64,000 bases of DNA, from NCBI RefSeq assembly GCF_001999965.1, contig NZ_CP019646.1:1054001-1118000 (forward strand). The letters are read 5' to 3'. Of the stretch, positions 1 through 64,000 are shown one piece after another. The notes under the pieces were generated by a model, which ran no database searches, had not been told where the DNA came from, and saw only the letters and a program-made list of their open reading frames with translations. Made by a program: the position numbers and the translations under genes. The DNA comes from Limihaloglobus sulfuriphilus. Lineage in GTDB: Bacteria; Planctomycetota; Phycisphaerae; Sedimentisphaerales; Sedimentisphaeraceae. Numbering within the stretch: the first letter of the stretch is position 1; each line of letters starts with the position of its first letter.

Positions 1-213
1 GCCCGGCAGGCAAAGCTCGACATCAACCAGATCGTGTATGTAGGCGACAGAATTGATTTTGATGTTATAGGTTCATCAAAAGCAGGCATGAATCCCGTTC
101 TAAAACGTGCATTTTCAAGTAAAAACAAAAGCATCCCTGCTGGAACGTTTGCAATTGACAGGCTCTCAGAGTTGCCGGGATTGCTGGAAAGTGCAGTTTT
201 TAATTCAGATTAG
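1..213 (+). CDS. HAD-superfamily hydrolase, C-terminal end (partial)
   Basis: Frame 1 is open from the first base to a TAG at 211-213, giving the last 70 residues of a protein whose start lies outside the window. It contains V-G-D-R-I-D-F-D-V-I-G followed by S-x-A-G-M, which is the usual fourth motif of HAD hydrolases: the two Asp residues bind magnesium and the Ala-Gly-Met turn follows. HAD enzymes are mostly phosphatases; the substrate cannot be read from this fragment. It is the only ordinary housekeeping-type gene on the left edge and is followed directly by insertion sequences. Family call fairly secure, function unknown. Confidence 0.75.
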   Translation, partial: ARQAKLDINQIVYVGDRIDFDVIGSSKAGMNPVLKRAFSSKNKSIPAGTFAIDRLSELPGLLESAVFNSD

Positions 214-303
214 TTCCAAAAGATGCATTTGATAGACATATCCTTAAACACTGATATATTGTGAGGCGTTTCAACGACAAACTGAAACTGCAATCGACGA
301 TAG

Positions 304-2288
304 CCCCAATTTCTCACTTAGGGGTGTAAAACAGGGTTTATGGTAGCGCCCGCGGTGTTGGTGTGTCGCCAAAGGGGGTCTTAATCTTTGACCTGGCTGC
401 TGTATATTTTGGGTGGCTTCTGCAGCGGCAGATCCATGTTCAGGTGGTGCAGTATCAGACGCTGATCTGCCTCGGGCTCGGTGTACCTCTCCATCAAGAG
501 GTACCGACCGTCAAGTGTTTCAAATGTCACATCAAGCATCTGGATACGGCTCATCGTTTCCAGGGCAGCCTGTGCGGTCAGGCCGCAGGCACTCACCCGC
601 AGCTTATGCCGCAATGTCACCTGCAGGCAATAGCTTATAAACGCCACAAAGATATGGGCATCAACACGCTCTTCTTTATGGTGATATACAGGGCGAATGC
701 CAAGATCACTCTTGAGTTCTCTGAAAGACTGCTCAACGTTGCACTGCAGCATATACTCATTCCAGAGTGCCTTACCATCCTTGCCCTTCTGATTAGTCCG
801 CAAAAAGTACTTGCCGTCACGATAGATCATATCACGGTATTTCTGCCGGTTTATGTGATACCTGAATTCGCCGGCTTCAATCCGCTCCTTTTGCCCCGGA
901 ATATCGAGCTCCACACATCTATAAGCGTTACCGGCCTGTGATTGCAAAGCCCCAAGGCGTTTATAAAAACGTTCATAATTGCGATATCCCTTGAGTTTTT
1001 CAAGTCCGTCAAGATATTTACGCAGTTTTCTTTTACGCATGGCCCTCTCCTTTTGCATACGATCCCTGCTCCTGGCAAGGACATAGCATTCGCCCTCTTT
1101 TTCGATGTATTTCACATGAACACTGCTGTTTACCTGCTCCCAGTCCTTTTGAGAAAGTTCACTGCTATAATCATCGAGCTGTCTGCGGGGTGTGCCAACA
1201 AGATAGCTTATATTGTTCTTACGCATGAACTTGAGCGTAGCTTCCGTTGGTATGCCCCTGTCCATCAGCCAGACCCTGTTGGCCTTGCCGTACATTGTTT
1301 CTATCTTGTTGAGCAGGGGTCTTAATGTCGTCTTTTCAGATGTATTTCCCTGAAGTACTTCATAGTCAAGAGGAAAGCCCTCCGGCGTAACAACAAGGGC
1401 TATCAGCACCTGTCTGCAATCACTGCGTCTGTCTTTGCTGTGGCCGAATTCTGCCTTGGGATTCTGCTTGCATAGCCCCTCGAAATACGTGCTGGTGATA
1501 TCATAGAGCAGGATGTCGTACTCAAGGTTGAACATTCCTTGCCAGGTGTCTTTAAGGTATTTGCAAAGTTCGTCTTTGTATGGAAGGATACGGTCAAGAC
1601 AACGGTAGAGCCTGTTTTTCTCGGCAATCTCAAAATCACAATCAAGGATGGCGTCCATAGCACTCTGGCTGAACCAGTGCTGATGGACAAAGTATTCGGC
1701 AGAAGGTTTTATCAGCCTGCTCACCGTAAGCAACTTGAGGACTTTTGAGAATGCGACCGGCGATCTGTCTGTATCAATCCGCTCTGACCAGAAGCGGTCA
1801 AAACCAAGCTGATCCCACATCTCAGAAGCCAGCCAGCAATCGCCAAACCTACGCGGTCGTTCCAGTCTCATCTTTGAGATGTTAACCGGTATCGTATCAA
1901 CATCGTGACAGCTCTGGTTGTCCTGATCAAAAGCAAAAAGGGTTTTGTGTACAGGTTTGTTATCTTCGTTGATTATCTCAATTGATCTCTGTCAGGCCTT
2001 CTTTTGAGAGTCGCTGATCTCACCAAGGTAAAGAACCACCTTCTCCACATGCCGATTACCGGAGACCTTCCGCTTCTCAGCAATACTGTAATAGGTGTTG
2101 CATTTACCGTTCTTTTTACGCCTGTGCTTTTTCAAATACATACCCAAATTATCGCATAGAAATTCACCTATGCAATAGGGCAGGTCTGTACCAAAGCCAA
2201 ATCCAGAATCGAAACACCCCTCAAAGGCCAGAAACATCGAAAATATTTTTATTTTTACCGGTTTCGAGACCTAAGTGAGAAATTGGGG
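304..2288 (-). mobile_element. IS1634-type insertion sequence
   Basis: A perfect 19-bp terminal inverted repeat bounds the element: 304-322 (CCCCAATTTCTCACTTAGG) and its reverse complement at 2270-2288. Between them lies one transposase frame on the minus strand, interrupted by a single TGA. Flanking bases are ATAG on the left and TTAG on the right, so a target duplication is at best imperfect. A related but diverged fragment occurs at 48403-48688. Confidence 0.8.
381..2141 (-). pseudogene. IS1634-family transposase split by one in-frame TGA
   Basis: The minus strand reads as one continuous frame of 587 codons from an ATG at 2141 to a stop at 381, with one internal TGA at 1992-1994. The 49 residues before the TGA (starting M-Y-L-K-K-H-R-R, ending S-D-S-Q-K-K-A) match the start of IS1634-type transposases, and the 40 codons after it join in the same frame to a 496-residue part carrying the DDE catalytic core (for example Y-D-I-T-S-T-Y-F and W-L-M-D-R-G-I). 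Relatives have Trp where the TGA falls, so one G-to-A change (TGG to TGA) explains it. TGA is the normal stop of neighbouring genes, for example at 9448, so reassignment is unlikely. A shorter protein starting at 1871 could still be made but would lack the N-terminal region. Confidence 0.8.
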
Positions 2289-2399
2289 TTAGAGAAGTTT
2301 TCCATCATAGATAATTCAAAAAAGAACAGAAAATTTTGTTGAACATAGATTTGTTCTTGATTTTTAATATATAGACGGTATTATAGCCAGCTCAATTGC

Positions 2400-2473
2400 G
2401 GCGGCGTAGCCAAGTGGACTAAGGCGTCGGTTTGCAAAACCGATATTCATGGGTTCGAATCCCATCGCCGCCT
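2400..2473 (+). tRNA. tRNA-Cys (GCA)
   Basis: A full cloverleaf can be folded. The acceptor stem GGCGGCG (2400-2406) pairs with CGCCGCC (2466-2472). The D stem is GCC/GGC. The anticodon stem TCGGT (2427-2431) pairs with ACCGA (2439-2443) around the loop TTGCAAA, with anticodon GCA at 2434-2436 (Cys). The T arm contains GGTTCGAATCC. The discriminator base is T (2473), the typical identity element of tRNA-Cys. The CCA end is not encoded. It sits between two insertion sequences. Confidence 0.95.
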
Positions 2474-2633
2474 CTCATCTGTTTTCTGCCCTGAGAGCTC
2501 AAAAACGCGGTTTTTAGTGTCATGAGGTTGGTTTTTCGATTATTTCGCATACCCCGAAAATCCCATTTTTCTGTTCGTATTAGTTCGCCTGAATTCGTAT
2601 TAGTGCGCCCTTAGAGGGACAGTGGGAGGGCCT
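2474..2633. other. Non-coding stretch downstream of tRNA-Cys
   Basis: No gene is visible. It holds one direct repeat: a 16-bp unit TTCGTATTAG(T)TCGCC-like at 2574-2589 recurs with one mismatch at 2594-2609. No convincing terminator follows the tRNA. Confidence 0.5.
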
Positions 2634-3669
2634 GTAATTGTCAACCACTCATGAGACCGCTGAAAAACTCCAGATTTAGCCTTATTTTATCTTTCACAAG
2701 TGCATAGAATTGATGGTTTGGCGAAATTTGCGGGACAGGTGTAAGCCAATCGGGACAAAATTTGGGCGTAAAATCGCTCATTTTCTGTGTCAGGACGTAC
2801 ATTCCCCACTGTTCATTGGCACTGGCTTATAAATTTGTAGAATATCAGCCAGCTTTTTTCAGCCGGTAGCCGGTTATCCGGGCCTGGCGAAAATAGCGTG
2901 TTTCAATCTCGGTTGGCACAAACTTGGCATCACGTGCCGGTGCTTCAGGCAGGTTGCCGAAGAATACATCATCAGGACGGTTCCCGTCTAATGCCATATG
3001 CGGCCGCCAGGCGTTATACCAGAATACAAATTCACTGCATAACTCATGCAGATGATCGATACCTCTGATGATTGGAACATGGTTGAGCCATTCTGATTTT
3101 AGGGTTAAATTTGCCCTTTCTGTTACAGCGATCGAACCTTTCTTCCCGATGGCTCCAAGTCGGTGTTTAATCCTGTTGTTATTCTTCAGGCACTCAGCGA
3201 AAGCCTCACTTATAAATACGCTGCCCTGATCGGAAATGATGTGCTTTGGAGAACCATACCTTTCTATGGCTTCATCCATGGCATTGATTACCCAGCCGGC
3301 ATTGGGTCCTTCCAGCGGCACTGCAGCCATTATCTTGCGTGAAAAGTGATCGATAATAACGCAGACATGCACCTCTAATAAGCCCCATTTATAGACAATT
3401 GTAGTATCAATTGACCAAACATGGTTTGGGTACCAGGCAGGGATTGAACGGGACTCGGTTTCATCTTCTGTTTTCTTTGATTTGAGTGCTTTGCGTGGTG
3501 TTTTTCGCGGCTGCGGCCTGTTGAGTATATTCCTGACAGTCGAGGCTGAGAGAAAGATGCCCAGTAGTTTGAGCTGGTTGGCAACTCTGAACCTACCCCA
3601 GCCTGCATTTGATTTTGCTATCCGCCAGACCAGAGCAGCCAACTCGGCAGGTGTTATGTTTGCCGGGAC
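2634..3669 (-). mobile_element. Truncated rve-type insertion sequence, copy 1
   Basis: One terminus is kept: GTAATTGTCAACCACTCATG... starting at 2634 matches the ends of the related copies at 31447 and 48718. The other end is missing. Homology to the full copy (48929-50173) stops exactly at 3669, where the TGT end of the IS21-type element begins. This is the kind of junction left by insertion of IS21 followed by loss of the distal part. Confidence 0.75.
2845..3669 (-). pseudogene. rve-family transposase, N-terminally truncated
   Basis: The frame reads 275 residues corresponding to residues from about 140 onward of the complete 414-residue copy at 48929-50173. It keeps the DDE integrase core: D in W-S-I-D-T-T, D in I-I-S-D-Q-G-S and E in A-V-T-E-R-A-N-L-T-L-K, and the C-terminal W-R-P-H-M-A-L-D-G-N-R-P block. 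The coiled-coil and helix-turn-helix N-terminal part is missing, cut off at the IS21 boundary. An apparent TTG start at 3675 lies inside IS21 sequence, so a shortened protein is possible but unlikely to transpose. Confidence 0.8.
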
Positions 3670-3815
3670 TGTCAATCGGCGCTTTAAATTAGGTCACTAT
3701 GAGCGCGTTCAAAATGGGTCAGTTAAACCAGTTGTTATTTACTATTTTTAGTTTCATTTGTCAAGTTGGATTTGGATAAAACGATTATTTTCGACGTTAT
3801 TGGGCAGATACGCCA

Positions 3816-3907
3816 GGCCTGTTTCGCCCGGACCGGCGGCCGGGTGAGAATGGGCCACCCAAAAAGCTCGTCGGAACCTGGCCGCCGCAAGCCGGGCGGG
3901 ACAGGCC
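3816..3907 (+). ncRNA. 92-nt long GC-rich stem-loop inside the IS21 element
   Basis: The outer arm 3816-3831 pairs with 3892-3907 over 16 bp. An inner arm, 3834-3845, pairs with 3876-3887 over 12 bp. The loop has a further TGGG/CCCA hairpin (851-854 with 858-861 of the same thousand). All three non-Watson-Crick positions (823/900, 824/899, 842/879) are G-T on the plus strand, so an RNA read from the plus strand would be fully paired. It lies between the istB stop and the left IS21 end. It could be a structural RNA, a transcription barrier or just a palindrome; no T-run follows on either strand. Confidence 0.4.
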
Positions 3908-3920
3908 GGTTAAGACTGAG

Positions 3921-4688
3921 TCAGCCTTCATGGCCGGCTCTTTTCTCACAGGCACCATGCTCGGCACGGTCCTTGAGACGGTAGCTGCGGCCTGTGATGT
4001 TGATGATCTCAGCATGATGCAAAAACCTGTCCAGGATTGCGGTTGCCGATGGTACATCACCAATGAGCTTGCCCCAGTCTTCCAGCGGCCTGTTGGAGGT
4101 CATCATCGTGGATTTGTTTTCATGTCGCCGCATAATGATCTCCAGCAGATACTCGCCGCAGCGTTTTGGCAGATGCTTGATGCCCATGTCATCGATTATC
4201 AGCAGCTCCGGCTTGAGATATCTGTTCATTACCTTATCCTGACAGGCAAAGGCATCTTCGTGCAGAAAATCCCTGGCAACATCAAATATCGAGCGGTACC
4301 GCACAGCCATGCCTGCCTTGACTGCCTGATAGCCTATCGCCTGACACAAATGACTCTTGCCCACACCCGGAGGGCCAAGCAGCAGAACATCAACGCCCTC
4401 ACTGATAAAGCGGCATGTGGCCATATCAAATATCCGGCTTCTTTTAATCGAAGTATTGAACTGCCAGTCAAACTCCTCCAGTGTCTTGAGTTCTCTAAAC
4501 CCGGCAGCCTTAATACCCCTTTGGATCTGGCGATGCTTTCTGACCAGCATCTCATCCTGCAGGATCAGTTCTAAAAACTCAGCATGAGTGAGGCTGTTGC
4601 CGGCTGCCTCCTGCAATCGAACTTCAAGTGTCTCAAGCATACCTGACAACCTTAGTGATTTTAATGTGTTATGCAGTGAATTGTTCAT
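3921..4688 (-). CDS. istB: IS21 helper ATPase IstB
   Basis: A 255-residue AAA+ ATPase that remodels DNA and assists the IS21 transposase. The Walker A motif G-P-P-G-V-G-K-S is near residue 107 and the Walker B L-L-I-I-D-D-M-G near 163. The N-terminal region (L-K-S-L-R-L-S-G-M-L-E-T-L) is the characteristic IstB start. Length is normal for the family. The start ATG at 4688 is 34 bases after the istA stop, so the two are transcribed together. Confidence 0.93.
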   Translation of the reverse strand: MNNSLHNTLKSLRLSGMLETLEVRLQEAAGNSLTHAEFLELILQDEMLVRKHRQIQRGIKAAGFRELKTLEEFDWQFNTSIKRSRIFDMATCRFISEGVDVLLLGPPGVGKSHLCQAIGYQAVKAGMAVRYRSIFDVARDFLHEDAFACQDKVMNRYLKPELLIIDDMGIKHLPKRCGEYLLEIIMRRHENKSTMMTSNRPLEDWGKLIGDVPSATAILDRFLHHAEIINITGRSYRLKDRAEHGACEKRAGHEG

Positions 4689-4722
4689 AATAATCTGCTC
4701 CTGAATAAGTTATGATTATTGT

Positions 4723-6222
4723 TCAGCCCAGAACCTCTCTTACGAATTCTCCGTAACTGGAGATATCTCTGATAATAGGGTGCTCATCTATAAATTCCAT
4801 CTGGAGCTGCCTGTCACCGCCGTGTTTAATAATACTCCTGATGGTCTTCAATCGAAAAGCATTGTGGCTTAACGCTATTTTACATGCATTATCGATTTTG
4901 TTACCTTTATAGGTATTGGTCATATTCAGCAAGCCCAGAAGTACGCGGATACCAGGTATTCCTCTGGCCTCAAGCATCTGCAGGGCCCATCTCTCGGCAT
5001 TGTCACCTATCAGACTGACTCGTTCAAGCATCCATACAACGCCGTTTTCTATCTTTGTTCTTTTCTCTGAATGAATATGTCCGTCCTGAGTCTGGAATCT
5101 GCCCGGCTCAACTTTAGCGTGAACAACAATCTGCTCCATGCTGCGGTTAAATACTCTTACCATATGGCCGTCCCATCTTGCCCATACCTTGCGGCCGGTA
5201 TATTCCGGAGGCACCGAGTAATAGGTCCTCTCTACCTCTATATGGCCGTCCCTGTGAACGGACCGCTGAGCTTCTGTAAATGAAGGAAACCTTCCAACCG
5301 GAAGCCTCAATAAAGCAGGCTTTTCCTGTTCTGTGAACAATTTGCCTACCTGCTTGCGGGTAGTGCCGTGAATACGGGTATCGGCAATACGGCTCTCCCA
5401 GCTGAGAAGAAACTGATTCTGCTCTGAGAGGCTCTTAAAGCTGCGGCCCTTGAGGGCGTTATTTTTGACATATGCTACTGCTTTTTCAACCTTACCCTTG
5501 TGTCTTGGGGTATACGGCTTACAGGGTAAAATGGCGGTACCGTAATGACGGCAGAATGACACTATTTTTGGGTGTATCTCAGGATCATACCAGTCAGCTT
5601 TGTTTACAGCAGCTTTAAGATTATCTATTATCAGTGTTTGCGGAACACCGCCAAAGTGGTGAAAAGCGTTTTCCAGGCAATTTATAAAGTTATCGCCGGT
5701 CTGCCTGAAAACTGCCTCGCTGTAGGATTTACGGGAGAAGCTAAGCACTACCCGTATTACATGAGTTCTTTTTCGTCTGCCATCTTTCGTTATTACCGGT
5801 GCACCCGTACCAAAATCTATCTGAGCCTCTTCACCGGGCCTGCATTCAAGACGCCTGAACGGAACAGGCGAATTTTTACTGAGGCGGTTGACAAACCTGC
5901 GAACGCTGTGGTAGCTGACATCAGAGCCGTGGTCGTCACGAAGATCCTGCCATATACGCCGGCGGCTGAGCCCCATATCCAGCTTGTTCTTAATTATTTC
6001 ACGGTAAGGCTCACAATTGCTTACCGGACCGGTTGAGCTTTGGGCCACCGACCCGGGAGGCGCGTTAGTGACCTGTTTTGAATTATCATTGTCTGATTTT
6101 GCATACTTACGCACCGTATCCAGGTGGATGCCAAGCTCTCTGGATATACGCCTGCAAGACCAGTTACGCTCTCTTAATGTCTGTATTACACTTCTTTTAG
6201 TCATTTTTAGATAGTTCGCCAT
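4723..6222 (-). CDS. istA: IS21 transposase IstA
   Basis: A 499-residue DDE transposase. An N-terminal helix-turn-helix (R-N-W-S-C-R-R-I-S-R-E-L-G-I-H-L-D-T-V) is followed by the rve core: D in E-A-Q-I-D-F-G near residue 134, D in L-I-I-D-N-L-K near 201, and E in H-K-G-K-V-E-K-A near 247. Length and order match IS21-family IstA. It is the first gene of the element and appears intact, so the element may be active. Confidence 0.93.
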   Translation of the reverse strand: MANYLKMTKRSVIQTLRERNWSCRRISRELGIHLDTVRKYAKSDNDNSKQVTNAPPGSVAQSSTGPVSNCEPYREIIKNKLDMGLSRRRIWQDLRDDHGSDVSYHSVRRFVNRLSKNSPVPFRRLECRPGEEAQIDFGTGAPVITKDGRRKRTHVIRVVLSFSRKSYSEAVFRQTGDNFINCLENAFHHFGGVPQTLIIDNLKAAVNKADWYDPEIHPKIVSFCRHYGTAILPCKPYTPRHKGKVEKAVAYVKNNALKGRSFKSLSEQNQFLLSWESRIADTRIHGTTRKQVGKLFTEQEKPALLRLPVGRFPSFTEAQRSVHRDGHIEVERTYYSVPPEYTGRKVWARWDGHMVRVFNRSMEQIVVHAKVEPGRFQTQDGHIHSEKRTKIENGVVWMLERVSLIGDNAERWALQMLEARGIPGIRVLLGLLNMTNTYKGNKIDNACKIALSHNAFRLKTIRSIIKHGGDRQLQMEFIDEHPIIRDISSYGEFVREVLG

Positions 6223-6343
6223 AAAGACCTCCGTTATGTTTTCGATAATATCGATAATATAACGACTCTAAGGCAAAAACTTCCTTTCAAAATGACCTAT
6301 TTTGACCCGCTCATTACTGACCTGTTTTCAGCGCCGCTTAACA

Positions 6344-6605
6344 CATAGTTTCTTATTCATAGTGGAAAAGAATACAAAAACTCATTCTTTTTGCAAGGAA
6401 TTTCATACGAAAAACCTATAAATAGTTTATTTGCAATACTTTACAACTGTTTAATTTATGTACCCCGCGAGAAAAAGTCGCATTTGTGAACACAACTCTC
6501 CTGGTTTGAAGATGAAGCACAAAGAACACATAAGCCGTTGTCAAACCTCGAAATGTCCAATTCCGTCTGAAGCACTACAATCTTCACATGAACCTAAAAC
6601 AAACA
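6344..6605. other. Spacer between IS21 and locus A
   Basis: AT-rich, with no gene and no clear terminator for the Kelch-symporter gene that ends at 6606. It separates the insertion-sequence zone from the sialic-acid locus. Confidence 0.5.
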
Positions 6606-9386
6606 TCAAAAATTGCCCAAGTTCTGGGTGAAAGACAGAGGAAAATCTACGGTGTATTTCTTGCGGTTTGGGAATATAAAACTTAGCAAAACTCCAACAG
6701 TAAAACAGGAAAGCAATCCTGAAAGAGCAAAGACCCATACATTTACATTTGTACTATTTTTAACCCAAAGCTGAATGACGGCGCTTATAATGAAGGCTAA
6801 AAATGCGGCTAATGATCCTGTTCGTTTAGTGAAAATACCAAGCAGGAACAATCCGCCCAACCCCCCTCCAAACAAACCAAGAAGACCTGAGAAGTGGTCC
6901 CAGAGGGATTTTATAGGTAGTTGAGCCATAATAAGGGCCAATACCGTTCCGATAAGACCAACAAACAAAGTGCTAGCACGAGCAAGCAATAAAGATTTTC
7001 TTTCTGTGTGATCTTTGCCCAAACGTTTGTAAAAATCCGTTGTAACAGCAGCGCCAACACTGTTCATGCTGCTGTCAAGACTGCTCATGGCAGCTGCAAA
7101 TACCGCTGCAATTACCAATCCCACCAAACCAATCGGCAATTGAGTTACAATAAAATAAGGAAAAATTGCATCTGTTTGCTTTATAGCAGGGTTAAGTTCT
7201 GCGGGATAAACGGTATAGAAAACAAACAAAGCTGATCCGATTCCAAAAAATATCATAGATGAAGGGATACAGATAATTGCGCTGATCCATATACTTTTGG
7301 CTGCTTTTTTTTCGGTAGATGTTGTGAGATATCGCTGAATAACGGTTTGGTCTGTACCGTAAGAAATAATGTTTTGTGCAAAGGCCCCGAAAAATAGCGC
7401 CACAAAAGTCGCATCACACAGGTCAAATCTAAAATCCCAAAAGCGAAACTTTCTCGCAGCATCTGCAATATCTACCATGCCATTCCAGCCACCGGGTACA
7501 TTAAAGGGTATCAAAAACATACAGCTTACTGCACCTGTAAGCAGAATAATGACCTGTATGACATCTGTCCAGATAACAGCTTCAATTCCTCCCATCACCG
7601 CATAGAAAATACATATAAATCCCATTACCAGAATACAGATATTAATATTTATGCCTGTAACAATTGAAAGTGCTATAGATGGCAGGTACAGCACAATCCC
7701 TATCCTGCTGAGTTGCATCAACATAAATAACGAACTGCCAAGCAATCGGATGGTTAAATTAAAACGCAATTCAAGATATTCGTAAGCAGTGGTAATATTC
7801 AAACGTCTATAAAAAGGCAGAAAGCAAAATACAATAAACGGAGCTACCGCTACTATTGCAAAAACCACGTGAAAATATCTCCAGTCACTTGCGAACGTCT
7901 TGGCCGGTATCGCCATAAAGGATATCGCACTTAACTGAGTTCCGTATATACTCAAAGCAGCCGCCCACCATGGTATTCTCTGACCGGCTTTGAAAAAATC
8001 ATTAGTATCCTTCATCTTCTTGGAGAAATATATACCCATTATAACCAGCAACAAAAGGAAAGCAGCCATTACTGTGTAATCGAGCCAATGAAAAGAACCT
8101 GAAATATCGACATCCCCGAACCATATCTCCGGGGTTCTAACGCCGGGCTTGATCTCACCCGAGGGGATTATAACATCTGCTGAATCTAAACTCGGCCAAT
8201 GAACAGCAGTACAGTTCACTGGGCTTTCTGAAGGAAATTTGCCCGCCTCAACCCAGGTATTGGTAATAGTATGATATGCGTATAACGATCTTGAAAAACC
8301 TTCATGCGCAGCGTAGGCGTTGTTAAGTTCCGATCTAAGCAGTCCTGCGGCTTCCATGTTATTGTCGTTTAAAGCCTCCTTAAGATTGAATGCCATCTTT
8401 TCGAGCTCCAGATAAACAGGACCTTCATCTCCGCCAAGAACCATGATATGATTAGCCCCGCAGGCCCATGAAGCCCCTGCCATTAAACATACTGTTTCTT
8501 TTTTATCAATAGAAATATCCGATAATCGTGACCAGGATTGAGTTATTATATCGAACTTATAAGCATCGGTTAACGGTACTGTCGGTGTATCCGGCTGAAT
8601 ATTTCTTCCACTGAAAAGATAAAAACAATTATGGACGCCATCGCTTTGACATGATGAAACAGGAAAAACTCGCGGGTCGCCGGGCCATGGATGCATCGAT
8701 ATCCATTTAAACTCATCAGTTCCATTTTGTGAAATATCAAGCATATAAAAGGCTTTAGTTGCGGATGAGTCTTCCATAGTTGACTGGCCGCCGGCAATAA
8801 AAATCTTGTTGTTTGCCATCGCACCGGTCATGAATGACAAAGGTTGGGGTAATGAAGGATATTTATTTTTTTTTATCATTTCATTTTCTTCATCCCATTT
8901 CAAGATAAAACAATCCTGATAAACATGCTGAGAATCGCACCCCCCTATACATACTACTCCTTCATCGGTGGAAATTGAAACTCCGTAGGCGAGCGGCCGA
9001 TTAAGCTTGAAAGTCTTATTCAGCCAGGAAAATCCCTCTTCGGTCTCACGCATAATGAAAATATCGTCATGCCAGAGTTTTTTGCCGCCTTCCCAAGGCA
9101 TGTCTTCAGGAAAATTCGCCCCGCCGGCGAGGATTAAAACACCATTGTGGCTTCCAGCAAAGGCTCCGGCTACTCCCGGCTGTAAATCTCTCTGAGACGC
9201 GGGCGGCAAACCCGGAAGGTTGGACCATTTATAATAATCAGTATAAGTATCTTCTGACCGGCCGGCAGGTGAAAGAAATAAAATAATAAAGAAAAGAATA
9301 TACAACCAGTGATAAAAGCTCTGAAAATTCATAATATTCTTAATTTTAATATTTTTAAACATATTACTGTAATTAAATTTATTCAT
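6606..9386 (-). CDS. Kelch mutarotase-like domain fused to sodium:solute symporter (copy 1)
   Basis: A 926-residue fusion. After a hydrophobic N-terminal segment (about residues 25-42) comes a six-bladed Kelch region (about 50-425) of the cyclically permuted mutarotase / NanM type, recognised by G-V-A-G-A-F-A-G and I-L-A-G-G-A-N-F-P...W-H-D-D-I. NanM-type proteins interconvert sialic acid anomers. The C-terminal half (about 430-905) has some 13 membrane segments of the SSS family, with the typical G-T-D-Q-T-V-I-Q-R-Y-L. Compared with the other two copies the Kelch part has an extra helical insert (about 330-370). The ATG at 9386 is preceded by AAGAAGAG. It is the last gene of locus A. Likely role: anomer conversion coupled to sodium-driven uptake of sialic acid (inference). 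Confidence 0.85.
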   Translation of the reverse strand: MNKFNYSNMFKNIKIKNIMNFQSFYHWLYILFFIILFLSPAGRSEDTYTDYYKWSNLPGLPPASQRDLQPGVAGAFAGSHNGVLILAGGANFPEDMPWEGGKKLWHDDIFIMRETEEGFSWLNKTFKLNRPLAYGVSISTDEGVVCIGGCDSQHVYQDCFILKWDEENEMIKKNKYPSLPQPLSFMTGAMANNKIFIAGGQSTMEDSSATKAFYMLDISQNGTDEFKWISMHPWPGDPRVFPVSSCQSDGVHNCFYLFSGRNIQPDTPTVPLTDAYKFDIITQSWSRLSDISIDKKETVCLMAGASWACGANHIMVLGGDEGPVYLELEKMAFNLKEALNDNNMEAAGLLRSELNNAYAAHEGFSRSLYAYHTITNTWVEAGKFPSESPVNCTAVHWPSLDSADVIIPSGEIKPGVRTPEIWFGDVDISGSFHWLDYTVMAAFLLLLVIMGIYFSKKMKDTNDFFKAGQRIPWWAAALSIYGTQLSAISFMAIPAKTFASDWRYFHVVFAIVAVAPFIVFCFLPFYRRLNITTAYEYLELRFNLTIRLLGSSLFMLMQLSRIGIVLYLPSIALSIVTGININICILVMGFICIFYAVMGGIEAVIWTDVIQVIILLTGAVSCMFLIPFNVPGGWNGMVDIADAARKFRFWDFRFDLCDATFVALFFGAFAQNIISYGTDQTVIQRYLTTSTEKKAAKSIWISAIICIPSSMIFFGIGSALFVFYTVYPAELNPAIKQTDAIFPYFIVTQLPIGLVGLVIAAVFAAAMSSLDSSMNSVGAAVTTDFYKRLGKDHTERKSLLLARASTLFVGLIGTVLALIMAQLPIKSLWDHFSGLLGLFGGGLGGLFLLGIFTKRTGSLAAFLAFIISAVIQLWVKNSTNVNVWVFALSGLLSCFTVGVLLSFIFPNRKKYTVDFPLSFTQNLGNF

Positions 9387-9447
9387 TCCGGACTCTTCTT
9401 AATTAACTTTAACATTTCGTAAATAAAAAACTTAGTTGATGATATTC

Positions 9448-10476
9448 TCATTTACCAAAATTATATTCAACGGCTTTACGCATCTCATCCATTACCGCTA
9501 CGGCGTTTTCAATAGGAGTTTCCTGCCTTAAAGGCTTAGCTGTTTCAAGCAGATATCCGCCTCCCTCGCTTAAAATCCGTACTGAATTTCTGATCTCTTC
9601 TCGTGCCTGTTCGGGATTTCCAAAAGGAATTGCACGCTGGGTGCTTATACCGCCTCTAAAAGTCAGATATTTGCCGAAATCCTTTTTGATCTTGACTATA
9701 TCCATTGCCTCAGGCTGAAGGGGATGGAATATTTGCAGGCCGATATCAACATAATCACCCATCAATTCAGTATTATCGCCACAGGAATGCTGTCCGACAA
9801 CTTTACCCGCCGAACGCACCTTTTCATATAACTTTGCATAACGCGGCTTATAAAATTTAAGATAGATATCCCGACTGATCATTAAGCCTTTCTGCCCACC
9901 GAAATCATCACCAAAGGTCACACATTCAACGGGAAGCTCAAGAACCTTATCCAATGCTGCCATATGCATCTCCAGAAGCATATCGAGCGCACCTGAGACA
10001 AATTCAGGGTTTAAGATATAATCCATGTATGTTTGTTCCAGACCGCGGAGACTCCACAACCGCTCGCCAAAGGAACTTGTAAACTGGTAGAAAATGAACT
10101 TATCCGGATTCAGATCTCTTGTCTGGACGATCCTGTCAATTTCACTTTGCGGAACCAGATCAATGACCGGAATCTTCTTTATGTCCGGTTCACTCAAGAG
10201 AGGTTCGGCCATTATGTATCCGCCCTGGTCGTGCCACCGCCAGCTGCATCCAAACATGTCCCTGCATCCCTGTTCTGTCCTGATATAATCTATAGGCCAC
10301 AAAAGTCTTATTATATCATCATCCGGACAATGCCAGTTGATTCGAGGGCCAAGCTCTTTTTCGAGTATCTTTAAAAAGACATCTTCGATATATAAAGTAA
10401 AGGGTATTCTGTCAGGCTCCTGATGGTTTATTGCCGAGATGACACGTTCTTTTGAAGTCATAAAAACACTTCTCAT
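9448..10476 (-). CDS. URO-D superfamily protein 1
   Basis: A 342-residue member of the uroporphyrinogen decarboxylase superfamily, opening with M-T-S-K-E-R-V-I-S-A-I-N-H-Q-E-P-D-R-I-P, the usual N-terminus of the MtaA/CmuA-like branch rather than of HemE. It carries H-S-C-G-D near residue 230, the first part of the H-x-C...C zinc site of corrinoid methyltransferases. The final Cys, expected after G-G-G-Y, is missing (G-G-G-Y-L-L-E-T-A-K). The start could be 10476 or Met-6 at 10461. It lies 70 bases from the upstream sialidase. Substrate unknown; a methyl-transfer or decarboxylation role is family-level inference. Confidence 0.8.
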   Translation of the reverse strand: MRSVFMTSKERVISAINHQEPDRIPFTLYIEDVFLKILEKELGPRINWHCPDDDIIRLLWPIDYIRTEQGCRDMFGCSWRWHDQGGYIMAEPLLSEPDIKKIPVIDLVPQSEIDRIVQTRDLNPDKFIFYQFTSSFGERLWSLRGLEQTYMDYILNPEFVSGALDMLLEMHMAALDKVLELPVECVTFGDDFGGQKGLMISRDIYLKFYKPRYAKLYEKVRSAGKVVGQHSCGDNTELMGDYVDIGLQIFHPLQPEAMDIVKIKKDFGKYLTFRGGISTQRAIPFGNPEQAREEIRNSVRILSEGGGYLLETAKPLRQETPIENAVAVMDEMRKAVEYNFGK

Positions 10477-10544
10477 CGAAAAATTTCCTTTCGAATTGAT
10501 AATTAGAACTTATTTGAATATTTTTGATAAAACACACCCGATTT

Positions 10545-11720
10545 TTAGTTTTGTTGTGCAACAAGTAAACTATACCGTAAACGAGCAAAGATAATTTTTT
10601 CATATTTAGACTTTACTCCGCCCTCATACATACATCCAATATAGCCATCTTCCATATCAACAAGGCAAGAATATGCTGAAGGACCCGAATGTACAAGTAT
10701 GTCACAGGGCCAGGTGTTTCCCTGATCAAAACTAGCCCTCACCGTCATCCTGAATCTCTCTCTATAAACTGCCGATGCCGGATTCGAGAATAATAGTACC
10801 GTTTTGCCCGTCACAGGATCAGCCATAGAAATTGTACTTGCCTGGCAAACAGGTTCGATTAGAACACTCTTATACTCGACTAACGGCCATGTTGTTCCTC
10901 CATCATCGCTGAATGCAATACCTCTTGAACCCTTCCTGCCACTGTTCCGCATATTCAACATGAGCCTGCCTGAGGATAATTCCGCAACCTGACACTCACT
11001 GAAACCAGGTTTAACAGTTTCACTGATTTGCCAGCTCCTGCCATGATCATCACTGTAGATAACATGTGAACCCCCAATAATTTCTCCTTTTTCAATAATT
11101 GAAAAATTACACGGAATTATCAAACGACCTTTAAAAGGGCCTTTTTGCAATTGTATACCAGTTCCCGGACCGGTAGCGTACCATCTCCATGAAGGCAGTT
11201 TGACCTGACCGGTTATATCCTGAGGTTTCGACCACTTGTTTCCATTGTTATCTGAATAAAGCAGGTTTACTCTTCGTGTGTCTTTACTTTTACCGGTTCT
11301 GATAGCACGTCCGTCATCTTCAGCCAGATTAGTTGTGGTAAAAAGAAATATTCTTGAAGTCTCGGAGTCAACAACCGGACATGGATTTCCAATTGTATCC
11401 GCCCCGTTATCTGCTATAATCTTCTGCGAACTCCAGGTCTTTCCGCTATCACGTGATTGTTTTATCAGAATGTCTATGTCACCGGTGTCGCTTCCGCTTT
11501 TTTTTCGGCCTTCACAAAAAGCCAGAAGTGTTCCATCCCCTAAGTAAAGCACAGACGGTATTCTGTAAGTGTGATAACCGCCAACCCCGGAAACAAACAC
11601 ATCGTGATAACTTATATCCTTTGCCAAAACAGTACCCAAGAGGAATAAGACAAAACATAATAATGTCTTTGACCAAAAGTATGAAAACGTATTTCTTATA
11701 TCATCAATATCTTGCAACAT
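10545..11720 (-). CDS. Exo-alpha-sialidase, GH33 (S1)
   Basis: A secreted sialidase. A hydrophobic export segment (F-V-L-F-L-L-G-T-V-L-A) is followed by Y-R-I-P (first catalytic Arg), the acid/base Asp in S-D-T-G-D-I-D, and Asp-boxes such as S-R-D-S-G-K-T-W and S-D-D-G-G-T-T-W. The catalytic Glu is in S-E-C-Q-V-A-E-L, the second Arg in L-N-M-R-N, the third in R-F-R-M-T-V, and the nucleophile Tyr in S-A-Y-S-C-L. All expected catalytic residues are present. The start chosen is the ATG at 11720; an in-frame TTG lies at 11738. The gene overlaps the end of the preceding sulfatase by 17 bases, suggesting translational coupling. Confidence 0.9.
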   Translation of the reverse strand: MLQDIDDIRNTFSYFWSKTLLCFVLFLLGTVLAKDISYHDVFVSGVGGYHTYRIPSVLYLGDGTLLAFCEGRKKSGSDTGDIDILIKQSRDSGKTWSSQKIIADNGADTIGNPCPVVDSETSRIFLFTTTNLAEDDGRAIRTGKSKDTRRVNLLYSDNNGNKWSKPQDITGQVKLPSWRWYATGPGTGIQLQKGPFKGRLIIPCNFSIIEKGEIIGGSHVIYSDDHGRSWQISETVKPGFSECQVAELSSGRLMLNMRNSGRKGSRGIAFSDDGGTTWPLVEYKSVLIEPVCQASTISMADPVTGKTVLLFSNPASAVYRERFRMTVRASFDQGNTWPCDILVHSGPSAYSCLVDMEDGYIGCMYEGGVKSKYEKIIFARLRYSLLVAQQN

Positions 11721-13236
11721 ACTGTGAGCCTGTATCAATAATCTTTACCGTGTAATCATAACTTTTTTCCATTAGTTGATATTTGATTTTCTGATATTCC
11801 GGTTTATCCCAAAGATTCACAAATTCACCAGGGTCATTTTCCATATCAAAGAGCTGTCCCCAGCCGCTGCCGTGGTAGTTTACAAGCTTGTATTTTTTTG
11901 ACCTTATCATCGTCCCATAAGACTCATCGTTGAGAAGCCCCTTAGTGTAAGAACTGTAAGTGAATTCTCTGTGAACATGCGGTTCAGATTTGCCCGTGAG
12001 TAGATCCATAAGTGAAATCCCATGCATCGCGACATCCGGTCTGCCGGAATTCGGAGGCAATATGCCGATAATATCAAGGAGTGTTGGGGTAATATCAACA
12101 AGCTCCACAAGTGCATCACTGATCAGATCCTGAAGGAACATATCCGGCCATGACATTATAAGAGGCACCCTCACAAGTCCCTCATAGAAACGGCATCCCT
12201 TTGCCGTCAGTCCATGATGACCAACCATATTACCGTGATCACTTGTATATATTATAAGTGTATTGTTTCTCTGACCGGTATCTTCCAGCGTTTCTAATAT
12301 CCGCCCAAGATTATCATCTATCAGTTCGACCTGCGCCCAATATTTTGCAAGTTTGAGCCTGGATTTATTTCCTTTGGGTTCTGAACATGTCGATTGAAAA
12401 TATACATCCTTTAATTTTTCATTATCTTCTAAATCAGATTCTTGGAAGCCTGGTAACGGAATGGAATCAATATCAAACCTGTCAATGTACTCTTTGGGCG
12501 GATCCAGCGGCGGGTGAGGATCAAAATAATTCAGGCTGAAAAGCCATGGTCCCTCACGTTTTTCTGTTATAAAATCAATCGCCTTGTCGGTACACCAGGT
12601 AGTCTGGTGTAAATCAGTTGGGTAGTAACCGTTTTTGGCATACAGTTTCTCAGGATCGTGTCCCTTAGAAATCATCCAATCAAAATATTCATTTGATTCG
12701 CTCTCGCCGGGCCTGAAAAGAGGAGCAAGTGAAGAATGAAAAAGCCTGTATCCGTCATCAGGCCTTACTTCAGGTCTGCCTTTGGCGGAAGCTAGATGCA
12801 GTTTGCCGGCAAGGCCGCAGTCATAACCATAATCGGAGAGAATTTTAGTTATAAGAGGTGCGGCATTTTCCCATTTGAGGTTTCCATTTTTTGTTCCTCT
12901 GACAGTTCTGGGATAATAACCTGTCAAAAAACTTGATCGGCTGGGTGTGCAAATAGTTGACTGACAATAGGCATAGTTAAAAGCCACACCGGTTTTTACA
13001 AGCCTGTCAAGGTTTGGAGTCCGAATATATTTATTGCCTAAAGCCCCTATAGTATCGTATCTCTGCTGATCGGTGCATATCCAGAGGATATTGGGAGCTA
13101 TGCTGTCCTGTTTTCTGAGAGCTGAAGGTTCAGCATAATTTGAAGAATGTGATTCAAAAGCTCCTGCTGCGTTATATATGATTGTACTTGACAATATTCC
13201 GGTATATCCGAGCTTGCAGAATTGTCTTCTATCCAT
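11704..13236 (-). CDS. S1-type sulfatase, Tat-exported
   Basis: A 510-residue arylsulfatase-family enzyme. The N-terminus M-D-R-R-Q-F-C-K-L-G looks like a twin-arginine signal. The metal-binding D in W-I-C-T-D-Q-Q-R-Y-D and the formylglycine motif C-T-P-S-R (in I-C-T-P-S-R-S-S-F-L-T-G) are present, as is Y-T-S-D-H-G-N. The Cys must be oxidised to formylglycine by a maturase that is not in the window. Its ribosome site (AAAGGA) lies inside the last codons of the upstream URO-D gene, which it overlaps by 8 bases. Placement between a sialidase and a URO-D gene suggests a sulfated sialoglycan substrate; this is inference. Confidence 0.92.
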   Translation of the reverse strand: MDRRQFCKLGYTGILSSTIIYNAAGAFESHSSNYAEPSALRKQDSIAPNILWICTDQQRYDTIGALGNKYIRTPNLDRLVKTGVAFNYAYCQSTICTPSRSSFLTGYYPRTVRGTKNGNLKWENAAPLITKILSDYGYDCGLAGKLHLASAKGRPEVRPDDGYRLFHSSLAPLFRPGESESNEYFDWMISKGHDPEKLYAKNGYYPTDLHQTTWCTDKAIDFITEKREGPWLFSLNYFDPHPPLDPPKEYIDRFDIDSIPLPGFQESDLEDNEKLKDVYFQSTCSEPKGNKSRLKLAKYWAQVELIDDNLGRILETLEDTGQRNNTLIIYTSDHGNMVGHHGLTAKGCRFYEGLVRVPLIMSWPDMFLQDLISDALVELVDITPTLLDIIGILPPNSGRPDVAMHGISLMDLLTGKSEPHVHREFTYSSYTKGLLNDESYGTMIRSKKYKLVNYHGSGWGQLFDMENDPGEFVNLWDKPEYQKIKYQLMEKSYDYTVKIIDTGSQYVARY

Positions 13237-14356
13237 GATTGGTTCCTTTCATGTAATCTTTTATGACGCTTTTAGCATGTTCAAATGAACTTGCCCTGAA
13301 AATCAGTGAAACGCCCGTCGGCATTTTATCTAAGGCACTGCCAGAAATAAGCTCTTCTTCACTGACAGCAATTCTTGTTAATCCTGCTTTCTTCTGTTTT
13401 GCAATATTGTATAAAACCCAGACATCATTCATTTCTGACTGGCCGTAATCAAAACATCTGATTGATTTCAGATTCAGGTATTCTTTCACGATATTATCTA
13501 CATTTCCACACGAATGAATCCCTCCTGATAAATGTCTTAATATCTTTTCATCGAATGGAGCGATTATTTCCCTGTACATATCCGGGCTAATCATTATTGA
13601 CGTATCAGAACGTATAAGTACTTCACCGGCTATCAAGAAACCATGCTGATGTGAATAACCAGGTATCTTTTCGTTTACATAATGACTGAAATATTTGACC
13701 AGTTTTATCTGGGCACCTGCCAGAATTCGCAGAGACTCTTTAACTTCTTCCCTGCGCAGAGACATATCCAGGAAAACTTCGCTGCCCCTGAGAAGCTCCA
13801 GATTGTCAAACGGGCCCTGTAAATCTGAAAGAGTAACACTCGTAACGCTTTCCAAGCGGGGGTACTCTTTTAATACGTCTCTATAAAATTCATACCTTTG
13901 AGCCGCTTTGGGAATCATTCCAAGGCTATGGTCATCTATGTCAGTATTTTTTATTTGCTCGTAAGATACAGGGCCTTTTCTATGCCTGACCCAGGGAGGA
14001 TTATCACCCTGCCGCTCTATGTTTGCCCCAAAAACTGAAGCTATAAGTACGCAGCCAAAATCGGCCCTGATGCTGAAAGGCAAATCATCTCCAACCTCCA
14101 GACTCAAAAAAGGGCTTTGATCAAAAGTACTTAAGAACTGGTTATAGAGCATCTTTTCAGGATCGTCAAAAACTTCACCGTGCGGGTAAGGTATAAATTT
14201 TTGCTCATCTGGATAAGGATAAGAAGCAATTACGGGCAACCTTTTTAAGTTCTCGTAACTAAGGGCAGACTTATGTAATTGATCTCTCATCAAAAACTCA
14301 TCTACATTAATGTTTTCTTCAAGGTATTTGAGCAGTTCTTTAAGTTCATCAAGCAT
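13229..14356 (-). CDS. URO-D superfamily protein 2 (divergent)
   Basis: A 375-residue protein with weaker but visible URO-D features: S-D-L-Q-G-P-F-D-N in the first half, I-S-P-D-M-Y-R-E-I-I-A-P-F-D-E around residue 260, and G-G-I-H-S-C-G-N near 280. The last is the H-x-C of the zinc site. The third ligand region (S-L-I-F-R-A-S-S) has no Cys. The first 60 residues are an unusual helical extension. It is translationally coupled to the sulfatase downstream. It is clearly a paralogue of the other three URO-D genes in the locus but distant from them. Function unknown. Confidence 0.75.
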   Translation of the reverse strand: MLDELKELLKYLEENINVDEFLMRDQLHKSALSYENLKRLPVIASYPYPDEQKFIPYPHGEVFDDPEKMLYNQFLSTFDQSPFLSLEVGDDLPFSIRADFGCVLIASVFGANIERQGDNPPWVRHRKGPVSYEQIKNTDIDDHSLGMIPKAAQRYEFYRDVLKEYPRLESVTSVTLSDLQGPFDNLELLRGSEVFLDMSLRREEVKESLRILAGAQIKLVKYFSHYVNEKIPGYSHQHGFLIAGEVLIRSDTSIMISPDMYREIIAPFDEKILRHLSGGIHSCGNVDNIVKEYLNLKSIRCFDYGQSEMNDVWVLYNIAKQKKAGLTRIAVSEEELISGSALDKMPTGVSLIFRASSFEHAKSVIKDYMKGTNHG

Positions 14357-14383
14357 TACAGCTAACTTTCAAAAACAATAACT

Positions 14384-15709
14384 TTAATTTTCTTTTAACC
14401 ACTCCCGCAATGCTGCGGTATCCAGACTCCTGGTAACACTGAATATGCCGGCCGGCCCCAGATGCTCGCCGAGGTATACGTAAATCCGCTGCACATTATT
14501 CTTTGTATCTATCACAGAAGCGCCTGGATGCATACCATCAGCCCCGGTAGTCATTGTGCCGGCATGTTTAATAAGGGTACCCTCAAACCGCCATTTTGAT
14601 TTACCCTCTTTAAACTCCCGGGGATCTATGCTCCAGAGATTAAGCGTCATCTGCATCCGCTGCTGTTCTTTACCCTCGCCGCCTCCGCAGCGGTTTGTAC
14701 AAACAGCCTCTATACGATGAGATACAGGATTTAAGTCAAGAGATACTGTATCCTGAGACCACGGGCCGTAACCTTCAATAGGTATCTCATCTGTAATATC
14801 AGTAGTTGTTATATTGGTATAGGCTGGCATAAGCGGCAACCATCCTTCGGGAGAAACGAGCTGTATGTACCTCCATGTCTTAGTTTCAGGCTGAAAGCTG
14901 TCTTTGCCGTGAGCGCGAGCAAGAATGAACAGGGAACCATCATGATAGAGGCCTGTTGGCTCTATCGCGGCGGCCCACTCGGGTATCTTAATAATATGCT
15001 GATGCCAGTTTTCACCGGTATCCCGTGATGTACGAATTGTTATAATCTCTCTGTTTTTATTGTGCGAAAAACTAACCAGACCTTTTTCCGGATGATTTAC
15101 AATCACCGGTCCGTTATTGCATTTATTTCCAGATAATGTCCTTGAAGTATATGAATCAGGAAGATGCCGCCACGAAGCACCTTCGTCTTGTGAACGAAAA
15201 ACACCATAAGCGGTTACAAGGACAACCGTACCGTCATCGGCAGTGCCAATGGAATTCCCAAAAGCAAGCATACAATCTTCGGTTGGAGTTTTGACAAAAG
15301 AACGTATATCTACCGATGAAGTCCAGGTCTTTCCGTAATCGGTTGAACGGGTTACAATTGCCGTTGAGTGAAATTGGTCTTTGTATTTTTTTACTCCAAA
15401 ACGGGGTGTATGCTGAGGGTTTCTGTGATAGACCACAATGATGGTTTCATTAACGAGTACAGCAACAGGCCAGCCGAGATGCCAGTTGTTGCCTTTAAGC
15501 TCATCACCCCAGGGGATTACGACAGGTTCAATCTTGACTAACGCATCAGGGCTTTCATATTTGCCGATGAAAAACCGATGAATACGCACACAACGTTTAA
15601 TAACCTCATCCCTGTTCTGAAAAAAAACGGAATCAGATTCAAATTGAGATTGTTCTGCAATAACATTAAATGCTGCAGAAAAAATAAGGATATAGACAAA
15701 TTTTTTCAT
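14384..15709 (-). CDS. Divergent sialidase-like beta-propeller protein, secreted
   Basis: The start chosen is Met-11 of the longer frame (ATG at 15709), which gives a clean signal peptide (M-K-K-F-V-Y-I-L-I-F-S-A-A-F-N-V-I-A-E). About 440 residues with three good Asp-boxes: R-S-T-D-Y-G-K-T-W, R-S-Q-D-E-G-A-S-W and S-R-D-T-G-E-N-W. It belongs to the sialidase-superfamily propeller fold, but lacks the Y/F-R-I-P motif, the S-D-T-G-D-I-D block and the N-E-S-Q Glu seen in the six true GH33 proteins here. It may cleave a different sugar, such as a modified sialic acid or Kdn-like residue, or only bind. It lies between two URO-D genes. Confidence 0.65.
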   Translation of the reverse strand: MKKFVYILIFSAAFNVIAEQSQFESDSVFFQNRDEVIKRCVRIHRFFIGKYESPDALVKIEPVVIPWGDELKGNNWHLGWPVAVLVNETIIVVYHRNPQHTPRFGVKKYKDQFHSTAIVTRSTDYGKTWTSSVDIRSFVKTPTEDCMLAFGNSIGTADDGTVVLVTAYGVFRSQDEGASWRHLPDSYTSRTLSGNKCNNGPVIVNHPEKGLVSFSHNKNREIITIRTSRDTGENWHQHIIKIPEWAAAIEPTGLYHDGSLFILARAHGKDSFQPETKTWRYIQLVSPEGWLPLMPAYTNITTTDITDEIPIEGYGPWSQDTVSLDLNPVSHRIEAVCTNRCGGGEGKEQQRMQMTLNLWSIDPREFKEGKSKWRFEGTLIKHAGTMTTGADGMHPGASVIDTKNNVQRIYVYLGEHLGPAGIFSVTRSLDTAALREWLKEN

Positions 15710-15729
15710 ATCAGGTTCAACCTTAAAGT

Positions 15730-16872
15730 TTAAATCCATTTATGGAGTTCATCAATCATTGCCATAAAATTTTCGTAATTTGTTCCAACCGCGACCGAAT
15801 GACTTGTACCGAAAATGAACCGCCCGTTAGGGGCAAGCTCAGTCATTACCTTTCTAACTGCATTTCGTACTTCTTTCCTGCTGCCGCCAATTAAAAGCTC
15901 GACAGGAAGGCCGCCCCAGACTGCAAATTTATCGTTGTATCCGGCATAAACCTCTGCTATATCCATTCCGGCTGACTGCTGAACAGACTGATAGCACTCT
16001 ATTCCTGCCTGAACCATTAAATCAAGGATCGGCCAGTTGTTGCCGCACATATGCTTAATAACTCGCTGGTTATGAACTTTAACTGAAGCTACTCGCTGAG
16101 AAAAACCTTCGAGGAACAATTCACCATACATCCGCGGACTGATCATCGGCCCTTTCTGGCTTGCCAGATCGGTGCCCCATAAGACTCCAGACTGACCTCT
16201 GCGGACATAATATTTGTCATGTGCGTTTGCAGATGCCACTTTTGACATATATATTTTTTTAAGCTTTTCAGGCTGCATTGCCATAAACATAAGCCCAGCT
16301 TCCATGCCGCCGGGAAGAAACCAGGCTAACTCGGCAGCTGAGGGGCCAAGGACAAACTTTTCTTCGCCAAACTCAGCAATGAAAGCTTCAACCACCTCGA
16401 AAATGCTCTCATCCGGAGGTGTAATCACGCCGTCCCACATTTCAGCCTGCAGCTCCAGGCTGTCTTCCACGAACGGGCTGCTGATAACCGTAATATCCTT
16501 AGTGGTTGGCGAATAACGGTAAATTTTGCCATCTTTGCCTTGCCATGTTGTTTCATCTATCTGCTTTGGGGACTCAGGTGTGTATCCCTTCGGCGGGCAA
16601 ATGCCGGCAGATTCGCAGCAAACAGGAATAATATCAATAAAATCCAGCTTCTTGTAAAGCTCAATTCCGTCTTCAATCCAGCTTTGGACAACCTCGTCGC
16701 GGCGGCCCTGCCAGAAAGCTATCTGGCTTTTTGCCTTGGCCCGCCAGTATGTCTGCCTGCCGAGAACCCCGGCAGCAGTATCGGAATCAATTGCAAAAAA
16801 ACCGATCGCGGGCCTGTCGGGCAACTGCTTATTAAAAATCATTTCGACACGCTGTTTCGATGTGCAGCTCAT
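15730..16872 (-). CDS. URO-D superfamily protein 3
   Basis: A 380-residue URO-D relative beginning with S-K-Q-R-V-E-M-I-F-N-K-Q-L-P-D-R-P, the family's usual opening helix. I-K-H-M-C-G-N-N near residue 270 supplies the H-x-C part of the putative zinc site. The region where corrinoid methyltransferases have Gly-Cys reads F-G-T-S-H-S-V, so a His takes that place. Its last codons overlap the longer version of the downstream sialidase-like frame. A ribosome site AAGGA precedes the ATG. Substrate unknown. Confidence 0.8.
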   Translation of the reverse strand: MSCTSKQRVEMIFNKQLPDRPAIGFFAIDSDTAAGVLGRQTYWRAKAKSQIAFWQGRRDEVVQSWIEDGIELYKKLDFIDIIPVCCESAGICPPKGYTPESPKQIDETTWQGKDGKIYRYSPTTKDITVISSPFVEDSLELQAEMWDGVITPPDESIFEVVEAFIAEFGEEKFVLGPSAAELAWFLPGGMEAGLMFMAMQPEKLKKIYMSKVASANAHDKYYVRRGQSGVLWGTDLASQKGPMISPRMYGELFLEGFSQRVASVKVHNQRVIKHMCGNNWPILDLMVQAGIECYQSVQQSAGMDIAEVYAGYNDKFAVWGGLPVELLIGGSRKEVRNAVRKVMTELAPNGRFIFGTSHSVAVGTNYENFMAMIDELHKWI

Positions 16873-16905
16873 TGCTGAATCTTTCCTTAAGTAGAGAATT
16901 AGCTT

Positions 16906-19506
16906 CTATTTCGATTTAAATACGGTAAGTCCGGCAATGTCTTTGCGTTTTTCCGGTATTACGAAAGAGAGGACATAGCCGCTTGCAACACAGGCAAGAA
17001 TTCCAATTGCAGCATAAAGCAAAACAGAGACGCCCGTATTTATCTTGACTGTAAATAAAACAATCGCACCAATTAAGGCCCCTGCTATAGCGGAGATGCC
17101 GCCAACCCTCTTAGTGAATATCCCAAGCAGGAACAAACCGCACATTGAACCGCCAAATAAACCAAGTACCGACATAAATGACTCCCAAAGGGATTTAATA
17201 TCTGCACTTGCAAACAACAATGCCAATACAGTGCCAAGAGTACCAAAGAACAGGGTGCAGAAACGGGCAAGATTCAAATAACCTTTTTCCGTCTTTAGTA
17301 ATGAGAAACGCTTAACGAAGTCAGTAACAACAACGGTGGAGATGCTGTTCATGCTTGTTGACACGGTTGACTGGGCCGCGGCAAAAATTCCCGCAACAAC
17401 AAGACCCGATATCCCAATGGGAAGCTCTCGTGCAATGAAAAGCGGAAAAATCGCATCATTCTGGTAGCCGGGGTCAAGCTTGCCGGGATTCATTTTGTAG
17501 AAGACGAACAATGCAGTACCAACACCAAAGAATAAAAGTGATGCAGGAATGATTATCAAAGCGTTAGTCAGTATTGATTTGCGTGCTTTTTTTGTATCTG
17601 AGACGGACATGTACCTCTGAACAACGGCCTGATCGGAAACATAGGGCACAAGGTTCTGCCCAATGCCCCCAATGACCATGACCCAGATCGCAGTTGTCAT
17701 AAAGCTGGTTGAGCTAAAATCCCAGTTAATTGTGTGAAACTTTGCATTTTCATTGGCAATAGCGAAGAATTCTCCAACGCCGCCGTCTATATTTGTAAGT
17801 ATAACCAGAATACTTGCACATGCACCGCCAAGCAAAACAAATGTCTGGATAGAATCTGTCCATATAACCGCTTCAAGCCCGCCCATAGTGCAGTATATCA
17901 CACTCAAAACACCCATAATCAGTATACACTGCTCGACACTGAACGAGGTTATTGTTGAAAGGGCAAGTGCCGGCAGGAACATTACTATAGCCATCCTGCC
18001 GATCTGGAACAGGACAAACGAGAAACTTGCAAACAGCCTTGCAAACACATTAAACCTTCTTTCAAGGTATTCATAGGCACTTGTAGCGTCAATATCCCTG
18101 AAAAATGGCAGAATAAGAAAGATAACAAAGGGAGTAACCGCTATCGCCATCATATTTATTGTAAAGAACGTCCAGTCTGTCGAATAAACTTTAGCAGGAA
18201 TCGCAACAAAGGTGATCGAGCTGAGCATCGTTGCAAAAATACTGAGCCCTGCCGCCCATGCCGGCACCCTTTGGCCGCCCCGGAAAAAATCGTCTGTGTT
18301 CTTATTGCGAGTTGAGAAATATACGCCTACTGCAACCATAGCCAGAAGATATACACAGAGCGTAATAAAATTTACTGCGCCGAATGAATTATCCGTTTCA
18401 TGGAGCTTCCCGCGGAGTATTTCGGGGGTTCGGACTCTTGGTCTGATTTCGCCGCTGACAACGAGATACTCATCATCCCAGTTGAGAGCAACTGAGGTAA
18501 CCGGCGTCTGCGGCATTTCGCCTGCCTTGACCCATGTATCGGTTATTGTATGATAAGCGAAAATATCCTTTGGAAATCCTGGATGGCTGTCTCCTAACTC
18601 GTCCGCTTTAAAGAACAGGCTCCCATCATCACCGCCATACACAAAAATATGGCTCTGGCCAACGGCTGATGCAGTGCCTGCACATAAAGCTCTCGGCGCT
18701 GAGGCACACTGTTTCCAGGAATTGTCAACTATTGAAAATTCGTAAATATCCCTGAGGAATTCTATCCCGCCGTTTTTCTTTTTCCTGCCGCTTATTACAT
18801 ATATACAATCAGTTTTACCGTTATGCTGTGCAACAGTCATATTGAAAGCACGCTGAGGACCCGGCCATGCCGGCAGCTGCTGCCAGGAATAATCAACTCC
18901 GCTGTCTTTTTGAGACAAGTCAAGAGCCCAGAAATTATTCATTGCTGTATCCAGCTCAGAAGAGCTTTGACCGCCGCCTATATATACAATGTTATTAAAA
19001 ACAGCAGCACCTCCATAAGCACATGCTAGCGGCAATGGCGGTAAATATTCTTTGATGACCGACTTAGCTGACCTGTCCCATTTGAGTAGAAAAACATCTG
19101 AGAAGCATCTTTGCCCATCGGCGCCGCCAATACATATAACTCCGTATTCAGTTGTAACACTCATGCCGTAGGCCGCAGGTTTATCAAGTTTAAATCCAGT
19201 ATACCACCGGTAATCAGAATCATTTTTCTCAAGCACCCAAATATCATCGTGCCAAACCTTATCCATACCCCAATAAGGCTTGGGAAAATTAGCTCCGCCG
19301 GCAATAATCAAAGCATCACTGCTGATTCCGGCAAATGGACCGGCCACACCAAGCGGCTCGTCCTGTCCGGCTGCTGCGGGCATTGTTGCCAGTTCATCCC
19401 ATTTGAAAAACTCTCCCTGCTTAGAATTCTGCCCCGGACATGATACAATAAAAGTAAACAGCGAAAGCAGATAAACAAATCTGATGTGACGGTATTTCTT
19501 ATCCAA
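16906..19506 (-). CDS. Kelch mutarotase-like domain fused to sodium:solute symporter (copy 2)
   Basis: An 866-residue fusion like copy 1: N-terminal export signal with a possible lipobox (F-I-V-S-C), Kelch propeller (about 30-370) with G-V-A-G-P-F-A-G and I-I-A-G-G-A-N-F-P, then about 13 membrane helices of the SSS family with V-S-D-Q-A-V-V-Q-R-Y-M. The start is TTG at 19506, supported by AAGGAG six bases upstream (19513-19518). It is closer to copy 3 (locus B) than to copy 1. It sits in the middle of locus A between a sialidase and a URO-D gene. Predicted job: convert the released sialic acid anomer and import it with sodium. Confidence 0.87.
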   Translation of the reverse strand: MDKKYRHIRFVYLLSLFTFIVSCPGQNSKQGEFFKWDELATMPAAAGQDEPLGVAGPFAGISSDALIIAGGANFPKPYWGMDKVWHDDIWVLEKNDSDYRWYTGFKLDKPAAYGMSVTTEYGVICIGGADGQRCFSDVFLLKWDRSAKSVIKEYLPPLPLACAYGGAAVFNNIVYIGGGQSSSELDTAMNNFWALDLSQKDSGVDYSWQQLPAWPGPQRAFNMTVAQHNGKTDCIYVISGRKKKNGGIEFLRDIYEFSIVDNSWKQCASAPRALCAGTASAVGQSHIFVYGGDDGSLFFKADELGDSHPGFPKDIFAYHTITDTWVKAGEMPQTPVTSVALNWDDEYLVVSGEIRPRVRTPEILRGKLHETDNSFGAVNFITLCVYLLAMVAVGVYFSTRNKNTDDFFRGGQRVPAWAAGLSIFATMLSSITFVAIPAKVYSTDWTFFTINMMAIAVTPFVIFLILPFFRDIDATSAYEYLERRFNVFARLFASFSFVLFQIGRMAIVMFLPALALSTITSFSVEQCILIMGVLSVIYCTMGGLEAVIWTDSIQTFVLLGGACASILVILTNIDGGVGEFFAIANENAKFHTINWDFSSTSFMTTAIWVMVIGGIGQNLVPYVSDQAVVQRYMSVSDTKKARKSILTNALIIIPASLLFFGVGTALFVFYKMNPGKLDPGYQNDAIFPLFIARELPIGISGLVVAGIFAAAQSTVSTSMNSISTVVVTDFVKRFSLLKTEKGYLNLARFCTLFFGTLGTVLALLFASADIKSLWESFMSVLGLFGGSMCGLFLLGIFTKRVGGISAIAGALIGAIVLFTVKINTGVSVLLYAAIGILACVASGYVLSFVIPEKRKDIAGLTVFKSK

Positions 19507-19528
19507 ATGAGTCTCCTTAAAAACGAAT

Positions 19529-20662
19529 TTATTCCAGTGATTCGTATTTATCTAAAAGCCAATCGAGTGTGAATACAGCAAGCGTGATCCTCTCATAGTA
19601 TCCATTTTCATAAAAACACGCAACCCTTCCGTCTGCCAGTACTGCGAGACAGGAATATGCAGAAGGTCCGGAATACAGTCTTTTTGAATCCGGCCAGGTC
19701 TTACCTTGGTCACAACTCAGGCGAACAGTCATATTGAGACGTTTATCTGTACTGGCAGCATTTGAAAATAACAAATAACTTTTGGCAGATTTATCGTAAC
19801 GGCGGATACTTGCCTGGCAGATCGGATCAATCAGACTTTGGTCATGCCTGACATCTGACCAGCTCAAACCGCCATCACCACTATAACTGTATGCGCGGTC
19901 TTTCTTTGCACGGTCATAGTTTCGCATATTCAGCATCAACCGTCCATCATCAAGCTCCACGACTTCGCATTCGTTGTACATATCCTGAGGAGTAGAACCA
20001 CCCAGCTTCCAGGTCTTGCCGTGATCGTCCGAATAAATTATATGTGAATAATATTTTTTGGTATCGGCTTCAATGTGGTCACATGGAATCACAAGCCTGC
20101 CTTTATGTTCACCCTTTTTCAACTGGATTCCCGCTCCCGGGCCGGTAGCATACCATGTCCAGTCAGGCTTTTTGACTGATGAAGTGATCTCAACCGGCTC
20201 TGACCAGTTCCGGCCGTCGTCGTCACTATGCATAATCCAGACAGTTCTGGTGCCAATGCCTGTGTCGTCTATAATCTCTTTCTCATTGTCTTCTCCAGGG
20301 TTATGAGTTGACAACAGCCAGATGGTACCCGTTATCTTGTCAACCACAAGACACGGATTACCGCAGGTATTCGGGCCATCATCCCAGATAACCTGCTGCT
20401 CAGACCATGTATCGCCAGCATCAACGGACCTTCGAACCAGCAGGTCAATATCGCCCGTATCCGAACGGCTATTCTTCCTGCCTTCACAAACCGCAATAAC
20501 AGTACCCTTTGTCGAAACTGCAATGGCGGGGATCCGGTATGTGGAATAGCCTTTCTTGCCGCTAACGAAAAGGACTGTCTGCTTAATATCTTCTTTATTC
20601 TCACTTGCAAAACAGCCAGTTAAACCAACAAGAAACATGACATATATTATAATTCTATTCAT
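19529..20662 (-). CDS. Exo-alpha-sialidase, GH33 lipoprotein (S2)
   Basis: 377 residues. The N-terminus ends in L-V-G-L-T-G-C-F-A, a lipobox, so the enzyme is probably anchored to a membrane. Catalytic elements are complete: [31 protein letters not shown] and S-A-Y-S-C-L, with Asp-boxes [16 protein letters not shown] and S-D-D-H-G-K-T-W. Between URO-D 4 upstream and Kelch-symporter copy 2 downstream; the gaps are 14 and 22 bases, consistent with one operon. Confidence 0.92.
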
Positions 20663-20676
20663 AGTCTTGTTAACCT

Positions 20677-21750
20677 TTAATATACGCAGTTTTTACCTTT
20701 CTGATAAAGTGCTTTTATATTTTCCAGCGGTACATCAGTTTGCAAAATGTGGCTTGGAGATAAAATAAAACCGCCGCCTTCACCCAAAATACTGAACATA
20801 TTCTCGACACTATCCGCCACGTCCTGTGGTTTGCACTGAGTAAGGAGATACTGAGTATCTATTGAGCCGTGAAAGCAGAGCCTGTCTCCAAACCCGGCCT
20901 TCAAACTTGACGGTTCCATTCCAGCCGCTGTTACCTGTATGGGGTCGAGAATGTCAACGCCGGCATCGATTATACCGGGAATAAGAGGAGATATCGCACC
21001 GCAAGAGTGAAACATAACCTTAACACCATGACTGTGTGCCATGTCAACTATTCGTGCAATCCTCGGAGCAAATACCACGTTAAATATATCCGGGCTGACG
21101 AGAAGCCTCTCCTGCATTCCAAGATCATCCGCAATCCTTAAAATATCAATTCTGCCTTTTGAAGACGTTATCATCTTATCGAAATAACTTGTATAAAATT
21201 CACTATATTTATCAATAATATATATACCAATCTCGTTATTGAGAGCAACATCCATTAGCAGCGTATCAAGTCCTCTTAGAAAGGATGGATGCTGCCACAC
21301 ACTCGCACCGGTTGCCATTATCGCAAAATCAGACCATTTCTCAAGCCTTTCGCCGAAATCAGTAAAATCAAACCAGTCAACACGCGGCCAGGTGTGGCTC
21401 TGGACATCATCCAGGCTTTCGGCATTCTGGAATAAAAAATCACAAAACATCTCTTCAGGGCCGGTTGGAGTGTCTTTAACCAAGGTTCGCCAACCCCAGT
21501 AATTCTGGACCACTCCGCCTTCTATTTCTTTTTTGAGCGGTACAGGTCCTTTGTAAACCGGTTGTTCGACATCCCGCAGGTCAACTATATCAACGTTGAA
21601 ATACTCTAAGACACTCTTATGGCTGTCAAGTTTGAGTGCATTCTTAATCTTCTCAAGCACCCATCTATTAGCACTGAAATCCATTGGGAGCCTGTCTGCT
21701 TCATGGCAGCTTATGGCGGCTAAGACTCTATCTCTTCGACTCATTGCCAT
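20677..21750 (-). CDS. URO-D superfamily protein 4
   Basis: The frame is open further upstream to 21921, but the family start [22 protein letters not shown] begins at the ATG at 21750 (a second ATG is at 21744), so about 357 residues. The upstream part is the reverse reading of the sialidase end. It has M-F-H-S-C-G near residue 240 and [10 protein letters not shown] near the end, where MtaA-type enzymes have Gly-Cys, so the third zinc ligand would be His if zinc is bound. It overlaps the stop of sialidase S3 by 23 bases. Closest of the four to the MtaA/CmuA branch by eye. Confidence 0.82.
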
Positions 21751-22897
21751 CTTTAAGCCAATCAAGTGTAAAAACCGCCAGTTCAATTCTCTCGTATGGA
21801 TTCTTTTTGCCTGATTCAAAAAAGCAGCATATCCTGTTATCCGGCAAAACTGCCATACACGAATATGCCGAAGGACCCTCGTAAACGGTCTTTGAAACCG
21901 GCCATGTTTTAGCTTCATCAAAGCTCATTTTAACGGTCATTTTAACACGCTGAGTAATACTTTCCGGATTACAGAATAAGATGCAGCTTTTTGTGTTTTG
22001 TTCATTTGGAGAATATCTCAATATCGCCGCCTGACATCTCGGTTCTATAAGATTTGATTTAAACGCAGTATAAGGCCAGCTTTGCCCGCCATTGGTACTG
22101 AAAGCCAGTCCGCGTGAGCCTCTGTACCTATAATTTCGCATATTCATTAGCAGTTTCCCATCAATCAGCTCAACTACCTGAGACTCGTTGAGGCCCGGCA
22201 GTATAGAATCGCTGAGATTCCAGCTCTGACCGTTATCATCGCTGTAGATAACATGCGAGCCGAAAACATTGCCTTCAGGGCCGATATATGAATGATTAGC
22301 CGGAATGACCAGACGTCCTTTGTATAAGCCGTATTCAAGCTGAATCCCGACACCCGGACCGGTAGCATACCATTTCCAGTATTCCTTTTTGGAATCTTTT
22401 GTTATCTCAACCGGTTTTGACCATGTTTTGCCTTCATCGCTTGATTTGAGATAGTAAACGCGGCGTGTATCTTTGCTCTGTCCTTTAAGGATTTCCCGTT
22501 CGTGATCAGAGCCAAGGTTCCACGTTGAAAATAAGAAGATTGTGCCGGTTTTTTTATTTTCGACAAGACACGGGTTGCCGCATGTATTGTTGCCGTCACT
22601 CCATATAAGCTTAGTCTCACTCCATGTTTTTGCGCTATCCTCAGACCGTTTCAAGATAAGGTCAATATCACCCGTATCAGAAACCCCCTCTTTTCGGCCT
22701 TCACACACAGCCAGTACCGTTCCTTTTGAAGTTGCAATAATAGAAGGTATTCTGTAGGTGTCGTATCCGTCCTGGCCGCTCGCAAAAAGAGGTTTTCTAT
22801 TAAAACTGGATGAATCCGCGTAAACAACTGAAATGCAGACACATAAGAAAAATACTAATTTTAATAAATTGAATCCGCTTTTATTAATTGTGTTCAT
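21728..22897 (-). CDS. Exo-alpha-sialidase, GH33 (S3)
   Basis: 389 residues with a signal peptide ending about V-V-Y-A-D. All GH33 elements are present: Y-R-I-P, S-D-T-G-D-I-D, N-E-S-Q-V-V-E-L, M-N-M-R-N, Q-R-V-K-M-T-V, S-A-Y-S-C-M, and Asp-boxes S-S-D-E-G-K-T-W, S-D-D-N-G-Q-S-W and S-T-N-G-G-Q-S-W. The ribosome site GGAG precedes the ATG at 22897 and lies within the end of the NanA-like gene, which it overlaps by 14 bases. Together with S2 it probably arose by duplication, with a URO-D gene between them. Confidence 0.92.
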   Translation of the reverse strand: MNTINKSGFNLLKLVFFLCVCISVVYADSSSFNRKPLFASGQDGYDTYRIPSIIATSKGTVLAVCEGRKEGVSDTGDIDLILKRSEDSAKTWSETKLIWSDGNNTCGNPCLVENKKTGTIFLFSTWNLGSDHEREILKGQSKDTRRVYYLKSSDEGKTWSKPVEITKDSKKEYWKWYATGPGVGIQLEYGLYKGRLVIPANHSYIGPEGNVFGSHVIYSDDNGQSWNLSDSILPGLNESQVVELIDGKLLMNMRNYRYRGSRGLAFSTNGGQSWPYTAFKSNLIEPRCQAAILRYSPNEQNTKSCILFCNPESITQRVKMTVKMSFDEAKTWPVSKTVYEGPSAYSCMAVLPDNRICCFFESGKKNPYERIELAVFTLDWLKDGNESKR

Positions 22898-23813
22898 TGA
22901 GTGCTCCAGAACAAAGGTTTATGATATTTAAAGCATCAATTTGCTTTTTAGATGATTCAGATACCTCTTCCAAAGGTAAAACAGGAATTCCTGAACCTAT
23001 ACCAAGAGATGCAACTCCATACATTATACCGGCAATCCAGTTCTCTGAATTTATAAGAAGTATCTCTCTTATATAATCCGCTCTCTTCTGGGCCTGTTCA
23101 AGCATCTCATTGTCACCGTTTTTAGATGCGTTCCATGCTGCGACAAAAGTCTGCGGCTCATAGTTTGCGCACACAGGAATAATACCTTTTGCGCCGCAAG
23201 AGAGGCCCCAGGCAATATCTGGTTCGTTTCCCTGAAGCAGATCAAACCCGTATTGCAGGGAAATTTCCATAGCCGTTTTGAAGTAAGCCCTGTCACCGCC
23301 GCTTTCCTTCATTGTTGTAAACCACCCTTGAGATGCCATCTGTTCCAGAACACTCAAAGGTATGCTGCTGTAAGTACAGGAGGGTATGTTATAAACTACC
23401 ATGTCCATGCTGGATGCCTGCCTGCACTTATCAAAGTGAGCTAAAAACTCCTGATCTCTTTTGAGTGTATAATAGAAGCTCGGCGTCACTGCCATGTGCT
23501 TAAAACCTGTTTTTTCCAGGACCTTAATCTTCTCAACCGCTCTTCTGGTAGAAGTGCTTATCGCTCCGCCCAACAAAACGCGGTCAGAGTCAACTTCATC
23601 GCTTGCAATTTCCATTGCCCGCTGCCATTGATCATCTGAGAGCAATGGCCCCATGCCCGCACTTCCGCCGGCAAATATCCCGTCAACGCCGGCATCAAGG
23701 CATCGCCTGATTGCGGCTCTAAAGGCAACTTCATCCACATTTTCATTCTGATCAACTGGTGTAATTATTGGGACAATAACCCCATTAACAACTGCATTTT
23801 TATTGTTATTCAT
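22884..23813 (-). CDS. N-acetylneuraminate lyase / dihydrodipicolinate synthase family protein (locus A)
   Basis: A class I pyruvate-dependent aldolase of about 309 residues. Met-7 of the longer frame (ATG at 23813) was chosen because GAAAGG lies six bases before it. The Schiff-base Lys is in T-M-K-E-S-G-G and the catalytic Tyr in V-V-Y-N-I-P-S. The carboxylate-binding loop reads G-G-S-A-G-M instead of the usual G-S-T-G-E, so the Thr and the Glu are missing. In this locus sialic acid cleavage to ManNAc and pyruvate is the obvious role, but a different 2-keto-3-deoxy acid or modified sialic acid is possible. No signal peptide; cytoplasmic. Confidence 0.82.
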   Translation of the reverse strand: MNNNKNAVVNGVIVPIITPVDQNENVDEVAFRAAIRRCLDAGVDGIFAGGSAGMGPLLSDDQWQRAMEIASDEVDSDRVLLGGAISTSTRRAVEKIKVLEKTGFKHMAVTPSFYYTLKRDQEFLAHFDKCRQASSMDMVVYNIPSCTYSSIPLSVLEQMASQGWFTTMKESGGDRAYFKTAMEISLQYGFDLLQGNEPDIAWGLSCGAKGIIPVCANYEPQTFVAAWNASKNGDNEMLEQAQKRADYIREILLINSENWIAGIMYGVASLGIGSGIPVLPLEEVSESSKKQIDALNIINLCSGALNEHN

Positions 23814-23834
23814 TATAACCTTTCGTAGCAAAAT

Positions 23835-25697
23835 TCAATCACTGCCGCCCAGCCAGCCGGCACCAATTACCATTAAATCTCTGATATCAACGATTTTGTC
23901 CTGGTTAAAATCTCCATCATAAGCGGTAAGGACATCAGAAATACCGCCCTCTGTTATTTCTATTTTATCTATTTCTCCAATAAAAGACCTTTCCCCGCCG
24001 TTGAAACAGCCAATCATCAGATCATTGTTATTTCCCAAACTTCCGATTGTAGCGTCTAATATATCTATATTCGGCTTGCCGTCGAGAATAATGTGTAATC
24101 TTTTGGTATCTACATCGCGAACGACAACTAAATTGTGCCAGTTTCCATCATTTACCCTGCGGGTACTGGACAGTGAGACATTACGGGGGCCGTCACTCAT
24201 AAGCATTCGAACCTTGCCATCCTGTATTCTGAGCCACCATGAAGCTACGCCAGGGGCAACATCTTTAGATAGTAACGAACCCGCGCCGGCTGCCCCGCCG
24301 TCACCGTGAGCCTCTGTTTTAAATACAACTCGAATTATAAAACTCGTTTCGGGGCCGAAATCCATAAAACTCCGTGTCTCCTGGTCTGTTATTCGGATAC
24401 CCTTGCCGTTACCGGTAAAACTGACTGCCGTGCCGCCATCATATTTTTCACTTCCTTCAACAACCGCAAAAGCTGCCTCTGCAGTTGCTTCAAAGCAGTA
24501 ATTTGAGGGATCCTTAACTGCCCCGGCTTCGGTCGGCAGCGATTCGCCTTTTTCGAATTCCTCAAAATCCAAATTCAGGATACCTTTTTCTTTGAGCCAC
24601 TGCGGCATGAATTTTGCGAATGAGATTCTGTGGTACGGCCAGCCATCGCCATTTTCATAAAACAGTGCAATATTACCGTCTGAAAGGCCGGCAAGAGAAC
24701 AATAGGCAGAGCTTCCCGGATAGATAAGCCTCTTATCTTCGAAAGAACGTCCGTCATTATAAGATATTTGAACTGTCATTTTTATTCTTGAAGTTGCAGA
24801 GGGATTGGCAAATACAACTGCCCTCTGGCCGTTAGAAGGCAGAATATGCGTAATAGTGCTTGCCTGACATACAGGGCAGGTTAAGTCATCACGAACCTGC
24901 AGCGGCGACCAGCTGCCTCCCTGATTATAACTTTTGCAGGCGATACGCCTGTTATATTGTTTATATGCTCCGGTGGGACGGTCATTACGCATCAAAACGC
25001 CGTTACTGAGCTCTACACAAGCAGCTTCGCTTGAGCCGGGGACGAGTCGGCCGCTTTCGTACCAGGTTTGCCCGTTGTCGTCACTTTGTATATTTCTCTC
25101 GATCGAGGGAACAATAAGCCGCCCGGAATTGGTTCCCATGGTCAACTGGATACCATTGCCCGGCCCTGTGGCGTCCCAGCCGTTGGGCGGGGTTCCAAAA
25201 GGTCTAATCTCAGGATAATGACAATACGGACTTGACCAGCTCGCTCCGTTATCATCACTGTAGCAGGACCATATCGTCCTGACTCCGTCACTTGTTCCAT
25301 TAACAATCTCGGTTTGCGAGTCCTGCCCAAGATTATGTGTATTGAAAAGCCATACCCTCCCGTTTGAGATGTCTAAAAGAACCGTGGGATTACCGCAGGT
25401 ATTAGGTCCATCATCCCAGATAACCTGCAGCGGATCCCATGTAACTCCGCCGTCAAAGCTGCGCCTCAGCACCGTATCTATATCACCCGTGTCGGATGAG
25501 CTGTTCTTACGCCCCTCGCAGATCGCAAGGACAGTACCGTCAGGAGCTTGAATAAGAGATGGAATTCTAAAAGTATTATAGCCGTTCATTCCCTGCTGAA
25601 ATACTGTCGTATGAAAAAACGATTCAGCAGCGGCAGTCATGCAAAAAAGTGAAAATACGGCGGCAATTGTGATTCTTTTCTTAGTATTAATATCCAT
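23835..25697 (-). CDS. Multidomain sialidase: GH33 - LamG - dockerin-like (S4)
   Basis: 620 residues. Signal peptide (to about residue 24), then a GH33 domain (about 28-370) with F-R-I-P, S-D-T-G-D-I-D, S-E-A-A-C-V-E-L, R-N-D-R-P, S-R-I-K-M-T-V and S-A-Y-C-S-L. A LamG/concanavalin-like domain follows (about 375-580: V-S-F-T-G-N-G-K-G-I-R-I, W-H-N-L-V-V-V-R-D), and the end is a dockerin-like loop D-F-N-Q-D-K-I-V-D-I-R-D-L. The LamG part probably binds glycan. The same three modules occur in a different order at 40840-42831. A stem-loop at 25725-25756 lies just upstream. Confidence 0.9.
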   Translation of the reverse strand: MDINTKKRITIAAVFSLFCMTAAAESFFHTTVFQQGMNGYNTFRIPSLIQAPDGTVLAICEGRKNSSSDTGDIDTVLRRSFDGGVTWDPLQVIWDDGPNTCGNPTVLLDISNGRVWLFNTHNLGQDSQTEIVNGTSDGVRTIWSCYSDDNGASWSSPYCHYPEIRPFGTPPNGWDATGPGNGIQLTMGTNSGRLIVPSIERNIQSDDNGQTWYESGRLVPGSSEAACVELSNGVLMRNDRPTGAYKQYNRRIACKSYNQGGSWSPLQVRDDLTCPVCQASTITHILPSNGQRAVVFANPSATSRIKMTVQISYNDGRSFEDKRLIYPGSSAYCSLAGLSDGNIALFYENGDGWPYHRISFAKFMPQWLKEKGILNLDFEEFEKGESLPTEAGAVKDPSNYCFEATAEAAFAVVEGSEKYDGGTAVSFTGNGKGIRITDQETRSFMDFGPETSFIIRVVFKTEAHGDGGAAGAGSLLSKDVAPGVASWWLRIQDGKVRMLMSDGPRNVSLSSTRRVNDGNWHNLVVVRDVDTKRLHIILDGKPNIDILDATIGSLGNNNDLMIGCFNGGERSFIGEIDKIEITEGGISDVLTAYDGDFNQDKIVDIRDLMVIGAGWLGGSD

Positions 25698-25724
25698 TTG
25701 TGCTCTCAGATAAAGAAATATTAT

Positions 25725-25756
25725 ATGGAGCAGAGGTGAAATACTCTCTGCTCCAT
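25725..25756 (-). terminator. Stem-loop between LamG-dockerin gene and sialidase S4
   Basis: A perfect 11-bp stem, ATGGAGCAGAG (25725-25735) with CTCTGCTCCAT (25746-25756), loop of 10. It follows the stop at 25776 on the transcribed strand. What follows is T-rich (ATAATATTTCTTT) but not a clean T-run, so it may be a partial terminator or an mRNA end protector. Confidence 0.6.
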
Positions 25757-25775
25757 GATAATTTATAAACTTAGA

Positions 25776-27986
25776 TTAAAGACCTGACATAAGCCAGTTA
25801 CCTGCCAGAATAGCCAGATCATTGAAATTAACGACACAGTCTTTGCTCAGGTCACCATGATATACATCAACTGTACAGCTTGGAGTAGTCAGTGTCCATA
25901 CAGGCCCAAGGCGTGTAAATGAACCGCCTGAGTCTGAACCTGCGGTCTCTACCTGCCAGTAGTAGGTTGTGTTGAACTTCAAGTCTGCTACAAGAGCCGA
26001 ACTGCCTGATGCCTCTATCTGAGCAACAGGATCCCGCATGTAAGGATCTTCTGAAATTATCAGAGTTTCAGAACTGATCGAAGCTTCGGGTATTGGTGTC
26101 CAGCTGTAAGTATAACTGGTTGGCACATCGATGGCCATATCCACAGGATCAGGATTCGAAGGAACTGCCACGGGCTGCTCAAACTCAGCAGGTCCAAGAG
26201 CCGTACGGCTAACCTTAACAAAATCTATATTTCCCTCGAAGTTTCGGCTGGTGTAGCCTTCTATACCGGCAACTGTTGTTGATCCGTTGGGGTTAATATC
26301 GCCGGTAACGTCATCTACTTCGGCCTCTAAAGCGTAATCAAGATAAAGCCTTATTTTCCCGGCCGCCGCATCTCTGACCGCAGCAACATGATGCCATTGT
26401 CCGTCATAGATATTTGCTGAACCTCTTACAGAGTTGCTGTTGCCGCTGACATCCTGAACCCAGAACCGAAGAGTTCCGTCTGCTTCAGTCCTGAACCAGT
26501 ACTGAGACTGACCCACACCGTACCAGTAGTTGTTTTCCTCACTCATGACTGTAGCAAGAATAGCGTTGAGGCTGCTCTCGTTCACACTGAACTTTACAAC
26601 TGACTCAATAGTAAGACTTTCGTTCTCAGGAACTGCAATTTTACTCTCCGTTACAGTCAACTGGTTATCACTGAAACCTTCAAAAGAAGCCAAAGAACCG
26701 TAATAAGCATCAGGATTACCAAATACTGCACCACCTATTTCAGGCTCATCTTCGAGGATGACAAGCAGATCACGGTTGTTACCGCTGGTATCGGCGAGCT
26801 GATCTCCTGGAAGAATATCACTGCCTGGAGAACCACCATCAAATTGCCAGTACGCGGCTAACGGTGTTACCGCTTCAACAGTTGCGAAAGACCATACATC
26901 GCTCATACTTGAAAAGGCTTCGCCGTCAACACTGCCTTCGGTTTCAACCTGCCAGTAGTATGTGCGTGATGCTTCGAGGCCGGAAACAGAAACGCTGTTT
27001 CCTGCTACAGTTTCACTTGCAATAACTCCTGACATGTCAGCATCAGACGCAACAGTCACGGTTTGAGAAGCAACTGTAACACCATCACCTGAAGCCGCAT
27101 TCCAGCTCAGCTCAACTGAAGCTGTTGGTAAATCGTACGAACCGTTTGCCGGTGTTGGTTCAGCAGCGTATGGAGTCGGCTGAATGAATCCCTCCGGGGC
27201 CAAAGCCTCATCACTTATCTTGAGAAAATCCATACTTCCAACGAAATTACGAGTATCATAACCAGGGCCCCATCCGCCAATGCCCCATGGAACTGACAAG
27301 GTAACCGTCCCGGTTGAATCTGTTATGGAAGCAACAAGGATATAATCTACATACATGTGATACTCACTTGTAGATGTATCCCTTACCACTGCCCAGTGGT
27401 GCCAGTTGCCGTCATAAAGGTTTGGTACAGTTTCACCGCCGGGGGCCGTAGAACCCGGTGCAACATTAAAAGCGCTCTGGACACCTACATCATCCTTAAC
27501 CAGAAACTGGAGGTTATTGGTATTTCTTACGCGCCACCAGATCTGTGTTCCTGTCTCTGGATCAATAACGCCTAACGGGGCACAATAGAGATCTCCGTCG
27601 TCATTTCTTGTTGGGAAACGTATCAGAGTCTCCATTGTGAAGCTGTCCCAGACTCCAAAATTAATCTGGGAACCTGACACAGGGCCGCCGTCACCAAAAT
27701 CATAACCGGGCTCGAAAAACAGCCTGTTAGCGTCGGCGGTAAAGCCCATAGATGACCCATCACCATAATGGGGATTAGGCTCGACAAAGGTTGTCTCCCC
27801 TTCTGTGCCAAGTGCCACATAAAGGTCCCTGCCGTTTCCGCTGGAATCTACGATCCTCTGGCCCATTACCGTTGGGGTTCCCGGCATCTGTTCATTGAAC
27901 TCCCAAAAAGCCAGAGTACCTGCAAAAGCACTGCCGCATAATGCTAATGCAAAAGATACTAAACAAAAAATACTAAGTTTTTTCAT
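25776..27986 (-). CDS. Secreted double-LamG protein with Fn3-like and dockerin-like domains
   Basis: About 736 residues from the ATG at 27986, chosen over an upstream in-frame Met because GGAGAG precedes it and a clean signal peptide starts there (M-K-K-L-S-I-F-C-L...G-S-A-F-A). Two LamG-type lectin domains (each with W-H-H-W/V-A-V-R-D and I-D-F-V/L-K-I/V-S) alternate with Fn3-like segments ending in T-Y-Y-W-Q-V-E-T. The C-terminus is a dockerin-like loop D-L-S-K-D-C-V-V-N-F-N-D-L. No enzyme domain. Probably a surface glycan-binding or scaffold component. The counterpart in locus B is 43739-46072. Confidence 0.85.
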   Translation of the reverse strand: MKKLSIFCLVSFALALCGSAFAGTLAFWEFNEQMPGTPTVMGQRIVDSSGNGRDLYVALGTEGETTFVEPNPHYGDGSSMGFTADANRLFFEPGYDFGDGGPVSGSQINFGVWDSFTMETLIRFPTRNDDGDLYCAPLGVIDPETGTQIWWRVRNTNNLQFLVKDDVGVQSAFNVAPGSTAPGGETVPNLYDGNWHHWAVVRDTSTSEYHMYVDYILVASITDSTGTVTLSVPWGIGGWGPGYDTRNFVGSMDFLKISDEALAPEGFIQPTPYAAEPTPANGSYDLPTASVELSWNAASGDGVTVASQTVTVASDADMSGVIASETVAGNSVSVSGLEASRTYYWQVETEGSVDGEAFSSMSDVWSFATVEAVTPLAAYWQFDGGSPGSDILPGDQLADTSGNNRDLLVILEDEPEIGGAVFGNPDAYYGSLASFEGFSDNQLTVTESKIAVPENESLTIESVVKFSVNESSLNAILATVMSEENNYWYGVGQSQYWFRTEADGTLRFWVQDVSGNSNSVRGSANIYDGQWHHVAAVRDAAAGKIRLYLDYALEAEVDDVTGDINPNGSTTVAGIEGYTSRNFEGNIDFVKVSRTALGPAEFEQPVAVPSNPDPVDMAIDVPTSYTYSWTPIPEASISSETLIISEDPYMRDPVAQIEASGSSALVADLKFNTTYYWQVETAGSDSGGSFTRLGPVWTLTTPSCTVDVYHGDLSKDCVVNFNDLAILAGNWLMSGL

Positions 27987-28020
27987 AATAAACTCTCCTG
28001 TAAAAAATATTAAAATTGTG

Positions 28021-28818
28021 TTACCAAACATCTGATGGGAAAAAGTATCCTTCAGGTGTTTCATTTTCAAACCCGGACGAATCTTTAGTTTCTACATGCC
28101 CATCAATATAACCGCAATTAACCTTTATAGAAGGTACTTCAGAACGGGGCTGTATTTTCATGAAAAGCCGTAGTTTCTCCGGAATAGATACTTCAAGGTC
28201 TCTGAAATCATGAAGTGACGAATTCTTCATCCTGTGTGCTGATGTCCAGGCCGGCTGCCCGTTTATATCGCCTCCGCCCATAGTCAGATAGTCCATTACC
28301 ATAAGCGGGTCGCCGCCCTTGACAGGACGAAATCCGTAGCTCTCAAATCTAACCCAGTTCCACAAGAAGAAATACGAACTGTTAAGTGTCAGTATAGTCT
28401 TATCATCATTACCTTTGTAGAACTGCTCCTGCCAGTTGAGGTCTTGAGTCGGTACAGGGCAATTAAGATACTCAGGGCTTTCAAGATAAGAGCCAAATAT
28501 ATCAACCAGAGAACCACCGGCCAGACAACGGCCGGTACCATAGTAATATTTGACCCTGTTGGGGATAGTCCACCAGCCCACCCTGCCGGTTCTTGGGTTT
28601 TTATCCCGGCCCTGTATTGTTGGCGGCAGCTTGTTGTTATTTTCTGCCATATACAGATGAAGAGCTGTAAGTATAGTCTTTTGCCTGGTACCGCAGATTG
28701 TTCTTTTTGCCTGCTGGCGAACTCTCGATAAAGCAGGCATCAGAATGGCCATCAGCAAAGCAATAATCGAAATCACCACCAAAAGCTCTATTAGTGTAAA
28801 CGCTTTTTTTATGTTCAT
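28021..28818 (-). CDS. Type IV pseudopilin-like protein (locus A)
   Basis: About 265 residues. The start was put at the ATG at 28818 because it leaves the short leader M-N-I-K-K-A before F-T-L-I-E-L-L-V-V-I, the prepilin peptidase site (Met codons at 28824 and 28830 are also possible). A hydrophobic helix follows (I-S-I-I-A-L-L-M-A-I-L-M-P-A-L). Near the C-terminus is C-G-Y-I-D-G-H-V-E, the motif found in the large H-X9-DG prepilin-like families of planctomycetes. Such proteins are secreted or assembled by a type II/IV-like machine. Its place among glycan-binding proteins suggests a surface assembly role (inference). Confidence 0.85.
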   Translation of the reverse strand: MNIKKAFTLIELLVVISIIALLMAILMPALSRVRQQAKRTICGTRQKTILTALHLYMAENNNKLPPTIQGRDKNPRTGRVGWWTIPNRVKYYYGTGRCLAGGSLVDIFGSYLESPEYLNCPVPTQDLNWQEQFYKGNDDKTILTLNSSYFFLWNWVRFESYGFRPVKGGDPLMVMDYLTMGGGDINGQPAWTSAHRMKNSSLHDFRDLEVSIPEKLRLFMKIQPRSEVPSIKVNCGYIDGHVETKDSSGFENETPEGYFFPSDVW

Positions 28819-28856
28819 GATCATACCCATGTTAAATTATAAATATGTATACGTAA

Positions 28857-28881
28857 TTCAGCAGTACCTCTGACTGCTGAA
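28857..28881 (-). terminator. Stem-loop after the PEP-CTERM gene of locus A
   Basis: A perfect 9-bp stem TTCAGCAGT (28857-28865) with ACTGCTGAA (28873-28881), loop of 7. It is 45 bases past the stop of the PEP-CTERM gene. No T-run follows, so attenuation or transcript stabilisation is as likely as termination. Confidence 0.55.
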
Positions 28882-28925
28882 GCCCTTGTAACAACTGTTA
28901 AAAGGACTCAAATGCTTAAAAAGAA

Positions 28926-29738
28926 CTATTTCTTTTTTCTGATCAAGAGAATTGCACCAATACCAATCAAAGACATAGTAGTCGGTTCAGGTACAGCAAG
29001 AGATTCAACTTCACTTACACTAAGTTTGTGGTCATAAACCCTGAACTCATCGATTAAACCGGCGTATTCCCATTGAAGTCCGGTTCCATTATCATTATTT
29101 GCCCCGAAGTTGACCGAGACATTGTTGTCATTGGTTGTAAATGTTGCAATATCAACGCCGTACGGAGAGGAAGCAACTTCATTGCCGTCCAGATAGAGAA
29201 CTGTACCGCTCAGATCACTTGCAACAGCTACATGGTACCACTGGCCGAGATTCAGTGTTTGCTGGCTGGTTATATCAACATTATCGTTAGTGTTGTGCCG
29301 TCCAAGAAAATTGAGTTGATTACTGACGATACGAAGTGCAGCTTCTTCACTGCCTGCTGCAGCATCAGAAATACTGAAGATGGTATCGGTTGCGCCATCA
29401 GTGCTGTTAACCCAGCCGCTGTAAGAGAATCCCGAATAACCAAGTGTTGTAAAGGCAGCCTGGTTTGGCGGGTCGATATGCAGACGGTTATCATCAGAAC
29501 CGCTAAACGACCACGCGTTGCCAAACATACCGGCTGCACCGGCAACCGGATTATCGCCTGAAGCGGCAGCGATTGCATTTGCAATACCAATAGAATCCAC
29601 CGCTTCTGTTGCCCCGGCCGTTTCATCCATAGCCCAATAGGCTATAAGATCAGCTTCCAGCATACTGCCTGAAAGAGCCCAGAAAACACAAACGAGCAAT
29701 AACATTTTCTTAACTGTTTCTTTTTCATTCTTTCTCAT
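28926..29738 (-). CDS. LamG-domain PEP-CTERM protein (locus A)
   Basis: 270 residues. Signal peptide (about 12-30), a single LamG/concanavalin-like domain (I-A-Y-W-A-M-D-E, Y-S-G-W-V-N-S, W-Y-H-V-A-V-A-S-D-L-S-G, I-D-E-F-R-V-Y-D) and a C-terminal sorting signal: V-P-E-P-T-T, a hydrophobic stretch and R-K-K-K. PEP-CTERM proteins are processed by an exosortase and released or anchored at the surface. First gene after the regulator, as in locus B. Confidence 0.9.
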   Translation of the reverse strand: MRKNEKETVKKMLLLVCVFWALSGSMLEADLIAYWAMDETAGATEAVDSIGIANAIAAASGDNPVAGAAGMFGNAWSFSGSDDNRLHIDPPNQAAFTTLGYSGFSYSGWVNSTDGATDTIFSISDAAAGSEEAALRIVSNQLNFLGRHNTNDNVDITSQQTLNLGQWYHVAVASDLSGTVLYLDGNEVASSPYGVDIATFTTNDNNVSVNFGANNDNGTGLQWEYAGLIDEFRVYDHKLSVSEVESLAVPEPTTMSLIGIGAILLIRKKK

Positions 29739-29803
29739 TGTAAATTATCCTTTCACTGATAAAACACATTATTATAAAAGTAAATCACACTAAGTCATCA
29801 GAT

Positions 29804-30922
29804 CTATATCTTTGCTATTGAGGCCCCTGAGAACACATTCAGTTCAACTGGAACACTTTCTGCTTCATTAATATTTAAAGCCCCAGTTCGTATAGAGCAT
29901 AGCATTTGAGCAGCTTTGAGCCCAAGGGCGTACTCGTCAATTACTATCGAACTAATAAACCTTCGGGTGGAAGTACTTCGATGACAGTCGCCAAAGCCCA
30001 CAATAGAGAGATCGCCCGGAACACTGATCCCAAGCCTCTGAGCCAGCCAGTAAAGAACCTCCGCCTCGTTATCATCGCTACAGAATATAGCTGTGGGCCT
30101 GTTGCCCGAAAGCAGAAGGTTTGCCAGGATTTTTTCCCTGTCAACCTCAATCTCCGGCTGATCACCGGCGGGACCGAAAATAATATTAGAATCGGGCATA
30201 TCTATTCCGGCCTCGTTCATTGCCCGACGCAAACCAAGTACGTGCGACTCGGATACTTCATATTTATACACACCGAAATAAGCAATCTTGGTGTGCCCTT
30301 TTTCAAGAAGTATTTCACCAGCCAACCGGCCAACCTTCCTCCTGTCCCACAGCAGAGTGGGGACATTGATGCCTTCAACGCCTCTATGGCACAGCACTAC
30401 CGGGATACCATTATCTATCAAAAGCTGAATCTGATACGCAGGCGTATTTCCGATTGTTGATGGAACAATTGCAACACCGTCTATACCCCTATGCAAGAGT
30501 CTCAAAATAATATTACCCTGTTTATCGACATCGTTATTCGTCTGGCATATAAGAGTCTGCATGCTGTTTAGTGATAATGAATCGTCAAAACCCTGTGTCA
30601 GCGAGGGATAAAGGCTTCGCCTTATACCAGGGACAATCAATCCGAACATTTCATCATTACTGGTCTTATGCGAAGAATCCGGTTCTGCAAGAAAAGTACC
30701 TCTGCCTTTAACACGATATATCATCCCCTCATTTTCAAGCTCGCGGAATGCCTGCCTGACAGTACTACGCGATACGCCGACAGCTTCACACAAGTAATTC
30801 TCACTTGGAATAGCATCCCCTGGCGAATAAGTGCCGCTCGAAAGCTCAGAAATTATATAATCCCTGATCTTCTGCCACTTATGCCCCGCCTTGCTGCCAC
30901 TTGCCAGTTTAATAGTATCCAC
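29804..30922 (-). CDS. GntR/LacI-type hybrid transcription regulator (locus A)
   Basis: 372 residues. An N-terminal GntR winged helix (about 15-80: P-S-E-N-Y-L-C-E-A-V-G-V-S-R-S-T-V-R-Q-A and R-V-K-G-R-G-T-F-L) is joined to a periplasmic-binding-protein-like sugar sensor (about 90-365). This is the AraR-type architecture. The start is GTG at 30922 with AGGA six bases upstream. An operator-like palindrome (30961-30976) covers its own presumed start of transcription, so auto-repression relieved by a sugar is likely. It probably controls locus A, for which it is the first gene. Confidence 0.88.
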   Translation of the reverse strand: MDTIKLASGSKAGHKWQKIRDYIISELSSGTYSPGDAIPSENYLCEAVGVSRSTVRQAFRELENEGMIYRVKGRGTFLAEPDSSHKTSNDEMFGLIVPGIRRSLYPSLTQGFDDSLSLNSMQTLICQTNNDVDKQGNIILRLLHRGIDGVAIVPSTIGNTPAYQIQLLIDNGIPVVLCHRGVEGINVPTLLWDRRKVGRLAGEILLEKGHTKIAYFGVYKYEVSESHVLGLRRAMNEAGIDMPDSNIIFGPAGDQPEIEVDREKILANLLLSGNRPTAIFCSDDNEAEVLYWLAQRLGISVPGDLSIVGFGDCHRSTSTRRFISSIVIDEYALGLKAAQMLCSIRTGALNINEAESVPVELNVFSGASIAKI

Positions 30923-30960
30923 GCTGATTCCTGTATTTTTCTGTTTTTAACTTGTATTTT

Positions 30961-30976
30961 ACTTGTTCGTACAAGT
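30961..30976. promoter_or_regulatory. AraR-like operator palindrome
   Basis: ACTTGTTCGTACAAGT is a perfect 6+6 palindrome with a 4-base centre. It resembles the ATTTGTACGTACAAAT-type operators of AraR, whose architecture the adjacent regulator shares. A further half-site (ACTTGT) is at 30950-30955. It lies directly downstream of the presumed -10 box. Confidence 0.65.
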
Positions 30977-30978
30977 AG

Positions 30979-31006
30979 ATGTTAACATACAATTTAAACA
31001 TGTCAA
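30979..31006 (-). promoter_or_regulatory. Promoter of locus A
   Basis: On the minus strand, TTGACA (31001-31006) is separated by 16 bases from TAACAT (30979-30984). The operator palindrome begins three bases after the -10 box. It would drive the regulator and the genes after it. Confidence 0.55.
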
Positions 31007-31036
31007 CAAAAAAATAAAAAAAACACTACTGTTCCA

Positions 31037-31446
31037 TTATAAGTCGAATAATAACCGTTGTTTACAGTTTTGATGTTCTTTTAAATTGTAATAGTTTTTC
31101 ATAAGTGCTTGTTCCATAGGGACTTTCTCAAAAAGCAAGATGCTGAGAATTCGCAGAATTTCGTGCAATGAAAGCTCCAAATTCAGTTCCTTGCGAATAA
31201 TTGCAACAAGCACATAAACGCTTATTGCGATCCATATCTGGGTCTTGACGGCGTTGATCGAGGTGCCGTAAAAGGACTTTATCCTCAAGTGCTGCTTTAT
31301 CCATTTTAAGAAAAGTTCTATCTGCCAGCGTAGTTTGTAAAGCCGGCAAACGGTCAGGGCATCCAGCTCGAAGTTGTTTGTAAGAAACACAAACGTTCGC
31401 TCTTGTTCCTGATCGCGAAAGGCAATTCTTCGCAGCGGTACCGGAT
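31037..31446 (-). pseudogene. IS4-family transposase, C-terminal remnant
   Basis: About 136 codons are readable to the stop at 31037: first L-R-R-I-A-F-R-D-Q-E, then F-L-T-N-N-F-E-L-D-A-L, then W-Q-I-E-L-F-L-K-W-I-K-Q-H-L-R-I-K-S-F, the catalytic Glu region of IS4 transposases (DDE_Tnp_1). The N-terminal two thirds are gone; the frame is cut where the rve-type element copy 2 starts. Confidence 0.85.
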
Positions 31447-32289
31447 GTACTTGTTAACCACTCATTAGACCGCTGAAAAACTCCAGATTCAGCCCTATTT
31501 GCTCTTTCAAAAGTTCATAGAATTGATAGTTTGACAAAATATACGGGACAGGTGTAAGCCAATCGGGACAAAATTGGGGCGTAAAATCGCTCATTTTCTG
31601 TGTCTGGACGTACATTTCCCACTGTTCATTGGTACTGACCTATGAATTTGATTAATCTCAGCCAGCTTTTTTTTAGCCGGTAGCCGGTGATTCCGGCCTG
31701 TTGAGTATATTTCGCACAGTCGAGGCTGAGAGAAATATGCCCAAGAATTTGAGCTGGTTGGCAATTCTGAACCTGCCCCACCCTGCATTGACTTTCGTTA
31801 TCTGCCAGACCAGAACAGCAAGCTCGGTGACTCTTCGCCTTGGTATCTGAAAGGCTTCCATATAGCAGAGAATAAACAGCTTCTCGCGAATAGTATAACG
31901 TTTTTTATTATTCTGCTTTTTAAAAGCCTTCTGTAAAATAGATACCTGTGTCTGCAGCTGTGTAATCTTGGCACGAAGGAAGATAAGCTCTTTATCCTTC
32001 TCGTCAATATCCATCCCGGCAAGTCGTTTGAGGTCTCGCTTTCGCGCCCTCTCAGAAAACCCGGCAGCAAGAACAGCGACCTTCACAATCAACCTCACAG
32101 CAATGTTGATAATCTCTATGTTTTGGGACATATTTTTCTGCTCATAATGTTAATAATATCGATAATTCGAAGTCTAATTATAGCATTTTGAGCCAAAACT
32201 TCAATTTGCAATCTCAAGTTCATAAGTGACTGTTTTTCAAAGAGATAAACTGGGTGTTCAGGGTGGTCTAATTCGGCCTTGACAACTAC
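31447..32289 (-). mobile_element. rve-type insertion sequence copy 2, internally deleted
   Basis: Both ends are kept: GTACTTGTTAACCACTCATT (31447 on) and its inverted counterpart ...CCTTGACAACTAC (32262-32289). The length is 843 bp against about 1.6 kb for copy 3. The missing parts are two internal deletions in the transposase gene. It interrupts the IS4 remnant. Confidence 0.75.
31673..32131 (-). pseudogene. rve-family transposase with two internal deletions
   Basis: The frame reads the coiled-coil start (I-E-I-I-N-I-A-V-R-L-I-V-K...) to R-R-R-V-T-E, then jumps to L-A-V-L-V-W-Q-I-T-K, skipping about 32 residues of the helix-turn-helix. It then runs to N-I-L-N-R-P-E and jumps into the last codons of the gene, in another frame. 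The whole DDE core is gone. Both junctions coincide with short direct repeats in the intact copy 3 (CACCGAGC for the first, about ten bases around TTCCGGCCTG for the second). The product cannot catalyse transposition. Confidence 0.8.
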
Positions 32290-32350
32290 AATCAAACTTA
32301 ACAAAGATTTACAAACATACGTAATTGCTCAATAAAGATAAACTGACAGT

Positions 32351-34954
32351 TTAATCGTGAGGAGACCATACAGTGTTTATAGTCAGACCTGATAAATCCT
32401 TTTTGTTTTTTGGCAGTATAAACGAGAGCAGATAGCCGCAAATAAAACACGAGAGAATGCCCACTGCAGCGTAGAGCAGGAATGATACCTGAGTAAATGA
32501 CTGTACCAGAAACAAGATTACCGCTCCAGTTATTGCGCCTGATATTGCTGCAACAGAACCAACTCGGGGTACAAATATCCCAAGCAGAAACAAGCCGCAC
32601 ATAGAACCGCCAAATAAACCAAGAATACCCATGAATGACTCCCATAACGATTTAATGTCCGAGGCGGCAAATAATAATGCAAGCAATGTACCAAGGACTC
32701 CAAAAAAGAACGTGCAGAATCTGGCAAGATTTAAATAACCCCTTTCCGTTTTAAGCAGGCCAAAAGGTTTCACAAAATCAGTGACAATAACTGTCGATAT
32801 GCTATTCATACTCGTTGAAACAGTTGATTGAGCCGCCGCAAAAATACCAGCTACAACCAACCCTGAGATGCCTATCGGCAGCTCACGTGAAATAAAAAGC
32901 GGGAAGATAGCATCATTCTGAAAAGTCGGATCGAGCTTCTGGGGGTTAGCTTTATAAAAGACAAACAATGCAGTCCCAACACTAAAAAAGAGCAGAGTTG
33001 CCGGTATAATAATAATAGCATTTGTCAAAATGGAAATTCTGGCTGTCTTGATGTCACTAACAGCCAGATATCTCTGTACAACGGCCTGATCAGAGACATA
33101 AGGTATAAGGCTCTGGCCGATACCGCCTATTATCATGACCCATAAAGCGGTTGTCATAAAACTTGTCGAGCTGAAATCGAAATTTATAGCGTGGAACTTG
33201 GAATTTTCGTTCGCAATAGTAAAAAACTCTGCCGGTCCGCCTTCAATATTTAACAGTACAATTACAAGGCTTAAGAATGCCCCGCCCAGCAATATGAATG
33301 TCTGAATAGAATCTGTCCATATTACCGCTTCTAATCCGCCCATTGTGCAGTAGATTATACTCAGAACCCCCATTGCCAATATACAGTAAGAAACAGGCAG
33401 ACCTGTTATTGCAGTAAGAGCCAGCGCCGGTAAAAACATTACGATAGCCATACGGCCTATCTGGAATAATACAAATGAAAAACTGGCAAACAGACGTGCC
33501 AAGATATTAAAACGTTTCTCAAGATACTCATAGGCACTGGTAGCATCGATACGCCTGAAAAACGGTAAGACAAAATAAATAACAAATGGTGTCACCACAA
33601 TAGCCATCATATTAACCACAAAGAATGTCCAATCGGTAGAATATACTTTGGCGGGAATAGCAACAAAAGTAATGGAACTCAGCATTGTCGCAAAGATACT
33701 CAGTCCTGCCGCCCAGCCGGGGAGCCGCTGGCCGCCGCGAAAAAAGTCATTGGTATCTTTATTTCTGAATGAAAAATAAAAACCAACAGCAACCATCGCC
33801 AACAGGTAAATAACAAGTGTTGTAAAGTTGAGAAAACCAAAAGAACTTTTTATTTTAACCGGCTTTATTTGCCATATTTTAGGGCTTCGAACCCGGGGCA
33901 TTATTTCACCGCTTACTAAAACAATTGAGTCATCCCATTTAACGGCAGTTGAAGTAACCTGATTTGCAGGTGCCTTGCCGGCTGATATCCAGGTATCGGT
34001 AATAGTATGATATGTCCAGATCTGTTTTGGAAAACCGGGATGATTTAACTTCAGCTCAGCCCCCTTAAAAAACAGTGAGCCATCAGCGCCGCTGAGTATG
34101 AATATGTGGCTTTGGCCGACATCTATACCCGACCCGGCCATGACGCACGATGGTACATCCATCTTTTTTTGCCAGGATTTTTCCAGGGGATTGTATTCGT
34201 AAACATCTTTTAAGAATTCTGTTTCTGATACATCAGCACCCTTTTCAATTCTCCGTCCGCTAATCAGATAGATACAATCACTCTGCCCGTTATGCTGAGA
34301 TACGGTTATATTAAATGCACGAGAGGGCCCAGGCCACGATGAGAGCTCTTGCCAGGTAAAATCCTCTGAATCTTTCTGAGACAAATCCAGTGACCAGAAA
34401 TTATTCATTGCAGATTCCAGGTTTAGAGAGCTCTGTCCGCCTGCCACATAAATAATATCATCTATAACTGCCGCACTTCCATAAGCGCAAGGCTCCGGCA
34501 GCGAAGGCAGAGTTTCTTTAATAATTTTTTTATTGTTCCTGTCCCATCTCAAGATGAAAACATCTGAGTAGCACTGCTGCCAATACGCTCCGCCTATACA
34601 AACAAGCCCGTTATCTGTTGAGATACTCATTCCATAAGCAATGGGCCTGTCAAGCTCAGAGCCACTGTACCATTTGTAATCAGATTCGGTCTTCTCAAGT
34701 ATCCATATTTTATCATACCACTGTTTGTCAGATTCCCAGTAAGGTTTCTGGAAATTAGCTCCGCCTGCAACGATTAAAGCGTCATCGTAAACACCGGCAA
34801 AAGACCCCGCTACGCCAAGCGACTCGGGCAGATCAGAGAGACTCTCCCAGCTCAAATATTCTCTGGCTTCTGAGGAATCTGAAGCGGCTGCAACTGAGCT
34901 GGAGATAACACAGATAAAGATTAAAAATAAAATCACTACTTTTTTGTAACACAT
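32351..34954 (-). CDS. Kelch mutarotase-like domain fused to sodium:solute symporter (copy 3)
   Basis: 867 residues: signal peptide (M-C-Y-K-K-V-V-I-L-F-L...V-A-A-A), Kelch propeller (about 35-375, G-V-A-G-S-F-A-G, I-V-A-G-G-A-N-F) and SSS transporter (about 385-850) with V-S-D-Q-A-V-V-Q-R-Y-L. Very similar to copy 2 over its whole length, including A-A-Q-S-T-V-S-T-S-M-N-S-I-S-T-V. It is the last gene of locus B, as copy 1 is in locus A. The gene before it ends 14 bases upstream. Confidence 0.88.
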   Translation of the reverse strand: MCYKKVVILFLIFICVISSSVAAASDSSEAREYLSWESLSDLPESLGVAGSFAGVYDDALIVAGGANFQKPYWESDKQWYDKIWILEKTESDYKWYSGSELDRPIAYGMSISTDNGLVCIGGAYWQQCYSDVFILRWDRNNKKIIKETLPSLPEPCAYGSAAVIDDIIYVAGGQSSLNLESAMNNFWSLDLSQKDSEDFTWQELSSWPGPSRAFNITVSQHNGQSDCIYLISGRRIEKGADVSETEFLKDVYEYNPLEKSWQKKMDVPSCVMAGSGIDVGQSHIFILSGADGSLFFKGAELKLNHPGFPKQIWTYHTITDTWISAGKAPANQVTSTAVKWDDSIVLVSGEIMPRVRSPKIWQIKPVKIKSSFGFLNFTTLVIYLLAMVAVGFYFSFRNKDTNDFFRGGQRLPGWAAGLSIFATMLSSITFVAIPAKVYSTDWTFFVVNMMAIVVTPFVIYFVLPFFRRIDATSAYEYLEKRFNILARLFASFSFVLFQIGRMAIVMFLPALALTAITGLPVSYCILAMGVLSIIYCTMGGLEAVIWTDSIQTFILLGGAFLSLVIVLLNIEGGPAEFFTIANENSKFHAINFDFSSTSFMTTALWVMIIGGIGQSLIPYVSDQAVVQRYLAVSDIKTARISILTNAIIIIPATLLFFSVGTALFVFYKANPQKLDPTFQNDAIFPLFISRELPIGISGLVVAGIFAAAQSTVSTSMNSISTVIVTDFVKPFGLLKTERGYLNLARFCTFFFGVLGTLLALLFAASDIKSLWESFMGILGLFGGSMCGLFLLGIFVPRVGSVAAISGAITGAVILFLVQSFTQVSFLLYAAVGILSCFICGYLLSFILPKNKKDLSGLTINTVWSPHD

Positions 34955-34968
34955 TCTAACTTTGCCTT

Positions 34969-37170
34969 CTATTTATTATTATTTTTCTGAGCGGGCATTT
35001 CGAAGTAGAAGGGACTTGCCGGAAGCCCCTCTTTATTTATAAGATTGGCTTTCGGGTTAGGACTCCATGCGTACCGGAGAGCAACGACCCTGTCGTCTTC
35101 GGAAATGTCAAGAACTATAGAATCTGCATATACACAGGAGCTGACATCCGACCATAGACCTTGAGCATTTTTTACTTCGAAGCCTTTTAGCTCATTACCG
35201 CAAACTGTCGCCAAGCCGCTGCCCTTAAAATCAAAATCAAGAAGCAATTTACCATCTTCCCGCCGCAGCTTTTTATTGAATACAGGACCTGAATAGATCA
35301 GGTCAGTTTCACCATATATATTTGCCCTGGCCCACAGGCTCAAACGCCTGCCAACTTCATATTTTGATTTGGGGTGGACATTATTATCGTCTCCTATATC
35401 AATGGCAACCACCATGCCCAAAGCCGGTAATTCAGTTAATACTTCAAACTGCATCTGCCTGAACGGCATCCAGTTTCGATTCATATTAGGAAGCTGGACA
35501 TAATAAAATGGAAAGTCTCCAATCCCCCATTGCCGGCGCCAGCTTGTAACAAGCCCCTTGAACAGCTCTTTGTTTATTTCCGAATCCCAGGGCTTATCAG
35601 TATCAGTATCGGTTGCGTTGGACTCACCCTGATACCATACTACTCCCCTTAACACGTAAGGCATCATTTCCTCGATATCGGCATAATATATAAATGTCGG
35701 CTCATAAGGATGGTGAGGCAGCATACATTCATCATTTCCCTGCCGGCTGCTCATGTTGAGCTCTGCCCTTTGCCTGTGCCAGGACGGTGCATCAGCATTG
35801 AGCCAATTATTCGTCAAATTATAAAGCCGCTCTTTCCGCAATGCCTCTCTGGGCATAAAGGCTTCCATAGGCGCGCCGCCGATAGCATTTTGAATAATCC
35901 CAACGGGTACATCCAGAGCTTTATACAGATGCAGCGCGAAATAATAACCCACCGCGGAAAAATCACCTGCACTATCTTCGGAGCACACCTGCCAGAGACC
36001 AGAGTAGTAACCGTCCATCTGTATTTTTTCTAATTCATCTTTTTTGAAAACTTTTTTTGCCGGGTGCGGATCAACATCACGTCTGAGCAAACGTATTTCA
36101 GGATAATTCCCGGCTAACTTAAGCTGAGCGGCTGCATCAGAATCCGACTTTAACGGAAAACGCATATTGGACTGACCGGCACAAAACCAGACTTCCCCGA
36201 CCATAACGTTGGAAAATTCAATTCTTCTATCGCCTGATACGCTTAACGTATGAGGTCCTCCTGTTTTTAATGCGGGAAGTTCGACTTCCCAGTTACCGTT
36301 GCCGTCAACTATTGTTTCTTTCTCGAATTCTGATATTTCAACAAGGATATTATCGCCTACGTCGCCCTTACCGAAGATGCGAAACGGTTTGTTTCTTTGT
36401 ATGACCATGTTGTCGCCAAAAACGTACGGAAGGCTTAGTCCGCCAAAGTTCCCCGTTATTGCCGAACAAATCTTTTCAGCGATAATTTCAGCCCCTTCAA
36501 TGCTGGGGTGTATTCCATCTCGAGCGTAGATTCGGTGTTGTTTATTAAGTTCAGTAAACAAATCTATTAAAGTGATCTTTTTTCGCAAGGCCAAAGATTC
36601 GATTAAGGCTTGACACTCTTCGATATTTTCCTGGATCTCAAGAAAAGGCTCATAAGGTGTCATAACAGGCATAAGATTTGTAAGCCATATTCTGGGCTGC
36701 GAATCTAAATTCTGATAGGATTGAATGAGTTTTTCGTAACTTTCTGTAAAAACACTCTTGTTATCCGTCCACTCACCGACAGAGCAGTCATTTATACCCA
36801 GACTGATTACGACAATATCAGGATTACATTTTAAAGATTCCTCATATTCAGGAAAATTCATATAATTATTCGAAGAAGAGATGCTTACTCTTGCGCCGGG
36901 TCGGCCAAAGCTTTTCACCTCGAACTTCTCGCCCAGCAGTCTTTCGAGTTGAGCCGGATAACAGTAGAGGTTCCTTTGTTCTATTTTTGAACCATACGTG
37001 ATACTGTCTCCAACACAGGCTACACTTATCTTACCGGAATACTCTTCTTCCAATACCGGAGGCGTTTGAGCCGAGCCTTTCAAAAGAAAAAGCAACAATA
37101 ACAAAGAAAGAGGTATTTTCAGATTTAATATCATCAACAAAGACAAAACTTTATTTCTCAGATGAATCAT
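34969..37170 (-). CDS. Double esterase: SGNH hydrolase plus sialate O-acetylesterase domain
   Basis: 733 residues with an export signal. An N-terminal SGNH/GDSL domain (about 45-240) has V-G-D-S-I-T-Y-G, L-G-I-N-D and D-G-I-H-P-S. A C-terminal SASA-type domain (about 245-725) has A-G-Q-S-N-M, W-Y-Q-G-E-S-N and a later N-V-H-P-K. Both have the Ser, and the D-x-x-H end can be seen for both, so both may be active. SASA-type enzymes remove O-acetyl groups from sialic acids, which sialidases and lyases need. Two esterase folds in one chain may serve different O-acetyl positions (inference). Overlaps the sialidase upstream by 20 bases. Confidence 0.88.
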   Translation of the reverse strand: MIHLRNKVLSLLMILNLKIPLSLLLLLFLLKGSAQTPPVLEEEYSGKISVACVGDSITYGSKIEQRNLYCYPAQLERLLGEKFEVKSFGRPGARVSISSSNNYMNFPEYEESLKCNPDIVVISLGINDCSVGEWTDNKSVFTESYEKLIQSYQNLDSQPRIWLTNLMPVMTPYEPFLEIQENIEECQALIESLALRKKITLIDLFTELNKQHRIYARDGIHPSIEGAEIIAEKICSAITGNFGGLSLPYVFGDNMVIQRNKPFRIFGKGDVGDNILVEISEFEKETIVDGNGNWEVELPALKTGGPHTLSVSGDRRIEFSNVMVGEVWFCAGQSNMRFPLKSDSDAAAQLKLAGNYPEIRLLRRDVDPHPAKKVFKKDELEKIQMDGYYSGLWQVCSEDSAGDFSAVGYYFALHLYKALDVPVGIIQNAIGGAPMEAFMPREALRKERLYNLTNNWLNADAPSWHRQRAELNMSSRQGNDECMLPHHPYEPTFIYYADIEEMMPYVLRGVVWYQGESNATDTDTDKPWDSEINKELFKGLVTSWRRQWGIGDFPFYYVQLPNMNRNWMPFRQMQFEVLTELPALGMVVAIDIGDDNNVHPKSKYEVGRRLSLWARANIYGETDLIYSGPVFNKKLRREDGKLLLDFDFKGSGLATVCGNELKGFEVKNAQGLWSDVSSCVYADSIVLDISEDDRVVALRYAWSPNPKANLINKEGLPASPFYFEMPAQKNNNK

Positions 37171-38344
37171 TAATTAACCAGTCAAGTGAAAACCTGGCAA
37201 ATGTAAGAGTATGCTTTTTCTCACCATCCTGGGAGGTGTTTCTTTCATAAAGCACGCCTATACTGTCATCCGGCAGCCTGGTCAAGCAGGAGTAACCGGA
37301 ATAATCCTGGTTAATAGTTTTAGCCACAGGCCAGGTTTTACCTTCATCGAAACTTGCCCGGATGGTAAGGTTTCTTCGCTTGCTTGCATGAGCCGGGTTT
37401 GAGTAGAGGATGAGATCTCTTTCATCTCCGTCTTTGGTAGAACTGTAGCGTAATATACTTGCCTGACACCGCGGGTCTATAAGTACATCGCTTTCAAACT
37501 GCGGCTGCCAGTTTTCGCCGCCGTTATCCGAGTATGCGATTTCTCGAATACCGGTTACGGTGTTTGTTCTAAGCACAATCATTAGCCTGCCGTCATTAAG
37601 CTCTACAACCTGGCTCTCATTGGTGCCGACGCCGGCTCTTGATGATTGCCAGGTATTACCGCTATCATCACTGTATGCGACATAGGAGTCCTGCCTTTTA
37701 TCGGCGTTCATCACGCTGAAACAGAAAATAAGCCTTCCGGCTTTCTCTCCCCGCTTGAGCTGAACTCCTACTCCCGGAGCTGTCCAAGAAGCAATAAGCT
37801 CTTCTGGTTTTATCTGACGTGTTATATCAAGCGGACTGCTCCAGGTAACCCCATCGTCCTTGCTTTGCTGAAGGCGTATGTGAAAAGTATCATCGCCATA
37901 ACCCGGTTCATTTTTGCCTCGGGCCAGACCCACTCCTTCATTGGCGTAAACGTAAGCCACCCACATAGTATTCGTCAGCCTGTCATAGAATAGTGTAGGA
38001 TCACCTGCGGCTCTCATCCCCGGATAATCTGCGATTGTCTTTACATCGCTCCAGGTTCTTCCGTTGTCCAGACTGCGTTTAATCACGCAGTCGATGTTGT
38101 TTGGAGGATCGCCCGGGCGGTCTTTTCTTGCATCGCAGACCGCCACAACAGCTCCTGAAGGGGTAGTAAGAATCGCGGGAATTCGGTAGTTTGCTGTATT
38201 TTCTCTGCCGCTGACAAACAGGTCCAACTGGGCGGGCTCATTCGGGTTGCTGTCCTTGAGAACATACGCAGACTTGCCCATTCCGCTGCATGAGACTGAA
38301 AACAATAACAGGATATTAACTATAAAAATCAGTTTCTTAGACAT
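37151..38344 (-). CDS. Exo-alpha-sialidase, GH33 lipoprotein (S5)
   Basis: 397 residues with a lipobox (L-F-S-V-S-C-S-G). GH33 elements: Y-R-I-P, the acid/base Asp in R-P-G-D-P-P-N-N-I-D (altered from S-D-T-G-D-I-D), N-E-S-Q-V-V-E-L, V-L-R-T-N, K-R-R-N-L-T-I and S-G-Y-S-C-L. Asp-boxes include S-L-D-N-G-R-T-W and S-D-D-S-G-N-T-W. The altered loops (D-A-R-K instead of C-E-G-R-K) set it apart from the locus A enzymes and suggest different linkage or substituent preference. GAGG lies seven bases before the ATG. Overlaps the lyase-like gene by 8 bases. Confidence 0.9.
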   Translation of the reverse strand: MSKKLIFIVNILLLFSVSCSGMGKSAYVLKDSNPNEPAQLDLFVSGRENTANYRIPAILTTPSGAVVAVCDARKDRPGDPPNNIDCVIKRSLDNGRTWSDVKTIADYPGMRAAGDPTLFYDRLTNTMWVAYVYANEGVGLARGKNEPGYGDDTFHIRLQQSKDDGVTWSSPLDITRQIKPEELIASWTAPGVGVQLKRGEKAGRLIFCFSVMNADKRQDSYVAYSDDSGNTWQSSRAGVGTNESQVVELNDGRLMIVLRTNTVTGIREIAYSDNGGENWQPQFESDVLIDPRCQASILRYSSTKDGDERDLILYSNPAHASKRRNLTIRASFDEGKTWPVAKTINQDYSGYSCLTRLPDDSIGVLYERNTSQDGEKKHTLTFARFSLDWLINDSSEK

Positions 38345-39263
38345 TGATTACCTCTTTAGTGTTTTGTATTGTTTTTCCCCGGTTATTGCCGGTTATCTGC
38401 TTAACAAATTCTATTTCGAAAAGTTCCTCTCTTTGACGCTCAATCATTCTCTTCATGGGCCTGAGAGCTATTTGCCCCTGAACTGCTCTGCGGTTAAGTA
38501 TAGCTGAAAACGCATCATGGAGTGGAAAGTTATTCCGCATATTCATCAGGAATGAAGAGAGCCGGGACTGCATTTGAGAGGCTTTTTCAACATTGCCGGA
38601 GGCTGCAGTATCTGCCAGCAGTGATATATATTCAGGACATATCGAATACACACCGTCGAGATTGTCACTGACACCCATCCTTACAAGATGATCAACAAGA
38701 AAAGGCTGGGCGGGAATTATGCGGAAATCACTATTGACCTTTCCCATCAGAATACGGGTATCTTCCCAGATGTCGGAGCATTTTGCACCATGGATATTTG
38801 GATGTTTAGAGAGTTTGAGAACCGTATCATGGGATATTTTCATGCCGGCAAGCACGGGCAAATCATAAAGATACACAGGTTTGGAAGAGGCATCTGCCAA
38901 AGCACTGAAGTAATCTACGAGCTCATCCTGAGAATACTTAACCAGGTAGGGACAGAGTACCACAAGACCGTCAACGTCGAATTGCTGGGCGAATTCGATC
39001 CTGGCCAGTGTTCTGCTGTAAGAAGCATCTCCGACACCAATGAAGACCTCGCCCTTCTGTGCAGAAAATTCTGTGCCGTATTTGACGGCATCTCTATAGA
39101 CTTCATCCTTCAAAAGCTGCATATTGCCCATAGTGCCGCAAATCAAAACTCCATAAATACCGTTATTGAACTGCTGGTCAATGTGCTCTTTAAATCCGTC
39201 TTTGTGCAGCGTTTCCTCCTCTGTAAGAGGGGTACATATTGCACTGTATAGTCTGGTTTCCAT
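38337..39263 (-). CDS. N-acetylneuraminate lyase / dihydrodipicolinate synthase family protein (locus B)
   Basis: 308 residues, cytoplasmic. Schiff-base Lys in H-G-A-K-C-S-D and Tyr in V-Y-L-Y-D-L-P. The carboxylate loop reads C-G-T-M-G-N-M instead of G-S-T-G-E. It is a different branch from the locus A enzyme, not a recent duplicate. C-terminal residues (E-I-E-F-V-K-Q-I-T-G) extend past the usual end. Sialic acid cleavage is suggested by the neighbours only; other 2-keto acid aldolase reactions cannot be excluded. Confidence 0.75.
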   Translation of the reverse strand: METRLYSAICTPLTEEETLHKDGFKEHIDQQFNNGIYGVLICGTMGNMQLLKDEVYRDAVKYGTEFSAQKGEVFIGVGDASYSRTLARIEFAQQFDVDGLVVLCPYLVKYSQDELVDYFSALADASSKPVYLYDLPVLAGMKISHDTVLKLSKHPNIHGAKCSDIWEDTRILMGKVNSDFRIIPAQPFLVDHLVRMGVSDNLDGVYSICPEYISLLADTAASGNVEKASQMQSRLSSFLMNMRNNFPLHDAFSAILNRRAVQGQIALRPMKRMIERQREELFEIEFVKQITGNNRGKTIQNTKEVINV

Positions 39264-39321
39264 AATAAAAACTCTTCTTTGTTTCTAAAATTAAATTGCT
39301 GTTTTTATGGGATGTAAAATC

Positions 39322-40827
39322 TTAATTTCCAAAAAAGTATTCTGGATACTCCCATTCAAACTGTTTATCTTTTTTGTAATTATAGTTTTTTAGTCTGTCA
39401 TGTTCTTTAGTAAGTTTTTTTAATTTCTCAGGGTCAGACAATGGATCTTGTGTCTGTTTCTGCCATTGCTTAAATGCCCTCAATAAACGTTCTTTTTCTA
39501 CCGAATAATCCGTGTCATACGCCAAATTATCAAATTCATACGGATCATTTTTCAAATCGTATAATTCATATTCAGGAGGATTCAGGTAAGTCTCATATAC
39601 TTTTTGTATCTTTTGGCCAGCGTTGTCAATCTCCTCCTGTAATACGCCGGCATTAAAGAAAGCATTAAGATGAGTTTTGTAGGCGACGGCACACGGGTTC
39701 TTCCTGTTTTGCAGCGGGTTGATTATCAGCTTAAAACGCGTTCCGCGGATCGAATGCTGCTGGAAATAAAAAACCGGTGCCGAGCCGTTAGTTTGCGCAT
39801 AAATATAATCACGCCAGCGGGTTTTCTCACCTCCCATCAGAGGCTGTAAAGCAAGGCCCGGCAGATTATCCGGCACAGTAATCCCGCAAGCCTTGAGTAT
39901 TGTTGGAAGGATATCGATCGTTGAAACTAATTCTTCTGGAGCAATACCTTCCTGAATATGTCCGGGCCGAGAAACAATCATCGGAATCCTCAGCGCTGCT
40001 TCATAAACAGATGTCTTTCCACGGGAAAACTGAGGTCCGTGATCGCCGATATAAATAATCAGAGTATTATCTTTTTTGCCGCTTTTTTCAAGTTTGTCCA
40101 ACAACATTCCTATACCGCTGTCAAGACGACTGATAGAGTTATAGTAATCAGCTGTAAACTCACGCAGCCTGGGGTTGTCTATGCCAACCCAGGGCAGCGT
40201 TTTAACATCTTTGCCCTCAAGAGGCTCTTTTGGCAGACCATGGTCTTGACGAAGCAGCGGGAAATGAGTATCCGGATAATTAATAAACAAAAAGAACGGT
40301 TCTTTTGAAGCAGAAATAAACTTCATAGCCGAGTCCGCATATTCTTCAACGTCTCTTTCGCCTTTTCCGAAATTAGAACTTTTAATCTCATGAAAATCGA
40401 AGGGAAAAGCGGATTCGGGATTAACGTGCAGCTTTCCAATAATTCCGGTACGATACCCCGCTTGCTTAAGAAAACTCGGGATGCTGGGAAACTCCCTGTA
40501 CATGCGATATTTATGAGTGGCCAGACCTATCTGGCCGTGCTGATGAGGATACAGCCCGGTTAAGAAGCTCGCTCGCGAGGGGCTGCATACAGAATACGGA
40601 ACAAATGCATTTTCAAAACGGACACCTTTCTGAGCCAGTTTATCCAGCGACGGAGTCCGGGCATACCTGTCTCCATAGCAACCTAATTCCGGGCCGGTAT
40701 CTTCAGAGACAATAAACAAAATATTTGGACGTTTTAGTTTTTCATCTGAAAGCAGCGAAGAAAACCCAAGACTTAAAACCCCCGAACCAGCCATACATAG
40801 AAAAGACCTGCGTGTCAGTTTAGCCAT
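39322..40827 (-). CDS. S1-type sulfatase, Tat-exported (locus B)
   Basis: 501 residues. Twin-arginine start L-T-R-R-S-F-L-C-M-A-G-S-G. The metal-site Asp residues are in V-S-E-D-T-G-P-E-L, the formylglycine motif is C-S-P-S-R-A-S-F-L-T-G, and Y-I-G-D-H-G-P-Q is present. The formylglycine-generating enzyme must be elsewhere. Located between the LamG-dockerin-sialidase and the lyase-like gene, so its substrate may be a sulfated sialic acid or sulfated sialoglycan (inference). Confidence 0.92.
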   Translation of the reverse strand: MAKLTRRSFLCMAGSGVLSLGFSSLLSDEKLKRPNILFIVSEDTGPELGCYGDRYARTPSLDKLAQKGVRFENAFVPYSVCSPSRASFLTGLYPHQHGQIGLATHKYRMYREFPSIPSFLKQAGYRTGIIGKLHVNPESAFPFDFHEIKSSNFGKGERDVEEYADSAMKFISASKEPFFLFINYPDTHFPLLRQDHGLPKEPLEGKDVKTLPWVGIDNPRLREFTADYYNSISRLDSGIGMLLDKLEKSGKKDNTLIIYIGDHGPQFSRGKTSVYEAALRIPMIVSRPGHIQEGIAPEELVSTIDILPTILKACGITVPDNLPGLALQPLMGGEKTRWRDYIYAQTNGSAPVFYFQQHSIRGTRFKLIINPLQNRKNPCAVAYKTHLNAFFNAGVLQEEIDNAGQKIQKVYETYLNPPEYELYDLKNDPYEFDNLAYDTDYSVEKERLLRAFKQWQKQTQDPLSDPEKLKKLTKEHDRLKNYNYKKDKQFEWEYPEYFFGN

Positions 40828-40839
40828 AAAAATACTCTC

Positions 40840-42831
40840 CTAAATTCCATCTTTGTTGTCTGTAAGCCATCTCAAAGAAAAAGAAGCAAAGGTTATCTTT
40901 TCAGCTGAATATTCCCGGCCATTTTCATAAAGCACCCCGATATTGTTATCAGGCAACACCGTCAGGCATGAATAACCGGCCGCTAAAGGACTTATTATCT
41001 TTGAAAACTGCCAGCTCTGACACTCATCATAACTTAATCGAACTGTCAGATTCTGCCGTGCAACACCACTGGCAGGGTTACTGAATAATATCCTGTTACA
41101 GTCATACTCAGAACTATCCGTATATCTTAATATACTGGCCTGACAAGCTGAACCTCCGGTACCAACAGGTTCTATGAGTGTTGAGTCATAATAAGTTGGA
41201 GACCAGGTCATTCCATTGTTTGTACTTTGGGATATGTAACGCCCATACTGCCTGCCGCTTCTGATATTCAGCAGGAGATTATTATTATAAAGCTGGACAA
41301 TCTGGCTCTCACTTCCTACCGGAACTGAGCCTGCAATGTCCCATGACTGTCCATGGTCGTCACTGTAAATTATATGATTGCCGGCCCCTGAGTTAAAAGG
41401 AACTACCAGACGGCCCGCAAAGCTGCCTCTCTTGAGCTGAATGCCGACTCCCGGGCCTGTGGCATAATTTGTCCACTCTGGAAGTTTCACACTTGCAGTA
41501 ATATCCCGGGCTATACTCCAGCTCGCTCCGTCATCATCACTGTAAGTTGTCCAAACGGTAGTAGAAGGAGATGTCAGTCCCGCGATGGGGTTATTGTCAT
41601 CCCAGCCCTGAGGGTAAACAACGTAAAATAACCATATTCTGCCCGTATCCTCATCTAAAAGAGCAGTGTTGGCCATAGCAGCATCATTGCCTACATCAAC
41701 AATGTCCTGCGCGGGCAGCCATGATTCACCTGCGTTGTAACTCCTGCGTAAAACTATTTTAGTTGGACTTTTATCGGCAAAACTATACTTCCTGGCCTGT
41801 GCAATCGCCAGAATAACACCGTTAGATGTTTTAAGGAGTGTAGGGATCCTGTAGGTGTCAATTCCGTCTTTACCCTGCCAGAAGATATCTGTATATCTGG
41901 GGCTTATTTCAGGATACAAAGCTCCTTTTTCTGCCTGGTCGGATGTATCCTCAAGCCACTGATCTGCTAAAAAAGTAAAATCGAAAATATTGATTCTGCA
42001 GTCCCGGTTCAGGTCGGCAACGGGAAAACCTGCATTATAACTGCCGCAGTGAGGGAAAATTCCGTATTTCTCCATCAGATACTTTTCGACATTTTCTCTA
42101 TCAGTTTTTTCAACAGCACCATTGTAAATTATCAATTCCGCTAAATCCATATCAGCGAACCCTTCTTCACTATATCTGCTGCCAATCCGCAACCCGCCCA
42201 GAGAACCGCTGCCTGTATCAAAAACTCCTTGAATCGAACCGTTTATATAATGTCTGGAATCCGCACTGTCATATACCAGAGTGTGTACAAGAAAATTGCC
42301 ATTTAGCACATCCGTGGAGTAAGCCGTCTTATTGGCACCCAAAGTCCAGACTCTGGGATTATTGGATTGACCAACAATTAAATAATGTCTTGATGAAGAA
42401 GTCAGTCCGTCAAAAATATATTCATTCAAGACGTTCCTTGTATTTACCACAACAAAGACAGTATTGGGCTGTTGCAACGACGTTTCAAAATTAGTCCAGA
42501 GTGAGAACTCCCGATTTTCAAATCTCGGCCCATCACCATTGGCGCCATAAAACCTGAGAGCAGAATTACCCTCAATCAGAGCGTTGATTAAAAACGGCCT
42601 TTTTAAGGCATTGTCCTGCTGCAAATAGTGCCCATTACCGGACTGATCCTGCCAGAATCCAACTTCTGAATAATTTGCGGCTTTCTGACCTGATTGCTCA
42701 ACAAAAACACCGCTGTCCGCATAGAACCAGCTATGTAAAGGAGCCGATTCAACATCCGGCAGCTCATCCGCAAAAACACTGCAACAGAGGATTAAGACAA
42801 GTAAAGCAGACAACTCGAGTGTTAATTTCAT
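40840..42831 (-). CDS. Multidomain sialidase: LamG - dockerin-like - GH33 (S6)
   Basis: 663 residues with signal peptide. N-terminal LamG-like domain (about 25-255; G-Y/F-W-Q-D-Q-S-G-N-G near the start), an internal dockerin-like loop (about 265-292, D-L-N-R-D-C-R-I-N-I-F-D-F) and a C-terminal GH33 domain (about 305-655). The sialidase part has Y-R-I-P, A-D-K-S-P-T (acid/base Asp), S-E-S-Q-I-V-Q-L, L-N-I-R-S, A-R-Q-N-L-T-V and A-G-Y-S-C-L. The catalytic Glu is kept although the second Glu of the motif is Gln. Same modules as 23835-25697 but in another order, with the dockerin-like loop in the middle. Confidence 0.88.
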   Translation of the reverse strand: MKLTLELSALLVLILCCSVFADELPDVESAPLHSWFYADSGVFVEQSGQKAANYSEVGFWQDQSGNGHYLQQDNALKRPFLINALIEGNSALRFYGANGDGPRFENREFSLWTNFETSLQQPNTVFVVVNTRNVLNEYIFDGLTSSSRHYLIVGQSNNPRVWTLGANKTAYSTDVLNGNFLVHTLVYDSADSRHYINGSIQGVFDTGSGSLGGLRIGSRYSEEGFADMDLAELIIYNGAVEKTDRENVEKYLMEKYGIFPHCGSYNAGFPVADLNRDCRINIFDFTFLADQWLEDTSDQAEKGALYPEISPRYTDIFWQGKDGIDTYRIPTLLKTSNGVILAIAQARKYSFADKSPTKIVLRRSYNAGESWLPAQDIVDVGNDAAMANTALLDEDTGRIWLFYVVYPQGWDDNNPIAGLTSPSTTVWTTYSDDDGASWSIARDITASVKLPEWTNYATGPGVGIQLKRGSFAGRLVVPFNSGAGNHIIYSDDHGQSWDIAGSVPVGSESQIVQLYNNNLLLNIRSGRQYGRYISQSTNNGMTWSPTYYDSTLIEPVGTGGSACQASILRYTDSSEYDCNRILFSNPASGVARQNLTVRLSYDECQSWQFSKIISPLAAGYSCLTVLPDNNIGVLYENGREYSAEKITFASFSLRWLTDNKDGI

Positions 42832-42849
42832 TCCAAAATCTCTTTCAAC

Positions 42850-43668
42850 TTAATAAACATACCACTCTACTGATGAATTAGTCCTGTCAACAATAGAATT
42901 TTTTGTCTCTCTGCGGTTTTCCACATGCCCGTCTCCAAAACCCACGTTGAGCCCTCCAAAGCCCTTCGGAGCCTTTGGATTCGGGCTGACAAGCGGTGTT
43001 GGCCGGGAATCCCATACCTGCGGCAATTGCCCCCCCGCCGGAGCGTGGCTGGAAAACCATAAATCAAGCCTGACCTGAACAAAATCGGCTAACACAACAT
43101 CCGTGCTGTTTGTGCTGAGAAAGGTGTGTTTAAGATTGCGGTTACCCGAATATTCCCAGTTTAATCCCGGAGCCGTTAACCCTGTAAAGAGTGAATAGCC
43201 AAAGTTACAGCCCGTCCATTTGACATATAAATATTGGGCATATTTTTCCGCTTCATCATCAGTCATAGTGTTTGGAACACCGTTGAGCCTTGGCCTGAGC
43301 CAGGAACGTTTATCAATGAAAGGGCAAAACGTTATATCAGAGGTTTTTGCACCGGCAATAATATATTGGTCGAACATATTCAAAACATCTTTATCGTCTC
43401 CAGTATTCCATATTTTAGATGGGAACACAATATCGGGCCTTTCCGGGCATTTTCCGTTATTCTCGGAGGCATATACATTCATTCCGATTATCATTTGTTT
43501 AATGTTGCCCGAACATGTAATAACCCTGGCCTGACGCCTGGCTTTGTTTAAAGACGGCATTAGAATCGCCATAAGCAAAGCTATGATAGATATTACCACC
43601 AGTAATTCGATGAGAGTAAAACCTGGTATGGTTTTTCGATAAAAATTATGGTTTGAACGGTGTTTCAT
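42850..43668 (-). CDS. Type IV pseudopilin-like protein (locus B)
   Basis: 272 residues. A 16-residue leader ends in P-G before F-T-L-I-E-L-L-V-V-I-S-I-I-A-L-L-M-A-I-L-M-P, the prepilin peptidase site and helix. C-terminal G-F-G-D-G-H-V-E-N is the DGHVE-type motif. The ribosome site GGGAG is eight bases before the ATG at 43668, right behind a strong stem-loop. Counterpart of the locus A pseudopilin but clearly diverged outside the N-terminal helix. Confidence 0.86.
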   Translation of the reverse strand: MKHRSNHNFYRKTIPGFTLIELLVVISIIALLMAILMPSLNKARRQARVITCSGNIKQMIIGMNVYASENNGKCPERPDIVFPSKIWNTGDDKDVLNMFDQYIIAGAKTSDITFCPFIDKRSWLRPRLNGVPNTMTDDEAEKYAQYLYVKWTGCNFGYSLFTGLTAPGLNWEYSGNRNLKHTFLSTNSTDVVLADFVQVRLDLWFSSHAPAGGQLPQVWDSRPTPLVSPNPKAPKGFGGLNVGFGDGHVENRRETKNSIVDRTNSSVEWYVY

Positions 43669-43688
43669 TTTATTATCTCCCAGATAAT

Positions 43689-43717
43689 ATATGCGGCGGC
43701 TCCGTGCCGCCGCATAT
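43689..43717 (-). terminator. Stem-loop after the LamG-dockerin gene of locus B
   Basis: A perfect 12-bp stem ATATGCGGCGGC (43689-43700) with GCCGCCGCATAT (43706-43717), loop TCCGT. It lies 22 bases past the stop of the LamG-dockerin gene and just before the ribosome site of the pseudopilin gene. It is very stable, but no T-run follows. Confidence 0.65.
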
Positions 43718-43738
43718 CAAATTGCCAAATTAACAATA

Positions 43739-46072
43739 TTACTCAATATTCGCAGGATCTGTATCATTGAGCCAATCCAGGGCAAAAGATTTCAAATCCT
43801 TAGAACCTACAATTCCGTCCTCATCGAAATCCATAGGCGCCGGAGCCGCCCAGGCACCCGGGTCAATACGGAGGTAATCCATCTCATAAGTACCATTAAC
43901 AGAGCTGTCTATATCACCAATGTAGTAACGGTGAGGCCCCGAAGGTGTCCAGGTCACATCAAGACTATCACCTATAAGAACACCATCTTTCCAGACAGAA
44001 CTCTTTGTCGGCTCGTCAACATGGCGGGCAATCCGGAAGCTATGGAAACCATCAGTATTATCAGATGTATCCAATACTATATTATCTCCGCCATCGACAT
44101 AATAAGTAACATGAGAAGCCCCAATGAAGACAACATCGGTATTCACACTGTCGTAAGGACTGACCTGTATCTTGAAAGCTCCGTTAGAACCTGTGTCAGA
44201 GGTTATTTTTATACTGAACTCTGTGGTAAATCCTGTTGCCGCGTTAATATCAGGCTGCGGCCAAAAGGCCTGATCCCAGTTGTCATCATTGGCCAATAAC
44301 GAACCGCTTACATCGCTGATATTCACCAAAGTTCCTTCAGTGCTGAGTTCAAAGTGATTTGAGCTGCTTCGAACCCAGTCAATCTGACCATCATTATCCT
44401 CATCTACGCCGTTGGCTACATCCCAGGGGTAGTAGTCCATTTCCCAGCCATGGGCGAAGTCTGCAGAGGGTTTAATGCCGGATAGACTGCTTATTCCAAT
44501 AGAAGCAAAATCATCAAGCCAGCTCTGGCCGAATTTGGCATAATCCATGAAATTAACTATGCAGTTTTTGTCAAAGTCCATCGGACTGTATTGTGTATAA
44601 GATGCTCCGCAGAACGGTGTAATGTTGTACTTCTGCATCAACGAGGCTTCGACAGCTTTTCGCGAATCAGCATCCAAAGCACCCTCATAAACCAGGAGCT
44701 CTGCAATCCAGCCGTCCATCGTATTGGAACCGGAATAACGCGAACCAACAGTAAGTCCTTCGAATGCATCTACACCGCTGAAACCATATTCATCGGCTGT
44801 AAAACCATCTATAAACAGTTGTGAAAACTCTTCATTAAACACTGCACTGAACACTTGCCAGACTCCAACATCAACACCAACACTGTCAAATTCAGGAACC
44901 TGCAGTCTGTGTGTATCTGTTAAACCGTTAGCTGAAACACCCCGCCGGGCATTATCACTGATGCCGTCAAAGAGGTAGCTTGAAAATCCGTGAGTGTCTC
45001 TGCGGGCTACTACAAAAAAAGTGGTAGGGCCGGCCTGGGTGCTTGGAATAGCTGAACTCTGCAGGTGAGTACCAGAAGAGCTTCCTTCGGGCAGGTTGAA
45101 ACGAATAACATTCTTAAGTCCCGAACCTTCTCCAAAATCGTACTGTTCAAGTTGTGGATAACCAGAGGCATCACCCATATCGACCTCCACAGCGGCAAGG
45201 TCCAGCGGGTAATCCACGTCATCGACCTGATCGTTCCACACAAGTACATTGGTTCCGTCTGCTGTTATATCGGTTCCGTCAAATTGAGCAACCAGTGTCC
45301 CTGCACCTGTATTGACCGGCTGAGATTCCTCACCGGTGATATTATATTTCTGTGACAGATAATCGTTTACCAGCGTGATGTCGCTCTCTGTCAGACTGCC
45401 TTCATAGATAATCATCTCCGCCACATAAAACCAGCCGTAAAGACTTCCGGAATAACGGGAACCCAGCCTTAAACCCCATCCAAAGTTACTAGCACCGGCA
45501 CTGCCGGCAGCCTGGAGAACACCATCAGTGTAATACTGCGAGGAGGTGTCATTATAAACCAAAGTATGATTTATCCAGGTCCTAGGTTTTGAATGGTCTT
45601 GCCAAAAATAACTTCCTGACCACATCACATTCAAACCATCGGCAACCATAAACGCCTGCCTGTCATCAGATGTAATACCGTCTATGTAATAACCGTTTTC
45701 TCCCAGATTATAAGCTACTAAGAATACAGTGTTGGGCTGAGTGAGGTATTGATTGAAACCAAAGTCAAGATAATTTGCGCCAAAAAATCGCAAAACCGGC
45801 TTGCCGTTAACAGCATTATCAAGGAAAGTCGGCTTACTTTCACCTGTAGAGTCAAAATTATTGGCGTTATTGCCGTTGCCGCTTTGATCCTGCCAGTAAC
45901 CGACCAAGTCGCCATCGCTTGCCTGTGAACCGCCTTGCTGGATATAAACACCAGAATCAGCACTTACATGTGTAAATATATCGCCGCTGTTTACAGCCGG
46001 TAAATCCGCACTGACAGCAACTGCTAACGTCAGTGAGAAAAAAAACATTGTTAAAATTTGAAATAATTTCAT
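43739..46072 (-). CDS. Secreted double-LamG protein with two dockerin-like loops (locus B)
   Basis: About 777 residues from the ATG at 46072, supported by AAGGAG and a signal peptide (M-K-L-F-Q-I-L-T-M-F-F-F...V-S-A). Two LamG-like domains come first (each with W-Q/N-D-Q and G-L-R/T-L/V-G-S-R-Y-S-G), followed by a dockerin-like loop (about 510: M-D-F-D-K-N-C-I-V-N-F-M-D). A domain of about 200 residues comes next (W-E-M-D-Y-Y-P-W-D...Y-Y-I-G-D-I-D-S-S), with a second dockerin-like loop at the end (M-D-F-D-E-D-G-I-V-G-S-K-D). The 200-residue domain is nearly repeated in the neighbouring PEP-CTERM protein. Probably a surface binding or scaffold protein. Confidence 0.83.
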   Translation of the reverse strand: MKLFQILTMFFFSLTLAVAVSADLPAVNSGDIFTHVSADSGVYIQQGGSQASDGDLVGYWQDQSGNGNNANNFDSTGESKPTFLDNAVNGKPVLRFFGANYLDFGFNQYLTQPNTVFLVAYNLGENGYYIDGITSDDRQAFMVADGLNVMWSGSYFWQDHSKPRTWINHTLVYNDTSSQYYTDGVLQAAGSAGASNFGWGLRLGSRYSGSLYGWFYVAEMIIYEGSLTESDITLVNDYLSQKYNITGEESQPVNTGAGTLVAQFDGTDITADGTNVLVWNDQVDDVDYPLDLAAVEVDMGDASGYPQLEQYDFGEGSGLKNVIRFNLPEGSSSGTHLQSSAIPSTQAGPTTFFVVARRDTHGFSSYLFDGISDNARRGVSANGLTDTHRLQVPEFDSVGVDVGVWQVFSAVFNEEFSQLFIDGFTADEYGFSGVDAFEGLTVGSRYSGSNTMDGWIAELLVYEGALDADSRKAVEASLMQKYNITPFCGASYTQYSPMDFDKNCIVNFMDYAKFGQSWLDDFASIGISSLSGIKPSADFAHGWEMDYYPWDVANGVDEDNDGQIDWVRSSSNHFELSTEGTLVNISDVSGSLLANDDNWDQAFWPQPDINAATGFTTEFSIKITSDTGSNGAFKIQVSPYDSVNTDVVFIGASHVTYYVDGGDNIVLDTSDNTDGFHSFRIARHVDEPTKSSVWKDGVLIGDSLDVTWTPSGPHRYYIGDIDSSVNGTYEMDYLRIDPGAWAAPAPMDFDEDGIVGSKDLKSFALDWLNDTDPANIE

Positions 46073-46114
46073 TTTTGTCTCCTTGCTTTCTTTTTTGTGA
46101 AAGCCCAAAGAGCT

Positions 46115-46159
46115 AAGGCAGGGATAAATTTTTACTTAATCAGAATTTACCCCTACCTT
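46115..46159 (-). terminator. Stem-loop after the PEP-CTERM gene of locus B
   Basis: Imperfect 19-bp stem: AAGGCAGGGATAAATTTTT (46115-46133) against CAGAATTTACCCCTACCTT (46141-46159), with an 8-base loop. 15 of the 19 positions are Watson-Crick pairs. It occupies the gap between the PEP-CTERM gene and the LamG-dockerin gene. Confidence 0.55.
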
Positions 46160-46210
46160 TAATTTCAGCTCTGTTCTATTTACTATGAAAAACTAATGCA
46201 ACAAGCTTGA

Positions 46211-47002
46211 TTACTTTCTATTATGCCTCCTTTTACGAAATAAAGCCAAACCTCCAAGACCAAACAAACTCAACATTGCAGGCTCCGGAACCGCCCATGC
46301 GCCGGGCGTAACGCGTAGATAATCCATTTCATACGTGCCGTTAACAGAGCTGTCTATATCACCAATGTAGTACCGGTGTCCAGTAGGTGTCCAGGTTACA
46401 GCAAGACTATCGCCTATAAGAACACCATCTCTCCAGATAGAACTTGTTGTCGGCTCGTCAATGTGGCGGGCTATTCTGAAACTGTGAAACGCATCAGTAT
46501 TATCCGATGTATCCAGTACTATATTATCTCCGCCATCAACGTAATAAGTAACATGATCGGCTCCAATAAAAAGAACATCGGTATTCGTGCTGTCATAGGG
46601 ACTGACCTGCACCTTAAAGGCTCCGTTAGAACCTGTATCAGAGGTAACTTTTATACTGAAATCCGTAGTAAAACCTGTCTGTGCATTCATACTCGCCTGC
46701 GGCCAAAAGGCTTCATCGTAGCTGCTGTCATTAGCCAGCAAACCTCCACTTGTTGAGCTCGTACATGTCAAAATACCCGCGTTAAGCGTGAAATGACTTG
46801 AGCTGCTTTGGATCCAGTCTCTGCCTCCGCTGGCGTCAAGATCAACATTAGCGGTATCCCAGGGATAATAATCCATCTCCCAGCCGTAATCAAAATCAGC
46901 AGAATCTTTAAATCCTGACAGAGCTCCGCTGGCCGAAGCTGCAATAAATGAAACACTTAAAATAACAACCATTGACTTTTTAAACATTTTTGAGTAATTC
47001 AC
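46211..47002 (-). CDS. PEP-CTERM protein with domain shared with its neighbour (locus B)
   Basis: 263 residues. The GTG start at 47002 has GGAG seven bases upstream. Signal peptide to A-S-A-S-G-A, then the roughly 200-residue domain W-E-M-D-Y-Y-P-W-D...Y-Y-I-G-D-I-D-S-S also found in 43739-46072, and the sorting signal V-P-E-P followed by a hydrophobic stretch and R-K-R-R. The domain looks like a secreted beta-rich binding module; its ligand is unknown. First gene after the regulator. Confidence 0.88.
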   Translation of the reverse strand: MNYSKMFKKSMVVILSVSFIAASASGALSGFKDSADFDYGWEMDYYPWDTANVDLDASGGRDWIQSSSSHFTLNAGILTCTSSTSGGLLANDSSYDEAFWPQASMNAQTGFTTDFSIKVTSDTGSNGAFKVQVSPYDSTNTDVLFIGADHVTYYVDGGDNIVLDTSDNTDAFHSFRIARHIDEPTTSSIWRDGVLIGDSLAVTWTPTGHRYYIGDIDSSVNGTYEMDYLRVTPGAWAVPEPAMLSLFGLGGLALFRKRRHNRK

Positions 47003-47128
47003 TTTAATTCTCCTTTAAAAATTTTGTTCAAATTAAACATTTCTGCATTAAACAGAAAACACTAACACTTATAAAAAGCTATCCAGGCAAATAAAATTTA
47101 ACCATACGCGGCCTCCGCATAAACGATA

Positions 47129-48199
47129 TTACTTTGGTTCTACAAGCTTAACCGGCAAAACTATATGCTCGCACGGCAAAGACCTGCCCTCTGTTAACTC
47201 TCTGAGTTTGCTAATAAGTTCACTGATAAAAATTTCTTTCTCTTTCATAACACAGGTGTGGGCGTATTTCTGAGGTCGGATATTAAAAATCGCACCTGCC
47301 TCAAAAACAACTTCAATATCTTCATTTAATACAAGATCCTGATTGGCACAAACCTTCTCTACCAGGTTCAGCATATATTCTCCGTCAACAATAATCCCGT
47401 CAGGACTGCTGCCGTTAATAAAGAGCTCATTGATTCTTGCCACTGTCTCCTCAGGGTTGCCATTACAGATTCTGATTTTGATATCAGCCGGAGAAAGGCC
47501 TGCCATACTTGCTGAACCGTAAATTGAATCAATAAATTGATCGGAACCTGCTCTGCCGACATTCTTTATAAGAATCAGCAACTTGCGTCTGCCTCTGTTC
47601 ACAAGATAATTGACTAGAAGCCGGGCAGATTGCGTGCTGTCCCTGTCAGTTGATATGAAAAAATCCTGATCCGAGTAGAGAGTGCCAAAAACTACGGATT
47701 TGATGTTATGCTTATTCAGATAGCTGTACATCTCCCTTGTTCCGCAGATTAGAACAGAGCCAAGAAGGTTACCTCTTTCGATTGCACCGTCAACTATCTC
47801 GCGAAAATAATTAAAACCACCCTCAGAGGGTATCGAAATGAGCTGGATCCCCACATTGCTGAAATTTTCGTATATACATTTACTGATTATATCAAAAGAA
47901 AGAGCCTCTTCCATTCCCGCAGAAAAAAAGACATAAACAGCATTGATTTTAGACATTCGATCTGGTTGGGACACCCCGGGACCTATAAAGGTTCCGCCCC
48001 GAGGCTTTCTTACCAGTTTGTTCTGGCCCGAAAGGATTCGCATAGCCCTATCCGCTGTGGACTGGCTTATACCAAACATAACACTTACTTCATTGGCAGA
48101 AAAATAACGGTCACCCGAACGGAGACCCTTTTTGAGAAAATCCATCTCAATTTGCTTGGCTATTATGCCCGGTTTTCCATTTTTCAGCTCTGTAAGCAT
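47129..48199 (-). CDS. GntR/PBP-type hybrid transcription regulator (locus B)
   Basis: 356 residues. An N-terminal GntR-like winged helix (about 10-75: F-S-A-N-E-V-S-V-M-F-G-I-S-Q-S-T-A-D-R-A-M and R-K-P-R-G-G-T-F-I) is joined to a periplasmic-binding-like sensor domain (about 85-350). It has the same plan as the locus A regulator but low similarity to it. No strong ribosome site is visible before the ATG at 48199. It heads locus B behind a good promoter and probably controls it. Confidence 0.8.
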   Translation of the reverse strand: MLTELKNGKPGIIAKQIEMDFLKKGLRSGDRYFSANEVSVMFGISQSTADRAMRILSGQNKLVRKPRGGTFIGPGVSQPDRMSKINAVYVFFSAGMEEALSFDIISKCIYENFSNVGIQLISIPSEGGFNYFREIVDGAIERGNLLGSVLICGTREMYSYLNKHNIKSVVFGTLYSDQDFFISTDRDSTQSARLLVNYLVNRGRRKLLILIKNVGRAGSDQFIDSIYGSASMAGLSPADIKIRICNGNPEETVARINELFINGSSPDGIIVDGEYMLNLVEKVCANQDLVLNEDIEVVFEAGAIFNIRPQKYAHTCVMKEKEIFISELISKLRELTEGRSLPCEHIVLPVKLVEPK

Positions 48200-48256
48200 A
48201 TGATATTGGCCATTAAAAAAAGGTTTTTACTCTCACGTTTTTATCATCTTTGAATT

Positions 48257-48285
48257 ATTATGACTTATTAGGGTTCAGTTGTCAA
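48257..48285 (-). promoter_or_regulatory. Promoter of locus B
   Basis: On the minus strand: TTGACA (48280-48285), 17-base spacer, CATAAT (48257-48262). Close to the sigma-70 consensus. The start codon is 58 bases further on. An AT-rich inverted repeat (48305-48322, AAATTTT-ATTG-AAAATTT) lies just upstream. Confidence 0.65.
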
Positions 48286-48402
48286 CATAATTCTTCAGAT
48301 ATTTAAATTTTATTGAAAATTTCTTCGTTATCAACCAAAAACCGAAAACTCTTGTACTTGTCAAGAACTTATCGGACCACAATAAATGCCGTTTACGCCT
48401 TA

Positions 48403-48688
48403 ACCCAAGTTTCGCAGTTAGGGGGTTAAATGTGGGTTTTTGATACCGCCAAGGCTGTTGGTTGCCCTCCAAAGGGGTGTTATTTTCTCCGTTGCCGGCT
48501 GTAAATTCTTGGCGGTTTCTGCGGTGGCAGCTCCATTTTAAGATGATGCAGTATCAGGTCATGTTCCGGTTCTGGTTCGGTGAACCTTTCCATCAGAAGC
48601 AGCCTGCCGTCCAGTGTCTCGAAGGCAACATCAAGCATCTGTATCCGGCACAATGTCTCAAGTACTGCCTGCGCGGTCAGTCCCTAAT
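48403..48688 (-). mobile_element. IS1634-type element, right-hand remnant
   Basis: The end repeat ACCCAAGTTTCGCAGTTAGG (48403-48422) resembles the 304-322 repeat. Behind it are the last 68 codons of a transposase. The rest is missing: the sequence breaks at about 48688, where ends of the rve-type element begin. Confidence 0.75.
48480..48685 (-). pseudogene. IS1634-family transposase, C-terminal remnant
   Basis: Minus-strand reading gives G-L-T-A-Q-A-V-L-E-T-L, then R-I-Q-M-L-D-V-A-F-E-T-L-D-G-R, then E-L-P-P-Q-K-P-P-R-I-Y-S to a TAA at 48480-48482. It matches the end of the transposase at 381-2141 at about 75-80 percent by eye, so it comes from a different, older element of the same type. 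Confidence 0.8.
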
Positions 48689-50300
48689 GTAGTTGTTAAG
48701 CAGCAATGAGACCACCTGTACTTGTCAAGCGCTCACGAGACCGCTGAAAAACTCCAGATTTAGCCTTATTTGCTCTTTCACAAGTGTATAGAATTTCTGG
48801 TTTGGCGAAATTTGCGGGACAGGTGTAAGCCAATCGAGACAAAATTTGGGCGTAAAATCGCTCATTTTCTGTGTCAGGATGTACATCCCCCACAAATGAT
48901 TGGAATTGACTTGTTAATTTAATAGTTCTCAACCAGCTTCTTTGAGCCGATATCCAGTAATTCTGGCCTGACAGAAATAGCGTGTTTCAATATTGTCTGG
49001 AACAGTCTTGGCATCACGCTTTGGAGCCTCTTGCAGGTTACCGAAGAATACGTCGTCCGGCCGATTACCGTCTAAAGCCATATGCGGCCTCCAGGAATTG
49101 TACCAAACCTGGAATTCATTGCATAAATCATGCAGATGGTCGATGCCTCTGATGATAAGAACATGATTGAGCCATTCTGATTTTAGGGTTAAATTTGCTC
49201 TTTCAGTTACAGCGATCGAACCTTTCTTTCCGATGGCTCCAAGTCTGTGTTTTATATGGTTGTTATTCTTCAGGCATTCTGCGAAAGCCTCAGATATGAA
49301 TGCACTGCCCTGATCGGAAATGATGTGCTTTGGAGAACCGTACTTCTCGATTGCATCCTCCATGGCATTGACTACCCAACCGGCATTGGGCCCTTCCAAC
49401 GGTACTGCAGCCGTTATCTTGCGTGAGAAGTGATCTATTATTACTACAACATGCACCGCCAATAAGCCCCATTGATAGACCATTGTTGTATCTATCGACC
49501 AGACATGGTTTGGATACCAGGCTGGGATTGAACGAGCCTCGGTTTCATCTTCTGTTTTCTTTGGTTTAGATGCTTTACGTGGTGGTTTTCGCGGTTCCGG
49601 CCTGTTGAGGATATTCCGCACAGTTGAGGCTGAGAGAAATATGCCCAGGAGTTTGAGCTGGTTGGCGACTCTGACCCTGCCCCACCCTGCATTTGATTTT
49701 GTTATCTTCCAGACCAGAGCAGCCAGCTCGGTGGGTGTTATGTTTGCAGGGACAACTGCCTGAACTTTTTCTTCTATATTCTTAAGCCAGCGATAAAGCG
49801 TTGACCTTGCTATGCCGAGGTGCTCGGTGACTCTTCGCCTGGGTATCTGGAAGGTTTCCATATAGCATAGAATGAACAGCTTTTCGCGAATAGTATAGCG
49901 TTTTTTATTGTTCTGCTTTTTAAGAGCCTTCTGCAATATCGATACCTGGGTTTGAAGCTGGCTTACCTTGTCTCGAAGAAAGATAAGCTCTTTATGTTTT
50001 TCCTCAATATCCATACCGGCAAGCCGTTTGAAGCTTCGTTTTCGCGCCCTTCCAGAAAACCCGGCAGCAAGAACCGCGGCCTTCACAATCAACCTCACAG
50101 CAATGTTGATAATCTCGATGTTTTGGGACATATTGTTTTGCTCATAATGCTTAATAAAGGTGTAATTTTTCATAAAACAAGAGCTGAATTATAGTGAATC
50201 TACCCGAAAATGCAAATTATGTATCTAAACACATAAGTGACTGTTTTTCAATGAGATAAACTGTATACCATAGGTGGTCCTACTTCCTCTTGACAACTAC
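48689..50300 (-). mobile_element. rve-type insertion sequence copy 3, complete
   Basis: The right end at 50273-50300, read in reverse, is GTAGTTGTCAAGAGGAAG.... A matching left end GTAGTTGTTAAGCAGCAATG is at 48689-48716 (21 of 28 positions), and a second left-end-like copy GTACTTGTCAAGCGCTCACG starts at 48718. The second one has the internal sequence found in copies 1 and 2. The transposase gene inside is intact, making this the only full copy of the three. Confidence 0.75.
48929..50173 (-). CDS. rve-family transposase (IS3/IS481-like), intact
   Basis: 414 residues. The family start is probably Met-15 (M-S-Q-N-I-E-I-I-N-I, ATG at 50131). A basic coiled-coil region (about 40-100) is followed by a helix-turn-helix (R-R-R-V-T-E-H-L-G-I-A-R-S-T-L-Y-R-W-L). 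The DDE core has D in W-S-I-D-T-T-M, D in I-I-S-D-Q-G-S and E in A-V-T-E-R-A-N-L-T-L-K, with 36 residues between the last two. Unlike classical IS3 elements it is one frame with no frameshift. Reference for the two defective copies in the window. Confidence 0.87.
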   Translation of the reverse strand: MKNYTFIKHYEQNNMSQNIEIINIAVRLIVKAAVLAAGFSGRARKRSFKRLAGMDIEEKHKELIFLRDKVSQLQTQVSILQKALKKQNNKKRYTIREKLFILCYMETFQIPRRRVTEHLGIARSTLYRWLKNIEEKVQAVVPANITPTELAALVWKITKSNAGWGRVRVANQLKLLGIFLSASTVRNILNRPEPRKPPRKASKPKKTEDETEARSIPAWYPNHVWSIDTTMVYQWGLLAVHVVVIIDHFSRKITAAVPLEGPNAGWVVNAMEDAIEKYGSPKHIISDQGSAFISEAFAECLKNNNHIKHRLGAIGKKGSIAVTERANLTLKSEWLNHVLIIRGIDHLHDLCNEFQVWYNSWRPHMALDGNRPDDVFFGNLQEAPKRDAKTVPDNIETRYFCQARITGYRLKEAG

Positions 50301-50386
50301 ATAATATCAGCATAATTCAAGAGAACTATGAATATTTTTACACCACGCCCTAACAGTCAGTATTTTTTGGATGACTGTAAAAGTTA

Positions 50387-52123
50387 CTACTCTCCCATCA
50401 ATTTTTTGATGGTTGGCTCCATTGCTTCTGCCCAGATTTGATATCCTTTTTCGTTTGGATGGATAAGGTCAGGCATTATATCTTTAGACAGTATTTCATT
50501 TTCATCAAGAAACTTATGATTTATATTAAGATAGTATATCCATTTTCCATCAGCTATTTCCGAAGCGATCTTCGAGGCTGTCGCGTTTAAATTCCGCTTG
50601 TATGAAGGCTTCTCGTCTCGAGGAAATATTGAAAGAAGAAGCACCTTGGTCTCGGGCAACTTCGATCTGAGTCTTTTGCATATAGCAATGATGCCGTCAG
50701 CTATTTCCTCGGTCGTGTTTCCGTTTCTAAGATTTGTATTGTTAGTGCCTATCATAACAACTGCAAGTTTTGGATTGATCCCGTCGATCTCACCATTTTC
50801 AAGCCGCCAAAGGACATGCTGGGTACGGTCACCTCCGAAGCCCATATTAACGGCATTTCTGGAACTGTAGTATTCATCCCAAACCGCTTTACCGGTACTG
50901 TCCCAGCGATGAGTGATGGAATCGCCAATCATGATAAGATCGACGTTGCCATTTTTCACACGTTCAACAATATCTTGATGTCGCGGCATCCACCAATCTC
51001 TTTTGGGGTTGTTCTGGGGTACGGGAGTAATCGCAGAATGAACGGCTCCATTTCTGTCTTCGAATAAATGCTTATGAAGCCATGCATACGCAAAAAACCT
51101 TGAGTCCCGCTTAAATGTATGCCCACAGTTTTGCTGGAGCACAGCAAAAGAGCCCCCGCCTTTCTGCTTAAAATAGTCATTTATGACTCTGAAGCCCTCC
51201 AGCTGGTTCGTCCATTTTTCTGCGTAATCTTCCGAGTCATTCGCAGCTTTTATGTGTAAAATTGATCTCGGTGCTGCAGCCATAAGTCCGACATTGAACA
51301 TGTTATGCATGTTTTTAGCGTTATCTGCTTTAAGAAACTGTACGAGACGTTTTTGCTCTTCCCAGATGTATGGAATAAATCTTAATGTGCCCCCTGCATT
51401 GGCCACACCTGCTTTTATTCTGGTATCCATCGGCATCGTATTCATAACCGTCCAGGCGCCTAAGGAATGCCCTATTATTCCTATGTTATCACTGTCAACA
51501 TTATCAAATTCAACCAGCATATCCAATGCCCGCTTTATGTCCCAGATCTGCTTGCCATGAGGGAACCGTGCATTGGGCCACTTCTTGAGCCATTTCTGCT
51601 TAAAGTCTGCAACGTGTTCAAAATTGTATCTGGTAGCCGGTTTGTCTATCAAGACTCTTTCGCCGTATCCGGCCATATCAGGAGCAAAGGTAATAAATCC
51701 AAGTCGAACAAGATCCAGGGCGTGTTGCCTCTGTCTTTTATATTCTTCATCTCTTGAGCTTAGCCCAGCAACGGCCTTTTTGCCCTCTCCTGTTGTCGAA
51801 TGAGGACACAGCACCAGCGGCAGGGGCTTTTCTTTAGTCGGCATAGGCTTTGGGAATAGGATATACGCATATGATTTATCGTCTTTTTCAACCATATAGC
51901 TTACATGCCATCTGTAGTGGTCTTCAAGCTCAACCTTCTCAATTATCTGCATATCAGGATCAACAATGTCGCTTTCCTGAGGCCCCTGGCCCCAATATGC
52001 TTCCAGCCCTTTAACAAGAGCCTCACGCGGAAGGGGTTCCGCCGCTTTTTGATGCCATTGGCCCGCAAAAACAAACGAAACTGAAAATACTAATAAAAGT
52101 ATTGAAATTCTTCTAAAACTCAT
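50387..52123 (-). CDS. Alpha/beta hydrolase fused to SGNH/GDSL esterase
   Basis: 578 residues, signal peptide (M-S-F-R-R-I-S-I-L-L-L...V-F-A). The N-terminal alpha/beta hydrolase (about 20-345) has the nucleophile elbow G-H-S-L-G-A, A-P-D-M-A-G-Y-G-E-R and a His in C-G-H-T-F-K. The C-terminal SGNH domain (about 375-575) has I-G-D-S-I-T-H-R-W, G-G-D-R-T, I-G-T-N-N-T and D-L-I-H-P-N, the four blocks of the PAF-acetylhydrolase-like group. Both appear active. Probably deacetylates glycans at two kinds of positions. Its first third is almost identical in DNA to the next gene. Confidence 0.87.
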   Translation of the reverse strand: MSFRRISILLLVFSVSFVFAGQWHQKAAEPLPREALVKGLEAYWGQGPQESDIVDPDMQIIEKVELEDHYRWHVSYMVEKDDKSYAYILFPKPMPTKEKPLPLVLCPHSTTGEGKKAVAGLSSRDEEYKRQRQHALDLVRLGFITFAPDMAGYGERVLIDKPATRYNFEHVADFKQKWLKKWPNARFPHGKQIWDIKRALDMLVEFDNVDSDNIGIIGHSLGAWTVMNTMPMDTRIKAGVANAGGTLRFIPYIWEEQKRLVQFLKADNAKNMHNMFNVGLMAAAPRSILHIKAANDSEDYAEKWTNQLEGFRVINDYFKQKGGGSFAVLQQNCGHTFKRDSRFFAYAWLHKHLFEDRNGAVHSAITPVPQNNPKRDWWMPRHQDIVERVKNGNVDLIMIGDSITHRWDSTGKAVWDEYYSSRNAVNMGFGGDRTQHVLWRLENGEIDGINPKLAVVMIGTNNTNLRNGNTTEEIADGIIAICKRLRSKLPETKVLLLSIFPRDEKPSYKRNLNATASKIASEIADGKWIYYLNINHKFLDENEILSKDIMPDLIHPNEKGYQIWAEAMEPTIKKLMGE

Positions 52124-52204
52124 GGATATACCTTTATATAACTGAAAACCTGTTGAGTATGGTATCTGTCACCGATTCCGGTTCAAATTCATAAAAAAAA
52201 CAAA

Positions 52205-53356
52205 TCACTCTTCATTTAAAATAGATTTAGCTTTTTCTAAAGAAAGTGTCACATTTTGCCCGAAAAGATGCTTATGCAGCCAGGCGCACGCGAACATCTG
52301 CGCATCTTTTTGAAAAGAATGGCCGCTGTGCTGAAGCAAAACATCGAAATCACCTTCACCGCCGTTAGTGTCTTTCTGTTTATAATAGTCATTTATAATT
52401 CTAAATCCTTCAGCCTGTTTAGCCCAGCTCTCAGCATAGTCGCGGTGGTCATTTTCGGCTTTGATATACAGCATTGGCCGGGGTGCGGTTGCCATGATTC
52501 CAATGTTAAACATATTGTGCATGTTTTTATAAGTATTGCCGGCCTCAAGAAAGGCTTGAAGCCTGCCGTGATCTGTCCATAATTCAGGAATGAAATTCAA
52601 TGTTCCGCCGGCATTGGCCACGCCCGCTTTTATTCTGGCATCCATGGGCATCGTATTCATAACAGTCCAGGCACCCAAAGAATGACCTATTATGCCTATG
52701 TTGTCGGTATCAACAAAATCAAATTCAACCAGCATATCCAGAGCCCGCCGAATGTCCCATATCTGTTTCCCATGAGGGAACCGTGCATCAGGCCATTTCT
52801 TGAGCCATTTCTGTTTAAAATCTTCTACGTGTTCAAAATTGTATCTGCTCGTCGGTTTATCTATCAAAACCCTTTCTCCGTACCCGGCCATATCCGGAGC
52901 AAAAATAATGAACCCGAGACGAACAAGGTAGAGGCCGGTCTGTCTTTGAAGGAGCTTCTGTAATTCTTCTTCAGTGCCGGCTGTTGCGAGTCCTACAACC
53001 GTTTTCTTGCCATATCCATTTGTTGGATGAGGACACAGCACCAGCGGCAGGGACTTTTCTTTAGTCGGCATAGGCTTTGGGAATAGGATATACGCGTATG
53101 ATTTATCGTCTTTTTCAACCATATAGCTTACATGCCATCTGTAGTGGTCTTCAAGCTCAACCTTCTCAATTATCTGCATATCAGGATCAACAATGTCGCT
53201 TTCCTGAGGCCCCTGGCCCCAATATGCTTCCAGCCCTTTAACAAGAGCCTCACGCGGAAGGGGTTCCACCGCTTTTTGATGCCATTGACCCGCAAAAACA
53301 AATGAAACTGAAGACAAAAACACAAATAAACACAGTGGCAACTTGTTGAATATCAT
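52205..53356 (-). CDS. Secreted alpha/beta hydrolase (esterase paralogue 2)
   Basis: About 383 residues from the ATG at 53356, chosen over an upstream frame extension because AAGGA precedes it and a signal peptide starts there. One alpha/beta hydrolase domain: A-P-D-M-A-G-Y-G-E-R, G-H-S-L-G-A, and H-S-G-H-S-F-Q as likely catalytic His. No SGNH part. Related to acetyl-xylan-esterase-like families (exact family not settled). A segment of about 280 bp matches the fusion gene downstream at about 98 percent although the rest has diverged. Confidence 0.85.
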   Translation of the reverse strand: MIFNKLPLCLFVFLSSVSFVFAGQWHQKAVEPLPREALVKGLEAYWGQGPQESDIVDPDMQIIEKVELEDHYRWHVSYMVEKDDKSYAYILFPKPMPTKEKSLPLVLCPHPTNGYGKKTVVGLATAGTEEELQKLLQRQTGLYLVRLGFIIFAPDMAGYGERVLIDKPTSRYNFEHVEDFKQKWLKKWPDARFPHGKQIWDIRRALDMLVEFDFVDTDNIGIIGHSLGAWTVMNTMPMDARIKAGVANAGGTLNFIPELWTDHGRLQAFLEAGNTYKNMHNMFNIGIMATAPRPMLYIKAENDHRDYAESWAKQAEGFRIINDYYKQKDTNGGEGDFDVLLQHSGHSFQKDAQMFACAWLHKHLFGQNVTLSLEKAKSILNEE

Positions 53357-53429
53357 AAATATTTCCTTATATTCTCTATTTTTTGATTTATTTAAGCTAT
53401 CTAAAACAAAGGGATTAGACGCTAACAAA

Positions 53430-54569
53430 TCACTTATCCTCTAAGACGCGTTTAATTTTAGCAATAGAAAGTAATTCATCTTTACCGAATAAATGCTTGT
53501 GAAGCCAGGCGTAAGAGAGCATTTGAGCATCCTGTTTAAATGAATGGCCGTCGTTGTGAAGTAAAATATCAAAGTCACCTTCGCTGCCCTTCTGCTTATA
53601 ATAATCGTTAATTACCCTGAATCCCTCTATCTGATTTTCCCATTTTTTCGCATACTCACGGTGGTCATTAGAGGCTTTTATATACAACATGGGCCTGGGC
53701 GCTGTTGCCATAATCCCAATATTAAACATATTATGCATATTCTTAACATTATTAGCGTTGATGAACTGCAAAAGCTCTTTTTGATCCGTCCAGACTCTGG
53801 GAAGAAAGTTAAATGTCCCGCCAGCATTAGCAACACCGGCTTTAATCCTCGTGTCAAGCGGCATAGTATTCATAACCGTCCAGCCGCCCAATGAATAGCC
53901 AATGATACCAATATTGTCGCTGTCAACAAATTCAAGCTCTACCAGCATATCCAATGCTCTTTGAATATCCCATACCTGTTTGCCGTGCGGCCAGGTCGCC
54001 TTTGGCCATTTTTTGAGCCATTTTTTCTTAAAAGCATCTCTATGCTCAGGGTTATACCTTGTGTTGGGCTTATCCTTTACAACCCTTTCGCCATATCCGG
54101 CCATATCAGGTGCAAATGCTATAAAGCCCAGCCGGACAAGGTCTAAACCATATTGATACTGCTTTAGCCCTTCGGTTGTTATTTCATCTGCCTGGGGCTT
54201 GAAACCTGAGACAAATTTTTTGCCGTCCCCATGTGTGGGATGGGGGCACAGCACCAGAGGCAGCGGCTTATCTTTAGTTGGCATGGGCTTTGGAAGCAAA
54301 AGATATGCGAATGATTTATCGTCGTCTTCAACCATATAGCTTAAATGCCATCTGTAGTGGTCTTCAAGCTCAACCTTCTTAATTATCTGCATATCAGGAT
54401 CAACAATGTCGCCTTCCTGGGGCCCCTGGCCCCAATATGCCTCCAGCGCGTCAACAAGAACTTCTCTGTGCAGCGGTTCTGCCGCTTTCTGGTGTAAATC
54501 TCCCGCGAAAACAGCCGTAACCACCGATAATGTAATAATTAAGAGTGTGAAATATTTATTCAAAGTCAT
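53430..54569 (-). CDS. Secreted alpha/beta hydrolase (esterase paralogue 3)
   Basis: About 379 residues from the ATG at 54569 (M-T-L-N-K-Y-F-T-L-L), which has GAGGAAT eight bases upstream and lies just after the preceding stop. Signal peptide to V-F-A-G. Same family as the two genes downstream: A-P-D-M-A-G-Y-G-E-R, nucleophile elbow G-Y-S-L-G-G, H-N-D-G-H-S-F-K. More diverged than the other two. First of three tandem copies in transcription order. Confidence 0.85.
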   Translation of the reverse strand: MTLNKYFTLLIITLSVVTAVFAGDLHQKAAEPLHREVLVDALEAYWGQGPQEGDIVDPDMQIIKKVELEDHYRWHLSYMVEDDDKSFAYLLLPKPMPTKDKPLPLVLCPHPTHGDGKKFVSGFKPQADEITTEGLKQYQYGLDLVRLGFIAFAPDMAGYGERVVKDKPNTRYNPEHRDAFKKKWLKKWPKATWPHGKQVWDIQRALDMLVELEFVDSDNIGIIGYSLGGWTVMNTMPLDTRIKAGVANAGGTFNFLPRVWTDQKELLQFINANNVKNMHNMFNIGIMATAPRPMLYIKASNDHREYAKKWENQIEGFRVINDYYKQKGSEGDFDILLHNDGHSFKQDAQMLSYAWLHKHLFGKDELLSIAKIKRVLEDK

Positions 54570-54573
54570 AATA

Positions 54574-57270
54574 TTATTCCTCATTATCATCGCAATAATT
54601 CATTTTTAACATAGTTGAGTCAGGTTCAAGTACTTCCATCAGCCCCATTGCTCCAAACCTGAGATACATGAGAGATTCGTTATTAGCCGGCTGGAATGTG
54701 CACTTATGGACATTGAGGCCGACACGCAGCATAGAGTAAGGCGAATAATCACCACAGAGGCCAATTACCGTACGCAGGACAGCCGCTCTTGTCCGCTGAG
54801 AATTCTCTATATGGTGCATACAGTAAACCAGAGCCGGCATAATCAATGTCTGGCGGGAACCACTCTTAAGCCAGAAGCGTTCAGGATAGTTAGGCAATCC
54901 TTCAATAAACTTATTCACAAGCATTTTTCTTACTTCCTCTCTGAGTTGATCGTCATAGAGGTATTCGTGCAGCCAAACCAATCCCTCTGGTGCATAACCG
55001 GTTGTAGTAAGGTCATTTTCTATATAGGTTACTGCATCACCTCTGGCAGATTCCAAATATCTAGAATCTCCTGTAAGACGTGCTAAGCCGGGGCGAAACC
55101 CCATACTGCAGGCTAGTGTCCATGAAAAGCCTCTGTACTCCGGTCTGCCGAACTCTGTATCAGGCAAAATATCTGTAACATAGTCTTTACAAACCATACC
55201 TATGCCGTAGTAGCCAACTGTTGTTCCCTTTGCGTTTTCACCAAACTCTTCAGCAAGCTGCTCTGAACGTTCCGGTGTTACTAAGAACTGCTCTATCCAG
55301 TCGAAATTCTTTTCAGCGGCATCAAGAAAGAGCTTCTTTTCATATTCTTTGCCATGTGAAGCAAGCTGAACCATTGCCAGTGAAATACTGCCGTTATCGC
55401 CTACAAAATACATTCTGCGTCTCATGCCATAGCCCATAATGAATGCGCCATCCTCTGTCTGCGTCGCCGCAATCATATGAGCCCATCGCATCGCAGAATT
55501 TATATAGTTTTGATTATTGGTATATTCGCCGAACGCCCGCATCATTCTTGCAGCATACACGTCGCCATAGAACCAATGCGTATAAGCGGCGTCCATAAAA
55601 TTTACTGACTGAAGGTGAATAAAATGCTTAGCAGTCTTTTCGAGTGTTTTCTCTATATCAATATCTTCAGATAATAAATCATTGCCCGCTGCCGATCTCA
55701 TATTTAAAGTAATATTGAACTTTGTGAACGGGAAATCCTCGGGAACACCGCCGCAGTTTATATCTAATTCAGTTATCTTTCCGGCAGCAAGAGTTTTATT
55801 AGTCCTTCCTGAGAGCGTACCATCAGCGATATCCAAATGAAAAAGACTTTTAACCTTATCACTTTGAGGGTTATGTACGTAAACGCGATACTGGAAGTCA
55901 TATTTGCCGTTGCCGGCATCCTTTATATTAGTCGTGCAATCAAGTATTTTAGGTGAATTCGCCATATACATCGCAAGACGCTGTAAAAGCAGACTGACTC
56001 TTCTGTCCTGGTAACTGCTCTCGGGCAGGCCGAACAAGGCAACTGAGGCGCCTGCATAATCGCCGTCACTGTAAATATCTAAACGTGCCAGACTGTGCTC
56101 TATACCGCTTGAATCAACCATTTTAATAAAGGGAATTCTTCGCGTTGCGTGAGACTTTATAACTTGAATAAATGTTTCAGGATTTCCGCCTGCTGTCTCA
56201 TAACGTTCCGGAAGTGCAGTCAGGGTGCCTGAGACATCCATGGAACCTTCAATATTAAATAGATTATTGCAGAAATAAGCTTCTTCCGGCTTAACCTGCT
56301 TGCTGTCACGTAACGGATCAAACATCCAGTCTGGAAAATCTGCATTCACTTTTTCGTACAGTTTGCGATACCTTATAATGTTTCCCGAAAGCGGGTATCT
56401 GCTCCTGTTGAAACTGCTTAATTTAATTTCACTAATAAAGATACTGCCTGAAGCCTCTCCCCATACAGTATTGGAATCTATACCCAGCTGTATTTTATTG
56501 ATTTTCGACGGGTCTGCCTGGTTAACCGCTCTTTCGTTTTCTCCTTCAGGCAGCATGTCTGCAAATGCAACCTGACAATCATCCCAATCTGACGTTAACT
56601 CTGCGAATCCAACCCAACTCTGCCCATTTTCATCGAAAACACGAACAGTAAGGATATCGAGCTGTGTGTGGCCTTTTACTCTGGCTTGTACGACAAATTT
56701 AGAAAGGTCATCCTCGATTTTAACAGGAAATTCAACAAACGCGCTTCCTTCAACAGCTTCCTGGTCTGGGAGCCCCATCTGAAGAACTTCGTTTTCCCTC
56801 GGGAAATCACATAGAGTATATTCAAAATTACTCTCCGCTCCTTTGACTAACTTGCAGTTTTGTTTGTCTGCAAAATCTAATGTCTTGACGATCTGTTCTA
56901 TCTCAACAGGACCGGACAAGGTTAATTCATCGAACGCAAACGCCTTTGGGTTAAGAACAATAAGATTTCCTGAATTGCTTAGATGGCTGTGAATAATTTT
57001 CCGTATCTCAGTCTTAATATTCAAGATCTGGCCCGGGGGCAGCACCAATATATTTGAAGGATCACTGCAAAAATCTGACAAGTTGTCATTGGTTACAAGT
57101 AGAGTTTCAAAATTGCTGCCTTCAAACAGTTTTTCAGTTTCACTTATTGATTTTCCAGTGCTGTATATGCCTATATTGACTTTACTCTTGATTGAATCAG
57201 AAAATAAAAATGAGGTACAGAACAGTTGTGCGGCTAAGACTAAACTTACTAAAAATCTTTTGTGTTTCAT
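54574..57270 (-). CDS. Large secreted protein of unknown function, helical-toroid-like C-terminus
   Basis: 898 residues, signal peptide (to about residue 25: C-T-S-F-L-F-S-D). I do not recognise the family. The first 300 residues include a beta-rich segment resembling a carbohydrate-binding jelly roll (F-V-V-Q-A-R-V-K-G, I-N-K-I-Q-L-G-I-D-S). The last 330 residues are helical with repeated R-Y/F...S-A...W pairs (R-W-A-H-M-I-A-A-T-Q-T-E-D-G-A-F, A-R-L-T-G-D-S-R-Y-L-E-S-A), as in six-hairpin glycosidase-type (alpha/alpha)6 folds. A glycoside hydrolase or lyase role is a guess. GGGAGC precedes the ATG. First gene of the esterase operon. Confidence 0.7.
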   Translation of the reverse strand: MKHKRFLVSLVLAAQLFCTSFLFSDSIKSKVNIGIYSTGKSISETEKLFEGSNFETLLVTNDNLSDFCSDPSNILVLPPGQILNIKTEIRKIIHSHLSNSGNLIVLNPKAFAFDELTLSGPVEIEQIVKTLDFADKQNCKLVKGAESNFEYTLCDFPRENEVLQMGLPDQEAVEGSAFVEFPVKIEDDLSKFVVQARVKGHTQLDILTVRVFDENGQSWVGFAELTSDWDDCQVAFADMLPEGENERAVNQADPSKINKIQLGIDSNTVWGEASGSIFISEIKLSSFNRSRYPLSGNIIRYRKLYEKVNADFPDWMFDPLRDSKQVKPEEAYFCNNLFNIEGSMDVSGTLTALPERYETAGGNPETFIQVIKSHATRRIPFIKMVDSSGIEHSLARLDIYSDGDYAGASVALFGLPESSYQDRRVSLLLQRLAMYMANSPKILDCTTNIKDAGNGKYDFQYRVYVHNPQSDKVKSLFHLDIADGTLSGRTNKTLAAGKITELDINCGGVPEDFPFTKFNITLNMRSAAGNDLLSEDIDIEKTLEKTAKHFIHLQSVNFMDAAYTHWFYGDVYAARMMRAFGEYTNNQNYINSAMRWAHMIAATQTEDGAFIMGYGMRRRMYFVGDNGSISLAMVQLASHGKEYEKKLFLDAAEKNFDWIEQFLVTPERSEQLAEEFGENAKGTTVGYYGIGMVCKDYVTDILPDTEFGRPEYRGFSWTLACSMGFRPGLARLTGDSRYLESARGDAVTYIENDLTTTGYAPEGLVWLHEYLYDDQLREEVRKMLVNKFIEGLPNYPERFWLKSGSRQTLIMPALVYCMHHIENSQRTRAAVLRTVIGLCGDYSPYSMLRVGLNVHKCTFQPANNESLMYLRFGAMGLMEVLEPDSTMLKMNYCDDNEE

Positions 57271-57348
57271 TTACAGCTCCCGGCTTTTGTTTGAAGATAC
57301 AATTTAATTACGAGTTAAGTTAAAAAATGTTTAAATTACAAATTAAGT

Positions 57349-57358
57349 TAAGCGCTTA
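57349..57358. promoter_or_regulatory. LacI-family-like operator
   Basis: TAAGCGCTTA is a perfect palindrome with a central CG, embedded in GTTAAGCGCTTACA. It resembles LacI-family operators (TGTAAGCGCTTACA type). It sits just downstream of the leftward promoter. A degraded second copy (TGTAATCGCTTGC) is at 57539-57551 near the rightward promoter. The regulator gene is not in the window. Confidence 0.55.
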
Positions 57359-57371
57359 CATAGCGATTGAT

Positions 57372-57399
57372 ATAATAACAACCACAATTGGCGTGTCAA
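57372..57399 (-). promoter_or_regulatory. Promoter of the esterase operon
   Basis: Minus strand: TTGACA (57394-57399), 16-base spacer, TATTAT (57372-57377). The palindrome 57349-57358 would lie at about +7 to +16, where a bound repressor would block transcription. Confidence 0.6.
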
Positions 57400-57573
57400 G
57401 CATTTCTCGTGGAATTTAAAATATTAAAGAAGCAGAAAATATGCTACTTGAAATAACAAGGGGTGTTTATATATTTAAAAAAAACCCTTTTCGATTAACA
57501 GAAATCGGTTTAGGGCAATAAATAATATTAAATTTCATGTAATCGCTTGCTTTTTGATGCCTGAAAGTTAAAA

Positions 57574-57579
57574 TATAAT
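57574..57579 (+). promoter_or_regulatory. -10 box of the sulfatase gene
   Basis: TATAAT, a perfect -10 box, 43 bases before the ATG at 57622. No good -35 box is found at normal spacing (TTGCTT at 57548 is 20 bases away), which may mean activator dependence. Confidence 0.45.
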
Positions 57580-57621
57580 TATCAAACAATAGTTAAATCT
57601 ATACTTGAAAAAGGGATAAAA

Positions 57622-59550
57622 ATGAACAATTTAACAGGTCTTTCAAGACGTAGCTTTTTAAAATCTGCTTTTGCCGGTCTGGCAGCCTCGGCGGTCCTGC
57701 CGTCTTTTAGCCGCAGTCTGGAGAAACAGCGTCCTAACATACTGTGGATATCCACTGAGGACATAACCCCGCATTTAGGCTGCTGGGGCGAAGAATTCGC
57801 AATAACTCCAAACATTGACCAATTCGCGGCTGAGGGCATCCGTTACACACGCGCCTTTACTGTACACGGAGTCTGCGCACCCAGCAGATCGGGCATTATA
57901 ACCGGCATGTATCCCTCAAGTCTCGGCTCGTGCAACATGCGGTGTACCGCATCAAAGCCTGATTCGATAAAATGCTTTACCGAATACCTCCGCAAAGAGG
58001 GCTACTACTGCACCAACAGGGCAAAAGAAGATTACAACTTTGAGACACCAAAGAATGCCTGGGATGTTTCCGGCGAGAATGACAGTGTAAAGAAAGGCCC
58101 TGTCAGCCACTGGAGAGACTGCCCCGAGGGTAAGCCCTTTTTCGCGGTATTCAACTTCATGGAGACCCACGAATCGAGGCTGTGGAACAGTGCTGATTTT
58201 GAAAACACCCACCCCGAGAAACTAAACAAATCGCAGTGGCAGGATCCGGCAAATATGCAGGTGCCGCCGATTTATCCCGATACTGAAGCGGTAAGGAAAG
58301 ACTTTGCCAGGCTATTTGAGCGAATTACCGAGTTTGATTATTTTGTCAAAGAGCGGCTTGACGAGCTCAAGCAGGCCGGTCTTTACGAAGACACCATCGT
58401 GTTTATCTGGTCAGACCACGGCAACGGCCTGCCGCGTGCAAAGAGATGGCTGTACGATTCAGGCACTCTGGCACACATTATTGTTCGTGTGCCGGAAAAG
58501 TTCAAAACATACGACTGCCCCAAACCTGGAAGCATTGACGATAGACTTATAAACTTTATTGATCTGGGACCTACCGTGCTTAATCTTGCAGGAATCAAGA
58601 CCCCTGAACACATGCAGGGACGGGCCTTCCTCGGCGAGAATCTGCCTCCGCAGCGTAATTACATATTCGCCGCCAGACAGAGGATTGATGAGCGGCATGA
58701 CATGATAAGGTCTGTAAGAGACCGCCGCTTCCGCTACATACGAAACTTTATGCCTTTCCAGCCGTATTTCAACCCTGTTCCGTATGCGGAAAAATGTAAC
58801 ACCATGAAAGAGCTTCGAAGGCTGCACAAAGATGGTAAGCTCAATGCGGTTCAGGCCCAATGGATGGCAGACCGGAGGCCGTTCGAAGAGCTCTACGACC
58901 TTGAGAATGATCCGTGGGAGACAAAAAATCTCGCCGATGACCCTCAATACAGCATTAGAAAGAAGCGACTGCAGACCGCACTCTATAACTGGATGGTAGA
59001 TACACGTGACACCGGTTTGCTGCCGGAGCCGGAAATGGCTCTCGAAACGCAGCGCTGCGGCAGTGAATATGAGATTTTTCACTCACCTGAAGGCAAAGAG
59101 CGGGTTATAAGGCTGCTCAATATCGCAAATGTGTCGTCCAACCCGTCAGATAGTGATCGACCATTGATAAACAATGCACTTGAGAGCAAAGATGCATCTG
59201 AAAGATACTGGGCAGTGCTGGCCCTGGGGGAAATGGACAAACCCGGTAAGAACGGCATTAAGAATCTTGAAAATGCCCTTAACGACGAATCGGCAAGTGT
59301 ACGGATTGCCGCGGCACAATCGCTGTATTTTCACGGCCGGAAAAAAACAGCCGCCGATTCACTCATAAAAGAACTCTACGCGAAGAATCTTCAGGATGAG
59401 ACGGTTCATTACGCGATTAACGTACTCGATTCATACTTCGGAGACGATGCAAAACCGGCTATAGAGAGAGTTAAAGAACTCCAGGATTCAAATCCCGGCA
59501 GATACAGCAAAAGAATGATCGAGATTTTTCTGGAAAAATTCGCCGTATAA
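57622..59550 (+). CDS. Sulfatase with C-terminal HEAT-type repeats
   Basis: 642 residues, the only large plus-strand gene. Twin-arginine start L-S-R-R-S-F-L-K-S-A-F-A. Sulfatase domain (about 35-480): I-S-T-E-D-I-T-P-H-L metal site, formylglycine motif C-A-P-S-R-S-G-I-I-T-G, W-S-D-H-G-N. The last 140 residues are helical repeats (R-Y-W-A-V-L-A-L-G-E-M, V-R-I-A-A-A-Q-S-L-Y) of the HEAT type, which usually mediate protein contacts. AAGGG precedes the ATG. A strong terminator follows. Divergent from the esterase operon and probably co-regulated with it. Confidence 0.93.
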   Translation: MNNLTGLSRRSFLKSAFAGLAASAVLPSFSRSLEKQRPNILWISTEDITPHLGCWGEEFAITPNIDQFAAEGIRYTRAFTVHGVCAPSRSGIITGMYPSSLGSCNMRCTASKPDSIKCFTEYLRKEGYYCTNRAKEDYNFETPKNAWDVSGENDSVKKGPVSHWRDCPEGKPFFAVFNFMETHESRLWNSADFENTHPEKLNKSQWQDPANMQVPPIYPDTEAVRKDFARLFERITEFDYFVKERLDELKQAGLYEDTIVFIWSDHGNGLPRAKRWLYDSGTLAHIIVRVPEKFKTYDCPKPGSIDDRLINFIDLGPTVLNLAGIKTPEHMQGRAFLGENLPPQRNYIFAARQRIDERHDMIRSVRDRRFRYIRNFMPFQPYFNPVPYAEKCNTMKELRRLHKDGKLNAVQAQWMADRRPFEELYDLENDPWETKNLADDPQYSIRKKRLQTALYNWMVDTRDTGLLPEPEMALETQRCGSEYEIFHSPEGKERVIRLLNIANVSSNPSDSDRPLINNALESKDASERYWAVLALGEMDKPGKNGIKNLENALNDESASVRIAAAQSLYFHGRKKTAADSLIKELYAKNLQDETVHYAINVLDSYFGDDAKPAIERVKELQDSNPGRYSKRMIEIFLEKFAV

Positions 59551-59573
59551 ACCAGAGACATAATAGACATTTT

Positions 59574-59619
59574 ACACCTGCCGCTACAAGCCGGCCTTAT
59601 AGCGGCAGGTGTGTTTTTT
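59574..59619 (+). terminator. Rho-independent terminator after the sulfatase gene
   Basis: A perfect 13-bp stem ACACCTGCCGCTA (59574-59586) with TAGCGGCAGGTGT (59600-59612), followed by G and TTTTTT (59614-59619). No T-run on the other strand, so it serves the plus-strand gene; the stem may still slow transcripts coming from 61230. Confidence 0.92.
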
Positions 59620-59625
59620 ACGATG

Positions 59626-61230
59626 TCAAGAGATATTATACTGGATCTTGTGTTTTTTCATTTCTTCCCGCATCTTTTCGAGTACCTCTTGATATTTTGG
59701 GTCAAACGCTAAATTATTGTTCTCGCCGGGGTCATTTTCATAATCATAAAGCTCTGGTTCAAATTTGCCGTTATTGACATATTTCCACCTCTTGCCGACA
59801 AGGGCCCTTTCCCAGTCCCTTCGATTCTCATCACTGAAATCCCAGAAATACTCGCTATAGGCATAATCTTTCGCAGGGAGGGCTTCTTTTAAAGTAGGCG
59901 TGAAATTTTCCCCAACAAGCCCCTCCGGTTCTTCTATTCCCAGATACGCGCAATATGTGGGAAAAAGATCAACATGCTCAACAAGGCCATCAGTGAAAAT
60001 ACCCGTCTTTTTAATACCCGGGCCGCACAGTATCATAGGGATGTTGATCGAGCCTTCAAACATGCATTTTTTCTGAATCATGCCGTGGTCAAGACACTGT
60101 TCACCATGATCCGATGTATAAACTACAAGCGTCTTATCTAAAAGTCCCATTCGAGCAAGACCATTGAGCAATCGACCTATCTCGTGATCCACGTAATTTA
60201 TGCATGCTATATACGCAGCCACAGTATTACGAACATCCTGCTCTGTCCAGCCTCTGCTTTCCGGCCTTATTCGCCTTGCCCATTCTCCGGTCTCTGGGTT
60301 TTTATACATTTCATTAAAACCCTGGTTCATGTTATTTTGCTGCGACCACCTTTTTCTTTCCGGCATATCATCTCCAAAAACCTTGTTCCAGTTTTTGGGT
60401 ATAACTACATTATCCGGATTGACATCTTTCATAAAACTAATCGGCGGATAAAGGGTAGGGTGTGGTTTCTCCAACCCCACCTGCAGATACCACTTATTAC
60501 CTTTGTTTCTGTTCATAAACTCTAATGCATGATCTACAACAATCGTATCAAAATGTGCATGATAGTCTATCCTGGAAGGGATGTATTCAGAATTATACGT
60601 TTCCTTGCCCCCTCCATAGCCGCCTGTTCCGTTTTCTAAATATTCAGTAGCTATCTCCTCACTGGTTGCGGCTCTGTAATCCTGGTTGTCATAAGTAAAA
60701 CCAATTTTTCTTTCCTGGAATCCAAAAAGCTGCTCTTCACTTTCGCCGATTAAATGCGATTTGCCGAGATGACCGGTATGGTAGCCGTATTTATTCAGAT
60801 GCGCGGGAAGTGTGTATTGATTTTCTAAAGCGTTAAAGTAATGCCATTTCCCCTTTCTATCCCCCATACCAAGATTCGAAGGGTATTTGCTTGTCAGGTA
60901 CGCAGGCCTGGCTGGTATGCATAGTGGACATGCCGTATAGGCTCTTCTGAAACATATCCCGTTTTCAGAAAGCATGTCAAGATAAGGGGTTTTCAGCTCA
61001 GGCTGAATACCTCGGTTTCCAAGAAAATCACCTCTGTGCTGGTCAGAGATGATAAATAGAATATTCACATCCTCAGGAATATCTTTTATATTCTTAAAAT
61101 CTATGGAAGGTTTTTCATTTGCTGACTTTGTGTCATCATTCAAACCGGTCAAAATGCTGCCTGCTGAAGCTGTTGTTCCGGCTGCGGCTGCGATGAAGTT
61201 CCGCCTTGATACATTTTGATTTTTCCCCAT
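59626..61230 (-). CDS. Sulfatase, tandem paralogue 1
   Basis: 534 residues. Tat signal V-S-R-R-N-F-I-A-A-A-A-G. Metal site I-I-S-D-Q-H-R-G-D, maturation motif C-I-P-A-R-P-A-Y-L-T (C-x-P-A-R variant rather than C-x-P-S-R), later Y-T-S-D-H-G-E and K-K-C-M-F-E-G-S. Close relative of the next gene upstream, likely a tandem duplication. Substrate unknown. AAAGG lies ten bases before the ATG. Confidence 0.92.
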   Translation of the reverse strand: MGKNQNVSRRNFIAAAAGTTASAGSILTGLNDDTKSANEKPSIDFKNIKDIPEDVNILFIISDQHRGDFLGNRGIQPELKTPYLDMLSENGICFRRAYTACPLCIPARPAYLTSKYPSNLGMGDRKGKWHYFNALENQYTLPAHLNKYGYHTGHLGKSHLIGESEEQLFGFQERKIGFTYDNQDYRAATSEEIATEYLENGTGGYGGGKETYNSEYIPSRIDYHAHFDTIVVDHALEFMNRNKGNKWYLQVGLEKPHPTLYPPISFMKDVNPDNVVIPKNWNKVFGDDMPERKRWSQQNNMNQGFNEMYKNPETGEWARRIRPESRGWTEQDVRNTVAAYIACINYVDHEIGRLLNGLARMGLLDKTLVVYTSDHGEQCLDHGMIQKKCMFEGSINIPMILCGPGIKKTGIFTDGLVEHVDLFPTYCAYLGIEEPEGLVGENFTPTLKEALPAKDYAYSEYFWDFSDENRRDWERALVGKRWKYVNNGKFEPELYDYENDPGENNNLAFDPKYQEVLEKMREEMKKHKIQYNIS

Positions 61231-61359
61231 GGTTGTTATACCTTTCTGAAAAGCATGAACAAGATTTTTAATGTTTCACAAACAAGCGATACAATAGAGA
61301 CATTTTGCCTTGAAACTATAAAGTTTACTTCTTTTACTAAATGGTTCTCCAATACAATG

Positions 61360-62973
61360 TCAAACAATGCCGCATTCTGCTTTACGCTTGTTCATTTTTT
61401 CCCGCATCTGTTCGAGTATTGAGCTATATTTCGGGTCAAACGCTAAATTTTTATTTTCGCCCGGATCTTGTTCTAGATCGTAAAGCTCGGGTTCGAACTC
61501 GCCATTGTCAATGTACTTCCACCGCCGGCTCACAACAGCCCTTTCCCAGCCTCTCTGATTCTTGTTATTTGAATCCCAGAAATACTCACAATACGCAATA
61601 TCTTTATCGGGTATTTTACCTTCTTTAAGAGTCTCAATTAGACTTCTTCCGGCAAGTCCATCAGGCGTTTCGATTCCAAGATAATCGCAATACGTTGGGA
61701 AAAGATCCGTAAGCTCTGCCGGCCCTCTATCAAACGGCCCTGTCTTTTTTACACCAGGACCGCAAAGTATAATTGGAACATTGATAGCCCCCTCCTGCAG
61801 ACATGTTTTCTGAACCATACCGTGATCAAGGCACATTTCACCATGGTCTGAGGCATAGACAATAAGTGTTTTATCCAACTGTCCCAACTCCTTGAGCCCA
61901 TGCAGCAGCCGCCCTATTTCGTGATCTACGTAATTTATGCACGCTATATACGCAGCAACAGCGTTGCGGACATCCTTCTCAGTCCAGCCCCTGCTCTCAG
62001 GCCTGAGCCGCCTTGACCACTCACCGGTTTCAGGATCTTTGTAAGTTTCGTAGTAGCCTTTATTCATGTTGTTTCTCTGTTTGTTTCTTTTCCTTGCCGG
62101 TATGTCATCTCCAAAAAACTGATCCCAGTTTTCTGGTATAACCACTTTAGAGGGATCGACATCGTTGATAAATTCAACCGGCGGATAAAGTGTCGGATGA
62201 GGTTTTTCCAACCCGACCTGCAGATACCATTTCCTGCCTTTGTTTCTCTTCATAAAATCCAGCGCACGATCTACAACAATGGTATCAAAATGAGCATGAT
62301 AATCTACTCTGGAAGCTAAGTATTCTGTGTTATAAGCCTCTTTGCCCCCGCCATAACCACCGGAGCCGTTTTCGAGATATTCGGTAACTATCGCCTCGCT
62401 CGTTGCTTTACGGTAATCCTCGTTATCGTATGTAAACCCGATTTCTCTTTCCTGAAAACCAAAAAGCTGCTCCTCAGTTTCACCTACTAAATGAGCCTTA
62501 CCGAAATTAGCAGTATGATAACCGTGTTTATGCAAATGTTCGGGCAGCGTATATTGCTTGTCCAGTACAACCCTGTAATGCCACTTGCCCTTTCCTTCTC
62601 TTTCTGTAAGTCCATATCCGGAAGGATATTTCCCCGTCAGATATGCAGGCCTTGCAGGCACACAGAGAGGACAGGCTGTATAGCCTCTGTTAAACCCTAT
62701 GCCGTTTTCAGCAAGCATATCAAGGTAAGGGGTTTTCAACTGCGTCTGCCTGCCGCGATTGCCGAGAAAATCTCCTCTGTGCTGGTCGGATAGAATGAAT
62801 AAAATATTCACATCCTCAGGGATATCTCTTAAGTATCCAGGATTTATAGACGTTTCATTCTTTGTTCTTTGCAGAATACCATCTATTCCTGCTAAGGCAC
62901 TGCTTGCTGATGCTGTTGTTCCCGCGGCCGCTTTTATGAAATTTCGTCTTGATACAGAAGTGTTGATGCTCAC
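61360..62973 (-). CDS. Sulfatase, tandem paralogue 2
   Basis: 537 residues. The GTG start at 62973 has AAGGG eight bases upstream. Tat signal V-S-R-R-N-F-I-K-A-A-A-G, metal site L-S-D-Q-H-R-G-D-F, maturation motif C-V-P-A-R-P-A-Y-L-T-G, Y-A-S-D-H-G-E. Alignable with paralogue 1 over the whole length without large gaps. 129 bases separate the two genes. Confidence 0.92.
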   Translation of the reverse strand: MSINTSVSRRNFIKAAAGTTASASSALAGIDGILQRTKNETSINPGYLRDIPEDVNILFILSDQHRGDFLGNRGRQTQLKTPYLDMLAENGIGFNRGYTACPLCVPARPAYLTGKYPSGYGLTEREGKGKWHYRVVLDKQYTLPEHLHKHGYHTANFGKAHLVGETEEQLFGFQEREIGFTYDNEDYRKATSEAIVTEYLENGSGGYGGGKEAYNTEYLASRVDYHAHFDTIVVDRALDFMKRNKGRKWYLQVGLEKPHPTLYPPVEFINDVDPSKVVIPENWDQFFGDDIPARKRNKQRNNMNKGYYETYKDPETGEWSRRLRPESRGWTEKDVRNAVAAYIACINYVDHEIGRLLHGLKELGQLDKTLIVYASDHGEMCLDHGMVQKTCLQEGAINVPIILCGPGVKKTGPFDRGPAELTDLFPTYCDYLGIETPDGLAGRSLIETLKEGKIPDKDIAYCEYFWDSNNKNQRGWERAVVSRRWKYIDNGEFEPELYDLEQDPGENKNLAFDPKYSSILEQMREKMNKRKAECGIV

Positions 62974-63071
62974 TGAAAGTTCCCTTACGAATTTTAAAAT
63001 AAACTTAATTTCTTAAAACTAAAAATCATGAACAGATTCTACTTTAAAGCTGAATCTTTCGTTGTAAAAAT

Positions 63072-63099
63072 GCAGAGCGGTTAGAAACAACCGCCCTGC
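63072..63099 (-). terminator. Terminator of the repeat-protein gene
   Basis: An 11-bp stem with one mismatch (GCAGAGCGGTT 63072-63082; AACCGCCCTGC 63089-63099), loop of 6. On the minus strand it is followed by ATTTTT. It lies 19 bases past the stop at 63118. Confidence 0.8.
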
Positions 63100-63117
63100 T
63101 TAATTGCTGGTTTTAAA

Positions 63118-64000
63118 TTACTGGTTCAATAAAATATCTTCAAGCCACTTTTGCGACATTGACTGCAAATCTGTAGTATCAACGACATTATCCTTGATGA
63201 TGTCATACTGAAGCCCCAGAGAGTCACTGGTCAAGACAATATTTGCCCAGCCTAAAGGAGAATGGTCGCCGCCATAATCAAGCACCTCGTGCTTTAAGCG
63301 GATATCACTCTCGCCCATGACCTTTGGTTCTGTCAATGAAGCACTAATCTCATATGACTTCCCAACACCTAAAACAATATTTACCTGGTCACCGCTGCGG
63401 GTAAATGTACAGGGTATTTCATAAGGTGTAAGGCTTGTTTTGCCGGCAAAAGCCGCACAGAGCAAATCGCCGTTTAAGTCTCTGGCCTTAACTCTTAAAT
63501 TTCTATCATAGGCCTTTTCTAAATAAATTCTATAGCCCTCGGTCACTACTGTTCCAGTTTCATCAACATCAGCCTCTACATATACCGAAGAGCGGCATGT
63601 CCGTGTGGGAGCCGGATTATCATAATCTACCAGGCTAAATGATAGGGTATAGTCTTCAAACTCCGGTACGGCAGTATAAACTGAACCTGCGCCGCTGTAC
63701 ATCACAGCGTTATAAGCGCCGGCCCTGCCGCCGAATACGGTGTTAGAGGCTCTCAATGCTGAAGTTCGCAGGCTATCGCTCTCTGCCTTCCATCTGCTGC
63801 TGCCGGTCATCTCGAGATTGGCCCAGCCGAACAAACCGTGATCTCCGCTTTCGCCGCTTACCGCATGATAGAGCCTCATTTTATTATTGTTAACATCCAG
63901 GCTGTCTGTGAGAGTTACAGAATCCTCAATTCCATCAAAGTCTTTTGCCAGGACAATTGTCACCTGATCGCCGTTTCTGCTGAACTCAAACGGAACTTCA
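63118..64000 (-). CDS. Secreted repeat protein with dockerin-like end (partial)
   Basis: The frame is open to the window edge, so the start is missing; 294 codons are visible. Two related blocks occur: S-R-N-G-D-Q-V-T-I-V-L followed by D-H-G-L-F-G-W-A-N-L, and T-R-S-G-D-Q-V-N-I-V-L followed by D-H-S-P-L-G-W-A-N-I. Each block is thus repeated about 190 residues apart. Between them is a beta-rich region (Y-T-L-S-F-S-L-V-D-Y, I-Y-L-E-K-A-Y). The C-terminus D-N-V-V-D-T-T-D-L-Q-S-M-S-Q-K-W-L is dockerin-like. Domain family not recognised; probably a surface protein or the end of an enzyme. Confidence 0.75.
   Translation of the reverse strand, partial: EVPFEFSRNGDQVTIVLAKDFDGIEDSVTLTDSLDVNNNKMRLYHAVSGESGDHGLFGWANLEMTGSSRWKAESDSLRTSALRASNTVFGGRAGAYNAVMYSGAGSVYTAVPEFEDYTLSFSLVDYDNPAPTRTCRSSVYVEADVDETGTVVTEGYRIYLEKAYDRNLRVKARDLNGDLLCAAFAGKTSLTPYEIPCTFTRSGDQVNIVLGVGKSYEISASLTEPKVMGESDIRLKHEVLDYGGDHSPLGWANIVLTSDSLGLQYDIIKDNVVDTTDLQSMSQKWLEDILLNQ

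What the first reader, a model, noticed from the sequence alone, without database searches (positions are those of the whole stretch)
9448..21750. Four URO-D paralogues interleaved with sialidases
URO-D genes 1-4 alternate with sialidase genes and overlap them or the sulfatase. All keep H-x-C-G, the first part of the zinc site of MtaA/CmuA corrinoid methyltransferases, but lack the distal Cys; two have His there. No corrinoid protein is in the window. They may carry out an unknown step, for example on O-methylated sialic acids.
Basis: partly seen in the sequence, partly recalled or inferred. Interest (0 to 1): 0.6.

Follow-up and report, generated by a model that had tools for sequence, protein, structure and literature searches.

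The report
Sugar-demethylating enzymes in sialic-acid operon
Four enzymes of the vitamin-B12 methyl-transfer superfamily sit inside a sialic-acid-eating operon of a probably anaerobic planctomycete, and the rest of the genome supplies the B12 protein they would need, so they probably strip methyl caps from decorated sugars without oxygen, a step for which no anaerobic enzyme turned up in the papers searched.

Summary
Four intact URO-D-superfamily genes alternate with sialidase, sulfatase and NanM/transporter genes at 9448-21750. All keep H-x-C-G. None has MtaA's distal Cys; two have His there, which HemE also has at that column. No corrinoid protein lies in the window, but the genome has one MtgC/MtbC-like corrinoid protein, two RACo activases and at least 40 URO-D paralogues. 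HemE, MetE and MetH were not found. Operon neighbours of the other paralogues are enriched in sulfatases and SSF transporters. Across 148 genomes of the phylum, multiple URO-D copies go with RACo (16/20 against 29/128). The strongest new result concerns gene 2 (13229-14356), which Pfam misses: it has full-length orthologues in sialic-acid operons of three other genomes, all of which carry the corrinoid protein and RACo. Best reading: corrinoid-dependent O-demethylases (MT1 type) that remove methyl groups from imported O-methylated sialic acids or companion sugars and hand them to one shared corrinoid protein, alongside sulfatases and an acetylesterase that remove other caps. Chemistry, substrate and final methyl acceptor are inferred, not shown.

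The parts
9448..10476 (-). URO-D gene 1 (342 aa), putative corrinoid-dependent methyltransferase; HSCG at 230, Lys at the distal Cys column
   Evidence: Pfam URO-D 63.7 bits; motif and alignment
13229..14356 (-). URO-D gene 2 (375 aa), divergent subfamily below Pfam detection; the conserved member of sialic operons in 4 genomes
   Evidence: no Pfam hit; orthologues at 56/41/42% in L049, L109, L110; UROD/MtaA fold at Z about 15; invariant H-x-C-G
15730..16872 (-). URO-D gene 3 (380 aa); HMCG at 274, distal His
   Evidence: Pfam 69.1 bits; fold match to UROD/MtaA
20677..21750 (-). URO-D gene 4 (357 aa from the ATG at 21750); HSCG, distal His; overlaps sialidase by 23 bp
   Evidence: Pfam 58.9 bits; start analysis
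10545..11738 (-). sialidase (BNR_2/BNR_3, RIP motif, four Asp boxes, N-terminal hydrophobic segment)
11704..13236 (-). formylglycine-type sulfatase (CTPSRS)
14384..15739 (-). BNR/Asp-box protein, sialidase-like but without RIP motif
   Evidence: BNR_2 28.6 bits, below the 31.4 cut-off
16906..19506 (-). N-acetylneuraminate epimerase (NanM) fused to SSF sodium:solute symporter
   Evidence: PF24996 and PF00474
6606..9386 (-). second NanM-SSF fusion, just downstream of URO-D gene 1
   Evidence: 43% identical to 16906-19506
19529..20662 (-). sialidase (RIP motif, five Asp boxes)
21728..22897 (-). sialidase (RIP motif, Asp boxes)
22884..23831 (-). N-acetylneuraminate lyase-type aldolase (DHDPS family)
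   Evidence: PF00701 124.7 bits
23835..25697 (-). sialidase with C-terminal LamG-like and dockerin-like parts
   Evidence: RIP motif and Asp boxes; C-terminal parts read from the sequence
29804..30922 (-). GntR/periplasmic-binding-protein-like regulator upstream of the operon
34969..37170 (-). sialate O-acetylesterase-type protein (GDSL + SASA) in the neighbouring sialic block

Best explanation
The four proteins are cytoplasmic MT1-type members of the URO-D/MtaA/O-demethylase superfamily. Secreted sialidases and sulfatases release sialic acids, which enter through SSF transporters. Inside, the URO-D proteins bind O-methylated sialic acids (for example 8-O-methyl forms known from starfish) or other methylated sugars of the same glycans. 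They transfer the methyl group to Co(I) of one shared corrinoid protein encoded elsewhere (genome 508.6 kb) and kept reduced by RACo. The bare sugar can then be cut by NanA. The final methyl acceptor may be a thiol or folate served by an MtaA-like paralogue with the full Zn site. Shown here: gene content, superfamily and fold, the conserved H-x-C-G, presence of the corrinoid protein and RACo, and conserved operon linkage of gene 2. Inferred: corrinoid dependence, the demethylation reaction, the substrate and the acceptor.
For: Superfamily: Pfam hits; paralogue profile best to MtaA 4ay7 at 8.5e-35 over nearly its whole length, with H-x-C-G aligned; folds of genes 2 and 3 match UROD/MtaA at Z about 14-15 (models of modest confidence). 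The superfamily is published to include O-demethylases MtvB, OdmB, VdmB, MtoB and the dehalogenases CdmB and CmuA (PMC13222342). Machinery: MtgC/MtbC-like corrinoid protein at 206 bits with DLHDIG, and two AcsV/RamA-like activases. No HemE reaches cut-off among the best copies, so heme synthesis is an unlikely role. Co-occurrence of at least 3 URO-D with RACo: 16/20 against 29/128, Fisher P about 1e-6, by family P about 7e-4. Context: neighbours of the other URO-D genes enriched in sulfatases (9/66 against 6/246) and SSF (6/66 against 1/246) (Pfam tally). Gene 2 orthologues in sialic operons of three other genomes, all with the corrinoid protein and RACo. Purifying selection on gene 2 between L109 and L110: dN 0.05, dS 0.32. 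Substrates exist: 8-O-methylated and 8-O-sulfated sialic acids in echinoderms (PMC6994554).
Against: No corrinoid or activase gene lies in the window. The MtaA-type Zn triad is incomplete in all four; gene 2 aligns poorly at the C-terminal site. No classical MT2 was found: the only pterin-binding protein is folP-like and PF01717 finds no MetE. MttB- and MtaB-type MT1 genes were not searched, so another user of the corrinoid protein is not excluded. No cobalamin riboswitch in the loci searched. Phylum co-occurrence is not independent across relatives, and four genomes with several URO-D lack RACo.
Confidence: 0.5

Rival explanations
1. They are corrinoid-dependent demethylases of the same kind, but their substrates are other O-methylated sugars carried by the same sialoglycans (for example 3-O-methylgalactose or 4-O-methyl-GlcNAc of marine invertebrates), with sialic acid itself not demethylated.
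For: Many URO-D paralogues in the genome sit in sulfatase, glycosidase or transporter operons, so the family is broadly sugar-linked. Genes 2, 4 and the pair 1/3 fall in different clades, as expected for several substrates. 3-O-methylgalactose and 4-O-methyl-GlcNAc occur in sea hares (PMC6994554).
Against: Gene 2 is tied to sialic operons in four genomes, and in L110 the operon held little besides NanM-SSF, aldolases and sialidases.
Confidence: 0.25
2. They are enzymes of the methyltransferase fold doing a corrinoid-independent step on sialic acid or its breakdown products, such as a decarboxylation in the manner of HemE or a metal-dependent lyase step.
For: Incomplete Zn triad; HemE-like His at the distal column; the fold also matches HemE at equal Z; no corrinoid gene in the operon.
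Against: H-x-C-G is an MtaA-type feature absent from the HemE chains in the alignment; copy number goes with RACo across the phylum; all gene-2 genomes carry the corrinoid set.
Confidence: 0.15
3. Ordinary uroporphyrinogen decarboxylase or a chance mixture of paralogues with no link to sialic acid.
For: Superfamily name and fold.
Against: No HemE-level score among the best copies; clustering P about 0.006; recurrent operon linkage of gene 2.
Confidence: 0.04

Closest known systems
MtvB/OdmB/VdmB/MtoB O-demethylases of acetogens and archaea (UroD superfamily MT1; PMC13222342, PMC8359953)
   Same: Same superfamily; corrinoid protein and RACo-type activase present in the genome; proposed ether O-demethylation in the absence of oxygen
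   Different: Known substrates are methoxylated aromatics; the MTII that the known O-demethylase and Cdm systems include was not found here; here genes sit in sugar operons, the corrinoid protein is a distant single copy, and sequences are remote
MtaA/MtbA methylcobamide:coenzyme M methyltransferases
   Same: Best profile match; H-x-C-G of the Zn site
   Different: Distal Cys missing; far below family cut-offs (37-51 bits for genes 1, 3, 4 against 235-244); no coenzyme M role expected in a bacterium of this kind (own knowledge)
HemE uroporphyrinogen decarboxylase
   Same: Fold; His at the distal column
   Different: Scores far below HemE cut-off; H-x-C-G where the HemE chains have none; not in a heme context
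P450-based oxidative demethylation of 6-O-methylgalactose in aerobic marine Flavobacteriia (PMC10033563)
   Same: Removes a methyl ether from a polysaccharide sugar, encoded in a sugar-use locus
   Different: A P450 monooxygenase, so oxygen-dependent, releasing formaldehyde; unrelated enzymes
CdmB chloromethane dehalogenase (UroD superfamily)
   Same: Superfamily member without catalytic Zn, showing that Zn loss need not mean loss of corrinoid chemistry
   Different: Acts on haloalkanes; weaker profile match

Membership tests
URO-D superfamily (PF01208) | Profile score over gathering cut-off, genes 1, 3, 4 | tested here: met
   63.7, 69.1, 58.9 against 23.9 bits
URO-D superfamily (PF01208) | Profile score over gathering cut-off, gene 2 | tested here: not met
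   No Pfam family at E 0.001
URO-D superfamily (PF01208) | URO-D TIM-barrel fold, gene 2 | tested here: met
   Best Z 15.0 to UROD, 14.5 to MtaA 4ay7, next unrelated folds about 8; model pLDDT 57, pTM 0.61
HemE (TIGR01464) | Equivalog cut-off 302.95 bits | tested here: not met
   Gene 3 at 20.3 bits, the others not listed
MtaA/CmuA (TIGR01463) | Subfamily cut-off 235.4 bits | tested here: not met
   37.8-40.0 bits for genes 1, 3, 4
MtaA/CmuA | First part of Zn site, H-x-C-G | tested here: met
   All four; aligned to 4ay7 LHICGN in the profile
MtaA/CmuA | Distal Cys of Zn site | tested here: not met
   Lys, unalignable, His, His
Corrinoid methyltransferase system | Corrinoid protein with B12 motif encoded in genome | tested here: met
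   L013:9223-9846, DLHDIG, MtgC_2 206 bits
Corrinoid methyltransferase system | Reductive activase (RACo) | tested here: met
   Two copies, AcsV model 480 and 468 bits
Corrinoid methyltransferase system | MT2 with pterin-binding domain, as in bacterial O-demethylase systems | tested here: not met
   Only a folP-like pterin-binding protein found
O-demethylase (MtvB/OdmB type) | Methyl transfer from an O-methyl ether to Co(I) | not testable with these tools
   Needs an enzyme assay

The most novel reading that the evidence does not exclude
An anaerobic, oxygen-independent route for removing O-methyl groups from sugars: tens of URO-D-type MT1 enzymes, each placed in its own sugar operon, all feed one shared corrinoid protein, with gene 2 a dedicated O-methyl-sialate demethylase, and the methyl group ending in an MtaA-like paralogue that replaces MetH/MetE for methionine.
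Probability: 0.3. Interest if true: 0.85.

Novelty: new variant of a known kind. Interest (0 to 1): 0.6.

Why it matters
O-methyl caps occur on many marine glycans. The sugar demethylation route read here is aerobic (P450); in the paper searches no anaerobic route for sugars turned up, though the library holds only open-licence papers. If right, this gives anaerobic planctomycetes a way to open such glycans and recover one-carbon units, and gives a testable function to a large set of genes that carry the uroporphyrinogen decarboxylase family label.

Tried and rejected
HemE role: rejected on family cut-offs. Recent tandem duplication of the four: rejected, the tree forces at least three changes. 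Cobalamin riboswitch near URO-D, corrinoid or RACo genes: none among Rfam matches over about 427 kb, uninformative for or against. Second PF02607 protein (L010) lacks the DxHxxG motif and scores best with CarH, so it was not counted as a methyl carrier. Profile of the gene-2 family alone finds nothing in the PDB by sequence. Of the 29 NanM-SSF loci found, 28 show no URO-D in the stored flanks; from their names many are from aerobic lineages, which I did not check, and many flanks are short.
Full report
What is there. The window is bases 1,054,001-1,118,000 of a single-contig 3.87 Mb genome. The minus-strand block 6606-25697 reads, from upstream to downstream (high to low coordinates): sialidase 23835-25697, aldolase 22884-23831, sialidase 21728-22897, URO-D4 20677-21750, sialidase 19529-20662, NanM-SSF 16906-19506, URO-D3 15730-16872, BNR protein 14384-15739, URO-D2 13229-14356, sulfatase 11704-13236, sialidase 10545-11738, URO-D1 9448-10476, NanM-SSF 6606-9386. 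Several junctions overlap by 8-23 bp by coordinates, which suggests translational coupling.

The four URO-D proteins. Genes 1, 3 and 4 match Pfam URO-D; gene 2 does not. All have H-x-C-G. In a profile of 36 paralogues aligned to solved chains, this motif falls on the MtaA motif LHICGN, and the distal column is Cys in MtaA but His in HemE. Of the 36, three have Cys there and thirteen His (my count from the alignment). So the His in genes 3 and 4 is a common state in this set. Genes 1-3 show no strong N-terminal hydrophobic segment in a simple hydropathy scan, whereas the sialidases do; I take all four to be cytoplasmic. AlphaFold models of genes 2 and 3, of modest confidence, match UROD and MtaA at Z about 14-15. 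The tree does not group the four together; gene 2 forms a 100/99 clade with L049b, L109 and L110, gene 3 pairs with a paralogue elsewhere in the genome, and no window gene pairs with HemE.

The genome around them. At least 40 URO-D-superfamily genes were seen: 35 by Pfam, gene 2, two more found with gene 2, and two more by a local profile. Only the best-scoring ones and the window's four were scanned with NCBIfam; none reaches HemE. One corrinoid protein of MtgC/MtbC type and two RACo activases are present. The only pterin-binding protein looks like folP and MetE was not found, so the methyl acceptor is open. A paralogue at 1,925,610 fuses an MtaA-like domain to thioredoxin-like domains and lies beside a gene that reads like a CobW-type GTPase, a possible acceptor-side enzyme; this is a lead only.

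Is the link to sugars more than chance? Among operon neighbours of the URO-D genes outside the window, sulfatases are 9 of 66 against 6 of 246 in evenly spaced control stretches, and SSF transporters 6 of 66 against 1 of 246. In the phylum sample, 16 of 20 genomes with three or more URO-D matches have RACo, against 29 of 128 others. Copies are capped in that search and genomes are related, so the P value is a guide.

The sialic link. A scan of 84,980 species genomes with the NanM-SSF fusion returned 29 loci; one, L049 (Planctomycetes bacterium GWF2_41_51), has four URO-D genes beside sialidases, aldolase and NanM-SSF, the second being a 56% identical orthologue of gene 2. Searching 392 genomes of the phylum with gene 2 found full-length relatives in two same-family genomes, again next to NanM-SSF, aldolase and sialidases. 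These two belong to one genus, so they count as about one independent case. All three genomes have the corrinoid protein and RACo, a test that could have refuted the idea and did not. Gene 2 is under purifying selection between the two close species.

Mechanism. The published UroD superfamily includes O-demethylases and haloalkane dehalogenases that pass methyl groups to corrinoid proteins, some without zinc (PMC13222342). Echinoderm sialic acids can be methylated or sulfated at O-8 (PMC6994554), which fits a cluster holding sialidases, sulfatases, a sialate esterase and these genes. I therefore read them as corrinoid-dependent O-demethylases of imported methylated sialic acids or companion sugars. 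The reaction, substrate and acceptor are inferred.

Literature. Searches for anaerobic or corrinoid demethylation of sugars returned aromatic, amine and halomethane systems and the aerobic P450 route; none of the titles and abstracts described this. The library holds open-licence papers only.

Verdict.

Noticed in passing
window 6606-9386, 16906-19506, 32351-34954: Three NanM epimerases fused to SSF transporters in one window; a scan finds relatives of the fusion in planctomycetes, verrucomicrobia and bacteroidetes.
   Followed up: partly
L017:7611-9320: MtaA-like URO-D fused to thioredoxin-like domains, beside a CobW-like gene; distal Cys present but Phe in place of His in H-x-C-G.
   Followed up: no
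L032:6326-10359: Three URO-D-superfamily genes close together with a 2-hydroxyacid dehydrogenase and an HpcH aldolase, a different kind of context.
   Followed up: no
L013:10118-12181: Hydantoinase-type protein (caprolactamase alpha-like) divergent from the corrinoid protein gene, with a tmRNA gene next to it.
   Followed up: no
L109:10557-11483 and L110:10625-11551: A second DHDPS-family gene lies between the gene-2 orthologue and the NanA-type aldolase.
   Followed up: partly
L049:16276-20011: A transposase-like gene and a run of N lie between the second and third URO-D genes of the related sialic cluster.
   Followed up: no
window 381-6222: Several transposase-type ORFs (including IstA/IstB-like, by eye) and a tRNA at 2400-2473 at the left end of the window.
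   Followed up: no
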